Part shown: one piece after another, positions 1-47,446 of the stretch
Position numbering within the stretch: position 1 is the first letter of the stretch
Layout of the letters: every line of letters begins with the position of its first letter
NCBI GenBank assembly: GCA_944390115.1
Contig: CALXOW010000021.1
Coordinates: 1-47,446, forward strand
Direction: 5' to 3'
DNA length: 47,446 bases
Source of the DNA: an uncultured Anaerobiospirillum sp.
GTDB lineage: Bacteria > Pseudomonadota > Gammaproteobacteria > Enterobacterales > Succinivibrionaceae
Notes under the pieces: model-generated
Databases searched by the model: none
What the model was told of the DNA's origin: nothing
What the model saw: the letters and a program-made list of their open reading frames with translations, nothing else
Made by a program: the position numbers and the translations under genes

Positions 1-299
1 ATTATAACATCAAGCCAGCAACAATAGATTACTAGCGCCAACTGGCGAATTTTCCAACAATTTATAGACACACCCCTTGCTACTTTGACACTCATTTTCT
101 AAGAATGCGATATTTATGAGGTTTTAATGCTAAAGACGAGTGTCTTTTGCCTTTAATTAAAGGGGCACTGTTGACCCTTAGTTTAGGCTCTCAAATCAAG
201 CAATAAAACCGCATAAATATGACCTTTTCTCAATCAAAGCTACAACTGAGTGTCAACCTTACTGGAAGTTAAGGACTGAAGTCAGCACTTCCGATTCCA

Positions 300-328
300 A
301 TCAGTTCAGTTGCTTTTTTACTAGTTCC
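300..328. repeat. Terminal-repeat-like sequence, copy 1
   Basis: This stretch begins with ATCAGTTCAGTTG and ends with GTTCC. It matches, in the same orientation, the right arm of the inverted-repeat element at 1611-1638: the first 13 bases are identical, the middle is T-rich and diverged, and the GTTCC end is the same. It abuts the stop codon of the deaminase-like gene on the minus strand. The 299 bases to its left hold no gene or other structure that I can support. Confidence 0.5.
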
Positions 329-1156
329 TTAGTAAAATTCTTTAAACTTTCCCGTAGGGCATTGTGCCGCCATATCATCATTAAAATGTTCAGGTAATTC
401 CTTATCTAAGAATTTAATTACCTTATCATAGACAGCATTGTTGTCCTCAAACACAGGTTTGTAATTCAGTAGAGCTAATTCAGCATCATTATAAATTTGA
501 TGAGCGTCTTCACCAATCAACCATTTGGTGATAGAGCTATCACCGCTCTGCTTATACCCTCTCTCTAAGAGCTGCTTGAAATTGCTGTTCACAGTAGCTT
601 CGCGATAATAGATGGGGTAATTGCCAGATCCGATGATCTCCTGTGTGTATCCATAATCAGGATCCTGCTGAACATAGACAACCTTGCCAATCTGAGTCAT
701 TGTCAGCATACCAGCGCACATTATACATGGCTCTAATGTAGTGTACAAAGTGTAATCGTGCAGATATGGACCTGCCCCCTCGCACTTGAGGAAATTGGTA
801 ACCAAACGAACTTCGCCATGCTGGCATCCACTAGCGAGAATCTTATTGGAGTTACGAGCGTAGTAAACAATCTCGCCCGTTGCGTTATCAACCAAAACCG
901 AACCAATGTTGTGGCCGCGCGTCTCGCTTCCAGCCTGCCAATCGCGATTTACCAATGTGAGGGCAGCCAACGAATACAAGTTATCACGCTCACCTATTAA
1001 CGTCGTCACGTCCTCGTGGACTACGCCAATTGCTGGCTTACCTAATTCCGATAATGTCAATGATTCAGTATCAGTTTGGTTAACACTGGCACACCCAGCA
1101 AAAGCAAGTGTTGCAGCAAAAACTGATATTGCTAACGATTTGGCTATAGTTATCAT
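329..1156 (-). CDS. Lipoprotein with cytidine/tRNA-adenosine deaminase-like domain
   Basis: The N-terminus is a lipoprotein signal (basic start, hydrophobic core, then F-A-G-C with Cys22 as the likely lipidated residue). The body has the zinc signature of the cytidine deaminase superfamily: H113-G-E115 and P143-C144-I-M-C147. The motif order and the 'TTLEPCIMCAGML' context resemble the TadA/ComE/guanine-deaminase branch. Known members deaminate free or nucleic-acid bases in the cytoplasm; export of such a domain is unusual. The substrate is unknown. No partner gene is adjacent. The upstream SD is weak (GGGA about 11 bases before ATG). The gene sits between copies of a short repeat (300-328 and 1513-1638), consistent with an acquired unit. 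The fold assignment is fairly secure; the function is not. Confidence 0.8.
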   Translation of the reverse strand: MITIAKSLAISVFAATLAFAGCASVNQTDTESLTLSELGKPAIGVVHEDVTTLIGERDNLYSLAALTLVNRDWQAGSETRGHNIGSVLVDNATGEIVYYARNSNKILASGCQHGEVRLVTNFLKCEGAGPYLHDYTLYTTLEPCIMCAGMLTMTQIGKVVYVQQDPDYGYTQEIIGSGNYPIYYREATVNSNFKQLLERGYKQSGDSSITKWLIGEDAHQIYNDAELALLNYKPVFEDNNAVYDKVIKFLDKELPEHFNDDMAAQCPTGKFKEFY

Positions 1157-2083
1157 TACTTAAATCCCAAAACAGCAAAAGTACATACAGCAGTCATCGT
1201 ACATTAACTAAACAAAATTTGTGCATCAAATCTAAACATCCGTTTCAGAGCACAACAAACTGCTTTTCACGACCATGCTGGCACAAGAAGCAAAATTCGA
1301 CCAGCTGCATTTTTTAAAATTCGCGATATAGCTCACACTTACTGCCAACTTTCTTTCGATAAATGCGAAGATTGTCACAAAAATAGATACAAAACACATA
1401 GAATTTGTGAGCACCTTAAGCCACCTCAATTAAATTTGATATTAAGAGCTCGGCGTCCGCCCGTAGAGGCGAGCATCCAGTCACGGATACTGCCCCCTAA
1501 ATAGATTGCTATGGAACGAGTGAAATTAACAACTGAACCAATTTCAGGCAATCGACATGCTGCAGGAAGTCAGTAACCACGACTCCAAGCTGAAAGCAGT
1601 GCTCAGCAAGATCAGTTCAGTTGTTTGTCACTCGTTCCTATGAGCCCTAAGAACCTTAGCCCAATGAGCGGCACTATGATCACGAACAGCTCACGCCCTA
1701 TTTCAAAGTGGAACAATTTATGCAGCAACATTTAAGACAATTAATTAGACTGGTTGTATGCTACACAATCTAAGTGATATAATTGCATAAACTATATGGT
1801 GATCCATCAGCACAGCACCCCACACAATCACTGCGCTGATGCACCAAAGACCGTGATTAAGGAACAGCTTGCATCTTAAACCAGCTAACCAACGGCACAC
1901 CGCAATTGATTGGTGGTCATTCCTTGGTAATCGCATTATCAGGAGACCCTCTTGTCCGATTTCTCATTAATTTACGGTGACCATCGCATCATTGCTGAAT
2001 TGATTTGATACCACAAATCTTTATTAAATTAAAATAATCGTGGTAACAACCAATTTAAGATGCAAAATTATCTGGGGGTAACT
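1157..2083. other. Long intergenic region with inverted-repeat element and possible remnants
   Basis: There is no convincing gene in these 900 bases. The interval contains the inverted-repeat element at 1513-1638. After it come short coding-like pieces without starts or open frames, for example near 1660-1735, where one frame reads E-R-H-Y-D-H-E-Q-L-T-P-Y-F. These could be remains of a transposase or another lost gene; I cannot name it. The last 60 bases before the FkbM gene are very AT-rich and probably carry its promoter. Confidence 0.4.
1513..1638. mobile_element. Small inverted-repeat (MITE-like) element
   Basis: The 5' arm starts GGAACGAGTGA (1513) and runs to ...CAACTGAAC (about 1538). 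The 3' arm (1614-1638) runs GTTCAGTTG...TCACTCGTTCC and is its imperfect reverse complement over about 25 bases. The arms enclose about 75 bases with no complete ORF. The right arm recurs at 300-328. Length and architecture fit a non-autonomous element, or the fused ends of a deleted insertion sequence. I see no clear target-site duplication, and no transposase is in the window. Confidence 0.45.
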
Positions 2084-3187
2084 ATGGCGATTGCCATTTC
2101 AGAGCAGCAACGTGCGAACTTCATGAAAGTCTTCAATGCTGACAACACCAAAACAAAAAAAAACGATCCAAATGAAGTAGCTCTGCCTGATGGATCAGTA
2201 GTGACTTGGAACGATGCTGAATATGGAGACTATATTCGCCAAAACTTTTCAGTGCTTTATTTCTTGTTCCAAGATCATTTTGCGCAGTATCGCTTAGCTC
2301 ATGCCATGGGTCCAATCATTGAGAACTTAAAGCCCGGCCTTGACAAAGTATCGCTTGAATACCTCGAACGCCATGAGCAGCTGCTTGATGCTATGAGTGT
2401 AGCGAACCATTGTTTAATTGAAAAGAATTTTACTTGGACTGCCGAAGATCAAAAGCGCAAAACTCACTATGATGCATGTAAGGAAAATAATCCTCTGCTG
2501 CAAAAGTTATCTCTTGATTACGGTTCCATCATGACCAACGAATACGGTCTCTATGATTTACCTGAGGCTGTAGCCAAGAACATAGATGGCAAAGACATTA
2601 TCGATGCTGGCGCCTTCATTGGCGATAACATTTGGCTCTTTCGCACTAAGTTCCCACAATCTCACCTCTACTGCTTTGAGCCTGATCCACGCAACTTCAA
2701 ATACCTAAGCACCATGTTTGAAGATGAAATTGCAAGCAGCATGGTCAAGGCTTTCAATATGGGCTTAGGTGAAACCAAAGGGAATCTCCATTTAAGTCGC
2801 ATTCCGGAGATTGAGTCGGCAAACCCAAGCTCATCTTTTTTCTACTATTTCGATCAGGATCGCCCTGATGGCGCTACATCGGCAGATGATACTGGCGTCG
2901 ATGTGGATATCATCACCATTGATGATTTAGTCGCCCAAAATGAGCTGCAAGTAGGTCTCATTAAGATGGATGTGGAAGGCTTTGAACCACATATAGTGCG
3001 TGGCGCACTTAATACCATTCAAAACCAGCGCCCAGTTTTAGCTATCTCTATTTATCACACTCCAGAGGAGTTCTATGAACTCAAGCCTTACCTAGAAAGC
3101 CTTTGTCTCAACTATCAATTCCAGATTCGCCGCAATAGTTTATGTGCTCCGCTGCTTGACCTAGTTTTGATCGGATATCCACTCTAA
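2084..3187 (+). CDS. FkbM-family SAM-dependent methyltransferase (1)
   Basis: This 367-residue protein has a helical N-terminal part of about 150 residues and a C-terminal FkbM methyltransferase domain. SAM motif I is visible as 'DIIDAGAFIGDN', followed by 'YCFEPDPRNF' and the FkbM signature 'LIKMDVEGFEPHIV'. FkbM enzymes O-methylate sugars or polyketide hydroxyls. I chose the ATG at 2084 because GGGGG lies 5 bases before it; an in-frame ATG at 2060 has no SD. The same N-terminal module ('SLEYLERHEQLL') occurs in the two other FkbM proteins of this cluster, so they are paralogues. An ACP and a KAS III-like gene follow directly, suggesting that the methyl acceptor could be an acyl-ACP or its product. 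Substrate unknown. Confidence 0.85.
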   Translation: MAIAISEQQRANFMKVFNADNTKTKKNDPNEVALPDGSVVTWNDAEYGDYIRQNFSVLYFLFQDHFAQYRLAHAMGPIIENLKPGLDKVSLEYLERHEQLLDAMSVANHCLIEKNFTWTAEDQKRKTHYDACKENNPLLQKLSLDYGSIMTNEYGLYDLPEAVAKNIDGKDIIDAGAFIGDNIWLFRTKFPQSHLYCFEPDPRNFKYLSTMFEDEIASSMVKAFNMGLGETKGNLHLSRIPEIESANPSSSFFYYFDQDRPDGATSADDTGVDVDIITIDDLVAQNELQVGLIKMDVEGFEPHIVRGALNTIQNQRPVLAISIYHTPEEFYELKPYLESLCLNYQFQIRRNSLCAPLLDLVLIGYPL

Positions 3188-3250
3188 GACTTTAATTATT
3201 CATAATATTCAATACCTGTATTGTTATTAATTCATAATAGAGAATTCATC

Positions 3251-3475
3251 ATGACCAAAGAAGAAGTGCTGGCCAAAATTATTGAGGCCGTAAATCCAGT
3301 CGATCCTGTAACCTTAGAGACCGAAATCATGACCAGCGAAGACTTCAACTCACTGGGTCTTTTCAACATTATTGCCGAGTTTAGACCTCTAGGAATCAAA
3401 CTTGGGATGCGTGATCTCTTAAGCGTTAACACCGTTGGTGACTTAGTGGAGCTGATCCTAAGCCGCATGGCCTAA
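3251..3475 (+). CDS. Acyl carrier protein-like protein (1)
   Basis: This 74-residue protein has the size and four-helix pattern of an acyl carrier protein (PF00550). Ser34 in 'DFNSLGLF' sits where the phosphopantetheine serine belongs; the usual Asp before it is Asn here. An upstream in-frame start at 3221 is possible, but the ATG at 3251 gives the usual ACP length. It lies 63 bases after an FkbM gene and 26 bases before a KAS III-like gene, so it probably presents the acyl group to that enzyme. It differs clearly from a housekeeping AcpP, which is highly acidic around DSLD. Confidence 0.75.
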   Translation: MTKEEVLAKIIEAVNPVDPVTLETEIMTSEDFNSLGLFNIIAEFRPLGIKLGMRDLLSVNTVGDLVELILSRMA

Positions 3476-3501
3476 TTTACAGCGTAAGATGAGGTTTTAT
3501 C

Positions 3502-4608
3502 ATGGCGCAATTAGCTTTCAATAACGTTAAGATCCGCGCGATTGCTGCCGCAGTGCCGAACTTCACTCAAACGATCGACACCACCAATCCCTTCTTAGCT
3601 AAATTCGTAGCCCAGATGGGTATTAGTCAGCGTCATATCTCACTGACTGAGCAGACAGCCTTAGACTTGGGCTACATAGCGCTACAGCATGCCCTAGATC
3701 GCGCTGGCTGGGACGTAAGCAACCTTGACCTCATAATATTTGATAGCCAAACTCCAGACTTCAACGGCGGCACAGGCAACGCCATGTTACTGCACAAGTA
3801 CCTTGGGTTGCGTGAAGATCAAATAGCGTTTGACTTGTCCTTAGGCTGCCCCGCCTTCCCCTATTCGCTCTCTACAGCCTGTTGCTTTATGCAGCAGCCT
3901 ACGATTAAAAAGGTGGCAGTGCTCAATGGCGATTCCTTTTGGTGGGAATATCCTAATCCAGCGAGCATCAAGTCGGAGCAATCCTTTGTTTTGGGCGAGG
4001 CCACAGGCGTTGTGTTGTTAGAACGTGTAGCTGAAGAAGATGGCAGCGTGCCCCCCATTAGTTTTCAACTATTTGGCGATGGTACAGGCTACCACCATCT
4101 GTACTTCTGCAACACCGGCATTAAGCACAAGTGGCGCAAGCTTGACCACTATCTGCTCCCCGATGACGAGGAGTTTGGATCGATGGAGGCTGGCTTTAGC
4201 GGTCACTACATGGATGGCTTTGCTATCACCTACTTTGCCACTAAGAAGGTGGGCGATCACATCAAAGCGCTCTTTGGTGCGGGCATCAAGAACTACGACT
4301 ACTACGTGTTCCACCAAGCCAACCAGCAAATCATTAAGGCCCTCACCAAACGCTTGGAACTTGAGCCCCAAAAGGTATTGGTTAGCTTTGACCACTATGC
4401 CAACACTTCAGCAGCATCGTCAATCGTTACCATTTGTCACAACCTAACTAACATCGATAAGCCACGTCACGTCTTCAATGCCTGCATGGGAGTGGGCTTA
4501 GCTTGGGGCTACAGCGATTTAGTTTTAGAGCCAGGCACAGTGTGCCCGATTGTAACCACTGAGCACCGCTTTGAAGACCACTTCTTGCGCCCGCTTACTG
4601 CTCGCTAA
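3502..4608 (+). CDS. 3-oxoacyl-ACP synthase III (KAS III)-like enzyme (1)
   Basis: Thiolase-fold enzyme of the FabH/KAS III type, 368 residues against about 317 for E. coli FabH. The triad is intact: Cys116 in 'LSLGCPAFP', His271 in 'VFHQAN' and Asn301 in 'YANTSAAS'. KAS III enzymes condense a short acyl-CoA with malonyl-ACP. Divergent members instead act as acyltransferases onto sugars or small molecules. The extra length lies between Cys and His and could alter substrate choice. GAGG lies 7 bases before the ATG. It follows an ACP gene with a 26-base gap and precedes an FkbM gene, so all are likely co-transcribed. It is not the housekeeping FabH, because the usual fatty-acid neighbours (plsX, fabD, fabG) are absent. 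Confidence 0.85.
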   Translation: MAQLAFNNVKIRAIAAAVPNFTQTIDTTNPFLAKFVAQMGISQRHISLTEQTALDLGYIALQHALDRAGWDVSNLDLIIFDSQTPDFNGGTGNAMLLHKYLGLREDQIAFDLSLGCPAFPYSLSTACCFMQQPTIKKVAVLNGDSFWWEYPNPASIKSEQSFVLGEATGVVLLERVAEEDGSVPPISFQLFGDGTGYHHLYFCNTGIKHKWRKLDHYLLPDDEEFGSMEAGFSGHYMDGFAITYFATKKVGDHIKALFGAGIKNYDYYVFHQANQQIIKALTKRLELEPQKVLVSFDHYANTSAASSIVTICHNLTNIDKPRHVFNACMGVGLAWGYSDLVLEPGTVCPIVTTEHRFEDHFLRPLTAR

Positions 4609-4640
4609 GCACCGTACTTTATCCCACACATACATGTCCT

Positions 4641-5723
4641 ATGCAACAGAAGATATCCCTTAAAGGCGATTGGATTAAAGACTACAATGCCGCAACACAA
4701 GTTAATGCTGAACTGCCAAAAGCTTCCATCCGCCTATCCTACGACGGAACTGCGCAGAACCTGCCCCCAGAAGACTTTGCGCGTTATGACGGTCAACACT
4801 TTACCAGTTTGAGTTTTGAGTACTCTCAGCTCTTTGTTAAGTACTTTGATACCCATATCATGGCTGAGGCCAAGCGCCAGCTGACCTCGGGCATGGATGA
4901 GCTCTCATGTGAGTACGTCGAGCGCTTTTACAACTTAACCCAACTATGCCGCCTTGACGGCCAAGCCTTAGTCAATGTCAGCGAGGTATGGACCCAGGCC
5001 GATCGCGACATGATGCAGCGCTATCTTCACTGCAAACAGGAGGGCAAACCAGCCCTGCTTCAAAGTGTGGACTTGACCTGGGGCACCTCCTTTATCAATT
5101 GCTATGGTCTCTATGATGTGCCTGAGACCAAGCTCAATGCAATTAATAGCAAAGCAGTGATCGACGCAGGTGGTTTTATTGGCGACACCATTACCATCTT
5201 CCGCAATCGCTTTCCACAGTCGCAAATCCACAGTTTCGAGCCTTTGCCTCAAAACTTCGAGTACATGGCTCGTCTCTTTGCGCGTGATAGAAAACGCGGC
5301 TTAGTGGTTCCGGTCAATAAGGGCTTGGGAGCGAAACAAGAAACACTCAAGCTCACTCATATGGCTCAAAGCGATAAGTTCTACGCTAACTCATCCTTGC
5401 TCTTTGATTACGAAGGAAGCATTGCTTACGACGAGGTTGAAGTCATTACCTTAGACCAATATGTTAAAGATCACGACTTAACTATCGGCCTTATCAAGAT
5501 GGACGTTGAGGGCTTTGAGCCTCAAATTGTTGAGGGCGCTCTTGAGACTATTAAACGCGACCGCCCAGTCATGACTATCTCGATTTACCACACCCCTGAG
5601 GAGTTCTTTGAGTTAAAGCCACTCCTAGAGCGCCTAGACCTCGGCTACAAATTCATGATCCGCCATAGCTCTCTCATTATGCCTTTAGGCGACATCGTCT
5701 TAGTGGCCTACCCTGAAGATTAG
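4641..5723 (+). CDS. FkbM-family SAM-dependent methyltransferase (2)
   Basis: 360 residues with the same layout as the other two FkbM proteins here: a helical N-terminal module with 'SCEYVERFYNL', then the methyltransferase domain with SAM motif I 'VIDAGGFIGDT', acidic loop 'HSFEPLPQNF' and signature 'LIKMDVEGFEPQIV'. It lies 32 bases after a KAS III-like gene and 24 bases before an ACP gene. I see no strong SD; CCTATG precedes the start directly, and translation may be coupled to the upstream gene. The likely role is O-methylation in the pathway encoded by the cluster; the acceptor is not known. Confidence 0.84.
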   Translation: MQQKISLKGDWIKDYNAATQVNAELPKASIRLSYDGTAQNLPPEDFARYDGQHFTSLSFEYSQLFVKYFDTHIMAEAKRQLTSGMDELSCEYVERFYNLTQLCRLDGQALVNVSEVWTQADRDMMQRYLHCKQEGKPALLQSVDLTWGTSFINCYGLYDVPETKLNAINSKAVIDAGGFIGDTITIFRNRFPQSQIHSFEPLPQNFEYMARLFARDRKRGLVVPVNKGLGAKQETLKLTHMAQSDKFYANSSLLFDYEGSIAYDEVEVITLDQYVKDHDLTIGLIKMDVEGFEPQIVEGALETIKRDRPVMTISIYHTPEEFFELKPLLERLDLGYKFMIRHSSLIMPLGDIVLVAYPED

Positions 5724-5747
5724 CTAAATTACAACCAGGAGATTTCT

Positions 5748-5996
5748 ATGACCAATGAACAAAAGCTCCAAGACTCCTTTGTCCGTGTCTTAGACCTAGA
5801 TCCATCCCAGGTCAACGATGACCTCAAATATCAAGGCGTACCTCAGTGGGATTCGATTGCCCACATGGATTTAATCGATGATTTAGAAAACGTCTTTGGG
5901 GTGTCCTTTGAGACCGAGCAGATTTTAGGCATGAGCTCCTACGCCCGCGCCCGCGAAATCTTGCAACAAAGCTTCGGCGTGGATTTCTCGGTCTAA
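5748..5996 (+). CDS. Acyl carrier protein-like protein (2)
   Basis: 82 residues with a classic ACP profile: a phosphopantetheine site at Ser36 in 'WDSIAHM', a preceding acidic helix, and 'DLIDDLENVFGVSF' matching helix II/III of ACPs from secondary-metabolism and surface-sugar loci. The 'WDS' form is common in stand-alone ACPs outside fatty-acid synthesis. AGGAG lies 6 bases before the ATG. It sits between two FkbM genes with short gaps, so it belongs to the same unit. It is much more canonical than the first ACP, and the two may carry different groups or serve different KAS III paralogues. Confidence 0.88.
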   Translation: MTNEQKLQDSFVRVLDLDPSQVNDDLKYQGVPQWDSIAHMDLIDDLENVFGVSFETEQILGMSSYARAREILQQSFGVDFSV

Positions 5997-6020
5997 GTAA
6001 TCTTTTGAGGAAAGCAAGTG

Positions 6021-7046
6021 ATGAGTGATGCCATTCCTTTATCGCGTTTAGCCCCGCACATCGGAGACGATGATATCGGGCTACCATCTGTCCCAGCCGA
6101 GCTCAAAGAGCGCTATACCACGCTCTACTTCCTTTGGCTTAAGGAGTTTGTGGCCTACCAAGAAAATCACGATATGAGCAAACTACGTGCAGCTCTCACA
6201 CGAAACTTAGATCCGCTCTCACTTGAGTACATCGAGCGTCATGAGCGTTTATTAGAGCTGTGTCGCAGTGGTCAGCATTGCCTAGTCGATTTTGACTTTG
6301 CTTGGACTGAAGAAGACCGTCGTCTCTTTGCTCTCTATCTTACCTTTAAGGAAGCCCAAAACCCTGCTTTCCTCAGTACTGCTGACTACAGCTTAGGTAC
6401 CTGTTACACCAACTGCTACGGGCTCTACGATATTCCTACCGATGTCGTAACAAAGATCAATGGCAAAGCCATCATTGATGCTGGTGCTTATAACGGCGAT
6501 ACCACTTTATTGTTACGCTCCAAGTTTCCGGAGTCAGTATGCTACAGCTTTGAACCTGATGCAGATAATTTCAACTACTTAAGCCGCTGCTTCAAGCGCG
6601 ACATCGCCAAAGGCAAAGTCCAAGCATTTCAGCAGGCATTAGGTGACAAACCAGGTACCCTCAAACTCAACAAGGCCGCGAGCCCATATAAGCTCAATGA
6701 AAGCGCATCTCTTGCCTATGACTATCACAGCCCTAGCTATGACGTTGAGGTCATCACTTTAGATGACTTTGTGCAAGAGCATCAGCTTGAGGTTGGCCTC
6801 ATCAAGCTTGATGTGGAGGGTTTTGAGGAGCCATTGATTCACGGTGCCTTAAATACAATTAAGACCCAACGCCCTACCTTATGCATTGGCTTCTACCACT
6901 TCCCAGAAGAATTTTATGAGCTCAAGCCTTACTTAGAGAGTCTAAACCTAGGCTATAAGTTCCAAGTGCGTCGCAGCAACTTTGTGCAAAACATCCATGA
7001 GCCACCATCAGTACCTTTGTACGACTTGGTTCTGATAGCTTACTAA
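6021..7046 (+). CDS. FkbM-family SAM-dependent methyltransferase (3)
   Basis: 341 residues and the third FkbM paralogue: an N-terminal module with 'SLEYIERHERLLEL', then SAM motif I 'IIDAGAYNGDT', 'YSFEPDADNF' and 'LIKLDVEGFEEPLI'. Start choice is open: GTG at 6018 and ATG at 6021 are adjacent and in frame, and GAGGA (6007-6011) fits either. It follows the second ACP by 24 bases and precedes a KAS III-like gene by 30 bases. Three methyltransferases in one cluster suggest several O-methyl groups, or alternative decorations of one product. Confidence 0.85.
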   Translation: MSDAIPLSRLAPHIGDDDIGLPSVPAELKERYTTLYFLWLKEFVAYQENHDMSKLRAALTRNLDPLSLEYIERHERLLELCRSGQHCLVDFDFAWTEEDRRLFALYLTFKEAQNPAFLSTADYSLGTCYTNCYGLYDIPTDVVTKINGKAIIDAGAYNGDTTLLLRSKFPESVCYSFEPDADNFNYLSRCFKRDIAKGKVQAFQQALGDKPGTLKLNKAASPYKLNESASLAYDYHSPSYDVEVITLDDFVQEHQLEVGLIKLDVEGFEEPLIHGALNTIKTQRPTLCIGFYHFPEEFYELKPYLESLNLGYKFQVRRSNFVQNIHEPPSVPLYDLVLIAY

Positions 7047-7076
7047 TCCAGCATCCAGCCTATTTGAGGTCAGTCC

Positions 7077-8186
7077 ATGAGCTCTTTCACCTTTAACAAT
7101 GTGGCACTCCGCGCCTTTGCTGTAGCCACCCCTGATCATGTAATCAAAGCTGATAAGAGTGACCGGCGCATAGCAAAGTTTGTCAAGCAAATGGGAATTG
7201 AGCAAGTTCATATTTCCACGACCGAGCAAACACCGCTCGATCTTGGCTTTGTGGCATTATCTAATGCGCTGAATCAAGTGGGCTGGGAGCCTCAAGATAT
7301 CGATTTAATAATATTTGACACCCAAACCCCAGACTTCCTGTGTGGTACTGGTAATTCATTCCTTCTGCATCACTATCTTAACCTGAGTGAACATTGCGCA
7401 GCTTTTGATTTACCTTTAGGTTGTACCGCTTTCCCCTATTCGCTGACCGTTGCTTGTTCCACAATGCAAGGTGCTGAGGACGTCCAGCGCGTAGCATTGC
7501 TCATGGGCGATCTCATTTGGTACCAATATCAAGACAAAGCAACAATGCTTGCAGCCAATAAGCAACACCTCTTTGGCGAAGCTACTGGAGTCATTTTACT
7601 GGAAAAACAAGCGGCGAACTCTTGCCCAGTAATCAAGACCAAGCTCTTCGCGCAAGGTCATGGTTACCTAAACTTATTTGCAGCACCAAGCTTTCGTGAT
7701 GTGTGGCAGGCAGACGCCTCACATTTCGTGATGCCTGATGGAGTAACGGTACAGTATCAACCAGGGCACATCTTCAGCTACATGAATGGCATGGCGATCC
7801 ATGAATTTTCAACTGGAAAAGTAGTTGACTGCATTAAAGAGCAATACGGAGAAGCGATACATAACTATGACTTTTACGTGTTGCACCAAGCTAACAAACA
7901 AATCCTAAATACAATTACAACACGTCTTAAGCTAGACCCAAATAAAGTGCTGATAAGCCTTGATCAGTACGGAAACACCTCAATAGCTTCTGCGCTTACT
8001 ACCATATGCCATAAACTCCATGACATCGACCGTCCAGTCCATATCTTTAATGCGAGTTTTGGTATTGGTCTATCTTGGGGTTTTAGCGACTTTGTGATTG
8101 AGCCAGGTACAGTCAGTGCCATTATCCCAACAGACCATCATTTCACCGAGCATTGCCTACAGCCAATCTACGATCTGTCGTCTTGA
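7077..8186 (+). CDS. 3-oxoacyl-ACP synthase III (KAS III)-like enzyme (2)
   Basis: 369 residues. The Cys-His-Asn triad is intact: Cys116 in 'LPLGCTAFP', His270 in 'VLHQAN' and Asn300 in 'YGNTSIAS'. It is very similar to the next gene along its whole length, including 'EFSTGKVVDCIKEQYG', so the pair arose by tandem duplication. It is less similar to the gene at 3502. GAGG lies 7 bases before the ATG. The Phe/Leu substitutions around the catalytic residues ('VLHQAN' against 'VFHQAN') may reflect a different acyl group. It could extend or transfer a short acyl chain on one of the two ACPs. Confidence 0.85.
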   Translation: MSSFTFNNVALRAFAVATPDHVIKADKSDRRIAKFVKQMGIEQVHISTTEQTPLDLGFVALSNALNQVGWEPQDIDLIIFDTQTPDFLCGTGNSFLLHHYLNLSEHCAAFDLPLGCTAFPYSLTVACSTMQGAEDVQRVALLMGDLIWYQYQDKATMLAANKQHLFGEATGVILLEKQAANSCPVIKTKLFAQGHGYLNLFAAPSFRDVWQADASHFVMPDGVTVQYQPGHIFSYMNGMAIHEFSTGKVVDCIKEQYGEAIHNYDFYVLHQANKQILNTITTRLKLDPNKVLISLDQYGNTSIASALTTICHKLHDIDRPVHIFNASFGIGLSWGFSDFVIEPGTVSAIIPTDHHFTEHCLQPIYDLSS

Positions 8187-8254
8187 TCTAATCTTCGCTA
8201 GTCCTAGGTGAGAGTAGACATAACAGCTTTAGCTAACCACGATGAGGTTATGAG

Positions 8255-9379
8255 ATGAGTGACTTTTCCTTTTCTAACGTGGCAATGCGTGCCTTTGCCG
8301 CTGCCGCCCCAAGCAACGTCATCAAATTTGATACCAGTGAGCGACGCGTGGCAAAATTTGTCAAGCAAATGGGTATTAAACAGGTACACATCTCAATCAC
8401 CGAGCAAACACCTCTCGACCTTGGTTATGTAGCTTTATCTCAAGCGCTAAAGCAAGTTAATTGGACACCACAAGATCTCGATTTGGTTATTTTTGATACT
8501 CAATCGCCAGATTTCATAGGTGGCGTTGGGAACTCTTCCTTACTGCATCACTATCTAAATCTACGTGAGGACTGTGCAGTCTTTGATCTTAGCGCAGGTT
8601 GCTCAGGATTTCCTTACTCGCTCACAGTTGCTTGCTCTATGCTGCAGGGGTCTCTTACGCTAAAACGCGTGGCGATTCTCAACGGTGATCTTCAATGGCA
8701 TGCATTTAACTCTCGTGAAGAGCTGCTGGCGCAATCGCAGTTTCTATTTGGCGAATGCACAGGAGCTATTTTGTTAGAAAAAGTTGAAACTGAAAAATGC
8801 GGCATTATCACCACCCATTTGTTTGCTGACGGTCATGGATACCAACATCTTTCACCCGGCCCAACGGCACGCGATTCATGGCACATTAATGCGACACACT
8901 TCATTATGCCTGATGGAGCTAAGATAGAGCACCATACAGGCCATCTTTTCAATTACATGAATGGTATAGCAATCCATGAGTTCTCAACCGGCAAGGTAGT
9001 TGACTGCATTAAGGAACAATATGGCAAGGCAATTCATGACTATGACTATTATGTTTTTCACCAAGCAAATATACAAATCCTAAAAGCCATCACCGACCGC
9101 CTTGAGCTCGACCCAAGTAAGGTTCTCATAAGCGTTGACCAGTACGGCAACACCTCAGCGGCGTCGGCGCTCACCACGATCTGTCATAACCTTCATGACT
9201 TAACACGCCCGGCACATATCTTCAATGCCAGCTTTGGTATCGGTCTATCGTGGGGCTTTAGTGACTTTGTGATTGAACCAGGCACAGTCAGCGATATTAT
9301 CTCAACTGATCATCACTTTACCGAGCACTGTCTCAAGCCAGTGTACGACGATCCATTAGCACAAGCTAATAACGCTTAG
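8255..9379 (+). CDS. 3-oxoacyl-ACP synthase III (KAS III)-like enzyme (3)
   Basis: 374 residues. Triad: Cys116 in 'LSAGCSGFP', His269 in 'VFHQAN' and Asn299 in 'YGNTSAAS'. It is the close tandem paralogue of the preceding gene and the last gene of the FkbM/ACP/KAS III group. GAGG lies 7 bases before the ATG. The 68-base gap to the previous gene is the largest in the run but contains no terminator. 'GCSGF' around the nucleophile is nearest to ordinary FabH ('GCAGF'), so this copy is the best candidate for true condensing activity. A hairpin at 9422-9461 follows. Confidence 0.85.
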   Translation: MSDFSFSNVAMRAFAAAAPSNVIKFDTSERRVAKFVKQMGIKQVHISITEQTPLDLGYVALSQALKQVNWTPQDLDLVIFDTQSPDFIGGVGNSSLLHHYLNLREDCAVFDLSAGCSGFPYSLTVACSMLQGSLTLKRVAILNGDLQWHAFNSREELLAQSQFLFGECTGAILLEKVETEKCGIITTHLFADGHGYQHLSPGPTARDSWHINATHFIMPDGAKIEHHTGHLFNYMNGIAIHEFSTGKVVDCIKEQYGKAIHDYDYYVFHQANIQILKAITDRLELDPSKVLISVDQYGNTSAASALTTICHNLHDLTRPAHIFNASFGIGLSWGFSDFVIEPGTVSDIISTDHHFTEHCLKPVYDDPLAQANNA

Positions 9380-9421
9380 TACCAGCAGATAAAGCTCAGC
9401 GCACTAAGCCCAAAAACAAAA

Positions 9422-9461
9422 GCGCTCAACACGAAATATAATAACTTTCAATGTTGAGCGC
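9422..9461 (-). terminator. Stem-loop between convergent genes
   Basis: GCGCTCAAC (9422-9430) pairs with GTTGAGCGC (9453-9461). On the minus strand the stem is followed by a T-rich run (complement of 9410-9421), so it can terminate the minus-strand gene that ends at 9486. On the plus strand it is followed only by CTTT and may act weakly for the KAS III operon. Confidence 0.65.
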
Positions 9462-9485
9462 CTTTATGCAGCAGCGAGCTGCATG

Positions 9486-10043
9486 TTAGATTAAACCCAA
9501 ATCGTGCTTTAAGTCTTTGATGGCAGCCTGTAAGGTAATGGAAAGAGCCTTAAGGTACTCAATACGCTCAGTAGTTGCAGTGGAGCCCTCGATCTGCATC
9601 GCATTCTTGAGCGAGGCTAAGTGTGCAAGAGCGCGTTTATAGCAGAAGATCTTGGCATGCTTGAGGCGATCGGCGCGGCGCTTCATGGCAAAGCGCAGAC
9701 CGAGGAAACCTAAAATCGCAATCGGAGCGGCCAGCACAAAGATACCGGTGGTGGCACTACCACCAACTAAAGCACCTGCTGCACTCAAACCACTGGCAAC
9801 ACCTGCGGCACTCACCCCCACTACAGTGCCACTTAAGTACAGCGCAGCAAAGGAAATGGCACTACCAGAGCCAAAACCTAAGGCAGTAGCCAGCACCTCT
9901 GGCATCGATGATTCACGAATGGTACGAGCTTGGTTACCAAGACCTTCATCGATCTCGGCTATCACGTGTTCTACTGTTTTGAGCGCATTGAGATTTTGGA
10001 ACAGCATATCTTTCTTGCGGGAGATATAAGTTGGACACTGCAT
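9486..10043 (-). CDS. Hypothetical membrane protein with glycine-rich hydrophobic core
   Basis: 185 residues; no family recognised. Residues about 1-45 are polar and helical. Residues about 48-118 form a long Gly/Ala/Ser-rich hydrophobic stretch that could span the membrane two or three times, with small-residue spacing typical of glycine-zipper packing. A basic loop ('FAMKRRADRLKHAK') and a C-terminal helical region follow. AGGAGG lies 8 bases before the ATG, so the start is well supported. It is transcribed against the KAS III operon and has its own terminator. A pore or channel role is possible from composition alone but not shown. Confidence 0.65.
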   Translation of the reverse strand: MQCPTYISRKKDMLFQNLNALKTVEHVIAEIDEGLGNQARTIRESSMPEVLATALGFGSGSAISFAALYLSGTVVGVSAAGVASGLSAAGALVGGSATTGIFVLAAPIAILGFLGLRFAMKRRADRLKHAKIFCYKRALAHLASLKNAMQIEGSTATTERIEYLKALSITLQAAIKDLKHDLGLI

Positions 10044-10262
10044 GCTGCTTTCCTCCTAGGCTGTAGCTTGGCCCATAAGCTACAGCATACCTCCCCGCAT
10101 ACTATAACCAAGGACTCAAGGATGAGATTCACTCAAGGCTTGTCAGCACGAAGGTCATCGGCTCTGCCTTGCGCTCAAAATAATTAACTATGACCAAAAT
10201 TTAACATCGACACGGGTCAGGTTCAAGAAAAATTGCGCTTTTTGCCTGATTTTCGCAACAAG

Positions 10263-10292
10263 TTGACACTCAAGCAGCCCCGAAGCTTTACT
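10263..10292 (+). promoter_or_regulatory. Candidate sigma70-type promoter for the GNAT gene
   Basis: A perfect TTGACA (10263-10268) is followed after 18 bases by TTTACT (10287-10292), four of six matches to TATAAT. The start codon of the PseH-like gene lies about 55 bases further on. No other gene lies between. Confidence 0.4.
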
Positions 10293-10346
10293 TGGACAGC
10301 AATGCTCCAAAGCTCGTGCCAATTTAGCCATTTTTAGGAATCAAGA

Positions 10347-10910
10347 ATGGAAGCAAATGCCACTCATCATATATTGGCTCGCAACTTCACGTTGCTGAGC
10401 GAAGATGAACTACTCATGATTTTAGAGCGGCGCAACCACCCAGAAGTGCGCAAATGGATGGCCCACACAGCGCCTATTACTCCCGCAGAGCATTTACGCT
10501 ATTGCGCCTCACTCAAAAACCGTCCTGAGCTCTTGCAACTTTTAGTAGAGTTTGATGGTCATCCTGCCTGTGTTCTCAGCTATAAAGCAACTAATAGCTC
10601 TTGGCATGAGCTAGCAGACATTGGCATTTATGCCTTCGATCCAGAACCATGTTCTAGTTCTATTTTGTCTAACCTTATTGGTTACCAAATAGTTGCTAAA
10701 CTAGGCATCAAAGTAAGTAACATCATGGTCAGAAATGAAAATGAAATGGCCATTTTTGCCAACCAGTACTACCACAGCTATCGTATAGTAGCCCAAGATG
10801 AGCACTACACCTATATGAAGAGTACCTTGACCGAGTCTGCATCATTCTACCTATCTCAAGCTGAGCACATGCTTACCAAGCTTCATGCCACCTTAGAGCT
10901 CAGGCTCTAA
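10347..10910 (+). CDS. GNAT-family N-acetyltransferase, PseH-like
   Basis: 187 residues. The N-terminal half follows the pattern of PseH, the UDP-4-amino-sugar N-acetyltransferase of pseudaminic acid synthesis: 'LLSEDELLMILERRNHPEVRKWM' has the same layout as PseH's opening with 'WRNHPDI', followed by the 'EHLRYCASL' helix. The usual GNAT acetyl-CoA loop (Q/R-x-x-G-x-G/A) is not clear, and 'PEPCSSSILSNLIG' occupies that region, so activity may be altered. AGGA lies 7 bases before the ATG. Its place downstream of ACP, KAS III-like and FkbM genes matches flagellin or surface-glycan loci where PseH-type enzymes occur. The other pseudaminic acid genes are not in the window. Confidence 0.6.
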   Translation: MEANATHHILARNFTLLSEDELLMILERRNHPEVRKWMAHTAPITPAEHLRYCASLKNRPELLQLLVEFDGHPACVLSYKATNSSWHELADIGIYAFDPEPCSSSILSNLIGYQIVAKLGIKVSNIMVRNENEMAIFANQYYHSYRIVAQDEHYTYMKSTLTESASFYLSQAEHMLTKLHATLELRL

Positions 10911-10914
10911 AACA

Positions 10915-10950
10915 ACGGAGGCATCTGAGCTTATGCCCAGATGCCTCCGT
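10915..10950 (-). terminator. Strong stem-loop, terminator of the NagE-type gene
   Basis: A 13-bp perfect stem (10915-10927 with 10938-10950) has a 10-base loop. On the minus strand it is followed by TTGTTTT, so it terminates the PTS gene ending at 10983. It may also stop plus-strand transcripts from the GNAT gene. Confidence 0.8.
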
Positions 10951-10982
10951 AAGTAATAAGTGGTTAAAGAATTTTTCTTATT

Positions 10983-12428
10983 TTAAAGCATCTTCTTTAA
11001 TTCGTCGACCACGAACTGAACTTGAGTGCCAACGATAATCTGAACCGAGGTCTCAGATGGGTGGAGTACACCACGAGCACCTGCGGACTTGATGATGTCA
11101 TCGTTGACCTTAGAACGGTCCTTAATCTCGCAGCGGATGCGGGTAATGCAGTTATCGCATACTGCAATATTGTCCTTGCCGCCTAAGCCCTCTAAGACCT
11201 TCTCAGCGTAAGCGACAAAAGCGGCGTCACCCTTGAGCTGGGTCTTAGGAGCAGCTTCATCGTCTTCACGACCAGGAGTCTTAAGGTCGAACTTAACGAT
11301 TACGGCACGGAATACGATGTAGAAGATAACTGCCGCAACAATGCCGACAATGCAAACCATCCATGGATTTTGTGCCAATGGCGTCTGCGAAGAGAAGAAT
11401 AAGTCAAGGAAACCAGCCGAGAAGGAGAAGCCTGCACGGATTGGCAGCATGACCGTAATGGCAGCAGTAACACCGCACATAGCAGCGTACAGGACATAAA
11501 GGCCTGGAGCCAAGAACATGAACGAGAACTCTAATGGCTCGGTTACGCCGGTGAAGAAGGAGCAGAATGCAGCCGAAGCAAAGAGACCTAAAACAGCCTT
11601 ACGACGCGTTGGCTTAGCGCAGTGGTACATAGCTAAGGCGATAGCTGGTACACAGAACATCATGACAGGGAAGAAACCTACCATGTACTGACCAGTTACA
11701 CCGTACTCGCCCTGGCCCGACCAGAACTTGGTTAAGTCAGAGATACCTGCAACGTCAAACCAGAATACAGCGTTTAACGCGTGGTGCATGCCAATTGGGA
11801 TTAAGAGGCGGTTTAAGAAGGTGTAGATACCGGCACCAACTGCACCAATCGAGATGATCGACTCGCCAACTGCAACCAGAGCGTTGTAAACAAGAGGCCA
11901 AACAAAGAACAAGATGGCCGATAAGACGATAGCAACTAAAGCGGTAATAATGGCAACACAACGCTTGCCGGAGAAGAAGGCTAAGAAGTCTGGCAGCTTA
12001 GTGGTGCTGAAGCGGTTATAGCAGGTTGCGCCAATCACACCGCACAGGATACCAATGAACTGGTTGTTGATCTTGCCGTAAGAAGGATCAACGTCGCCAC
12101 CAGTCAAGACGCCAACGAAGCCTGGACCTAACAGAGTCTGGACAACAAACCATGCCACGATACCTGCTAAGGCCGGGGTACCCTCTTGCTCTTTAGCCAT
12201 ACCCACAGCAACACCGATAGCGAAGAGCACCGACATGTTGTTAATAATGGCACCGCCTGCCTGAACGAAGAAAGTACCAAGCAGTAAGGCAAAAGATTGA
12301 TCGGCTTCACCACCTTGCATCGTGGTTGGTGCAAGCAGATAACCTAAACCCATAAGAATGCCTGCCACAGGCAAGCATGCGACTGGCAGCATTAAGGACT
12401 TACCAAGTCGCTGGAGATATTTCATCAT
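10983..12428 (-). CDS. nagE: PTS EIICB transporter, N-acetylglucosamine (NagE) type
   Basis: 481 residues. An N-terminal EIIC membrane domain is followed by a cytoplasmic EIIB domain, without a fused EIIA. EIIC markers match NagE better than PtsG: 'RLGKSLMLPVACLPVAGIL', 'KLPDFLAFFSGKR', 'LNRLLIPIGMHHALN', 'TGVTEPLEFSFMFLAP' and the linker 'LKTPGRED'. The EIIB phospho-cysteine is in 'CDNCITRIRCEIKD'. It should import and phosphorylate N-acetylglucosamine or a related hexose using a separate EIIA. I chose the ATG pair at 12425-12428; a longer frame to 12491 adds 21 residues that do not resemble the family. A strong terminator follows. Glucose or another amino sugar remains possible. Confidence 0.82.
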   Translation of the reverse strand: MMKYLQRLGKSLMLPVACLPVAGILMGLGYLLAPTTMQGGEADQSFALLLGTFFVQAGGAIINNMSVLFAIGVAVGMAKEQEGTPALAGIVAWFVVQTLLGPGFVGVLTGGDVDPSYGKINNQFIGILCGVIGATCYNRFSTTKLPDFLAFFSGKRCVAIITALVAIVLSAILFFVWPLVYNALVAVGESIISIGAVGAGIYTFLNRLLIPIGMHHALNAVFWFDVAGISDLTKFWSGQGEYGVTGQYMVGFFPVMMFCVPAIALAMYHCAKPTRRKAVLGLFASAAFCSFFTGVTEPLEFSFMFLAPGLYVLYAAMCGVTAAITVMLPIRAGFSFSAGFLDLFFSSQTPLAQNPWMVCIVGIVAAVIFYIVFRAVIVKFDLKTPGREDDEAAPKTQLKGDAAFVAYAEKVLEGLGGKDNIAVCDNCITRIRCEIKDRSKVNDDIIKSAGARGVLHPSETSVQIIVGTQVQFVVDELKKML

Positions 12429-13195
12429 AACGACGTAACCCCAACTGTGAAGTTGACAGACATAAGGCCCAACCTCGCTACGGCACCACACCGCAGTTCT
12501 TACCTACCTAGCAAAGTGCTCAACAGAGCCTTTGTCGTAAAGCGCTAATCCCCATTTGTAGGTGAAAATTTGTCACATTTAACCCCCACAAAAAGGCCTC
12601 GCATCCCAGCGGGATGTGAGGAATTTGAAGTAAGAATTAAGCCTTGATCTTGCACTCTGTATTAGGCTTGAAGCTACGAGCTTCTCCATCATCGCAGCGC
12701 TGCAACTAAGCTTATTTCCCAGTGAAATCAGTCAGTTGCCAGCCTGACACAGGCTACGGCTGTGATTATCCCTTAGAGCTCCACTCAAGGCAAAAGGACA
12801 AGCGTCAAACTGTGCTCAAACGCACAATTGAGTTTGCCAAAACGCGCGCACACGCACGGCTTGCGTACGCATTAAGAAGTCCCAGCTGTTGGCTTTGCCT
12901 CCAGCACCCAAACAGACTGATGATAAGTCACTACAAAAGCACAAAAAGCACAACGCACGCTACCAGCCTAGACGACATGTGATTAACGCTCAATTAAATT
13001 TCGTGCACTCTTCCATCAAGCGCAACTTTCGCAAAGTAAACAATTACAATCAACTTGCGCAATATTGTCTGTTTTCAGGCAAATGTTACAAATTTTCATG
13101 GACATGCGCCTTGTCAGACGAGCAGTAGGCCTATAACCTTAGATCTTGCCGAGCAGCTATCGCTGCCCTCCTCATTCTCAGATCGAGGGCTCACC
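12429..13195. other. Intergenic region between divergent genes; no complete gene
   Basis: At 12561-12580 lies a CRP-like pair of half-sites (TGTGA...TCAC on the minus strand), but with 7 rather than 6 bases between them, so it is only a weak candidate for catabolite control of the PTS gene. Near 12637-12700 a minus-strand frame reads a short tail ending F-K-P-N-T-E-C-K-I-K-A before a TAA, followed by a terminator. It looks like the end of a lost gene; I do not recognise it. The rest holds only short unsupported frames. Confidence 0.4.
12597..12621 (-). terminator. Terminator-like hairpin without an intact upstream gene
   Basis: CCTCGCATCCC pairs with GGGATGTGAGG (one G-T pair, loop AGC). On the minus strand it is followed by CCTTTTTGTG, a fair T-tract. 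The only minus-strand coding-like sequence before it is the short remnant at about 12637-12700. Confidence 0.6.
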
Positions 13196-14155
13196 ATGTA
13201 CAGAAAAGACATCATTTCCGCGCCCGCAACACAAACCTACAGCTCTAAAACAGTAACCTTCAAGGAAATCGCTCCTAGTACCCAAAAGGGTATCAGCTTT
13301 AGCCCAGAAATCTGCGCTCAGCTCAAGGAACTGGGCTTAACCTTGGATAGCAGCGTCGACTTTGACAGCAATGGCTTGCTCTTTGAGCCGGGGGTATATT
13401 TGTGTGAGGGCTGCTCCTTAGATCGCCCATGCATCGGAGCCTATTCCTACTCAAGCATCAATAGCTCGCTCACCACGGTCAAAGTAGGCCGTTTTTGCTC
13501 AATTGGCCATGGGGTTGAGTTTGGCCTATACGAGCACCCGCTGCATCATGTGACCACCTCTCCTGCTTTGAGCCGCAATATCTTCTTTATGGAGCGTTCG
13601 GGCGCAATTCCGTTTAGTCCCTCACAACTGCGACCAGACGGCCTTGAAACCAATGTCGTGACCCTAGGCCATGATGTCTGGGTCGGCGGCCATTGCCTTT
13701 TCCCAAAGGATGTCACCATCGGCCACGGCGCAGTGATTGGCGCAGGTTCGGTCATTACTCATGATGTGCCTCCTTATGCCATTGTGGCAGGTGCTGGAGG
13801 CGGCACCAACAGCCATGGCATCATTAGGGGCTATCGCTTCTCTGACGAGGTCATCTCAGACTTACTCGAATTGTCGTGGTGGGACTATGACTTGCCTAAG
13901 ATGGTTGCCTCAGGCATTAAGGTCCCTACCACCGACATCAATGGCTTTCTCTCCTTCATGAAGAATGAAGAGCGCGAACATCTCATTCCATTGCCCGCGA
14001 CTTGGTACTACCTTAACGCCATCGATAGCCACACCGTCGAAGTCTATCGCGTCGATCCTGAGCAAACGTTCCTAGGAAACGCCATCAGTCCGGCGCGCCT
14101 TGCTATCATCAATGACCCAGAATTTGGCGCCGCCCCAATCAAACTTAAGCGATAA
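13196..14155 (+). CDS. CatB/XAT-type hexapeptide-repeat acetyltransferase
   Basis: 319 residues of the left-handed beta-helix xenobiotic/sugar acetyltransferase family. Hexapeptide-like turns run from 'EPGVYLCEGCSLDRPCIGAY' to 'GHDVWVGGHCLFPKDVTIG' and 'GAVIGAGSVITHDVPPYAIV'. The catalytic histidine of the family is probably in 'EHPLHHVTT'. The C-terminal part ('RFSDEVISDLLELSWWDYDL') matches the helical cap of CatB/VatD-like proteins. Such enzymes transfer acetyl (sometimes other acyl) groups from CoA to sugars or small molecules. The start at 13196 has GAGGG 6 bases upstream; the frame extends to 13055 but without support. It overlaps the convergent SDR gene by 11 bases. Degraded relatives of its C-terminus lie at 15.1-15.5 kb. 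Confidence 0.85.
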   Translation: MYRKDIISAPATQTYSSKTVTFKEIAPSTQKGISFSPEICAQLKELGLTLDSSVDFDSNGLLFEPGVYLCEGCSLDRPCIGAYSYSSINSSLTTVKVGRFCSIGHGVEFGLYEHPLHHVTTSPALSRNIFFMERSGAIPFSPSQLRPDGLETNVVTLGHDVWVGGHCLFPKDVTIGHGAVIGAGSVITHDVPPYAIVAGAGGGTNSHGIIRGYRFSDEVISDLLELSWWDYDLPKMVASGIKVPTTDINGFLSFMKNEEREHLIPLPATWYYLNAIDSHTVEVYRVDPEQTFLGNAISPARLAIINDPEFGAAPIKLKR

Positions 14156-14954
14156 CGCCATTGTCCAAGATTACGCTCTTGCCACTAACATACTTGTTCT
14201 CAAGAAGCTTGAAGATCTCTTGTACCACTACAGTCATAGGGATAAGAGGAGCACTCAACCCTTGACTTTGCATAAAGGAGTAATCTGCCATAGGAGTATC
14301 AATAAGGTTTGGAGCTAACGTGTTAATGCGCACCATGAGTCCAGCCTGAGCTTGTGCTTTTGCGCGTGCCTGCTCCTTTTGCTCTTCACCTTCTAGTGCT
14401 TCTACCGCAGTAAGCTGCCCCTCAGAAAGAGGCAAATATTTGCGGGACGGGGTGTTGAGCTGCTTATTGACTAAACGCACATAATAATCAATAGAGGCCT
14501 TAGCCATGCTATAAGCACCTGTGATGCAATACAAGCCTGGAGCAGATATAGAAGATAAGGCCACCATAGAGAGTTCTTGCTCAGGCTTACGCAAGCGCAG
14601 CAACGCCCGTACAATCTCTGTTAGCGCGAAGACATGAGTCTCAAACATCTTAAGCATGACATCATGACCGGTGCTGGTGACCTTTTGCCTCAAAGAAATA
14701 CCTGCACTGTGGATAAAACGATCAATCGAGTACGGTTTAAGCTCATCCATGCAAAACTTGTAGAGCTGATCGTTGCACGACAGGTCATAGTGCAAAGGCA
14801 CAACACGCCCTGCCTCAATCTCTGCGCCAAACTTGTCACGAGCCTTATCGAGATTGCGGCATATCGCCACAACTCGATCACCTTGGGCTAAACATTGGCG
14901 AGCACAGGCCTCACCAATTCCCGAGGTGGCCCCAGTAATTAAAACGGTCTTCAT
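14145..14954 (-). CDS. Short-chain dehydrogenase/reductase (SDR)
   Basis: 269 residues with the classical SDR pattern: the Rossmann glycine motif 'TGATSGIG' near residues 7-14, 'HSAG' in place of NNAG, a catalytic Ser in 'ALSSISAPG', and Tyr/Lys in 'YSMAK'. The region 'TLAPNLIDTPMAD' matches the loop after beta-6. An insertion rich in Lys/Gln/Ala ('EEQKEQARAKAQAQ') is unusual. The ATG at 14954 has AGGAG 5 bases upstream; a TTG two codons earlier is less likely. Substrate unknown. It converges with the acetyltransferase gene and overlaps its last 11 bases, so there is no room for a terminator between them. Confidence 0.87.
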   Translation of the reverse strand: MKTVLITGATSGIGEACARQCLAQGDRVVAICRNLDKARDKFGAEIEAGRVVPLHYDLSCNDQLYKFCMDELKPYSIDRFIHSAGISLRQKVTSTGHDVMLKMFETHVFALTEIVRALLRLRKPEQELSMVALSSISAPGLYCITGAYSMAKASIDYYVRLVNKQLNTPSRKYLPLSEGQLTAVEALEGEEQKEQARAKAQAQAGLMVRINTLAPNLIDTPMADYSFMQSQGLSAPLIPMTVVVQEIFKLLENKYVSGKSVILDNGVIA

Positions 14955-15924
14955 AATCAACTCCTAATTCAAGATGATCTTACTGTTGACCATTTTAATC
15001 GATAGTACTATCTCTCGATGCCAAGTTCACCGCAATTTATCAGGATTAGCTGCTTTGATTTCGTAGCAGCAGGTGGCAGCTTTGGTCTATCCTCCAATAA
15101 ATTGTCATAAGTCGCTGCCCAAGCACTAAAGCACTACTGCAACTTTAAGGATTTCATCGCCTTCATGAATAATGACGCATATTTGGCACCAGAGCTAACG
15201 AATTAAGTAAAACCCCTTATTTTCGCGGTTTTACCACATGCATCCATGTGTTGGAGGTTATGCTTTAGTGGGCAGTACACCGCCATGACGCATCAAGATT
15301 GGCTTGTAATGGCCATTTCTAGAAAATCGATTTTCTTGGTGCCAAATGTGCGTAATGAAGAACGCGAGCACCTCATTGCCTTGCCCGCGACTGGGTTAAC
15401 GCTCGCGATAACCACACAGTCGAAGTCTATCGCGTTGCTCCCGAGCAATCCTTTATGGGCATCCAGCCCAGCTCGCTCTTATTGACGATCCAATCGTAGG
15501 ATCAGGACGGGTCATCACGGGCTGATTAATGGCTCTGGTGCTAACGATTTGATGGATCTTGCGTTCACGATGAGCGATTTTTTTGCCCTGATTTGATGCA
15601 TTAGCCGTAACTTTTTTGGGAAAAGGCCTTGCGGTGCATCAATTAGGGGCACATCCGTGCACTCTGATTTTAGCTATCTACAATGGCTCCAAGCGCAAGC
15701 ACTAAGGCTTAAGCCTCATTTTGGATCCTAGTTTTGTCTCTTATTTCGTGATCCAGCTTGGCGCAATTTATTTGTTTCTTGGTTCATAGGAAATGGCGTC
15801 GGCCCCTGCCCGGCACGCTCTTGCTATTTCCTTTTTTGTTTTTGTCAGTCAGAAGAAGCAGTTGCCTGGAAGCCGGTATCGGCTCGCCCTTAGTTGTTGT
15901 GCGGCGTCAGGCACTGGAGGCCCT
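14955..15924. other. Intergenic region with decayed acetyltransferase pieces
   Basis: Nearly 1 kb without an intact gene. It contains the fragments described at 15130-15515. The remainder (15516-15924) has short frames only; an in-frame extension of the transporter gene back to 15793 lacks an SD and is unlike the family. Confidence 0.5.
15130..15515 (+). pseudogene. Fragments of hexapeptide acetyltransferase genes
   Basis: Around 15347-15480 the DNA closely matches the 3' part of the acetyltransferase at 13196-14155: both encode 'NEEREHLI' then 'LPAT', and 'VEVYRV' can be read in shifted frames. Around 15133-15200 another frame reads 'FKDFIAFMNNDAYLAPELTN', resembling the C-terminal helix of the same family. 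About 15495-15520 reads 'GSGRVIT', like a hexapeptide turn. The pieces are out of frame and out of order. This is a broken duplicate or duplicates. Confidence 0.55.
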
Positions 15925-16917
15925 ATGCAGACATTAGCTAAATTGAGTGCGTTCTTTGGTAAAACCTTTGCGCTCTGGGTCATTGTTGCCGCTGTGATTG
16001 CGTTCTTTGCCCCAGACGCATTCAAGTTTCTTGCTCCTTACATCAGCATCCTGCTGGGCATCGTGATGTTCGGCATGGGCTTGACCTTAAAGGCTAAGGA
16101 CTTCTCCGAGGTGGTCAAGCGTCCTTTTGATGTCTTAATCGGCATCTTAGGCCAGTTCGTCATTATGCCGCTTTTAGCTTACGGCCTGTGCGTAGTCTTG
16201 AGCCTGCCTTCGGAGATTGCCGTGGGCGTGATCTTGGTCGGCTGCTGCCCTGGTGGCACCGCCTCCAACGTTATGACCTTCTTAGGTCGAGGTGATGTAC
16301 CGCTGTCAGTCACCATCTCGGCCTGCACCACGGTCATGGCCCCAATCGTCACCCCAGCCTTGATTTACCTCTTTGCCCAGCAATGGGTTGAGGTTGATCC
16401 ACTGTCGATGTTCCTCTCGATCATCAATATCGTGATCCTGCCAATTGTCGCTGGTGTGATCGTCAACGCCCTCTTTGGTAAGCACTTAGCGGTAGCCGTT
16501 TCGGCTCTGCCTTTAATCTCGGTCTTTGCCATTATCGCTATTGTGGTCGCCGTTGTTGCCGTAAGCCGCGACCAAATCGCCAAGACCGGTCTCTTGATCT
16601 TCGCTGTGGTCATTTTGCACAACTGCTTAGGCTTGGCCTTAGGCTACTTACTTGCCAAGCTGTTCCGCATGAACCTCAAGAAGCGCAAGGCTCTCTCGAT
16701 CGAGGTTGGCATGCAGAACTCGGGTTTAGGTGTAGCCTTAGCTATGGCTCACTTTGACCCATTATCGGCCGTACCTTCAGCGATCTTCTCGGTTTGGCAC
16801 AATATCTCGGGCCCAATCCTCGCCACTATCTTCGCCAATATGAAGGACGAAGAGGATTTAGCGCAGGAGCAGGCCGCCCAAGCTGCGCTCCAGCCCGCAA
16901 CGGCCAAGCGTGTCTAA
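15925..16917 (+). CDS. Bile acid:sodium symporter (BASS) family transporter, PanS/YocS-like
   Basis: 330 residues and about ten membrane segments of the BASS family (PF01758). Family landmarks include 'LLGIVMFGMGLTL', 'VGCCPGGTASNVMTFLGRGDVPLSV' and 'EVGMQNSGLGVALA'. Characterised bacterial relatives (PanS in Salmonella) take up ketopantoate; others move organic anions with sodium. The ATG at 15925 follows GGAGG by 4 bases. The gene lies upstream of ilvE and ilvD but 600 bases away, so common function (branched-chain 2-oxo acids or ketopantoate) is only suggested. The short C-terminal tail is Ala/Gln-rich and cytoplasmic. Confidence 0.85.
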   Translation: MQTLAKLSAFFGKTFALWVIVAAVIAFFAPDAFKFLAPYISILLGIVMFGMGLTLKAKDFSEVVKRPFDVLIGILGQFVIMPLLAYGLCVVLSLPSEIAVGVILVGCCPGGTASNVMTFLGRGDVPLSVTISACTTVMAPIVTPALIYLFAQQWVEVDPLSMFLSIINIVILPIVAGVIVNALFGKHLAVAVSALPLISVFAIIAIVVAVVAVSRDQIAKTGLLIFAVVILHNCLGLALGYLLAKLFRMNLKKRKALSIEVGMQNSGLGVALAMAHFDPLSAVPSAIFSVWHNISGPILATIFANMKDEEDLAQEQAAQAALQPATAKRV

Positions 16918-17538
16918 TTAGTTAAGCGTGCAAACGGTAAAGCGCGTCTAAGTGGAGACGCGCATCGAATCAGGTTTGTGTAACTAAAACGAGTTTGACG
17001 AGCTCGGCGCAATTGAGTGGAGGTTATGAGTCGCCCGATGCGGGCACACAGTCCCAATAAACACGGGCACGTTGCCCCAATAAACGCGGACGTTCTGCCC
17101 CAATAAATTGCACGGCACTTTCACCTAATTTATCCCGCCCTGTTCAGGTGCACGGTTTTGCACCTTTGCGGGGCTCAAAATTACGGTTTTTGCGTTTTTG
17201 CGCGGACACAAAGCAAGTTTACTTGCGCAATCTTGCACATAAATGCCTTTCTTTAACCCTCTGGGCGGTCTTTAGTCTTGCTGCTCCATCTTGGATGCTT
17301 CTGCACTAAGCTAAGGCATAGCCTGAGGGCGACCAAGTGTCCCGTGAGATCGCGCTATTATTCACTTGTTGGTTTTTACTGTACTAACACTTTATTAAGG
17401 CTTAATTGAGCTGCTCCCAGCAATGAGCGGTGCCCTTGTACTTGTTGCTTGGCCTTTGAGGCTGCGTCAGATGGTTGTTACCATCTAGGGTCTAGGACGT
17501 ATTTTTTCTTTTTGGAGCAGCGACTTAGGAGTTTAATC
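16918..17538. other. Intergenic region upstream of ilvE
   Basis: It holds a GC-rich stem (16942-16963, GCGCGTCT with AGACGCGC) just after the transporter gene, without a T-tract, and three 23-base tandem repeats (17042-17110). I looked for a branched-chain-amino-acid leader peptide before ilvE and saw none rich in Ile/Val/Leu. The ilvE promoter is presumably in 17340-17500 but I cannot place it with confidence. Confidence 0.45.
17042..17110. repeat. Three tandem 23-bp repeats
   Basis: Units at 17042-17064, 17065-17087 and 17088-17110 share the core CCCAATAAA and a GG(G)CA/GGACG opening. They are diverged but exactly phased. They lie in the gap between the transporter gene and ilvE. Confidence 0.75.
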
Positions 17539-18477
17539 ATGAGCTTAAACAACACCCCAACTAAGTACATCTGGATGGATGGCAAGATGGTTCCATACGC
17601 TGACGCTACGGTTCACGTCTTATCGCACGCTTTACACTATGGCACCGCAGTGTTTGAGGGCATTCGTGCTTACTCGACTCCTAAGGGCCCATGCGTATTC
17701 CGCTTAGAAGAGCACATCACCCGCCTCTTCAACTCCGCTAAGATTTACCGCTTCCCTGTTCCTTTCACCAAGGAGCAAGTCAAGCAGGCCTGCTGCGATA
17801 TCATCACCGAGAATGGTCTTGAGTCCGGCTACATCCGTCCTCTCATCTTCATGGGCAATGTCGGCTTAGGCGTTCGCTTCCCAGAGGGCTCTAAGGCTCA
17901 GGTTATGGTTGCCGCTATGCCATGGGGCGCTTACTTAGGCGAGGATGGCTTAGAGAAGGGCGTTAAGGTCGGTGTCTCGAGCTGGCACCGTTTAGCCCCT
18001 AACACCATCCCAACCGAGGCTAAGGCTGCAGGTAACTATCTGTCCTCGATCTTAATCTCCAACGAGGCCGTCCAAAACGGCTACGTTGAGGCTATCGCCT
18101 TAGACACCGACGGCTTCATTTCTGAGGGCTCGGGCGAGAACGTCTTCTTTGTTAAGGATGGCGCTTTATACACCGCTCCTTTCACCAACGGTCTGCTCCC
18201 TGGCATTACCCGTGACGCTATCGTTAAGCTCGCTCGTGATGTTTTAGGTATCCCAGTTTACGAGCAGAAGATGCAGCGTGAGATGTGCTACTTAGCCGAT
18301 GAGGCTTTCTTCTCGGGCACCGCCGCTGAGATCACCCCAATTGCCTCGATCGACGGCATCGATGTTGGTGCAGGCAAGCGTGGTCCTATCACCAAGCAGC
18401 TGCAAGAGACCTTCTTCAACTTGGTTCAAGGCAAGATTGAAGACAAGTGGGGCTGGCTCACTCCAGTTAAGAAGTAA
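17539..18477 (+). CDS. ilvE: Branched-chain amino acid aminotransferase
   Basis: 312 residues, a class IV PLP aminotransferase. Start 'TKYIWMDGKMVPYADATVHVLSHALHYGTAVFEGIRAY' is typical of IlvE. The PLP lysine is in 'TEAKAAGNYLSS', and 'SEGSGENVFFVKDG' and 'GITRDAIV' are family signatures. It transfers amino groups between glutamate and the 2-oxo acids of Val, Ile and Leu in the cytoplasm. The ATG at 17539 has AGGAG 7 bases upstream; the frame continues to 17449 without support. A terminator hairpin lies 45 bases after the stop, and ilvD follows, so the two may be separately transcribed or linked by read-through. Confidence 0.95.
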   Translation: MSLNNTPTKYIWMDGKMVPYADATVHVLSHALHYGTAVFEGIRAYSTPKGPCVFRLEEHITRLFNSAKIYRFPVPFTKEQVKQACCDIITENGLESGYIRPLIFMGNVGLGVRFPEGSKAQVMVAAMPWGAYLGEDGLEKGVKVGVSSWHRLAPNTIPTEAKAAGNYLSSILISNEAVQNGYVEAIALDTDGFISEGSGENVFFVKDGALYTAPFTNGLLPGITRDAIVKLARDVLGIPVYEQKMQREMCYLADEAFFSGTAAEITPIASIDGIDVGAGKRGPITKQLQETFFNLVQGKIEDKWGWLTPVKK

Positions 18478-18521
18478 GAGTTAATTAAGCCTTGCCCGTC
18501 TCGTGGTCGGGATGGGCCTTA

Positions 18522-18545
18522 AAGGCCCCGCAAGGGGCCTTTTTT
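18522..18545 (+). terminator. Intrinsic terminator after ilvE
   Basis: AAGGCCCC (18522-18529), loop GCAA, GGGGCCTT (18534-18541), then a T run to 18545. It lies between ilvE and ilvD, 68 bases before the ilvD start, so it limits or attenuates read-through. Confidence 0.88.
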
Positions 18546-18612
18546 AGTTTGCCGCAGATCTTTCTTTTTGTTTTGCTGCGGCTGGCTTTGCTTTACAGGA
18601 CTGTTTGTCGCT

Positions 18613-20451
18613 ATGCCTAAATATCGTTCCAGCGTCACTTACGAAACCAAGAAGATGGCCGGTGCTCGCGCCTTGTGGAAGGCCACCGGCATGAAGGATG
18701 AGGACTTTGGTAAGCCAATTATCGCCATTGCCAACTCCTTTACCGAGTTTGTCCCAGGCCACGTCCACTTAAAGGAAGTCGGCAGCTTAGTAGCAAAGGC
18801 AATTGAAGCCGCCGGTGGCGTCGCTAAGGAGTTCAATACCATCGCAGTTGATGATGGTATCGCCATGGGTCACTCGGGCATGCTCTATTCGCTGCCAAGC
18901 CGCGAAATCATCGCCGATAGCGTCGAGTACATGGTCCAAGCCCACAAGGCCGACGCCTTAGTGTGCATCTCCAACTGCGATAAGGTCACCCCAGGTATGT
19001 TAATGGCCACAATGCGCCTTAACATCCCAACAATCTTCGTCTCGGGCGGCCCAATGGAGGCCGGTGTTCTGCCAGGTCACCACAAGTTAGACCTGATCGA
19101 CGCCATGATCGTCTCGGCCGATCCAAAGGTTAGCGATGAAGAAATCAACGCTGTCGAGAGCGTCGCTTGCCCAACCTGCGGTTCGTGCTCGGGTATGTTC
19201 ACCGCTAACTCGATGAACTGCTTAACCGAGGCCTTAGGTTTAGCTCTGCCAGGCAACGGCACTATCGTCGCTACCCATGAGCTGCGTCAGAACCTCTTTA
19301 CTAAGGCCGGTGAACTGATCGTTAAGCTGGCTAAGGCCTACTATGAGGGCGAGGATACTTCGGTACTGCCTCGTTCGATTGCCACCAAGGATGCCTTTGA
19401 AAACGCTATGTCCTTGGATATCGCTATGGGTGGCTCGACCAATACCGTGCTGCACTTATTAGCGGTCGCCTGTGAGGCGGGCGTTGACTTCACTATGGCC
19501 GATATCGACCGTCTGTCGCGTCACGTCCCTCATCTGTGCAAGGTCGCCCCATCGACCCCTGATTACCATATCGAAGATGTTCACCGCGCCGGTGGCATTA
19601 TGTCGATTCTCCATGAGCTGGACCAAGCAGGCCTGTTCCACCACGATTGCCGCACCGTGCTGCAATGCTCCTTTGCCGAGCAATTACAGCGCTATGCTAT
19701 CGACGTCACCACCGATCCTGAGGTTAAGCACTTCTACCTGGCAGCCCCTGGGCGTGTCCGTACCATCAAGCCATTCTCGCAGAACAAGTTCTTTGAGAGC
19801 GCCGACCAAGATCGTGCCGCTGGCTGCATCCGTGATAAGGCCCATGCCTACAGCCAAGATGGCGGCTTAGCCGTGCTCTATGGCAACTTAGCCCAGGACG
19901 GCTGCATCGTGAAGACCGCCGGTGTTGACAGCTCGATTCTGACCTTTGTTGGCCCAGCTATTGTCTTTGAGTCGCAAGAAGAAGCCGTCGACGGCATCTT
20001 ATCGGGTAAGGTTAAGGCCGGTCACGTCGTAGTCATCCGCTACGAAGGCCCTAAGGGCGGCCCAGGTATGCAAGAGATGCTCTACCCAACTTCGTACTTA
20101 AAGTCGATGGGCTTAGGTAAGAAGTGCGCTCTCATCACCGATGGTCGCTTCTCGGGCGGCACCTCGGGTCTGTCAATTGGTCACGTCTCGCCAGAGGCTG
20201 CTAACGGCGGCATCATCGCCTTGGTTAAGGATGGCGATATGATCAAGATCGACATTCCAAACCGCGTCATCTCCTTAACCGTTGATGATGAGGAGCTCCA
20301 AGAGCGTCAGGTCCAGATGGAGCAGCGTGGCAGCTTTGCTTATCAGCCACAGCACCGCGATCGCGTCATCTCCACTGCCTTAAAGACCTACGCTTCCTTG
20401 GCTTCCTCCGCTGATAAGGGCGGTGTCCGTGACTTAGCCAAGCTGCGCTAA
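18613..20451 (+). CDS. ilvD: Dihydroxy-acid dehydratase
   Basis: 612 residues, full length compared with E. coli IlvD (616). It dehydrates 2,3-dihydroxy-isovalerate and 2,3-dihydroxy-3-methylvalerate to the 2-oxo acids that IlvE aminates. Iron-sulfur cysteines are seen in '[10 protein letters not shown]' and '[17 protein letters not shown]'. Start '[26 protein letters not shown]' is the canonical N-terminus, which fixes the ATG at 18613. C-terminal '[20 protein letters not shown]' is the IlvD/Edd signature. With ilvE it makes the last two steps of Val/Ile synthesis; other ilv genes are outside the window. Confidence 0.97.
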
Positions 20452-20534
20452 GCCTAAGACGAATTACCCAGCTGCGCTATCATGCGCAGCCTGACGCACA
20501 GCCCACGACTTAGTTTTTGAGCTGTGCACAAGCT

Positions 20535-20574
20535 AAAACAGGGGCCGGATCCTCACAGATCTGGCCCCTGTTTT
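20535..20574. terminator. Bidirectional intrinsic terminator between ilvD and the AAA gene
   Basis: A long stem (AAAACAGGGGCC... with ...GGCCCCTGTTTT, about 18 pairs with one G-T) flanks a 6-base loop at about 20552. T runs exist on both strands. It serves ilvD (plus) and the AAA-ATPase-like gene (minus). Confidence 0.9.
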
Positions 20575-20591
20575 ATTCAAAACTTTGTTAG

Positions 20592-22385
20592 CTATTTGGT
20601 TCGGACATTGTCCATCTTTATTAATTCTTGCTGCATGCCTACAATCTTGTTGCTTCTGCGCCATGCGGCAATCTGACGATATTTGTCGGAGACAACAATT
20701 TGGACACTTGAAACGAGACGTCCTTCAGTTTTAATGTTATTGAGATAACATTTATCTAAAATTTGTTGTTCGGCTTTATCCAGCATCCGCAACTTGGCTT
20801 CTTTGGTGTCAGTATTTTTTGATAGGCGCTTAAGTTCAACCACATAGATGTGGTTCTTAGTTGTTATTAACAAATCGATGCGTCCTAAGTTGTTTGGCAC
20901 CTCTTCTTGAACTGTAATCGCAGTTTCTTTTAATGATGCTTTGCTAACATCTTTTTGGGTAGAAGCGTCAACATCTTCTTTAACGTTAATTACATCAGAG
21001 CGAAGCCATAATGCAATCAAAGTACGATAATGCATTTCTTTGGCTGAAGCCATAAAATCATAATGGATGCCACACAATAGCTCGTTTATAAACAAACAAG
21101 TTGAATTAATATCATCGGCCAAAATCGCATTTTGCACTTTAGTTAGATGATCGTAAGCATCGGAATCATCTATCCCAAGCATGTAACTTGTTAAAACTGC
21201 TGTATATTTTGCAGCTACATCATAGTTGGTTAGACGACAGATAAAACTACGTTTATCTGGTGGATTGTTTATTGTATCGGAAGTTATGTTCTTTAATGAA
21301 ACAAGGCCACTTTGAAATAAAATTTGAGTTTTAGTTATATTGTTGAATTTAGTAGGTGACGTTATATCTGATTGTTTAATCTTTACATCATAGCTACACA
21401 TTTGTAGGATATTATTTGGTGTAGATTTATAGCGATGCAAATAAGAGCGAAGAGCTGCAGTGGCATTTGAGCTATCCATCCAGTAGCTATTAAAGTTTGG
21501 CAGATCATCAGGATCATCGATTGATGTTGCGATTGGCTCAAAAAAACTATTTATAGAATCTGGACAATATACCTTAACTTTTGCATTATAATCAAAGCAA
21601 AAGCCATCATAGTGTTTTTCGAGTTTCGCCAATAGCTCGTCTTTAGTAAGCTTGAGTCTTTGCGCTGCTAGTTCTATGTATGGAGCAAAATTTGTTACAA
21701 GATCTTCTTGAGTGTAACCGAGCAAATCAGCATATTTAGGACGCATACTGATATCAAGAATATCCCGTCCAGTAAACAGGGACGCATCACGATATCGCAT
21801 AATGCCAGTAATTAAAATATATTGATAATTTTCTATATTACGCAGCCAAGAATAAAAGATATTGAGAGTTGAAAGTGATTTTTTAAACTCTTCTTCATTA
21901 TCAAGGTGTATTGATAATGGAAAATCCCATTCATCAATTAAGAAGACAAGCTTGTGACCTTGCGTAATTTCATCAAAACTTTTTAAAAAACCATTAAATG
22001 GTTGCTCAAGTTCTAAATCATTGGCTTGAGCAAATCCTACTTTACTGAATGCAGATTTGAGTGCCGCCTTCAAAGCGATCTCAAGATTATCACCCCTAAT
22101 ATCGATAAAAGAAAGATGGATTACTGGGTAGCGTTCTGTTATCGGCCAATTACCATAAATAGCTGTACCTGCAAAATTAGTATCACCATTAGTGAAGAGA
22201 TCTTTGAGCATAGAGCAAAGCAGAGATTTCCCCATACGGCGCGGTCGCGACAAAAAGACTTTTTGATGGTCAGTAACTAGGGCTCCTAGCTTAGCGGTTT
22301 TATCGACATAAAGAAGGTTATTGTCGCGCATTACGCTCCAGCTTGACACGCCAATAGGAATAGGTTTCAGTTGCTGTTTTGACAT
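20592..22385 (-). CDS. AAA-ATPase-like / PD-(D/E)XK nuclease-like protein (DUF1703 family)
   Basis: 597 residues. The N-terminus 'PIPIGVSSWSVMRDNNLLYVDKT' and 'LSRPRRMGKSLL' (Walker A GKS) match the AAA-ATPase_like family (PF09820). Walker B is 'LVFLIDEWD'. The C-terminus has a PD-(D/E)XK pattern: Asp in 'GRIDLLI' and Glu/Lys in 'VVELKR' (PF08011). The family is widespread and multicopy in gut anaerobes; its function is not established, and mobile-element or defence roles are guesses. I chose the ATG at 22385 (AGG 7 bases upstream), as it gives the usual family N-terminus; a frame to 22442 has no SD. The gene is clearly more AT-rich than ilvD beside it, suggesting transfer. Confidence 0.87.
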   Translation of the reverse strand: MSKQQLKPIPIGVSSWSVMRDNNLLYVDKTAKLGALVTDHQKVFLSRPRRMGKSLLCSMLKDLFTNGDTNFAGTAIYGNWPITERYPVIHLSFIDIRGDNLEIALKAALKSAFSKVGFAQANDLELEQPFNGFLKSFDEITQGHKLVFLIDEWDFPLSIHLDNEEEFKKSLSTLNIFYSWLRNIENYQYILITGIMRYRDASLFTGRDILDISMRPKYADLLGYTQEDLVTNFAPYIELAAQRLKLTKDELLAKLEKHYDGFCFDYNAKVKVYCPDSINSFFEPIATSIDDPDDLPNFNSYWMDSSNATAALRSYLHRYKSTPNNILQMCSYDVKIKQSDITSPTKFNNITKTQILFQSGLVSLKNITSDTINNPPDKRSFICRLTNYDVAAKYTAVLTSYMLGIDDSDAYDHLTKVQNAILADDINSTCLFINELLCGIHYDFMASAKEMHYRTLIALWLRSDVINVKEDVDASTQKDVSKASLKETAITVQEEVPNNLGRIDLLITTKNHIYVVELKRLSKNTDTKEAKLRMLDKAEQQILDKCYLNNIKTEGRLVSSVQIVVSDKYRQIAAWRRSNKIVGMQQELIKMDNVRTK

Positions 22386-22810
22386 AAAATTACCTGAAGC
22401 ATCTCGCGTAACAGTGAATGACAAAAGCTCATCTATGCTCATGTTGGCACAATAAGGCCTAATTTGAGACAGATGTGTTCTGCAACCGTGGAATCACCTT
22501 TTATGCATGGTGTTAATTTGCAAAAGCACTGTACAACAGAACGGTTAGCAAGCACCAGCATAAATGTGGTTTGCATTAGGCTTTTGTCCTGATGACGTAA
22601 CTTACGTGATGGACTAGACTACTAGTAAGACCCTTAGGAACGCAGGAGCTAATAGCTTCAACTCTTTTGTTGTTGTTTGCACCCAGTGGAGCCACCTCTC
22701 AAGTAGCTCCAAACTGCCGAATTTATTTACTACCGCGATCCTTACGCCCAAGCTGGGCCGTACTTACAGCCCAGTTGGACTATCGTGAGGCTGAGCGCGT
22801 GTGCCGTCTG
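22386..22810. other. Intergenic region upstream of the AAA gene
   Basis: 425 bases between the start of the minus-strand AAA gene and the end of the minus-strand DUF362 gene. I see no gene, clear terminator or repeat in it. Confidence 0.4.
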
Positions 22811-23815
22811 TTAGCGGTCTAAGTCGACCCACTGATAGCGCTTCTTGCCCATGCCTAATTCCTTGGCGCGATCCAAGATCAAGGTGCCGTTGCGGCTGTG
22901 GATACGCTCGAGCATTGGGGCATTATCTGGGGCTAAGTTAACCAAGTCGATAAAGGCTTGGTCGATAGCTACTGGGTCTAAGGAAGCCAAGATGCCGATA
23001 TCGCGCATGCATGGTGGGGCAGCATTGCCATCGCAGTCGCAGTCCACCGAGAGGTTGTTGACCACCGAGATAAAGAGCATACGCTTACCGTGATCAAAGT
23101 AATCGTAGACGGCGCTCGCGGCCTCGGCCATCGACTCGATGAATTGATTGTGCTCAGGGCTGTCATTGCTTAAGAAGGCGCCGTTGGCTACGGTCGCAAA
23201 GCCCCCAAACTCCTCAGAGCGCCCGGCGGTGTGAATTAAGCCCTTGCCGTGAGTGGACGCAACACCAATCGAGATGTTCTTTAAGGCACCGCCAAAACCG
23301 CCCATAGCATGGCCCTTGGCGTGCGAGAGCACAACCATAAAGTCGTAGCGCGATAAGTGGTCACCCACGATATCGTACTGCAAGTACTTGCCATGCTTGA
23401 CCGGAATCTGCATCTCGCCTTCTTCGTCCATCAGGTCAAATGGGGCGATCGCAGTAAAGCCGTGCTCGTTGATGACACGCCAGTGATCAGCGCTTTGGCA
23501 GCGGGCACCGGAGTAAGCGGTATTGCACTCGACAATAGTGCCGTCTAACTTTTGCACCAAGTCCTTGATTAAGGCAGGCTGCAAATAGTGCTTGTTACCG
23601 GCCTCGCCTGAGGACAGCTTGCAAGCGACCTTACCTGTTGGCACCCGTCCCAAAGCCTCATAGGCATTCAGCAAGCCCTTAGGGGTAATCTCGCGGGTGA
23701 AGTAAACCTTAGGGGCATCAGCCTCATCGCTGCGATGAGCTAACTTGCTAAAGTCGATGGCGTCAGCACCACCCTGCACCCCCGCAGCACTAAAGATTTT
23801 GTTCAGGTCAGACAT
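22811..23815 (-). CDS. DUF362 protein, proposed LarA-like nickel-pincer enzyme (cytoplasmic copy 1)
   Basis: 334 residues, single-domain DUF362, without the ferredoxin domain that many family members carry and without a signal peptide. Key residues: His169, Lys179 and His195 in 'KGHAMGGFGGALKN...LIH'. Their spacing (10 and 16) equals that of LarA His174, Lys184 (NPN attachment) and His200 (nickel ligand). An acidic residue in 'FTREITP' lies where LarA has 'SSDHTRP'. LarA His108 has no obvious counterpart; 'SSGEAGN' occupies that region. The Cys pair in 'SVDCDCDG' is conserved in all three local paralogues. The ATG at 23815 has AGGAG(T) 6 bases upstream. It is divergent from the operon starting at 24316. 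Family assignment is firm; NPN use is inference. Confidence 0.85.
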   Translation of the reverse strand: MSDLNKIFSAAGVQGGADAIDFSKLAHRSDEADAPKVYFTREITPKGLLNAYEALGRVPTGKVACKLSSGEAGNKHYLQPALIKDLVQKLDGTIVECNTAYSGARCQSADHWRVINEHGFTAIAPFDLMDEEGEMQIPVKHGKYLQYDIVGDHLSRYDFMVVLSHAKGHAMGGFGGALKNISIGVASTHGKGLIHTAGRSEEFGGFATVANGAFLSNDSPEHNQFIESMAEAASAVYDYFDHGKRMLFISVVNNLSVDCDCDGNAAPPCMRDIGILASLDPVAIDQAFIDLVNLAPDNAPMLERIHSRNGTLILDRAKELGMGKKRYQWVDLDR

Positions 23816-24013
23816 TTCGGCACTCCTCATAGCCTTTGCCTTCAGCCTCCAGAGTAAGTCCTACCGCACTCCTCTAGAGACTCCAATCCATTCCTAAGAT
23901 ATAGCCCGCCGCCTTGCTTTGCGCAAGGGGGCACATGCAAAAATGCAAACTTTGGGCAAAAAATTAAGAGCTGTAGGCAAACAGTCATGGAGCCAGCTAC
24001 CTTGTGACCCACG

Positions 24014-24059
24014 GACAAGCGATCTTGTGCTCCTCTGACAAACGACCTTGCGCCCCATC
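24014..24059. repeat. Two tandem 23-bp repeats
   Basis: Units 24014-24036 and 24037-24059 share GACAA-CGA-CTTG and align without gaps. A partial third unit (CCTTGTGACCC) precedes them. The same unit length as the repeats at 17042-17110, but a different sequence. Confidence 0.6.
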
Positions 24060-24243
24060 GTACCGCGCGTCCGGTAAGCAGGTTCTCAGCGCTCCGGCTC
24101 ACAGCCATACCACGCTGGCACCAAGTCATGTGCCTCCAGCATAGCATCATGTCCCCAGCGCATAGTCATGCGCCACGCTGGGGCGTAGGTTTAGCGCTTT
24201 TTCTCAAAGTTTTGCCCGTTTATATCCCATGACGGTTTTGACC

Positions 24244-24272
24244 TTTACCCACCTTTTTCCCTGCTTTAGATT
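24244..24272 (+). promoter_or_regulatory. Candidate promoter of the nickel/NPN operon
   Basis: TTTACC (24244-24249) and TAGATT (24267-24272) are separated by 17 bases and lie 44 bases before the ATG of the exported DUF362 gene. The match to sigma70 consensus is moderate; no better candidate is visible close to the start. Confidence 0.35.
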
Positions 24273-24315
24273 AAAACTAGCCCAGACTTTGGGCGCTAAT
24301 TCAAAGGTGTGGTTT

Positions 24316-25338
24316 ATGAAAATAAAAACTTTGGCGCAAGCCACGATCGCTGCTCTCGCTTTAAGTGGTGCCGCGCTCTTTAGCTCAACGGCCACTGCCG
24401 CTGATATCGACTTTACCAAGCTCGAGCACCGCGTCACGGACAGCTCCGCTCCTGTGGTCTATTTCACCTCGGACATTAGCCCTGAGGGTCTGCAGGCAGC
24501 CTATGAGGCTTTAGGCCGCGTCCCATCGGGCAACGTCGCCTTCAAGCTCTCCACCGGTGAAGCTGGTAACGATAATCACCTCGATCCAGATCTCATCAAG
24601 AACCTGGTTCAACAATTTAAGGGCACCATCGTCGAGTGCAACACCGCCTACGGCGGCTCGCGCTCCTCGACCTTGGCCCACCGTCAAGTGATCAAGGATC
24701 ACGGCTTTGATGCGATCGCTAAGGTCGACATCATGGACGAGGAAGGGTCGATGGAGATTCCGGTCACCGGCGGTGAGCACTTAAAGTTTGACCGTGTCGG
24801 TAGCCACTTGGCCAACTACGACTTCATGGTAGTTTTGACTCACTTTAAGGGTCACGCCATGGGCGGCTTTGGCGGTGCCTTAAAGAACATCTCGATCGGC
24901 GTCGCCTCGCAAGAAGGCAAGAACCTCATTCACACTGCAGGTCACACTGATAAGTTTGAGTGGGGTGCTTATGGCCCAATCGATACCCCAGAGCACGTTG
25001 ACTTCATCGAGTCGATGGCCGAAGCGGCTGATGCTGTCAGCGATCACTTTGACCACGGCAAGAACATGCTCTATATCTCGGTTATGAACAATATGTCGGT
25101 CGACTGCGACTGCGATGGTAGCCCAGCTCCGGTTGACATGCACGATATCGGCATCTTAGCTTCGCTCGACCCTGTGGCCCTGGATCAAGCCTGCGTTGAC
25201 TTAGTCTATCAGGCTCCAGATGGCGCCTCGCTCATTGAGCGTATGGAAAGCCGCCAAGGCCCACACATCTTAGACCATGCCGTCAAGATGGGCTTAGGCC
25301 AAAAGAGCTATCAGCTGGTTTCCTTAGACCAAAAGTAA
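24316..25338 (+). CDS. DUF362 protein with Sec signal peptide, proposed LarA-like enzyme (exported copy)
   Basis: 340 residues. The first 29 form a Sec signal peptide: 'MKIKTLAQ', a hydrophobic Ala/Leu core, then 'TATAA' before the mature start. There is no twin-arginine motif. The mature part parallels the two cytoplasmic paralogues. His180, Lys190 and His206 keep the LarA spacing (10 and 16), and 'FTSDISP' resembles LarA's phosphate-binding 'SSDHTRP'. The 'SVDCDCDG' Cys motif is present. If it uses NPN, the nickel cofactor must be loaded before Sec export or obtained outside, which is a puzzle; a periplasmic nickel-related role is the alternative. The ATG at 24316 has AGGTG about 7 bases upstream. 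First gene of the likely nickel/NPN operon; the permease gene follows after 23 bases. Confidence 0.85.
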   Translation: MKIKTLAQATIAALALSGAALFSSTATAADIDFTKLEHRVTDSSAPVVYFTSDISPEGLQAAYEALGRVPSGNVAFKLSTGEAGNDNHLDPDLIKNLVQQFKGTIVECNTAYGGSRSSTLAHRQVIKDHGFDAIAKVDIMDEEGSMEIPVTGGEHLKFDRVGSHLANYDFMVVLTHFKGHAMGGFGGALKNISIGVASQEGKNLIHTAGHTDKFEWGAYGPIDTPEHVDFIESMAEAADAVSDHFDHGKNMLYISVMNNMSVDCDCDGSPAPVDMHDIGILASLDPVALDQACVDLVYQAPDGASLIERMESRQGPHILDHAVKMGLGQKSYQLVSLDQK

Positions 25339-25361
25339 GCTCATAAGGAGAGAGACGGTAC

Positions 25362-26279
25362 ATGTGGGATTTAATTGAGCGCGAAGCGATCTATCTTTAC
25401 TACTATCTGGACATTCAGGTCCGGCAGCTGTTCTGGTTTTACGTCTTGGGCACGCTGCTGGGCTCAGCCATCTCGGTCTTTGGTAAGGATAGATTAAAGC
25501 GGCTGTTGACCGCACAAGTAGGCGTAAGTATGGGCTTTATCGGCCTTATTCTCGCAGCCTGCTTGGGCTTTGCCTCGCCTATCTGCATGTACGGCACTCT
25601 GCCTTTAGTGGCAGCTCTCTACCACCAAGGAGTACGCCAAGATTACTTGGCGTGCTTCATGGTCGCCTCGGTTCTGTTAAATCCGCAACTAATTGCCTAT
25701 TCTCTGGCCTTAGGATCGACCGTTTTCACCTTGCGACTCGTCACCTGCCTCATCATGGCACTCACCGCAGGCCTTTTGATCCGCTACTGCTTTAAAGACC
25801 AAGCTTTCTTTAACTTTGTCAATTTCGGCCCTGGTCGCAATAACGACACACATCCGAACCTAGCAGTGCGCTACTTAAAGAACGTCGGGCGCAACCTCAA
25901 GGCAACCTTACCTTACTTCTTTGCCGGTATGGTGCTCTCGGCCCTCTTCTCGATTCACGTACCGCAAGATGCCATCGCTAGCGTCTTAGGTAAAGGCAAT
26001 CCGATGAGCGTACTCTATGCCGCGACCTTAGGCGTTCCACTTTATTTATGCGGCGGCGGCACCATCCCCATTCTCATCATGTGGCTGGCGTCGGGTATGT
26101 CCAAAGGCGCAGCGGTCGCCTTTATGCTCTCTGGCCCTGCGACCAAGATCAACAACTTAGCCGCGCTCAAGGCGATTCTGGGGATCAAGCACTTTTGCTA
26201 CTACATCGCCTTTGTCATCATCACCGCGCTCATCTTGGGTCTTGCCACCCATATTCTGAGCGCTACCATCGGGCTTTAG
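25362..26279 (+). CDS. YraQ/ArsP-type permease (PF03773 family)
   Basis: 305 residues with about eight membrane segments in two halves. Family marks are 'ASPICMYGTLPLVAAL' in the first half and 'LYLCGGGTIPILIMWLASGMSKGAAVAFMLSGPATKI' in the second. Relatives include ArsP and SO_0444-type permeases linked to export of metals or organo-arsenicals. Here it sits between two DUF362 genes and ahead of a nickel importer, so it may handle nickel or a metal-related metabolite; that is inference. GGAGAG lies 9 bases before the ATG. Loosely repeated CTTGAGCC/CTTAAGCC units fill the 178 bases to the next gene. Confidence 0.82.
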   Translation: MWDLIEREAIYLYYYLDIQVRQLFWFYVLGTLLGSAISVFGKDRLKRLLTAQVGVSMGFIGLILAACLGFASPICMYGTLPLVAALYHQGVRQDYLACFMVASVLLNPQLIAYSLALGSTVFTLRLVTCLIMALTAGLLIRYCFKDQAFFNFVNFGPGRNNDTHPNLAVRYLKNVGRNLKATLPYFFAGMVLSALFSIHVPQDAIASVLGKGNPMSVLYAATLGVPLYLCGGGTIPILIMWLASGMSKGAAVAFMLSGPATKINNLAALKAILGIKHFCYYIAFVIITALILGLATHILSATIGL

Positions 26280-26457
26280 CCGAGAGCTTGCTAAGGCTTG
26301 AGCCTAGTTCTTGAGCATAAGGCTTGACCCTCGGGATTGAGCCCATGCGAGACTTTAGTCTTTGCTAGGCTTAAGCCATTACTGAACTTAAGCCATTGCT
26401 ACAATAGGGAGCTGTTGCCAACCCTGAACTTTCCTCAGATGAGTGTGGAGAAGAGCC

Positions 26458-27390
26458 ATGTGTTTAGACCTGTCAACCTTAAAGCATCGCGTCAGCGACC
26501 AAGCAGCACCCCAGGTGTACTACACCCAAGACATCAGTCCATCGGCGCTGCGCACCGTCTATGAGGCCTTAGGCCGCAAACCTGCAGGCCGGGTTGCAGT
26601 TAAGCTCTCCACCGGCGAGGCCGGTAATCCCAATTATTTGCAACCAGCCTTAATCAAAGACTTAGTGCAAAGCTTTGCAGGCACCATCGTTGAGGGCAAT
26701 ACCGCCTATCAGGGCGCAAGGCACGAGACCACAGTGCACCGCCAGCTCATTCATGAGCACGGCTTTGATGCTATCGCGAAGGTGGACATCTTAGATGAGG
26801 AAGGCAGCATCGACCTGCCGGTGGTGGGCGGCACCCATCTTAAGTTTGACCGCGTGGGCAGCCACCTGCAAAACTATGACTTCTTAGTGGTGCTCTCGCA
26901 CTTTAAGGGCCATCCGCGCGGTGGCTTCGGCGGTGCCTTAAAGAATATCTCCATTGGCATTGCCGCGCCCGAGGGCAAGAACCTGATTCACACCGCTGGT
27001 ACCACCAATACCTCGAACTGGGGACCGTATTTATCCAGAAACTTTGATAGCCCCGAGCACCTCGCGTTTATCGAATCGATGGCCGAAGCGGCCCAAGCGA
27101 TCTGTGCCCACTTTGGCCCCAAGATGCTCTATATCTCGGTGCTCAACCACCTGTCCGTGGATTGTGACTGCGTGTCCCACCCAGCACCTGCCACCATGGC
27201 CGACCTCGGCATTGCCGCAAGCTTGGACCCAGTAGTGCTCGACCAAGCCTGCGTCGATCTGATTTATGCCGCCCCAGATGGTGCCGATGTCATTGAGCGC
27301 ATGGAAAGCCGTCATGGCAGCCGCATCTTAGAGCACGCCGCGCACTTAGGCGTTGGCTCGCGTCACTATCAACTCACTATCTTAGATTAA
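26458..27390 (+). CDS. DUF362 protein, proposed LarA-like nickel-pincer enzyme (cytoplasmic copy 2)
   Basis: 310 residues. It starts directly at 'CLDLSTLKHRVSD', without signal peptide or N-terminal extension. His152, Lys162 and His178 in 'GHPRGGFGGALKN...LIH' keep the LarA spacing of 10 and 16; 'YTQDISP' is the likely phosphate-binding loop. It differs from the two others by 'HPRGG' for 'HAMGG' and 'VEGNTAY' for 'VECNTAY'. GGAG lies 7 bases before the ATG; a GTG at 26443 is possible. The nickel permease gene begins 9 bases after its stop, so translation of the importer is tied to it. This is the strongest contextual link between DUF362 and nickel in the window. Confidence 0.85.
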   Translation: MCLDLSTLKHRVSDQAAPQVYYTQDISPSALRTVYEALGRKPAGRVAVKLSTGEAGNPNYLQPALIKDLVQSFAGTIVEGNTAYQGARHETTVHRQLIHEHGFDAIAKVDILDEEGSIDLPVVGGTHLKFDRVGSHLQNYDFLVVLSHFKGHPRGGFGGALKNISIGIAAPEGKNLIHTAGTTNTSNWGPYLSRNFDSPEHLAFIESMAEAAQAICAHFGPKMLYISVLNHLSVDCDCVSHPAPATMADLGIAASLDPVVLDQACVDLIYAAPDGADVIERMESRHGSRILEHAAHLGVGSRHYQLTILD

Positions 27391-27399
27391 GGAACTATC

Positions 27400-28395
27400 A
27401 TGCCCGCACCCCAGCACCTCCGACCACCGCACTACTCCTTTAACTGGGAGCAGCTGGGTGCGCGCCTTATGCTCAAGCTCATCTGGCTTAGCGCTCTCCT
27501 GTTGGGCCTGAGCTTTTTAACCTTTGCCTTAACCCATTTGGCACCAGGCGACGCAGCGCTCAATACCTTACAACCGATGGGCGTCACCTCACGTGAGGTC
27601 ATCACAGCACTACGCCAACATCTAGGGCTTGATGCACCGCTGGCCGTCCAATACCTTACCTGGCTTACTAACCTCATCACCGCCGGTGATTTGGGGCTTT
27701 CAAGTCACTTTGGCCGGGAGGTCAGCACGGTCTTAGCTGAGGGACTGACCGTCTCGCTGCCGCTTTGTGCCTTAGCCTTCACCTTCCTCATTGTAATAAC
27801 CCTACCCCTGGGCACCTATTGCGCCTTGCGCCCTAACAGCCTGATTGACAAGCTCTGTCAGGTGCTAAGCATCTTAGTGCTCTCAGTACCAGGCTTTCTT
27901 ATTGCCCTCTTAGTGCTCTACTTTGCTGGAGTCAAATTAGGGCTCATTACTACCCTACGTCCAGACCAGGCCCCCGACCTCATCGCCCCGGCCCTATGTT
28001 TGGCCTTGCCTCTGATCGCCTTTTACCTGCGCCAAGTGCGTACTGTGATCGCCCAAGAGCTCACCGCGCCCTATCTGACAGCCTTAACCGCCCGTGGCAT
28101 CAGCCTAACGCGCCAGCTGACGCATCACGTACTGCCGCGTGCCACCGAGAGCCTACTGCCCTTACTGAGCCTGAGCATTGGCCATTTGTTATGCGGTACG
28201 GTCGTGATTGAGCGCATCTTCTCCTTACACGGCTTAGGCTTTATCGCCTTAGAAGCCATCACCTATCGCGACTTGCACCTCATTGCCGCCTACGTGCTCT
28301 ATAGCGTACTCATCTTCACCGTGCTCAATGCCGCCGTGGCTGCACTCACGACGCACTTAAGCCGCAAAGCTTTAAGCGAGGCCGCCCCATGCTAG
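27400..28395 (+). CDS. nikB: Nickel/peptide-type ABC transporter permease (NikB-like)
   Basis: 331 residues of the DppB/OppB/NikB class: a first membrane helix followed by 'LAPGDAALNTL', a long periplasmic loop with 'LGLDAPLAVQYLTWL', and five more helices. The EAA-type cytoplasmic loop is 'TALTARGISLTRQLTHHVLPRA', and 'GTVVIERIFSLHGLG' is the C-terminal family motif. The 20-residue N-terminal extension before the first helix is longer than usual; the ATG at 27400 follows TAAGGA closely and is coupled to the DUF362 stop. The permease overlaps nikC by 7 bases. The nickel assignment rests on the downstream lar genes; peptides or other metals are the alternative. Confidence 0.85.
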   Translation: MPAPQHLRPPHYSFNWEQLGARLMLKLIWLSALLLGLSFLTFALTHLAPGDAALNTLQPMGVTSREVITALRQHLGLDAPLAVQYLTWLTNLITAGDLGLSSHFGREVSTVLAEGLTVSLPLCALAFTFLIVITLPLGTYCALRPNSLIDKLCQVLSILVLSVPGFLIALLVLYFAGVKLGLITTLRPDQAPDLIAPALCLALPLIAFYLRQVRTVIAQELTAPYLTALTARGISLTRQLTHHVLPRATESLLPLLSLSIGHLLCGTVVIERIFSLHGLGFIALEAITYRDLHLIAAYVLYSVLIFTVLNAAVAALTTHLSRKALSEAAPC

Positions 28396-29225
28396 CAATT
28401 ACCGCCCAGCCAGTGCTCAAGTCCACTACCGGCTTTAAGTTAAGTGCGGCTGCCACCGGGCTCTTCTTTGTCTTGGTGCTCACCGGCCCTATCTGGTATG
28501 GCCTGTTAACGGGCTATGACCCCTACACCATGGATATTAGTCAGAGTCTTGCGGGCCCAAGCCTTGAACACCCCTTGGGCTGTGACCGCTTAGGGCGCGA
28601 TCAACTCATGCGTTTATTATGGGGCTCGTACTATTCACTCCCGCTGGCGGCAGCCTTGATTATCAGCGCCACGGTAGCAGGTACGCTCATCGGCCTCACC
28701 GCTGCACTGCGCGGCGGGATCTTAGCCCGGATCTTTAGCGCTACGGTTAATGTCCTCATGGCCTTTCCCCAGCAGCTTGCGGTCATCTTGCTTCTGGGCA
28801 TGTTAGGCGTGGGCCTGACGCACAGCATTTTTGCCCTAGCGCTCTTTTGGTGGGTGCACTTTGCCCAGCTTACCTACACGCGCACCCGTGCCTTGCTCAA
28901 GGAAGAGTACATCAGAGCCGCCAAGCTCTCAGGTGAGAGCACCTTTAGTCTGGTGCGCTACTACCTCTTGCCCCAGCTAAAAGATCAGCTCCTTTTGACC
29001 GCCCTCTTAGACTTTAGCGCGGCGATCTTGGCGCTAGCGACCCTTTCATTTTTGGGTCTTGCGACCCAACCGCCGATCCCAGAGTGGGGCTCGATGCTCT
29101 ATGAGAGCCAGCCTTATTTACAAAATGCCCCCCATCTCTTAATCGGCCCGCTGCTCTTTATTTTCCTCAGCGCTCTGTGCTGCAACCTCATGGCCCTCAA
29201 TTTCCGTCAGGTGAAGTCATGCTAA
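28389..29225 (+). CDS. nikC: Nickel/peptide-type ABC transporter permease (NikC-like)
   Basis: 278 residues of the DppC/NikC class. 'EHPLGCDRLGRDQLMRLLWGSYYSL' is the conserved periplasmic entry motif ('HPLGTDxLGRD'), with Cys in place of Thr. The EAA loop is 'YIRAAKLSGESTFSLVRYYLLPQL', and 'ATLSFLGLATQPPIPEWGSML' is the family C-terminal motif. It pairs with NikB as a heterodimeric pore. It overlaps nikB by 7 bases and nikA by 7 bases, so the three are translationally coupled. Confidence 0.87.
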   Translation: MLAITAQPVLKSTTGFKLSAAATGLFFVLVLTGPIWYGLLTGYDPYTMDISQSLAGPSLEHPLGCDRLGRDQLMRLLWGSYYSLPLAAALIISATVAGTLIGLTAALRGGILARIFSATVNVLMAFPQQLAVILLLGMLGVGLTHSIFALALFWWVHFAQLTYTRTRALLKEEYIRAAKLSGESTFSLVRYYLLPQLKDQLLLTALLDFSAAILALATLSFLGLATQPPIPEWGSMLYESQPYLQNAPHLLIGPLLFIFLSALCCNLMALNFRQVKSC

Positions 29226-30787
29226 GCAAAACCCTTTCTGCTCTGACCCTTGCCCTCTTAGCCTGCGCTTGCTCGCCGGAGACTCCACCAGAGTCCGCAC
29301 CGGCAGCTGACAGCAAGCAAGCTTCAGCGCCCGCCCCACGCAACCTCAAGGTTGGCATTTTCTTCCTCGAGGGCTCGCTTGATCCTAAGAATATGTTTGA
29401 TGCCTGGGTCTTGATGCGCGTAGGTGCCGGTGAAGCCTTACTGCGCCTTAATGACAACGGAACCTTAGAGCCGTGGCTGTGCCAAAGCTATCGCGTGGTC
29501 GATCCCTTAAATTACGAGCTCACCTTAAAGCCTAATCTCACCTTCAGCGATGGCACCAAGGTCACCGCCACCGCAGTTAAAAACAGCCTCGAGCGCGTCT
29601 ACGCCTTAAACCCGCGCGCCAAGCAGTACTTTACCTTAGACCACATCACGGTCAACGACCCACTTCGTCTCACCATCACGACCAAGGCGCCGGTGCCGGA
29701 GCTCTTTTACAATCTGTGCGAGCCGCTCTTTAGCATTATCAAGGTTCCAGAGAACAATACGGGGAATTGGCCAGATGAGACCATTACCCTGCCGATCACC
29801 ACGGGCCCTTATCAGGTCACGGCCTTTACCCCGAACCAAAGCGTGACAGTTCAGGCGAACCCTAACTTCCGCAATAAGGTAACGCTCATTTCTGAAATCG
29901 AGTTCCTGTATCAGCCCGAAGAGCAAGCGCGCACTATGGCGCTGCAATCAGGTGAAGTAGCGCTGATTCCTACCGTCAATAACTCCACCTTACCGCTGTT
30001 TACCGACAAACCCGACTTTACCGTGCTGCGCCGCATCAGCCCGCGCACCAACGTGGTCTATATCAATCACCAAAACGAGCTCTTAGCTCAGCTCAGTGTC
30101 CGGCAAGCCTTAGATTTGGCCCTCAATCGCGCCCAAATCGTGTCCTTAATCGGCGGCAGCCCGGCAGCGAGCCTGATTGCCCCTGAGCTGGTGCAAGGCT
30201 TTGTCCCTGAGAGCAAGTACGACCCCGAGCAAGCCCGCAATATTTTAGATGAGGCGGGTATTATCGACCACAACGGCGATGGCACCCGTGACTGCAACGG
30301 GCAGGAGCTGAGCTTTAACTACTACTTCAAGTCTGACCACGGCTCAGCTGACAGTACCCTCATTGCCCAATGCCTGCAACAAGACTGGGCCCCGCTCGGC
30401 GTCAAGCTCAATCTCTATCCTGCTGAGAACTTAGCGTCCATTATGGCCTCAGGTGACTTTGACTTCTTTAGCGCCAACGACAGCACCCTGCCCACGGGCG
30501 ACCCATACGTCTTTATGCGCGATCGCTTCCATCAAGACGGTGACGCTAACTTTGGCCACTACCACAACGCCACCCTTGAAGACCTCTTAGCCACTATGGC
30601 TCAGACTTTTAATGAGAAGCAGCGCCAGCAGCTCTCCCAGGACTTGCTCACAGAGCTCAAGGCTGATGTCGGCGCCTTTTTCATCAACCACATCGAGATC
30701 AATGAAGTAGCCCGCAAGGAGCTTAAAGACCTGCACCTGTACAGCTTTGACTACTATTTCATTGATGATCAGGTGCACTATGAGTAG
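29219..30787 (+). CDS. nikA: Nickel-type ABC transporter substrate-binding lipoprotein (NikA-like)
   Basis: 522 residues of the SBP_bac_5 family. A short lipoprotein signal ends at 'LALLACAC' with Cys as lipid anchor, followed by an Ala/Pro/Ser linker. The mature start 'LDPKNMFDAWVLMRVGAGEALLRLNDNGTLEPWLCQSY' is close to the NikA/CntA pattern (V/M-R-x-G-x-G-E-x-L). 'DGTKVTATAVKNSLERVYALNPRA' is also typical. These proteins bind nickel as a chelate (histidine, staphylopine or similar). The ATG at 29219 is inside the end of nikC. The position of A after B and C differs from E. coli nikABCDE. Confidence 0.85.
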   Translation: MLSKTLSALTLALLACACSPETPPESAPAADSKQASAPAPRNLKVGIFFLEGSLDPKNMFDAWVLMRVGAGEALLRLNDNGTLEPWLCQSYRVVDPLNYELTLKPNLTFSDGTKVTATAVKNSLERVYALNPRAKQYFTLDHITVNDPLRLTITTKAPVPELFYNLCEPLFSIIKVPENNTGNWPDETITLPITTGPYQVTAFTPNQSVTVQANPNFRNKVTLISEIEFLYQPEEQARTMALQSGEVALIPTVNNSTLPLFTDKPDFTVLRRISPRTNVVYINHQNELLAQLSVRQALDLALNRAQIVSLIGGSPAASLIAPELVQGFVPESKYDPEQARNILDEAGIIDHNGDGTRDCNGQELSFNYYFKSDHGSADSTLIAQCLQQDWAPLGVKLNLYPAENLASIMASGDFDFFSANDSTLPTGDPYVFMRDRFHQDGDANFGHYHNATLEDLLATMAQTFNEKQRQQLSQDLLTELKADVGAFFINHIEINEVARKELKDLHLYSFDYYFIDDQVHYE

Positions 30788-31619
30788 CCCCTTAGAGGAG
30801 TGCACCACCTTGTTAAAGCGCACGCCCTTATTGGAGCTCTCGAACGTCGGCATTAGCCTTACAGGCCTGCCCCTCCTGACCCACGTCAACCTCACGGTTA
30901 ACGCGGGGGAAGCGGTAGCCTTATGCGGCACCTCCGGCCGGGGCAAAAGCACCTTGCTCAAGGCTATCTGCGGTTTGCTTCCACAAAGATTTGCCCTGAG
31001 TGGCCAAATCCTATTTCAGGGCACCGATCTGAGTACGCTCAGCGCTAAGCAATGGCAGCAAATTAGAGGTCCTGGAATGGCACTGATGGGCCAAAACGTC
31101 AGCGAAAACTTCGATGAGCGCGCCAGCGTCTTAAGCCACTTTGTGGAAGCGGTGCACGCCCATGATAAGAAGCGTACGCGTGACTCCATTAAGGCCCAAG
31201 CCTTAGAGCTGCTCTATCGCTTGGAGCTGGCCTATCCCGAGCGCATCCTAAGCCAGAAAAGCTACGAGTTTTCGCAGGGCATGAGTCAGCGCATTGCTTT
31301 AGCGCTGACCTTGATGCTGCGCCCTCAGCTCATCTTGGCCGATGAATTTACCTCGGCCCTAGACTTAAGTACGCGTCTGGCGGTACTGACCGAGCTTAAG
31401 ACCTTACAAGCCGAGTTTGGCTTTGCCTTGCTCTTTGTCACCCATCACCCTGATGAGGCGAGCTTTATGGCGCAGCGTCGCTACGACCTCACCGAGGACG
31501 GCACCATCACTGAAACGGGCATCGGCACCGATACAGGCATCGACACCGATACGGGCATCGGCACCACTGACCGCACGAGCGCCCTAGAGGAGGGCTCATG
31601 CTCAAGATTGAACACTTAG
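30780..31619 (+). CDS. nikD: ABC transporter ATPase (NikD-like)
   Basis: 279 residues. Walker A 'GTSGRGKST', a signature-like 'FSQGMSQRIALA' (the usual LSGGM is FSQGM), Walker B 'LILADEFTSALD' and switch His in 'VTHHPDEA' are visible. It energises the nikBC pore with the next gene. The ATG at 30780 overlaps the nikA stop by 8 bases. The last 30 residues are a degenerate repeat of Thr/Gly/Asp/Ile ('GIGTDTGIDTDTGIGT') encoded by three 18-base units, absent from normal NikD proteins. It overlaps nikE by 22 bases. Confidence 0.86.
   Translation: MSSPLEECTTLLKRTPLLELSNVGISLTGLPLLTHVNLTVNAGEAVALCGTSGRGKSTLLKAICGLLPQRFALSGQILFQGTDLSTLSAKQWQQIRGPGMALMGQNVSENFDERASVLSHFVEAVHAHDKKRTRDSIKAQALELLYRLELAYPERILSQKSYEFSQGMSQRIALALTLMLRPQLILADEFTSALDLSTRLAVLTELKTLQAEFGFALLFVTHHPDEASFMAQRRYDLTEDGTITETGIGTDTGIDTDTGIGTTDRTSALEEGSCSRLNT
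31515..31568. repeat. Three tandem 18-bp repeats within the nikD 3' end
   Basis: Units of 18 bases with the core GGCATCG(G/A)CACC occur at 31515-31532, 31533-31550 and 31551-31568. They keep the reading frame and add six-residue blocks (TGIGTD-like) to the NikD tail. Confidence 0.8.
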
Positions 31620-32515
31620 CTTTAAGCTACCTCCTCCCCACGGGCAAAGAGCTGCCCGCACTGCAAGACTTCAATCTAACGATCAAGCAAGGGCAAATGC
31701 TAGGCTTGGTTGGAGAGTCCGGCTGTGGCAAGACCACCTTATGCCATGTGCTAACCAAGAGCCTGCCCTACCACGGCTCAATCACATTTGAGGGCACAGA
31801 GCTTAAAGATCTCACTGACACCAAGGCCTACTACGCTCAGGTGCAGTACATTTTCCAAGACCCCAAGAGCACGGTGCCGCCTCATATGAACTTGGAGCAC
31901 TGGGCCTTAGCTCCACTTAAGAACCTCAAGGGTATGAGCCCAAGACAAGCCCAAAGCTTAATTAAAAGGCTCATGACCGAGGTAGGCTTAGACCCAAAGC
32001 TGTTAGCAAGAAAACCAAGTGAGGTCAGCCTAGGTCAGCTCCAGCGTCTGAGCCTCATCAAAAGCTTAGCGCTCGAGCCCAAGCTCTTGCTCTGCGATGA
32101 AATCACTTCGGCCTTAGACCCCAAGTCCACGCAGTTGTGCTTAGAGCTCCTGACCGACTATGTGCGCCGCACTGAGCTTAGTGTCCTGTTTATCACCCAC
32201 GACCTGAGCACCGCGCTCACCTGGTGCCCGCAGGTAGCAGTGATGTTTAAAGGCCAGATCTTAGAGCAAGGCCCCGCTTATGAGCTCAAGCACCCGTATC
32301 TTCAGAGCCTCAAGCACGCCGCCCAGGTCTTAGCAGGACTACAGGCGCCCGCGCCTCCCGTCAACGGGGCTCCGACCGTCACTTGCCCCATGAAGCAAGA
32401 GCGGCTCTGCCCATGGCTCATGCGCTGCAGCAAGGTCCAAGACCAGTGCCTGACCCACAAACCAAAACTTAGGCCCCTCAGTTCTGAGCACCAAATTTGT
32501 TGCCACGTTGCCTAA
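31598..32515 (+). CDS. nikE: ABC transporter ATPase (NikE-like)
   Basis: 305 residues. Walker A 'GESGCGKTT', Q-loop 'YIFQDPKSTVPP', a weak signature 'VSLGQLQRL' in place of LSGGQ, Walker B 'LLLCDEITSALD' and switch 'ITHDLS' are present. The C-terminal extension (from about 245) is Cys-rich ('TCPMKQERLCPW...CSKVQDQCLTH'), equivalent to the oligopeptide/nickel family C-terminal domain that in relatives can bind an iron-sulfur cluster. It starts within nikD (22-base overlap). Second ATPase subunit of the importer. Confidence 0.86.
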   Translation: MLKIEHLALSYLLPTGKELPALQDFNLTIKQGQMLGLVGESGCGKTTLCHVLTKSLPYHGSITFEGTELKDLTDTKAYYAQVQYIFQDPKSTVPPHMNLEHWALAPLKNLKGMSPRQAQSLIKRLMTEVGLDPKLLARKPSEVSLGQLQRLSLIKSLALEPKLLLCDEITSALDPKSTQLCLELLTDYVRRTELSVLFITHDLSTALTWCPQVAVMFKGQILEQGPAYELKHPYLQSLKHAAQVLAGLQAPAPPVNGAPTVTCPMKQERLCPWLMRCSKVQDQCLTHKPKLRPLSSEHQICCHVA

Positions 32516-32573
32516 TCACCCAGCACCAATTCATCACCACAGCACCAATTCGTCGCCTCAAGGAGAAATTAGA

Positions 32574-33335
32574 ATGGATCTTGATGCCCTGCTCCACGAT
32601 GTCCAAGCTGGCACCATATCAATTGAAGCGGCCAAAGCCCAGCTCAAAGCCGCCCCGTACTTAGATTTAGGCTATGCCAAGCTCGACACCCATCGCGGGC
32701 TGCGCACTGGCATGGCTGAGGTGGTCTTTTGCCAAGGCAAGGCCGATGAGCACTTATTGGCTATCTTTGAGCACTTACTCAATACCGAGGGCGCGATCTT
32801 AGGCACCCGCTGCAGCAAGGAGCAAGCTGAGCTCATTAAGGCGCATATCAAAAGCCACGAGCTCTACTACGACCCCATCAGCCACATCATCTCCACCAAG
32901 AACCCTGAAGATAAGAGCGCCGGGCGCGGCCTGATCTGCGTGGTCACCGCCGGTACCGCCGACATCAAGGTCGCCGAGGAAGCCGCGCAAGTATGCGAGT
33001 TTTTTGGCAACAAGGTGGAGCGCATCTACGATGCGGGCGTAGCAGGCCTGCACCGCTTACTAAGCCATGTTGAGACGATTCAAGCGGCCAACTGCACCAT
33101 TGCGGTTGCTGGCATGGAAGGCGCCTTAGCCTCAGTCATTGGCGGCCTAGTAGGCAATCCGGTGATTGCGGTGCCGACCTCGGTGGGCTATGGCGCTAAC
33201 TTCCACGGTCTGTCGGCCTTGCTTACCATGCTCAATTCCTGTTCTAATGGGGTAGCTACCGTCAACATCGACAATGGCTTTGGGGCGGCCTTTATCGCCA
33301 GCCAAATCAACCGCTTGGCCTGCCAAGCAAAGTAG
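32574..33335 (+). CDS. larB: Nickel-pincer cofactor biosynthesis protein LarB
   Basis: 253 residues. The C-terminal two thirds are the PurE/AIR carboxylase-like domain of LarB: 'VVTAGTADIKVAEEAAQVCEFFG', 'YDAGVAGLHRLL', 'VAGMEGALASVIGGLVGNPVIAVPTSVGYGA' and 'NIDNGFGAAFIA'. LarB carboxylates the pyridinium ring of nicotinic acid adenine dinucleotide and hydrolyses it to the dicarboxylate mononucleotide, the first step of NPN synthesis. AGGAG lies 8 bases before the ATG at 32574. It follows nikE by 58 bases and precedes larC by 40 bases. Confidence 0.95.
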   Translation: MDLDALLHDVQAGTISIEAAKAQLKAAPYLDLGYAKLDTHRGLRTGMAEVVFCQGKADEHLLAIFEHLLNTEGAILGTRCSKEQAELIKAHIKSHELYYDPISHIISTKNPEDKSAGRGLICVVTAGTADIKVAEEAAQVCEFFGNKVERIYDAGVAGLHRLLSHVETIQAANCTIAVAGMEGALASVIGGLVGNPVIAVPTSVGYGANFHGLSALLTMLNSCSNGVATVNIDNGFGAAFIASQINRLACQAK

Positions 33336-33375
33336 CAAATGCAGTAGCAGTCTCAAGCACTTTCAGGAGGAGCAA

Positions 33376-34857
33376 ATGGCAATTCTCAGTTTAGACGTGC
33401 AACGTGGTGTCAGTGGCGACATGATGGTCGCGGCTCTGTTAGATGCCGGAGCCAACTTCGATGAGGTCAAGCGCGTACTCCAAAGTTTACCCCTCAATGG
33501 CTTTAGCATTGAAAAGAAGGCGGTCACCAAGGCCAGCCTCAATATGTGTGACTTCACAGTCAAGCTCGAGCAAGACAACTACGATGCCGACATGGCCTAC
33601 CTCCACCCGGACCGCTATGGCCCAAGCCTGAAAATCAAGGGCCCTATCAGCGCCGAGGCCATGCTGACCCAAGCGGCGCAGCTGACCCCAGAGCACCATC
33701 ATGGGCATGACCACAGCCATGAACACGTACATGACCACGAGCACATGCACGATCATGAGCACGAACACAGCCACGACCACGTGCACGATCATGAGCACAT
33801 GCATGACCACGAGCACGGCCATGACCACAGCCACGGCCATAGCCATACTCACCGCGCCTTAAGCGATGTCGTCGCATTGATTGAGAGCTCATGCGCCACG
33901 CAGGCGGCCAAGGACTTGGCCATCAAGGTCTTTACCATCATTGCCGCAGCTGAGGCTAAGGCCCATGGCACCTCCCCTGATTTAGTCCACTTCCACGAAG
34001 TCGGCGGCTTAGACTCGATTGCCGATATTCTGGCCTTTGCCGTATGCGTGACCGACCTTAAGATCACACAGACTTACGCCACCCACTTAGGTGAGGGCTT
34101 TGGTGAGGTACGCTGCCAGCATGGCCTGCTGCCAATTCCCGTCCCGGCAGTCGCTAACATCTGCGCCGCACATAAGCTCCCAATGGTCACCGGCCGCTGC
34201 TACGGCGAGCTTGTCACCCCAACTGGCGCGGCCATGCTCGCAGCCCTCGAGTGCCACTTTGCCCCGGCACCACTGACCACCATGATCGCAGTCGGCTATG
34301 GCGCGGGCAAACGCACCTACGATAAGCCAAGTTTTGTGCGCGCCACCTTATTACATGAACCAAGCGCTGACCAGACCCCTGATTGCAACTGTGCCTCATC
34401 GCCTTATCGTGACACCATTGTTGAGATTAAGAGCAACATCGACGACCTATCCGGCGAGCTCATGGGCACGCTCTTTGAGCGCCTCAAGCACGAAGGTGCG
34501 GTCGATGTCAGCCTGCGCACCATCTTCATGAAGAAGAATCGTCCGGGCTTTGAGCTGTGCGTCTTGTGCCACGAGGAGCAGGTCAAGCAGCTCGTTACCA
34601 CCATCCTGACTGAGACCAGCGCCATTGGGGTACGCTTAAGTCGCCAAGAGCGCTACATCATGGCTCGCGAGCAAAGAAGCTTTGTCTCAAGCTTGGGACC
34701 TGTGACCATCAAGCACTGTGAGCTCGCCCCAGAGCTGGGCACTTACAGCATCGACTACGTTGAGTTTGACAGCTTAAAGGAACTGAGCGCCATCACCGGG
34801 CGCCCGCTCAAGGAAGTGGAAGCTATCGTCAAAGGAGAGCTCTATGCTCAGCGCTAA
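33376..34857 (+). CDS. larC: Nickel-pincer cofactor biosynthesis protein LarC, with long His-rich insert
   Basis: 493 residues, one uninterrupted gene (in Lactiplantibacillus plantarum it is split into larC1/larC2). N-terminal 'MAILSLDVQRGVSGDMMVAALLDAGAN' and 'DLVHFHEVGGLDSIADI' are LarC signatures, and C-terminal 'IVEIKSNIDDLSGELMGTLFERL' marks the second domain. LarC inserts nickel into the bis-thiocarboxylate nucleotide in a CTP-dependent reaction. Residues about 110-159 are a His/Asp/Glu repeat with more than 25 His, probably a nickel store or shuttle. AGGAGG lies 5 bases before the ATG. It overlaps larE by 14 bases. Confidence 0.95.
   Translation: MAILSLDVQRGVSGDMMVAALLDAGANFDEVKRVLQSLPLNGFSIEKKAVTKASLNMCDFTVKLEQDNYDADMAYLHPDRYGPSLKIKGPISAEAMLTQAAQLTPEHHHGHDHSHEHVHDHEHMHDHEHEHSHDHVHDHEHMHDHEHGHDHSHGHSHTHRALSDVVALIESSCATQAAKDLAIKVFTIIAAAEAKAHGTSPDLVHFHEVGGLDSIADILAFAVCVTDLKITQTYATHLGEGFGEVRCQHGLLPIPVPAVANICAAHKLPMVTGRCYGELVTPTGAAMLAALECHFAPAPLTTMIAVGYGAGKRTYDKPSFVRATLLHEPSADQTPDCNCASSPYRDTIVEIKSNIDDLSGELMGTLFERLKHEGAVDVSLRTIFMKKNRPGFELCVLCHEEQVKQLVTTILTETSAIGVRLSRQERYIMAREQRSFVSSLGPVTIKHCELAPELGTYSIDYVEFDSLKELSAITGRPLKEVEAIVKGELYAQR
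33703..33852. repeat. His-rich coding repeat inside larC
   Basis: About 150 bases of GAC/GAG/CAC/CAT codons encode alternating His and acidic residues (for example 'DHEHMHDHEHEHS' occurring in near-duplicate blocks). It lies between the two conserved halves of the LarC N-terminal domain. Such tracts bind nickel in other nickel chaperones (HypB, UreE). Confidence 0.9.
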
Positions 34858-35695
34858 TAACCCCCTCGAGCAAGCCCGCCTCAAACTTGAGGTAGCTCTC
34901 TCTGAGCTAACCCAGCACAAGATTGCCCTGGCCTTCTCCGGCGGCGTCGACAGCTCCTTGCTCCTGGTTTTACTGGGCCTGCGCTTAAAGCAAGGCCACT
35001 TACCCCAGGGCCTCGTGGCATTTACCGTGAGCACTACCATGCACCCACAGCATGAGCTCAAGGAAGCACAAGACCTAGCAAAGTCCTTTAACATTGAGCT
35101 TGAAGTGCTCAAGCTCGACGAGCTGCCAGTTATCGCGTACAACCCGGTCAATCGCTGCTATCTGTGCAAGCATGCTCTGATGACTAGGCTCAAAGAGCGT
35201 GCCGCTGAGCTGGGCTGTTCTGTAGTGATTGATGGCACTAATGCCGATGATCTCAAACAGTACCGCCCAGGACTGCAAGCACTCAAGGAGCTCGGCATTA
35301 AAAGTCCGCTCGCGCAGGCGGGCATCACCAAGGAGCAGGTGCGCGGCATGTTAGCGCAGCTGGGCCTTAATATCGCGCACAAACCGTCGAGCCCGTGCCT
35401 AGCCACGCGCTTCCCCTACGGCACTGAGCTCAAGCCTGAGGCCATGGCCGCAGTAGGCAAGGCCGAAGAGCAGCTTCATGCTCTGGGTTTTACCAATGTG
35501 CGGGTGCGCGCCTACCCTGAGGCGCGTTTGATTCGCCTGGAGCTTGACGCTGAGGCCCTAAGCCGCGCGGTGGAGTACCGTAGTCTCATCTTGCCGATCC
35601 TGCAAAGCATGGAGGGCTACGATCACTACACCTTAGATCTCGAGGGCTTTGCCTCCGGCAGTATGGACAAGGCTATTTTGGCCCAAACCAAGTAA
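34844..35695 (+). CDS. larE: LarE, sulfur-transfer enzyme for the nickel-pincer nucleotide
   Basis: 283 residues of the PP-loop ATPase class. The pyrophosphate loop is 'FSGGVDSSLL' (residues 31-40). It should adenylate the dicarboxylate nucleotide and install two sulfurs. Cys105 and Cys108 ('NRCYLCKH') and Cys185 ('SSPCLATRFPYG') match the three-cysteine LarE type, which in Thermotoga holds a [4Fe-4S] cluster and works catalytically, as opposed to the single-cysteine sacrificial LarE of Lactiplantibacillus. The start overlaps the larC end by 14 bases. Last gene of the operon; no classical larA follows. Confidence 0.95.
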   Translation: MLSANNPLEQARLKLEVALSELTQHKIALAFSGGVDSSLLLVLLGLRLKQGHLPQGLVAFTVSTTMHPQHELKEAQDLAKSFNIELEVLKLDELPVIAYNPVNRCYLCKHALMTRLKERAAELGCSVVIDGTNADDLKQYRPGLQALKELGIKSPLAQAGITKEQVRGMLAQLGLNIAHKPSSPCLATRFPYGTELKPEAMAAVGKAEEQLHALGFTNVRVRAYPEARLIRLELDAEALSRAVEYRSLILPILQSMEGYDHYTLDLEGFASGSMDKAILAQTK

Positions 35696-35700
35696 GACCT

Positions 35701-35766
35701 GTCTATCTGATGTCTATCTGATGTCTATCCAGTGTCTATACAACGTCTATCAAAGATCTATACTGG
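35701..35766. repeat. Six phased 11-bp direct repeats (GTCTAT core)
   Basis: Units begin at 35701, 35712, 35723, 35734, 35745 and 35756, each exactly 11 bases. The first five start GTCTAT and the sixth ATCTAT; the other five bases vary after the first two units, which are identical. Eleven-base spacing places every core on one DNA face. PhoB/OmpR-type response regulators bind such 11-bp direct repeats (the Pho box core is TGTCATA). The array ends one base before a TTGACA. It could be an activator array for the downstream gene. Confidence 0.85.
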
Positions 35767-35767
35767 T

Positions 35768-35800
35768 TTGACATTAATTACAAAATTTTTAAGCTAATCT
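35768..35800 (+). promoter_or_regulatory. Candidate promoter after the 11-bp array
   Basis: TTGACA (35768-35773) is a perfect -35 element. The -10 is poor: TAAGCT at 35790-35795 with a 16-base spacer, or TAATCT at 35795-35800 with 21 bases. A good -35, a poor -10 and an abutting repeat array fit an activator-dependent promoter. Confidence 0.5.
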
Positions 35801-35821
35801 AGCTTTTTGCTGGTACCTGCT

Positions 35822-35855
35822 TTAGACTGGGGCTTAACCACCAGCCCCAGTCTAA
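35822..35855 (+). other. Strong hairpin in the leader of the second AAA gene
   Basis: TTAGACTGGGGCT (35822-35834) pairs perfectly with AGCCCCAGTCTAA (35843-35855), loop of 8. There is no T-tract after it, so it is not a standard terminator on the plus strand. It lies between the candidate promoter and the start at 35895. It may stabilise the larE transcript end or act in the leader. Confidence 0.6.
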
Positions 35856-35894
35856 TGGCGGCTTGGTTTTCGCGTTCCACCAAGCAGGCATCAT

Positions 35895-37613
35895 ATGACC
35901 CCTGCGCTCCCACCTCTGCCAATTGGCATCTCAGATTTTAATGAAATCCGGCGCCAAAATTTGCTTTACGTCGACAAGACCAAGCAGATAGATCAATTGC
36001 TGGACCACAACTACCTCGTTTTCATCGCTCGCCCTCACGGCATGGGACGCACCTTGCTTTTGTCCACGATTAAAGAACTCTTCCTACACGGCGACCCAAA
36101 CTGTGAGGGGTTAGCGGTACACGGCAATTGCCACATCAAGGAGCCGCGCAAAGTCATCAACCTTTCCTTTAAGGGTGCGCCGAGCTCCAGTCCCGCCGCG
36201 CTTGAGACTTGGCTCAAGGATGAATTGGTGGCGGCCTTTTGCGCGGCAGGCTATCCTGAGGCCAAGCACATCAAGCGTTATGAGATCTTTTGGCTCTACT
36301 TTGGATTGGAGCGCATTATTAAGGACGACTACCCGGTGTTCTTAGTCGACGACTGGGACTACCCTTTGACCTGCCAGCGCGGCAACGAGACGCTCTTTAA
36401 GCGCCTGCACGCAGTAGTGCAACACTTCTACAACTGGCTCAACGACTTGAAAATCTGGTTTGCCTTGGTGCTCGGCACCAATGAGAGCTTAGGGGCCGAG
36501 ACCATGACCTGCCGCAATTTCATCGACCAAACCTTGGACGAGTATTGGGCTCAACTCTGGGGCGTCAGTCAAGCCGAGCTCGAACGCTATTATGCGCCCT
36601 ACATAGCAGAGGCCGCCCAGCGCCTCCAGCTCTCTCAATCTGACCTACTGGTGGAGCTTAAGCGTCATTACGGCGGCTTTTGCTTTAATGAGTACGACCC
36701 AGTGGTCGTGTACAGCCCGAGTGCCCTCAATCAGTTCTTTGCCCAGCTCACCGCAAGTTCCGAAGCCCCACGCTTTGGCAATTTTTGGACGGAGTCACTT
36801 GAAGCACCGTATGATCTCACCACCTGGCTGCACCAAGACCCAAGCCTCTTGTCCTATCTGACCAAGTTCACGGGCCATCAGCTCGAGTTAAGCGATACCA
36901 AGCTCTTTCCTCAGAACAACATCTTTGCGGTCTTACTACTCGACCCGACGCTCTATCCGAAGCTTCATGAGCAAGGCTATCTCTCCATTCTCAAGGCCGA
37001 CTGGGAGTTAGTCAACTTTCACCCGAACGTCCATGGCTACACAGTAGGATGGCCCAACGATGATGTCTCAAGCTACGTACACTCATGCGTGGCCCAGCTG
37101 CTTGGTACTGAACCCAATGCCCTCAGCGCTCTCAAAGCAGAGCTGCAGGAGGCCTTGCAGCGTGAGGATATGCCCGCGCTCTGTCACAAGCTCAACAAGC
37201 TGCTCCATAAAGTTACGCGGCAGCAGGCGTCCAACCAAACGCACCTACTGCGCACCGTGATAGGCTATGGCCTAACCAGTGCCCAAGTGGAGGTAGAAGA
37301 AAATCTGCGCAATGCCGTTAACTTCGCCGATCTCGAGGTGTTCGTAGGTCAGCATGTTTACGTCATCGATCTGGCTCTTCTTGAGCCCGGTCAAAGCGTA
37401 ACTACCTTAATTAAGGACACGGTCAACACCATGTTGCGCTTAAGCCACGGCGTCGGCGCTCACACCTTGGGCCTACGCTGCACTGGGATGGTTTTGATCC
37501 TTAATGCTCAGCACCAGATCGTGGCCTGGCACACGCTTGACGCCAACCAAGCCGACCAGACAGGTCAAATCACCCCCATAACCGAGGAAGCCAGCAACCC
37601 AAAAGCGTTATGA
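35895..37613 (+). CDS. AAA-ATPase-like/DUF1703 paralogue with altered catalytic motifs
   Basis: 572 residues, collinear with the AAA/nuclease protein at 20592-22385 ('PLPIGISDFNEIRRQNLLYVDKTKQID' at the N-terminus; 'LKRHYGGFCFNEYDPVVVYSPSALNQFF' in the middle). The Walker A lysine is replaced: 'GMGRT' (residues 49-53) against 'RMGKS'. Walker B is 'VFLVDDWD' against 'VFLIDEWD'. The nuclease Glu-x-Lys is 'IDLAL' against 'VELKR'. So nucleotide hydrolysis and nuclease activity are probably lost while the frame stays open over 572 codons, arguing for a retained non-catalytic role. Base composition resembles its lar neighbours rather than the AT-rich paralogue. The SD is weak. A phased repeat array and promoter precede it. 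Confidence 0.83.
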   Translation: MTPALPPLPIGISDFNEIRRQNLLYVDKTKQIDQLLDHNYLVFIARPHGMGRTLLLSTIKELFLHGDPNCEGLAVHGNCHIKEPRKVINLSFKGAPSSSPAALETWLKDELVAAFCAAGYPEAKHIKRYEIFWLYFGLERIIKDDYPVFLVDDWDYPLTCQRGNETLFKRLHAVVQHFYNWLNDLKIWFALVLGTNESLGAETMTCRNFIDQTLDEYWAQLWGVSQAELERYYAPYIAEAAQRLQLSQSDLLVELKRHYGGFCFNEYDPVVVYSPSALNQFFAQLTASSEAPRFGNFWTESLEAPYDLTTWLHQDPSLLSYLTKFTGHQLELSDTKLFPQNNIFAVLLLDPTLYPKLHEQGYLSILKADWELVNFHPNVHGYTVGWPNDDVSSYVHSCVAQLLGTEPNALSALKAELQEALQREDMPALCHKLNKLLHKVTRQQASNQTHLLRTVIGYGLTSAQVEVEENLRNAVNFADLEVFVGQHVYVIDLALLEPGQSVTTLIKDTVNTMLRLSHGVGAHTLGLRCTGMVLILNAQHQIVAWHTLDANQADQTGQITPITEEASNPKAL

Positions 37614-37692
37614 GCGCTCTAGCTATCATCCGCCATTTTTATGGTCATTGTGTCCATGCTGGGCCTACAATATTCATGAGATATAAATTATT

Positions 37693-37833
37693 GTGAATAC
37701 TTTTACCTTATTGCTCGTCTTTGTTGTTACTTTAGTGTGCGTCTTTATGGTGGGTTTTATTTATACTATTTATAAATACTATGAATACTTCGCTTGGTCT
37801 CGAGCCAATAAAAAGCATGATTTGGCGCGCTGA
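37693..37833 (+). CDS. Putative small single-pass membrane protein (46 aa)
   Basis: A GTG-initiated frame encodes a hydrophobic helix ('LLLVFVVTLVCVFMVGFIYTIY') followed by an aromatic/basic tail ('KYYEYFAWSRANKKHDLAR'). No family is recognised. The ORF at 38769-38915 has the same plan and shared positions (V/I-T-L-x-C-x-F, then G-x-x-Y), so the two look like diverged paralogues. Type I toxins and small regulatory membrane proteins have this shape; there is no evidence for either role. No clear SD. The 3' end overlaps the cyclase-tail fragment. Confidence 0.35.
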   Translation: MNTFTLLLVFVVTLVCVFMVGFIYTIYKYYEYFAWSRANKKHDLAR

Positions 37834-37905
37834 GCGCTCTTCCTTACTGAGGTAATTGAGTCGGCAGCCATCGCGCATCGAGACCGAACAGCCCTTGAGC
37901 TGGTG
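37826..37905 (-). pseudogene. Fragment of a diguanylate cyclase gene tail
   Basis: On the minus strand this reads 'VSMRDGCRLNYLSKEERS', nearly identical to 'VSMRDGRRLNYLSKEERA' at the C-terminus of the GGDEF protein encoded at 39163-40611. The DNA match is strong for about 70 bases and then stops abruptly. It is a partial duplication or the scar of a lost cyclase gene. Confidence 0.75.
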
Positions 37906-38031
37906 CCGCAGAAACAAGCTCAAGCAAGAGATCTAGGCCGAGCTCAGGGCATGCTGAAGTCCAAACATAAGCTTGCTAAAGCTGATTAGTTGAGCCCTCC
38001 ATCACCTGTTTAAGTAAATAAGTTTGAAAAA

Positions 38032-38483
38032 ATGTTTGCCTCTAAAAATTTTTTAGATCTCTTGCGTGAAGAGATGAAGGATCCTTCCTTCCGCGAAGGC
38101 TTTAAGGACGCTCTAGTTGAGCACGCAATTATCGAAAATATCGACCTGTGCGGTCGGCGACCATTGCGAGACCAAAACCTTGAAGTTTGCCGGTTTGCTG
38201 ATGGCTATCGGTTGACCGGGACTCAAATCATAGCCATCGATAGCAAACCAAATATCAAGGTGCGTACTGGTGTGGTCGTTGACCGCACAGCTCGGAAAAT
38301 ATCAATCAAGCGAAGTCAGATGCGGGCATCTCCTATGAGGAGTTCCCTAAGCGCCTGGGGCTTCCTGCCGATAAGGTCTTAAGAATTGAAGACAGATTGT
38401 CTTTTGGCGATCTGCTTTCGTCATTAATGCTGAAGCATTACAATAAAACCTTAGGCAAAACTATGGTTATATCATTTGCATAA
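38032..38483 (+). pseudogene. Frameshifted small HTH (XRE-like) protein gene
   Basis: Frame 1 opens with 'MFASKNFLDLLREEMKDPSF' and continues to about codon 88 ('TGVVVDRTAR'), then becomes unlike protein and stops at 38382. From 38295 the -1 frame reads 'ENINQAKSDAGISYEEFPKRLGLPADKVLRIED', a clear XRE-type helix-turn-helix, and ends with TAA at 38481-38483. Joining the frames at the A-run near 38296-38299 gives one protein of about 150 residues. No standard slippery heptamer with a following structure is evident, so a one-base indel is likelier than programmed shifting. An antitoxin or regulator role is possible for the intact ancestor. Confidence 0.6.
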
Positions 38484-38768
38484 AACCAACTTATACAAAC
38501 ACACATCAAGTAATCAACAATTATGGCGAACCAACGGTCATGATCAATATCACAAAAATACAAGGACTGATCATAGTATAAAATTATATACGAACACAGA
38601 CTCTTGACTTAATATAAGGGTTCCTGCGCTCCAATGATAGTTTGCCTTGGCAGAGCTGTCAGCGAAAAATGTGACATTGATCATGGCCGTTGGTCAGCCA
38701 TACAATGACAGCTATCTCTCATAACAACCTAAATATTGTTATGAGAGTCAACATTAGGAAATACTATT
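38484..38768. other. AT-rich non-coding stretch
   Basis: I see no gene. It holds several TATA-like runs (about 38575-38592) and TTGACT at about 38611, so it is likely the promoter region of the small ORF at 38769, but no well-spaced -35/-10 pair stands out. Confidence 0.35.
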
Positions 38769-38915
38769 ATGAACATCGGTCTTTTCTTTTTTATTCTTGC
38801 TGTCATCACTCTTTGCCTTTTTATTGGCGGCTTAACTTACTTCCTTTTCCAATATGTTGGATGGCTAAGGTACATTAAGAAGCATAATCAACCAACCACA
38901 AGCCACGCTTCTTAA
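38769..38915 (+). CDS. Putative small single-pass membrane protein (48 aa)
   Basis: The ATG has AGGA 9 bases upstream. The product has one strong membrane helix ('LFFFILAVITLCLFIGGLTYFLF') and a basic tail ('WLRYIKKHNQPTTSHAS'). It has the same plan and several shared positions as the ORF at 37693-37833. A +1 frame immediately after its end reads 'LLKAQPDYKQRFSKIIARE' before a stop, so the intact ancestor may have been longer. A good terminator follows at 38967, which supports a real transcript. Function unknown. Confidence 0.45.
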   Translation: MNIGLFFFILAVITLCLFIGGLTYFLFQYVGWLRYIKKHNQPTTSHAS

Positions 38916-38966
38916 AGCCCAACCTGATTATAAGCAAAGATTCAGCAAGATTATTGCCAGAGAATA

Positions 38967-39019
38967 AAGCGAGGGTTATCTTAGTAATAAAAAAAAGCTA
39001 AGTCCCTCGCTTCATTTTG
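38967..39019 (+). terminator. Intrinsic terminator after the small membrane ORF
   Basis: AAGCGAGGG (38967-38975) pairs with CCCTCGCTT (39004-39012), with an inner CTTAG/CTAAG stem. CATTTTG follows. Confidence 0.65.
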
Positions 39020-39162
39020 TTATAACAAACAATAGCAGCAGAATTAGGCGGACAACACTAGGTTGTAGACACGGCCACGCCAACGCTCCTTTGTTGGGCG
39101 TAAAAACCTCAGTCTTTAGTGATTATGGTCACCAAGAGCCATTGATCTTAGACTTGCGTACT

Positions 39163-40611
39163 TTACGGCGTTTGCAGCCCTTGGGCGGCTTGCGCCTCCT
39201 GCATTTGCTTGGCGCGCTTAGCGCGCTCTTCCTTGCTTAAGTAATTGAGTCGGCGGCCATCGCGCATCGAGACTGGACGGCCCTTACGGCGCTCAAGATA
39301 GGCCTTTAAGGCAATGTAATTGTCCTTGCGCTCGCGCTCCTTGTGCGCCTGCATGCGCACGTCGGCACGCTCAATGGTCGTTTGCAAGGTATCGTTTTCT
39401 TGCTCGCCTAAGGTTGCACAGCCAAAGCCCACAAAGAGCGGCATCACGCCCTCTAAGGCATTGTGATGGCGCACGTATTGGCGCAGCTGCTGGATGATGT
39501 CGCTGCACTCCTCTAAGGTGCAGTGCGGCAGAATCGTCAGAAACTCGTCACCGGCCAGGCGCATGATATCGCATGGCCGCTCAATCACGGTATTGAGCAC
39601 CTCGGTCACGGTCAAAAGCAAAATGTCACCATCGGCATGGCCTAAGACGTCATTGGTGATCTTAAGGCCGGTGACATCAGCGTAAATCACCGAGACCGGA
39701 CGGATCTCAGGATCGGTCCAGCGCGCTAAGTGCTGCTGGAAGTACGAGCGATTCTTAAGGCCGGTTAAGGTATCGGTGTACAGGAGCTGCTTGATATTCT
39801 CAAAGTTATCCTGCACTAAGTTGATATCCGAGAAAGTACCCAGCATCGAGATCGCGCTGCCATCAGGATGGCGCCGCACCACAATGCCCCGGCCGATCGA
39901 CCAGATATAGGAACCGTTCTTGTGGCGCATGCGCGCGCAGTACTCAAAGCTATCACCAAAATCAGGGCAAGCTAAGATATGGCGCTGGACATCGATGATA
40001 TCGCGGTCATCTGGATGAACTAAGGTACTCCAATCATCCAAGGTCTGCGGAAACTCGTCTTCGTCGTAGCCTAACAGGTCGGTGTAGGCCTTGGACAGAT
40101 GCAGGTTCTGGGTCACGCAATCCCAAGAGAAAAAGCCGTCGCCTGAGATTTCGCGCACAATGAAGTCTGAAAACGAGCTATCACTTTGCGTTAAGTAGCC
40201 TGTGGCATAGCGCACCTTGCCGTTCGGAAAGCGCGTGAGCACCGAGCCATTGATGACAAAGCCGCTCCCGGCGTACGGGCCGCGCGTGAGCTCAATATCT
40301 TCAAAGATAATCGCGCCCATATCGCGCGTATCCATGACGCGATAGTAGCGCTCGATGTTGTGGATGGTGAGATACTCTAAGAACTCACTTTCCTTAACCC
40401 AGCCCTGTTGCTCACCTAATCCTAAAAAGGCCCGTCCTTGCTGGTCAAACAAAAATCTGCGCTCATCGCCATCAAAGACCCAAAAGCCCCGCGCGCAGCC
40501 TGTCGGACGCTCATCACCTAAGATCAGCTGCGCTTCATCTTCGAGGAAGTCTGGTTCTGGAGCTAACTCTTGCTCTTGCGCCCACGACTCAGCGCGCTGC
40601 CACTCACTCAT
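39163..40611 (-). CDS. PAS-GGDEF diguanylate cyclase-like protein (482 aa)
   Basis: Soluble protein. An N-terminal sensor part (about 40-150) is followed by a PAS_3-like fold (about 155-265, with 'HPDDRDI' and 'RHKNGSYIWSIGRG') and a GGDEF domain from about 275. The signature is A353-G-D-E-F357 in place of GGDEF; substrate residues 'ITNDVLGHADGD' are intact, so cyclic di-GMP synthesis is plausible. The RxxD inhibitory site is not in register (Arg and Asp sit one position off in 'ERPCDIMRLAGDEF'). The start overlaps the stop of the larger cyclase by 8 bases. Part of its C-terminus is duplicated at 37826-37905. Confidence 0.88.
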   Translation of the reverse strand: MSEWQRAESWAQEQELAPEPDFLEDEAQLILGDERPTGCARGFWVFDGDERRFLFDQQGRAFLGLGEQQGWVKESEFLEYLTIHNIERYYRVMDTRDMGAIIFEDIELTRGPYAGSGFVINGSVLTRFPNGKVRYATGYLTQSDSSFSDFIVREISGDGFFSWDCVTQNLHLSKAYTDLLGYDEDEFPQTLDDWSTLVHPDDRDIIDVQRHILACPDFGDSFEYCARMRHKNGSYIWSIGRGIVVRRHPDGSAISMLGTFSDINLVQDNFENIKQLLYTDTLTGLKNRSYFQQHLARWTDPEIRPVSVIYADVTGLKITNDVLGHADGDILLLTVTEVLNTVIERPCDIMRLAGDEFLTILPHCTLEECSDIIQQLRQYVRHHNALEGVMPLFVGFGCATLGEQENDTLQTTIERADVRMQAHKERERKDNYIALKAYLERRKGRPVSMRDGRRLNYLSKEERAKRAKQMQEAQAAQGLQTP

Positions 40612-43600
40612 GCTTATCTCCTTTATCGCTTAAGCGCGCGGTGGTAAAAAAGGCCGAATTAGGGTACTGCCGCTTGAGCGGGACAGCGCTGCCCTCGCTC
40701 CCGGTCGAGCCAGTAAAGACTTGATAACCCTCAACCGATACCGTCGGCTCACAAGCGCTGGTGTGAGTAGGAGCATTAGGATCGCCCGTAGTTGCGACCC
40801 GCTGCGGCACAGTGGCCACCACTTCGGTTGCACTAACCGTAGCAGGTGAACGCTCAGCAACAAAAGCGGCCACGCACGGTGTAACCGGAGCAGCGCCATT
40901 AGGCGCGGCCGCGTTAGGGCTGACACTTTGAGCTGCGTTCGGGCCTGCCTTGGGGGCGCCGTTTTGCTCGCAGTACGGACCTGCCTGTTGCTCGCTATGC
41001 AAAGCGCCGCTTGGGGCGCTTGGTGCGGCGCTGGTCGGCTTGCGGTCGATGTAATCTAATACGCGATTGTCGGTGAGGTCGATGCTATGGCCCAGCATTT
41101 CTTCGACAAAGGAACGCAAGGCATCGTAAATCTCGTCATGGTGCTGCTGCTTGTAGCGCTTGAGGCGTTCGTCGGCGCGTTGCTCACAGCGCATGAAGGT
41201 GTCACCATCGTCGATCTCATTTAAGGTGGCGATACCGTAGCCAATAAAGACCGGCAGCGGGAACTCGTGCGCAGCATTTCTAAAATTGAGATCGGCGACA
41301 AAGCGCTCCATTTGGGCGGCGCATTGCGCGTGTGTGCAGCACGGGAAGATGAGCAAGAACTCATCGCCCGACAGGCGCACTACCTCATGATCTAAGAAGA
41401 TATCTTGCGACAGCACCGTGACCGCGAGCTTGACCAAGGCATCGCCCTTGGCGTGCCCCAAGTAGTCATTGATGACCTTAAGTCCTGAGATATCGACATA
41501 GACCAAGGACAGCGGCTGGCTTTCTTCCATCGTGAAGAATTTATTGCGCGTATTGAGATAGAGGCGATTGTGCAGGCCGGTCAATGGGTCTTGGTAGATA
41601 GTGCGCTTTAAGCGCTCGAAGTTCGAGCGCACCACATCAATATTGGTCGTGGTGCCAATGATGCGCGAGGCCTTGCCCGAGCGCTTGCGCTCCACCACTA
41701 AACCGCGATCAATACACCAGATGTAGTAGCCGCCACTGTGCTTTAAGCGATAGATGCTCTCGTAGTAATCGCCTAAGCTTGGATTGGATACGACATCGCC
41801 CTGCTTGCGGTAAATGAGCAAGTCATCAGGGTGGATATAGCGCTTTTCAAACTCGATTAAGGAACGCGGCAGGCTGTCATCAGGCTTAAGTCCCAATAGC
41901 TGATAGATCGCTGCGCCAAAATGAATCTCGCCGGTGTAGGCATCGATGTCAAAGGACGAGGAGTGATTCTTGATTTTGGCTAAGTACTCGAGGAAGTCCG
42001 CCTGAATCCGGGCAAAGAAGCCCGACACCAGCAAGGCAATGCCAGTATCATCACGCATGATCACCGAGCCAGTAAAGAACAGGCGCTCGCCTTGATGTGC
42101 ACCTTGCTTAATGCGCGCATGCGAAAAGATGCTATCGCCCGCTTCAGGATTGAACAAGATGTTGAGCATGGCATCGTGATCGATAAGCTCAATCTGCATC
42201 TCAAGGAGCGAGTGCGGAATCCAGTCACCGGTATAGGTCATACCCAATAAGCGGCAGGAACCTTCGTCTAAGAGGAAGCGATCTTGGGCAAAATCATAGA
42301 TGACATAGCACGGCAGATAGCCCCCACGATTGACGCCATGAGGGCGCGCCTCCGCTGGCGCTTGCTCATCATCTTCCGCCGCAGCCTCGCCCATGAGCTC
42401 AGATAAGGGGACGCTATCGTCCGGCAATGGCGATACAACTTGATAAGGGCGCAGCGCCTCGCTTTCCAGCGCTTGGGCTAAGGCCTGTTCAGGAGTCGAG
42501 CCTTCAGGTACAGGGCCATCATAGCTAAAGGAAGCGGCCGTGACCATGAGGTCAGTCGAGCTTAATTGCTCATCAGCCCACGACTTAGCTGCGCGCTCTA
42601 CCTCAGTCTGCGGCGCAACCTCAGTTCCCACCTCCTTAGCTCCTACCTCCTCAGTGCCAGCGGTCTCGGTTCCAGCTGCATCGGTTCCAGCTGGTTCACT
42701 GTAAGGAATGGGACTGTCTTGGAGTTTAGGTGGTTGCAGGTAAGGGCTGCCTAAAGCCCGGCTTTTTCCTGGATCTAAATCGGGGCAGCGCAATGGCTGC
42801 ATTGCGGCTAACACATGAGGATCGGTCAGCGGGATCTCCACGCTGGAAGCCATTGGGTTCACCGGATCTGGGATGGAGTGGGAGCGGGATAAATCGCGCT
42901 CTGCCGCTTGCACCAGACGGTCGACGCTGTGCTCAAACTGGTTGGCTTGCTCCATCAAATCAATGGAGGCGGCGCGCTCTGACGCTAAATCATCTAAATT
43001 GCCCTGTTGCAGGCTCTCGCCCATACTGCGCGACGCACTGGCACCGGACTCTTGGTCGGTGACATGGCGCTCAATCTTGGATCTGAGGGCTTGGATCTTA
43101 TCGAGCAGGCTACCTTGGTAGTCCTCCTCTGAGGACTTATCGACTAAGGCATGCTTTTGCAGGGCACGGGCACGGGCGCGGGCAATCACATCTTGGAACT
43201 TTTGCCACTCTGGCAGCTCCATATTGCCCGCTTCATCTGTACCTAACAGGCCTTGATTCTCTTCCCGGTGCTGGTCAAAGATGCTTTCATATTGAGCTAA
43301 GGCTGCAACGGTTTGATCGGCAGTAAAGGTCGTCAGCGATGGCGCTTTAGTCGGTGGCTCAACGTGGCCACTTTTGGGTGGGCGCAATTGTCCCCGGACA
43401 ATGACACTAGTACGTCCGGACAAGGCCAGGGCTGCATTAATGCGCCGTATCGACCGTGGCTGGGCTGAAGCAGGCTGGGCCTGGGCTGAAGCAGGCTGGG
43501 CCTGGGCTGAAGCAGACTGGGCCTGGGCTGGATCAGGCTGGGCCTGGGCTGAAGCAGACTGTGCCTGAGCTTGAGTCGGAGCTTGGTGCTCCGTGGTACG

Positions 43601-43636
43601 CTCTTGTTCCTCAAGCGCACCCGTGTTCTTGTCCAT
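40604..43636 (-). CDS. Large PAS-GGDEF protein with repetitive N-terminus (1010 aa)
   Basis: The first 420 or so residues are low in complexity and Gln/Ala/Glu-rich, starting with heptad blocks 'AQAQPAS'. A sensor region with 'GYLPCYVIYDFAQDRFLLDEGSCRLLGM' and a PAS_3-like fold ('HPDDLLIYRKQ', 'RLKHSGGYYIWCIDRG') parallels the smaller cyclase. The GGDEF domain has 'KVINDYLGHAKGD' and the variant S-G-D-E-F near residue 756; the inhibitory RxxD is absent. A disordered tail of about 140 Ala/Pro/Thr-rich residues follows. No membrane segment, so it should be a cytosolic sensor. Translationally coupled to the downstream cyclase; both probably arose from one ancestor. Confidence 0.87.
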   Translation of the reverse strand: MDKNTGALEEQERTTEHQAPTQAQAQSASAQAQPDPAQAQSASAQAQPASAQAQPASAQPRSIRRINAALALSGRTSVIVRGQLRPPKSGHVEPPTKAPSLTTFTADQTVAALAQYESIFDQHREENQGLLGTDEAGNMELPEWQKFQDVIARARARALQKHALVDKSSEEDYQGSLLDKIQALRSKIERHVTDQESGASASRSMGESLQQGNLDDLASERAASIDLMEQANQFEHSVDRLVQAAERDLSRSHSIPDPVNPMASSVEIPLTDPHVLAAMQPLRCPDLDPGKSRALGSPYLQPPKLQDSPIPYSEPAGTDAAGTETAGTEEVGAKEVGTEVAPQTEVERAAKSWADEQLSSTDLMVTAASFSYDGPVPEGSTPEQALAQALESEALRPYQVVSPLPDDSVPLSELMGEAAAEDDEQAPAEARPHGVNRGGYLPCYVIYDFAQDRFLLDEGSCRLLGMTYTGDWIPHSLLEMQIELIDHDAMLNILFNPEAGDSIFSHARIKQGAHQGERLFFTGSVIMRDDTGIALLVSGFFARIQADFLEYLAKIKNHSSSFDIDAYTGEIHFGAAIYQLLGLKPDDSLPRSLIEFEKRYIHPDDLLIYRKQGDVVSNPSLGDYYESIYRLKHSGGYYIWCIDRGLVVERKRSGKASRIIGTTTNIDVVRSNFERLKRTIYQDPLTGLHNRLYLNTRNKFFTMEESQPLSLVYVDISGLKVINDYLGHAKGDALVKLAVTVLSQDIFLDHEVVRLSGDEFLLIFPCCTHAQCAAQMERFVADLNFRNAAHEFPLPVFIGYGIATLNEIDDGDTFMRCEQRADERLKRYKQQHHDEIYDALRSFVEEMLGHSIDLTDNRVLDYIDRKPTSAAPSAPSGALHSEQQAGPYCEQNGAPKAGPNAAQSVSPNAAAPNGAAPVTPCVAAFVAERSPATVSATEVVATVPQRVATTGDPNAPTHTSACEPTVSVEGYQVFTGSTGSEGSAVPLKRQYPNSAFFTTARLSDKGDKHE
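43464..43568. repeat. Five tandem 21-bp repeats in the cyclase 5' end
   Basis: Units start at 43464, 43485, 43506, 43527 and 43548, each 21 bases with core GCTG(A/G)A(G)CAG-CTGGGCCTG. They encode seven-residue blocks AQAQPAS on the minus strand. In-frame, so copy number could vary without breaking the gene. Confidence 0.9.
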
Positions 43637-43964
43637 GGTACCTACTTACTGCTCATAATTAAGTTAGCCGCCAGCTAAAACTGGAGCTTCACGATGAAAA
43701 TGGTGGTTTCATATCAGTCAATGCATGACCTAAGCCGCATCGCTCGCTTGCACCATTTCATCCATAATGGACTGTTCGAGGACTGAAGCGACGAACAACC
43801 CCATTCTCATTGTAGCAATCCCTAGGACTGGGGGCACAAAATGTGCTCTATTTTGCGCCGTGAGATCACGCTCTGACCCGCAATTTCTTCCCTCAGCCCT
43901 ACTGGTCGACCTGCAACACGCCCTTTTGGCCTTATACTGGGGCCAGAATTAAGATGGAGCTCCC
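43637..43964. other. Divergent intergenic region between the cyclase operon and umuC
   Basis: 328 bases that should hold both promoters. I looked for a LexA box (CTGT-N8-ACAG) before umuC and saw none. TATACT occurs at about 43934, 30 bases before the umuC start. Nothing else is supported. Confidence 0.4.
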
Positions 43965-45335
43965 ATGCAGTACTACGATCCGGACACCTACCGCTTTGAG
44001 CGGGTCTATCTCTTGGTCGACTGCAACAACTTCTTTTGCAGCTGCGAGCGTTTGTTTCGCCCCGATTTAGAGGGGCGCCCCGTGCTCGTGCTCTCCAATA
44101 ACGATGGCTGCGTCATCGCCCGCTCCTACGAGGCTAAAGCCCTGGGCATTCCCATGGGCATCCCGGTCTTTAAGATCCGCCATGTGATTGAGCGGCACCA
44201 CATCGTATGCTTCTCAAGCAACTTCACCCTCTACAGTGACATTTCACGGCGCGTCATGAGCATCTTAGAGCAGCTCTCCGAGCACTGCGCTATCTACTCG
44301 GTCGATGAAGCTTTCTTGAGCTTTAGCCACATCAGCGAAAACGAAGCCATCGCTCACGCGGTCAAAATCCGCAATGCCATCGCAACCTTGGTGGGCATCA
44401 AGGTTGGCATCGGCATCGCCGCCACTAAGACCTTGGCTAAGCTTGCGAACCATCATGCGAAAAAAGAGCGCGCCACCACCTACGGTATCTACTCGGTATT
44501 GCAAGATCTGCCGCGCCTATCCTTACTCAAAGCCAATCCCATCGAGGAAATCTGGGGCGTGGGTCGACGCTTGAGTGAGCAGTTGCACAAAGAAGGCATC
44601 ACCAGCGCCGCAGAACTAGCCGCGCAAAACCCAACGCGCATCAAGCGCCGCTACAACGTGGTCCTAATGCGCACAGTTGCCGAGCTCAACAACACCAGCG
44701 CCATCCCCGATGAAGATGAAGCACCCACTGGTCCTGCCGCACCTCCTGATGACAGCGCTTTCACTAACCCAAGCTACAGCAGCCCGAGCTATCAAATCAT
44801 GTGGTCGCGCTCCTACACCCAGCGCCTGACCACCTTAGAGGAGCTGCACCAGGCCATTGCCAATTACGTGGCGGCTGCAAGCCACAAACTCAGAAATCAG
44901 CACCAATACTGCCGCGCCGTGACCGTCTTTATCCGCACTTCTTATTTTGGCGCAGACGATAAATATCGCGGCGAGCGCACCATGCGCCTAAAAGTCCCGA
45001 CCGCTGATACCCGCGAGCTCTTGCGCTGTGCCACTGAGCTACTTACCGCAATCTTTCGCCCTGGCTTTAAGTACAGCAAAGCAGGCATTGTGCTCTCAGA
45101 ACTGTGCACCCAGCGCACCTATCAAGCAGACCTGCTCACCCCTACCCCTGATAACGCAGCCCAAGAGCGCTCTGATCGCCTCATGGCCGCGATTGACCGC
45201 ATCAACCGCCATGGCCATGACCATAAGGTCTTTTGGGCGGCACAAGGCACCAAGCAAGATCAGGTGTTCAAGAACCAGCATTCCCTATCACCGCGCTATA
45301 CCACCAATTGGGATGAATTGCCGCAAATTGAGTGA
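43965..45335 (+). CDS. umuC: Y-family DNA polymerase V catalytic subunit-like (UmuC)
   Basis: 456 residues. N-terminal 'LLVDCNNFFCSCERLF' with the first catalytic Asp, 'VLSNNDGCVIARS', and 'YSVDEAFLSF' with the second acidic pair are Y-polymerase motifs. Helix-hairpin-helix 'IEEIWGVGRRLSEQL', little-finger domain and the UmuC-specific C-terminus ('IDRINRHGHDHKVFWAAQG...SPRYTTNWDELP') follow. An acidic/Pro insertion at about 245-265 is unusual. It performs error-prone translesion synthesis. GGAG lies 6 bases before the ATG. No umuD gene is adjacent on either side, and no LexA box is seen, so partner and control are open. Confidence 0.93.
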   Translation: MQYYDPDTYRFERVYLLVDCNNFFCSCERLFRPDLEGRPVLVLSNNDGCVIARSYEAKALGIPMGIPVFKIRHVIERHHIVCFSSNFTLYSDISRRVMSILEQLSEHCAIYSVDEAFLSFSHISENEAIAHAVKIRNAIATLVGIKVGIGIAATKTLAKLANHHAKKERATTYGIYSVLQDLPRLSLLKANPIEEIWGVGRRLSEQLHKEGITSAAELAAQNPTRIKRRYNVVLMRTVAELNNTSAIPDEDEAPTGPAAPPDDSAFTNPSYSSPSYQIMWSRSYTQRLTTLEELHQAIANYVAAASHKLRNQHQYCRAVTVFIRTSYFGADDKYRGERTMRLKVPTADTRELLRCATELLTAIFRPGFKYSKAGIVLSELCTQRTYQADLLTPTPDNAAQERSDRLMAAIDRINRHGHDHKVFWAAQGTKQDQVFKNQHSLSPRYTTNWDELPQIE

Positions 45336-45395
45336 CTAGCCGCGCTATTTTTGGCATAATGACGTGTTCCTTGACTTACTCAGAGAGCGCTATGC

Positions 45396-46085
45396 ATGCT
45401 TGCTAAGATTCTTGACTTCACTCCAGCCTTAGCCTTCTTTATCACCTATCGCCTGTCCTCCGACCTCATCTTAGCTACGGGGGTCATCATTGGCTGCTGC
45501 CTTATTTCCTTCATTTTGCAGTACGTGCTCTATCATAAGCTCTCGCGCCTGCAAATCTTCCTCACGGCTGCCGTGCTGCTCTTTGGCGTACCGACCATCC
45601 TGCTCAATGATCCACTCATCATCAAGTGGAAGGTCACGGTCGTTAACCTCATCTTTGCGGCCACGATCTTTGTGTTCCAGCACGTGATTCACCGCAATCC
45701 TTTCTCCTACCTCTTTGGCAAGGAAGTACCGCTGCCGGAGCACATTTGGCTCAAGCTTGGCACCTCCTTTATGTGCTACTTTGTCTTTGCAGCAGGTCTC
45801 AATGTCATCATCGCCTTCTACCTGCCGACCTTATTTGGAATTGACCCTAAGAGCGCCGAGTCGCTGTGGGTTGATTACAAGACCTTTGGCAACGCCATCT
45901 TAAACTTCCTCTTCTCGATCGCCGTCATCTTCATCCTGATGCGCCGCTATCCTGAAGTCTTAACCGCCTTCACCAAGGACGACGACGCGAGCAAGGCTCA
46001 GCCTGCCGACGCCGTAGCTGAAAGCAGTGCCGTAGCTCAGAGCAATGCTGACAGCAAGGCCGATCTTGACTCCAAGGCCAAATAG
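45396..46085 (+). CDS. yciB: YciB-type inner membrane protein (septation protein A family)
   Basis: 229 residues and five membrane helices. The start 'DFTPALAFFITYRLSSDLILATGVII' and 'TILLNDPLIIKWKVTVVNLIFA' are YciB/IspZ signatures. The family acts in envelope and septum synthesis. The last 40 or so residues form a soluble Ala/Asp/Ser/Lys-rich tail absent from the 179-residue E. coli protein. The ATG at 45392 is closed after four codons, so 45396 is the start; SD is weak. A terminator follows. Confidence 0.9.
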   Translation: MLAKILDFTPALAFFITYRLSSDLILATGVIIGCCLISFILQYVLYHKLSRLQIFLTAAVLLFGVPTILLNDPLIIKWKVTVVNLIFAATIFVFQHVIHRNPFSYLFGKEVPLPEHIWLKLGTSFMCYFVFAAGLNVIIAFYLPTLFGIDPKSAESLWVDYKTFGNAILNFLFSIAVIFILMRRYPEVLTAFTKDDDASKAQPADAVAESSAVAQSNADSKADLDSKAK

Positions 46086-46112
46086 CTAAATTCAGCCTTG
46101 CGCCCCCGAATA

Positions 46113-46134
46113 AGCCCCGCCTGCGGGGCTTTTT
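46113..46134 (+). terminator. Intrinsic terminator after yciB
   Basis: AGCCCCG (46113-46119), loop CCTG, CGGGGCT (46124-46130), then TTTT. The next 230 bases before galU show nothing else that I can name. Confidence 0.88.
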
Positions 46135-46365
46135 CATGCGCGCAATAAAAAGTCGCGCGCAGCGGACGACTGCGTTAGGGCGCGCGCCCACCTGAGCAAT
46201 TTGCGCAAAGTGTGCCCCATGCGTGCTATTTACAGAGATAACCTTGCAAAGTGATTATGAGCGCGCTAAGTTGAATAAAGCGCGTTAAGCGGCTGCTCAT
46301 CAGGCGTGGCGCTGCTTGCCCGCATTGTGTGATGTTGGATTGTTGAAAAGAAAAGGATTGTCTCT

Positions 46366-47295
46366 ATGCCTGACATGAACTATGGCAACATCAAGTATGC
46401 CATTATCCCGGTGGCTGGACTGGGCACCCGCCTCTTGCCTGCCACCAAGGCTATTCCTAAGGAAATGATGCCGTTAGTTGATCGCCCATTGATCCAATAC
46501 GTGGTCAACGAGGCGGTGGCCGCAGGCATTAAGAACATCGTCTTAGTCACCCACTCCTCGAAAAACGCGATCGAAAACCACTTCGATACTTCCTTCGAGC
46601 TGGAGGCCACCTTAGAAAAGCGCGTTAAGCGTCAGCTGCTCTCTGAGGTGCAGAACATCATCCCGAAGGATGTCACCATCATGCACGTGCGCCAAGGCGA
46701 GGCCAAGGGCTTAGCGCACGCCATCATGTGCGCCTATCCTATTGTGGGCAAGAATCCTTTTGCCGTGCTCTTACCTGACGTGGTGATCGACACCCACTTA
46801 GCCGATCCGCACACCACCAACCTTGCGGCCATGGTCAAGCGCTTTGAGGAAACGGGCGTGGCGCAAATCATGGTCGAGCGCGTCCCGCACGAAGACGTGA
46901 TCTCCTACGGTATTGTGGACTTAAGCGGCGCTCATATCGAGCCGGGTATGGATATCCCGATCAAGAGCATCGTCGAAAAGCCAGCGGTGATGGAGGCTCC
47001 ATCTGATTACGCGGTCGTGGGCCGCTACGTGCTGCCAGCCGAAATTTGGCCACTGTTCAAGCGCACGCCATTAGGCGCCGGTGGTGAGTTCCAGCTGACC
47101 GATACCATTGACCTTCTGATGAATATCGAGAGCGTCAACGCCTACGAGGTAGTCGGCCGCAGCCACGACTGTGGCAATAAGGAAGGCTATGCCGAGACCT
47201 TTATCGACGCTGCCATTCGCCATCCAGACATTGGACCGCGCATTGTCGAGTTCTTAAAGAAGCGCCTCTCTGAGCTCGAGACCCAGCAACAATAG
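46366..47295 (+). CDS. galU: UTP-glucose-1-phosphate uridylyltransferase
   Basis: 309 residues, near the usual length (E. coli 302). Nucleotide-binding '[34 protein letters not shown]' is the GalU signature; '[14 protein letters not shown]', 'VLLPDVVID' and 'SIVEKPAV' follow in order. It makes UDP-glucose for LPS, capsule and galactose metabolism in the cytoplasm. AAGGA lies about 10 bases before the ATG. A hairpin follows the stop. A single-gene unit as far as the window shows. Confidence 0.95.
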
Positions 47296-47316
47296 CTCTT
47301 GAGCGCCTAGCGCCCG

Positions 47317-47350
47317 CTGCCTCAAGCCCCCACGGGACTTGAGGCAGTTT
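47317..47350 (+). terminator. Stem-loop after galU
   Basis: CTGCCTCAAG (47317-47326) pairs with CTTGAGGCAG (47338-47347), with an inner CCC/GGG, followed by TTTG only. The remaining 96 bases to the window end hold TAAAAT at 47407-47412, perhaps the -10 of the next gene, but no coding start that I can support. Confidence 0.65.
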
Positions 47351-47446
47351 GCTCTGAGCGGTAGCTAAAACAGGGCTCCCGCATCTTAATTTCTTGGGGG
47401 GTTGTGTAAAATGAGCTCACTCAGAAGATATGTTGCGTACAAGCGC

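Follow-up and report, generated by a model that had tools for sequence, protein, structure and literature searches.

The three DUF362 proteins encoded by an uncultured Anaerobiospirillum sp. (Succinivibrionaceae) are probably apoenzymes for the nickel-pincer cofactor (NPN), members of a second family with the LarA fold. Their chemistry would probably involve hydride but not racemisation, and would in part take place outside the cytoplasm. To our knowledge, no enzyme family besides LarA has been found to use this cofactor; that the trio belong to a second one is suggested by their predicted LarA fold, the key residues, and the adjoining genes for nickel import and cofactor synthesis. The initial annotation had already proposed them as NPN apoenzymes. 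The proposal is favoured by the fold, the Lys and two His, the lack of LarA and a coupling to larBCE in three settings; its argument from the motif, taken alone, is insufficient, and gene coupling is the stronger evidence for NPN use.

The window, the whole stretch of 47,446 nucleotides that was analysed, contains a close-packed same-strand run with the order DUF362, ArsP-type permease, DUF362, nickel-type ABC importer, larB, larC and larE, and a divergent third DUF362 gene (Table 1). All three NPN biosynthesis genes are present, each above its NCBIfam cut-off; larE was examined in the window and in the fetched loci. The larBCE genes, first described as adjacent, do share one same-strand run with DUF362, but begin about 5 kb after the last DUF362 gene, behind five nickel-type transport genes. 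The ArsP_1 permease also has matches below the NCBIfam cut-offs to SO_0444 Cu/Zn efflux and SaoE. As noted earlier, there is no classical larA, with no LarA match in the whole genome, which is 92.85% complete. A promoter and terminator scan gave signals no better than shuffles.

Table 1. Genes of the DUF362 trio and the nickel-type import and lar genes that follow, with positions in the window
Feature	Positions	Strand	Assignment and remarks
DUF362a	22811-23830	-	divergent; PF04015 E 1.4e-43; likely start 23815; His/Lys/His codons 23231-23311
DUF362b	24229-25338	+	PF04015 E 1.6e-46; likely start 24316; His/Lys/His codons 24853-24933
ArsP_1-type permease	25362-26279	+	PF03773 E 1.6e-38
DUF362c	26443-27390	+	PF04015 E 2.6e-40; likely start 26458; His/Lys/His codons 26911-26991
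NikB/OppB-type permease, nickel-type ABC importer	27400-28395	+	top NCBIfam match is the nickel permease Opp2B (E 5.1e-67), short of the equivalog cut-off
NikC/OppC-type permease	28389-29225	+	NCBIfam Opp2C E 1.3e-63, below cut-off; BPD_transp_1
NikA-type solute-binding protein	29177-30787	+	NCBIfam Opp5A_nikA E 7.4e-83, below cut-off; SBP_bac_5
Importer ABC ATPase, NikD place	30747-31619	+	PF00005 E 1.1e-25; NikD name by position only
Importer ABC ATPase, NikE place	31598-32515	+	PF00005 E 1.3e-27; NikE name by position only
larB	32508-33335	+	NCBIfam LarB 284.7 bits, cut-off 175
larC	33274-34857	+	single ORF with His-rich stretch; NCBIfam LarC1 179 bits (cut-off 90), LarC2 109.3 (cut-off 50)
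larE	34844-35695	+	TIGR00268 246.9 bits, cut-off 150

The trio score 149.8, 159.3 and 139 bits against PF04015 (DUF362; gathering cut-off 24), and no member has an NCBIfam name over cut-off. Their translations confirm a His, a Lys 10 residues on and a His 16 residues further in DUF362a, DUF362b and DUF362c, and the residue numbers first given (169/179/195, 180/190/206 and 152/162/178) fit internal Met starts at 23815 (-), 24316 and 26458 (+). With both His ends included the motif spans 27 residues, reading HAMGGFGGALKNISIGVASTHGKGLIH in DUF362a, HAMGGFGGALKNISIGVASQEGKNLIH in DUF362b and HPRGGFGGALKNISIGIAAPEGKNLIH in DUF362c. When numbered along the full ORF P0001 the three residues are H174, K184 and H200, by coincidence LarA's own numbers, and each is invariant in 115/115 close relatives. 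The spacing identical to LarA's that had been pointed out (10/16) holds in the trio and in 113 of these relatives, the other two having 10/17, but its second part is not family-wide: Lys and His are 15 apart in 25/25 Fe-S-type clostridial DUF362 proteins and 14 apart in 21/21 of the twin-arginine type. The first part is common to all of these types, and so not peculiar to the trio. Cysteines C264 and C266 are likewise invariant in the 115 close relatives and C102 is present in 112; in 23/31 rows C102 is shared with the trio's subfamily, and it is also found in 8/8 twin-arginine rows, with a further tally of 40/42, 39/39 and 8/8 rows.

The trio have, in predicted structure, the fold of LarA. 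When a DUF362 model was compared with the PDB using Foldseek, all 17 matches at E<=1e-3 were LarA-type, including holo-LarA, with TM-scores by query of 0.39-0.47, and for a distant DUF362 protein (18-23% identical) the first 18 matches were also LarA-type. A PDB search by sequence gave a single match (E 0.44), which we took as chance. In LarA, K184 is the NPN lysine, H200 the nickel-ligand His, and H174 and His108 the catalytic His residues. The profile comparison with the LarA family that the initial annotation had suggested gave an alignment (E 5.8e-7) pairing the DUF362 His/Lys/His with LarA's three residues, where the LarA set includes ORFs chosen by position only; for two of these, L163 and the 976-aa L157, the reading frame may be wrong. 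The Lar_N domain (PF09861) matches the trio at 11.8, 16.9 and 12.4 bits (E 0.0038 to 0.13), all below the gathering cut-off of 23.3; these weak matches cover the His/Lys/His stretch in all three proteins, and one close relative passes the cut-off at 25.7 bits (G094/L164, the same DUF362 as in L087). Together, the Lar_N matches, the pairing of residues and the predicted fold argue that the likeness of the motifs is greater than chance. DUF362 and the LarA superfamily (Lar_N/DUF2088) are placed in one Pfam clan, CL0471, in the portion of PMC11770544 available to us. The LarA base His108 was said not to be obviously conserved, and the T-G-x-H-R of LarA indeed aligns, in a weak part of the alignment, with N-T-A-Y-x-G-x-R of DUF362, which has no His; this counts against the NPN reading.

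The coupling to larB is clearest in the host family, for which we scored larB and LarA by matches over cut-off in 57 genomes. DUF362 is present in 17/17 genomes with larB, and larB in 0/38 genomes without DUF362 (p 1.2e-12, uncorrected; the co-occurrence counts ignore phylogeny and genome incompleteness). The two genes are within 11 kb on one contig in 15 of the 17, and LarA is over cut-off in none of the 57. In one genome without larB (G017), part of larC lies close to where a contig stops, making an assembly gap likely; another (G042) has neither larB nor larC. Among the relatives' loci, L031-L033 give the same match scores as G001, G002 and G015, so that they apparently come from the same species and are not independent of them.

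Outside this family, the DUF362-larBCE set recurs in Clostridium polyendosporum with an unrelated ECF importer, and in three other genomes, from a group that appears to be one class, perhaps Magnetococcia, distant DUF362 genes with twin-arginine signals stand in line with larC-larB-larE, giving three separate settings with that of the Succinivibrionaceae. For 299 genomes from the phylum of C. polyendosporum, larB is found in 143/228 with DUF362 and 15/71 without, compared to 94/150 with strong LarA (a homologue at E<1e-30) and 64/149 without, meaning that DUF362 follows larB more strongly than strong LarA does. The survey of co-occurrence where larA is lacking, also suggested earlier, gave larB in 30/50 genomes with DUF362 and 10/55 without, among those with no LarA match at all. 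Against the NPN reading, the link is not significant among genomes with strong LarA (p 0.1), and no Fe-S-type clostridial DUF362 was seen by eye beside larB where both were listed on one contig. Four of 14 control genomes have larB and larC and no LarA match: Synechococcus elongatus and Haloferax volcanii have DUF362 matches, while Corynebacterium glutamicum and M. jannaschii have none. The latter pair also weigh against the NPN reading, and suggest that other NPN users may exist.

We scored larB for 50 of the relatives' 80 loci (the 30 left out are all Bacteroidota) and found it absent from the genomes of 30, none of which has larC. The His/Lys/His residues are equally invariant in Bacteroidota and Bifidobacterium relatives with no larB or larC match, and comparing the larB-rich clade with the rest reveals no active-site differences, only two other positions that differ. 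Such relatives, with identical active-site residues, argue against the trio being NPN apoenzymes, and because of them the motif is by itself not enough to demonstrate NPN use; we rejected the view that exact spacing proves NPN binding, as the residues are family-wide and occur without larB or larC. We equally rejected the view that relatives without larB exclude NPN use, since larB is missing from 56/150 genomes with strong LarA compared to 85/228 with DUF362, and thus its absence is no bar; 30 of the 35 tested among these 56 also have no larC match. These same observations bear on the idea, which we consider unlikely, that DUF362 has the LarA fold but binds a different cofactor, and that larBCE in the operon serve an unrecognised protein. 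The conserved Lys and His with C102, C264 and C266 could form a metal or Fe-S site, the cysteines are nearly as constant as the motif, the residues persist without larB or larC, and C. glutamicum and M. jannaschii show larBC without either protein. The idea fits poorly with the strong co-inheritance of DUF362 and larB, with the frequent absence of larB from genomes with strong LarA, and with the close operon of nickel-type import and larBCE genes in three settings where no other common candidate was found.

If the trio do use NPN, the Nik-type importer would bring nickel into the cell, LarB, LarE and LarC would make the cofactor, and this would be tethered to the conserved Lys (K184 in P0001); the second His of the motif (H200) would bind the nickel, and H174, lying above the cofactor, would serve as acid/base. 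Elsewhere DUF362 is accompanied by Fe-S, flavodoxin or quinol-type electron carriers, and its fusions and neighbours are redox enzymes; with no His at the His108 place, these partners make net hydride transfer more likely than racemisation. That DUF362 is instead a non-enzymatic chaperone or sensor handling metal for a nickel operon is very unlikely: the adjoining nickel-type importer and ArsP_1 permease, the exported copies and the several paralogues would suit it, but an enzyme fold together with ligand residues, the redox fusions and neighbours, and the constancy of larBCE rather than other nickel-enzyme genes in the loci examined would not. In spite of the shared fold and Lys/His/His, DUF362 is hardly to be expected to be just a divergent LarA that racemises or epimerises its substrate with NPN in the usual way, since those homologues of LarA on record that have only one catalytic His (in the part of PMC12611868 available) lose His174 whereas DUF362 lacks the His108 counterpart, is about 100 residues shorter, and has redox-type neighbours and fusions.

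By hydropathy and by eye, DUF362b has a Sec-type signal peptide when begun at 24316 and is probably exported, while none was seen in DUF362a (by the hydropathy rule) or DUF362c. Many relatives also have Sec or lipoprotein signals, and NPN synthesis is intracellular, which speaks against the NPN reading. An ArsP_1-type permease is a recurring partner of the Sec-exported forms, with none in the three twin-arginine operons read, and in Bacteroidales without larBC the protein is mostly secreted or a lipoprotein, often near a TonB receptor. A rather improbable extension is that a redox NPN family of DUF362 proteins is mostly extracytoplasmic: twin-arginine forms would be loaded inside the cell and carried out folded, the ArsP-type permease would take NPN or its nickel out to Sec-exported forms, and Bacteroidales without larBC would scavenge the cofactor from neighbours. 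Were this true, NPN would be a vitamin-like cofactor common to gut communities.

About 15% of the genomes analysed in one study have larB, larE and larC but no larA, many cyanobacteria included, implying non-LarA NPN proteins, whose identity is a stated question there (PMC11796402, mBio 2024, as far as the text available goes), and H. volcanii is discussed as a possible NPN organism in the accessible part of PMC8305020. DUF362 is a concrete candidate for such users, for instance in S. elongatus and H. volcanii. If the NPN reading is true, this chemistry would no longer be confined to racemases: it would take in a family that is very large and unstudied, would occur outside the cytoplasm, and would probably include redox reactions.

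Compared to DUF362 (PF04015) at large, the trio are members well above the gathering score and share K-x-H-9-K with it, though they lack the Fe-S tail of the clostridial proteins and do not match NCBIfam Npun_F2552, which the clostridial and twin-arginine proteins match below cut-off. They resemble the LarA superfamily in predicted fold, in the aligned Lys and two His, and in linkage to larB, larC and larE, and differ in falling below the Lar_N cut-off, in the missing His108 and shorter length, in having exported members and redox partners in their family, and in the nickel importer and ArsP permease of the operon. Known larB-larC-larE operons for NPN biosynthesis contain the same three genes as found here, all over the NCBIfam cut-offs, but here, in a genome with no LarA match, DUF362 occupies the place expected for LarA.

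The window belongs to a Succinivibrionaceae genome that, judged by its closest named relatives, is probably close to Candidatus Anaerobiospirillum. The genes for the three DUF362 proteins of the window (DUF362a, DUF362b and DUF362c) flank a permease of the ArsP_1 type. The DUF362a gene is divergent from a plus-strand run of DUF362b, ArsP, DUF362c, two permeases, a binding protein, two ATPases, larB, larC and larE, in which the first three genes are followed by gaps of 23, 163 and 9 bp and the later ORFs overlap. The two permeases, binding protein and two ATPases form a nickel-type ABC importer, labelled from best NCBIfam matches that all fall under equivalog cut-offs. DUF362b and DUF362c are 63% and 58% identical to DUF362a, and the three are the only PF04015 matches in the genome, where a profile search with PF09861 also bears out the initial annotation in finding no LarA. 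In larC, a single ORF, a long repeat-like stretch rich in His and Asp (HGHDHSHEHVHDHEH...) plausibly serves to store nickel. Since in the relative G005 the ORF next beyond DUF362a is a dihydroxy-acid dehydratase, the ATPase gene found there in the window may be an insertion.

Coordinates of features in the window and in one Bacteroidota locus
Feature	Location	Remark
Dihydroxy-acid dehydratase type gene	window 18568-20451	further out than the ATPase gene
AAA-ATPase_like + PDDEXK_9 gene	window 20592-22442	beyond DUF362a
Plus-strand run, DUF362b to larE	window, from 24229	+ strand
larC	window 33274-34857	
TonB receptor gene	L099:10839-12791	near DUF362

DUF362 genes are coupled to larBCE well beyond this locus. 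Of 57 genomes of the host family, Succinivibrionaceae, 19 have DUF362, and 17 of these 19, but no other genome, have a larB match over cut-off; in 15 of the 17 the two genes share a contig at a distance of 1.1-10.6 kb, and DUF362-ArsP-larB is a unit in several genera. Most other genomes of the family have weak sub-cut-off LarB matches, which we took to be PurE, and LarA was found over cut-off in none of the 57; its single weak match is itself a DUF362. The window's genus has eight genomes with both DUF362 and larB and three with neither, so ancestry alone does not explain the link. In a draw of 100 genomes from the phylum, all 26 with DUF362 are within the 29 with larB (E<=1e-20), 25 of them with larB over cut-off, though 25 of the 26 apparently form a single group, which leaves few independent events.

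The setting also varies. Three genomes of the single group just mentioned, whose DUF362 is of a distant type, have a one-strand array of genes for aldo/keto reductase, DUF6599, DUF362, NapH/NapG-like ferredoxin protein, larC, larB and larE; each of the 21 DUF362 proteins extracted from the group carries a twin-arginine motif close to its N-terminus, as does the one reductase N-terminus read. The whole set (L242-L244), with DUF362 and a reductase of the twin-arginine type, looks like a periplasmic redox system around an NPN (nickel-pincer nucleotide) enzyme. In C. polyendosporum, DUF362-ArsP and larC-larE-larB are separated by genes for a MerR regulator, CbiM-PDGLE, CbiQ and an ABC ATPase. That unrelated importers occur in the same setting suggests that nickel and larBCE may serve the DUF362-ArsP pair.

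In the phylum to which C. polyendosporum belongs, we searched 299 genomes for DUF362 (E<1e-10, seven weaker matches dropped) and LarA (E<1e-30 taken as strong, 44 weaker kept separate), finding larB in 158, DUF362 in 228 and strong LarA in 150. By raw counts that ignore kinship, larB occurs in 143 of 228 genomes with DUF362 vs 15 of 71 without (OR 6.3, p 7.5e-10), and in 94 of 150 with strong LarA vs 64 of 149 without (OR 2.2, p 8e-4; any LarA, OR 2.5). DUF362 thus tracks larB better than strong LarA does, on counts not adjusted for phylogeny, genome size and incompleteness. With no LarA match, larB is found in 30/50 DUF362-positive vs 10/55 DUF362-negative genomes (p 1.7e-5, raw counts); with strong LarA the difference is non-significant (90/139 vs 4/11, p 0.1). 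The larB genomes in which LarA has no match number 40; 30 of them have DUF362 and ten do not, one of the ten showing a weak DUF362 match. In 14 control genomes, larB and larC occur in the same six, four of which have DUF362, compared to one of the eight others (Bacteroides ihuae). Four of the controls are larBC-positive and show no match to LarA: DUF362 is present in S. elongatus and H. volcanii, and gave no match in C. glutamicum and M. jannaschii.

Fifty genomes from the best 80 of 536 close-relative loci were tested for larB, which is present in 20 (19 over cut-off), nine of them with no Lar_N match over cut-off. The 30 larB-less genomes include 20 of 21 Bacteroidota and all three Bifidobacterium, and larC was found in none of them. 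Among the 299, larB is absent equally often (37%) from LarA genomes and DUF362 genomes, and therefore either missing larB is no bar to NPN use or some LarA homologues are NPN-free. LarA homologues are clear, and larB and larC matches absent, in 30 of 35 tested of the 56 LarA-positive, larB-less genomes (G206, G226, G232 and others); this could reflect MAG gaps, salvage of the cofactor or LarA homologues that do not use NPN. In a 92-row DUF362 tree made by a quick method, one clade of 42 rows (SH-aLRT support 83, under the starred level) has 38 from larB-positive genomes. Beyond Succinivibrionaceae, the clade takes in 15 genomes, from Synergistales, several Clostridia, Spirochaetes, Coriobacteriia and Burkholderiales together with a Bacteroidetes bacterium and an unclassified one; larB is present in 13 of the 15, vs 4 of 32 tested outside the clade. 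More divergent, signal-less Succinivibrionaceae paralogues (L017, L029, L030) fall outside the main clade.

By a hydropathy rule, DUF362b has a predicted Sec-type signal peptide, with none seen in DUF362a or DUF362c. Outside Succinivibrionaceae and Bacteroidota, by the same rule with three calls corrected by eye, all 14 ArsP-adjacent DUF362 are predicted Sec-exported or lipoproteins; the 12 not ArsP-adjacent comprise two Sec, one twin-arginine and nine without signal. All 11 ArsP-adjacent Succinivibrionaceae rows are Sec, but 49 of 51 Bacteroidota rows are Sec-type with just one ArsP-adjacent, which counts against a simple rule linking adjacency to export. In 19 of the best 80 of 536 loci a TonB receptor gene lies within 6 kb of a Bacteroidota DUF362, and larB was found in none of the 12 such loci tested. 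Fusions comprise flavodoxin-DUF362 (L093), DUF362-DUF1893 (L062), Cu_amine_oxidN1-DUF362 (L106) and DUF362 with a secretion tail (L109). Fe-S aldo/keto reductases adjoin DUF362 in Succinivibrionaceae (L246, L247) and Bacteroidota (L067), and clostridial DUF362 carry Fe-S tails. Because such redox partners recur, we favour hydride-transfer redox chemistry as the probable reaction; none of the three kinds (flavodoxin fusion, reductase, Fe-S tail) stands beside the window's trio.

The initial annotation had proposed the trio as apoenzymes for NPN, from LarA-like residues, the adjacent larBCE and the lack of a classical larA. The His-10-Lys-16-His spacing is confirmed in all three translated sequences, and all 115 distinct subfamily sequences keep H174, K184 and H200 (DUF362a numbers). 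The pattern K-x-H-9-K followed by another His recurs in all 21 extracted twin-arginine DUF362, where the step from Lys to that His is 14, and in 25 of 30 clostridial ORFs taken from the top matches, where it is 15. Each of these 25 has a pair of C-terminal Fe-S motifs; three of the five others (L213, L214, L235) lack any such motif and are possibly read in the wrong frame. Given these sequences and the 30 larB-less genomes among the close relatives, the motif is not diagnostic of NPN use. The proposal remains plausible and is now better supported, by gene coupling and not by the motif. In a literature search that covered few subscription journals, no paper listed puts DUF362 forward by title or abstract as a user of NPN, though the idea may already be published elsewhere; NCBIfam Npun_F2552 matches some DUF362 under cut-off. 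These proteins are putative NPN enzymes.

DUF362 is homologous to LarA. Profile alignment pairs its His/Lys/His with LarA H174, K184 and H200 (182 columns, probability 92%, E 5.8e-7; narrower inputs gave 91%, E 1.1e-6 with 19 sequences and 15%, E 0.0018 with eight LarA sequences). An AlphaFold2 model of DUF362a, built from a 92-row alignment (pLDDT 93.8), matches 17 structures at E<=1e-3, all of them LarA-type; normalised by query length, the TM-scores are modest at 0.39-0.47, with rmsd 5.0-12.8. For the twin-arginine type, 18-23% identical to the window's proteins (model pLDDT 91.6), the first 18 structures are LarA-type, followed by alcohol dehydrogenase at 9.9e-4. The relationship itself is not new, because PMC11770544 already records DUF362 and DUF2088 in one Pfam clan.
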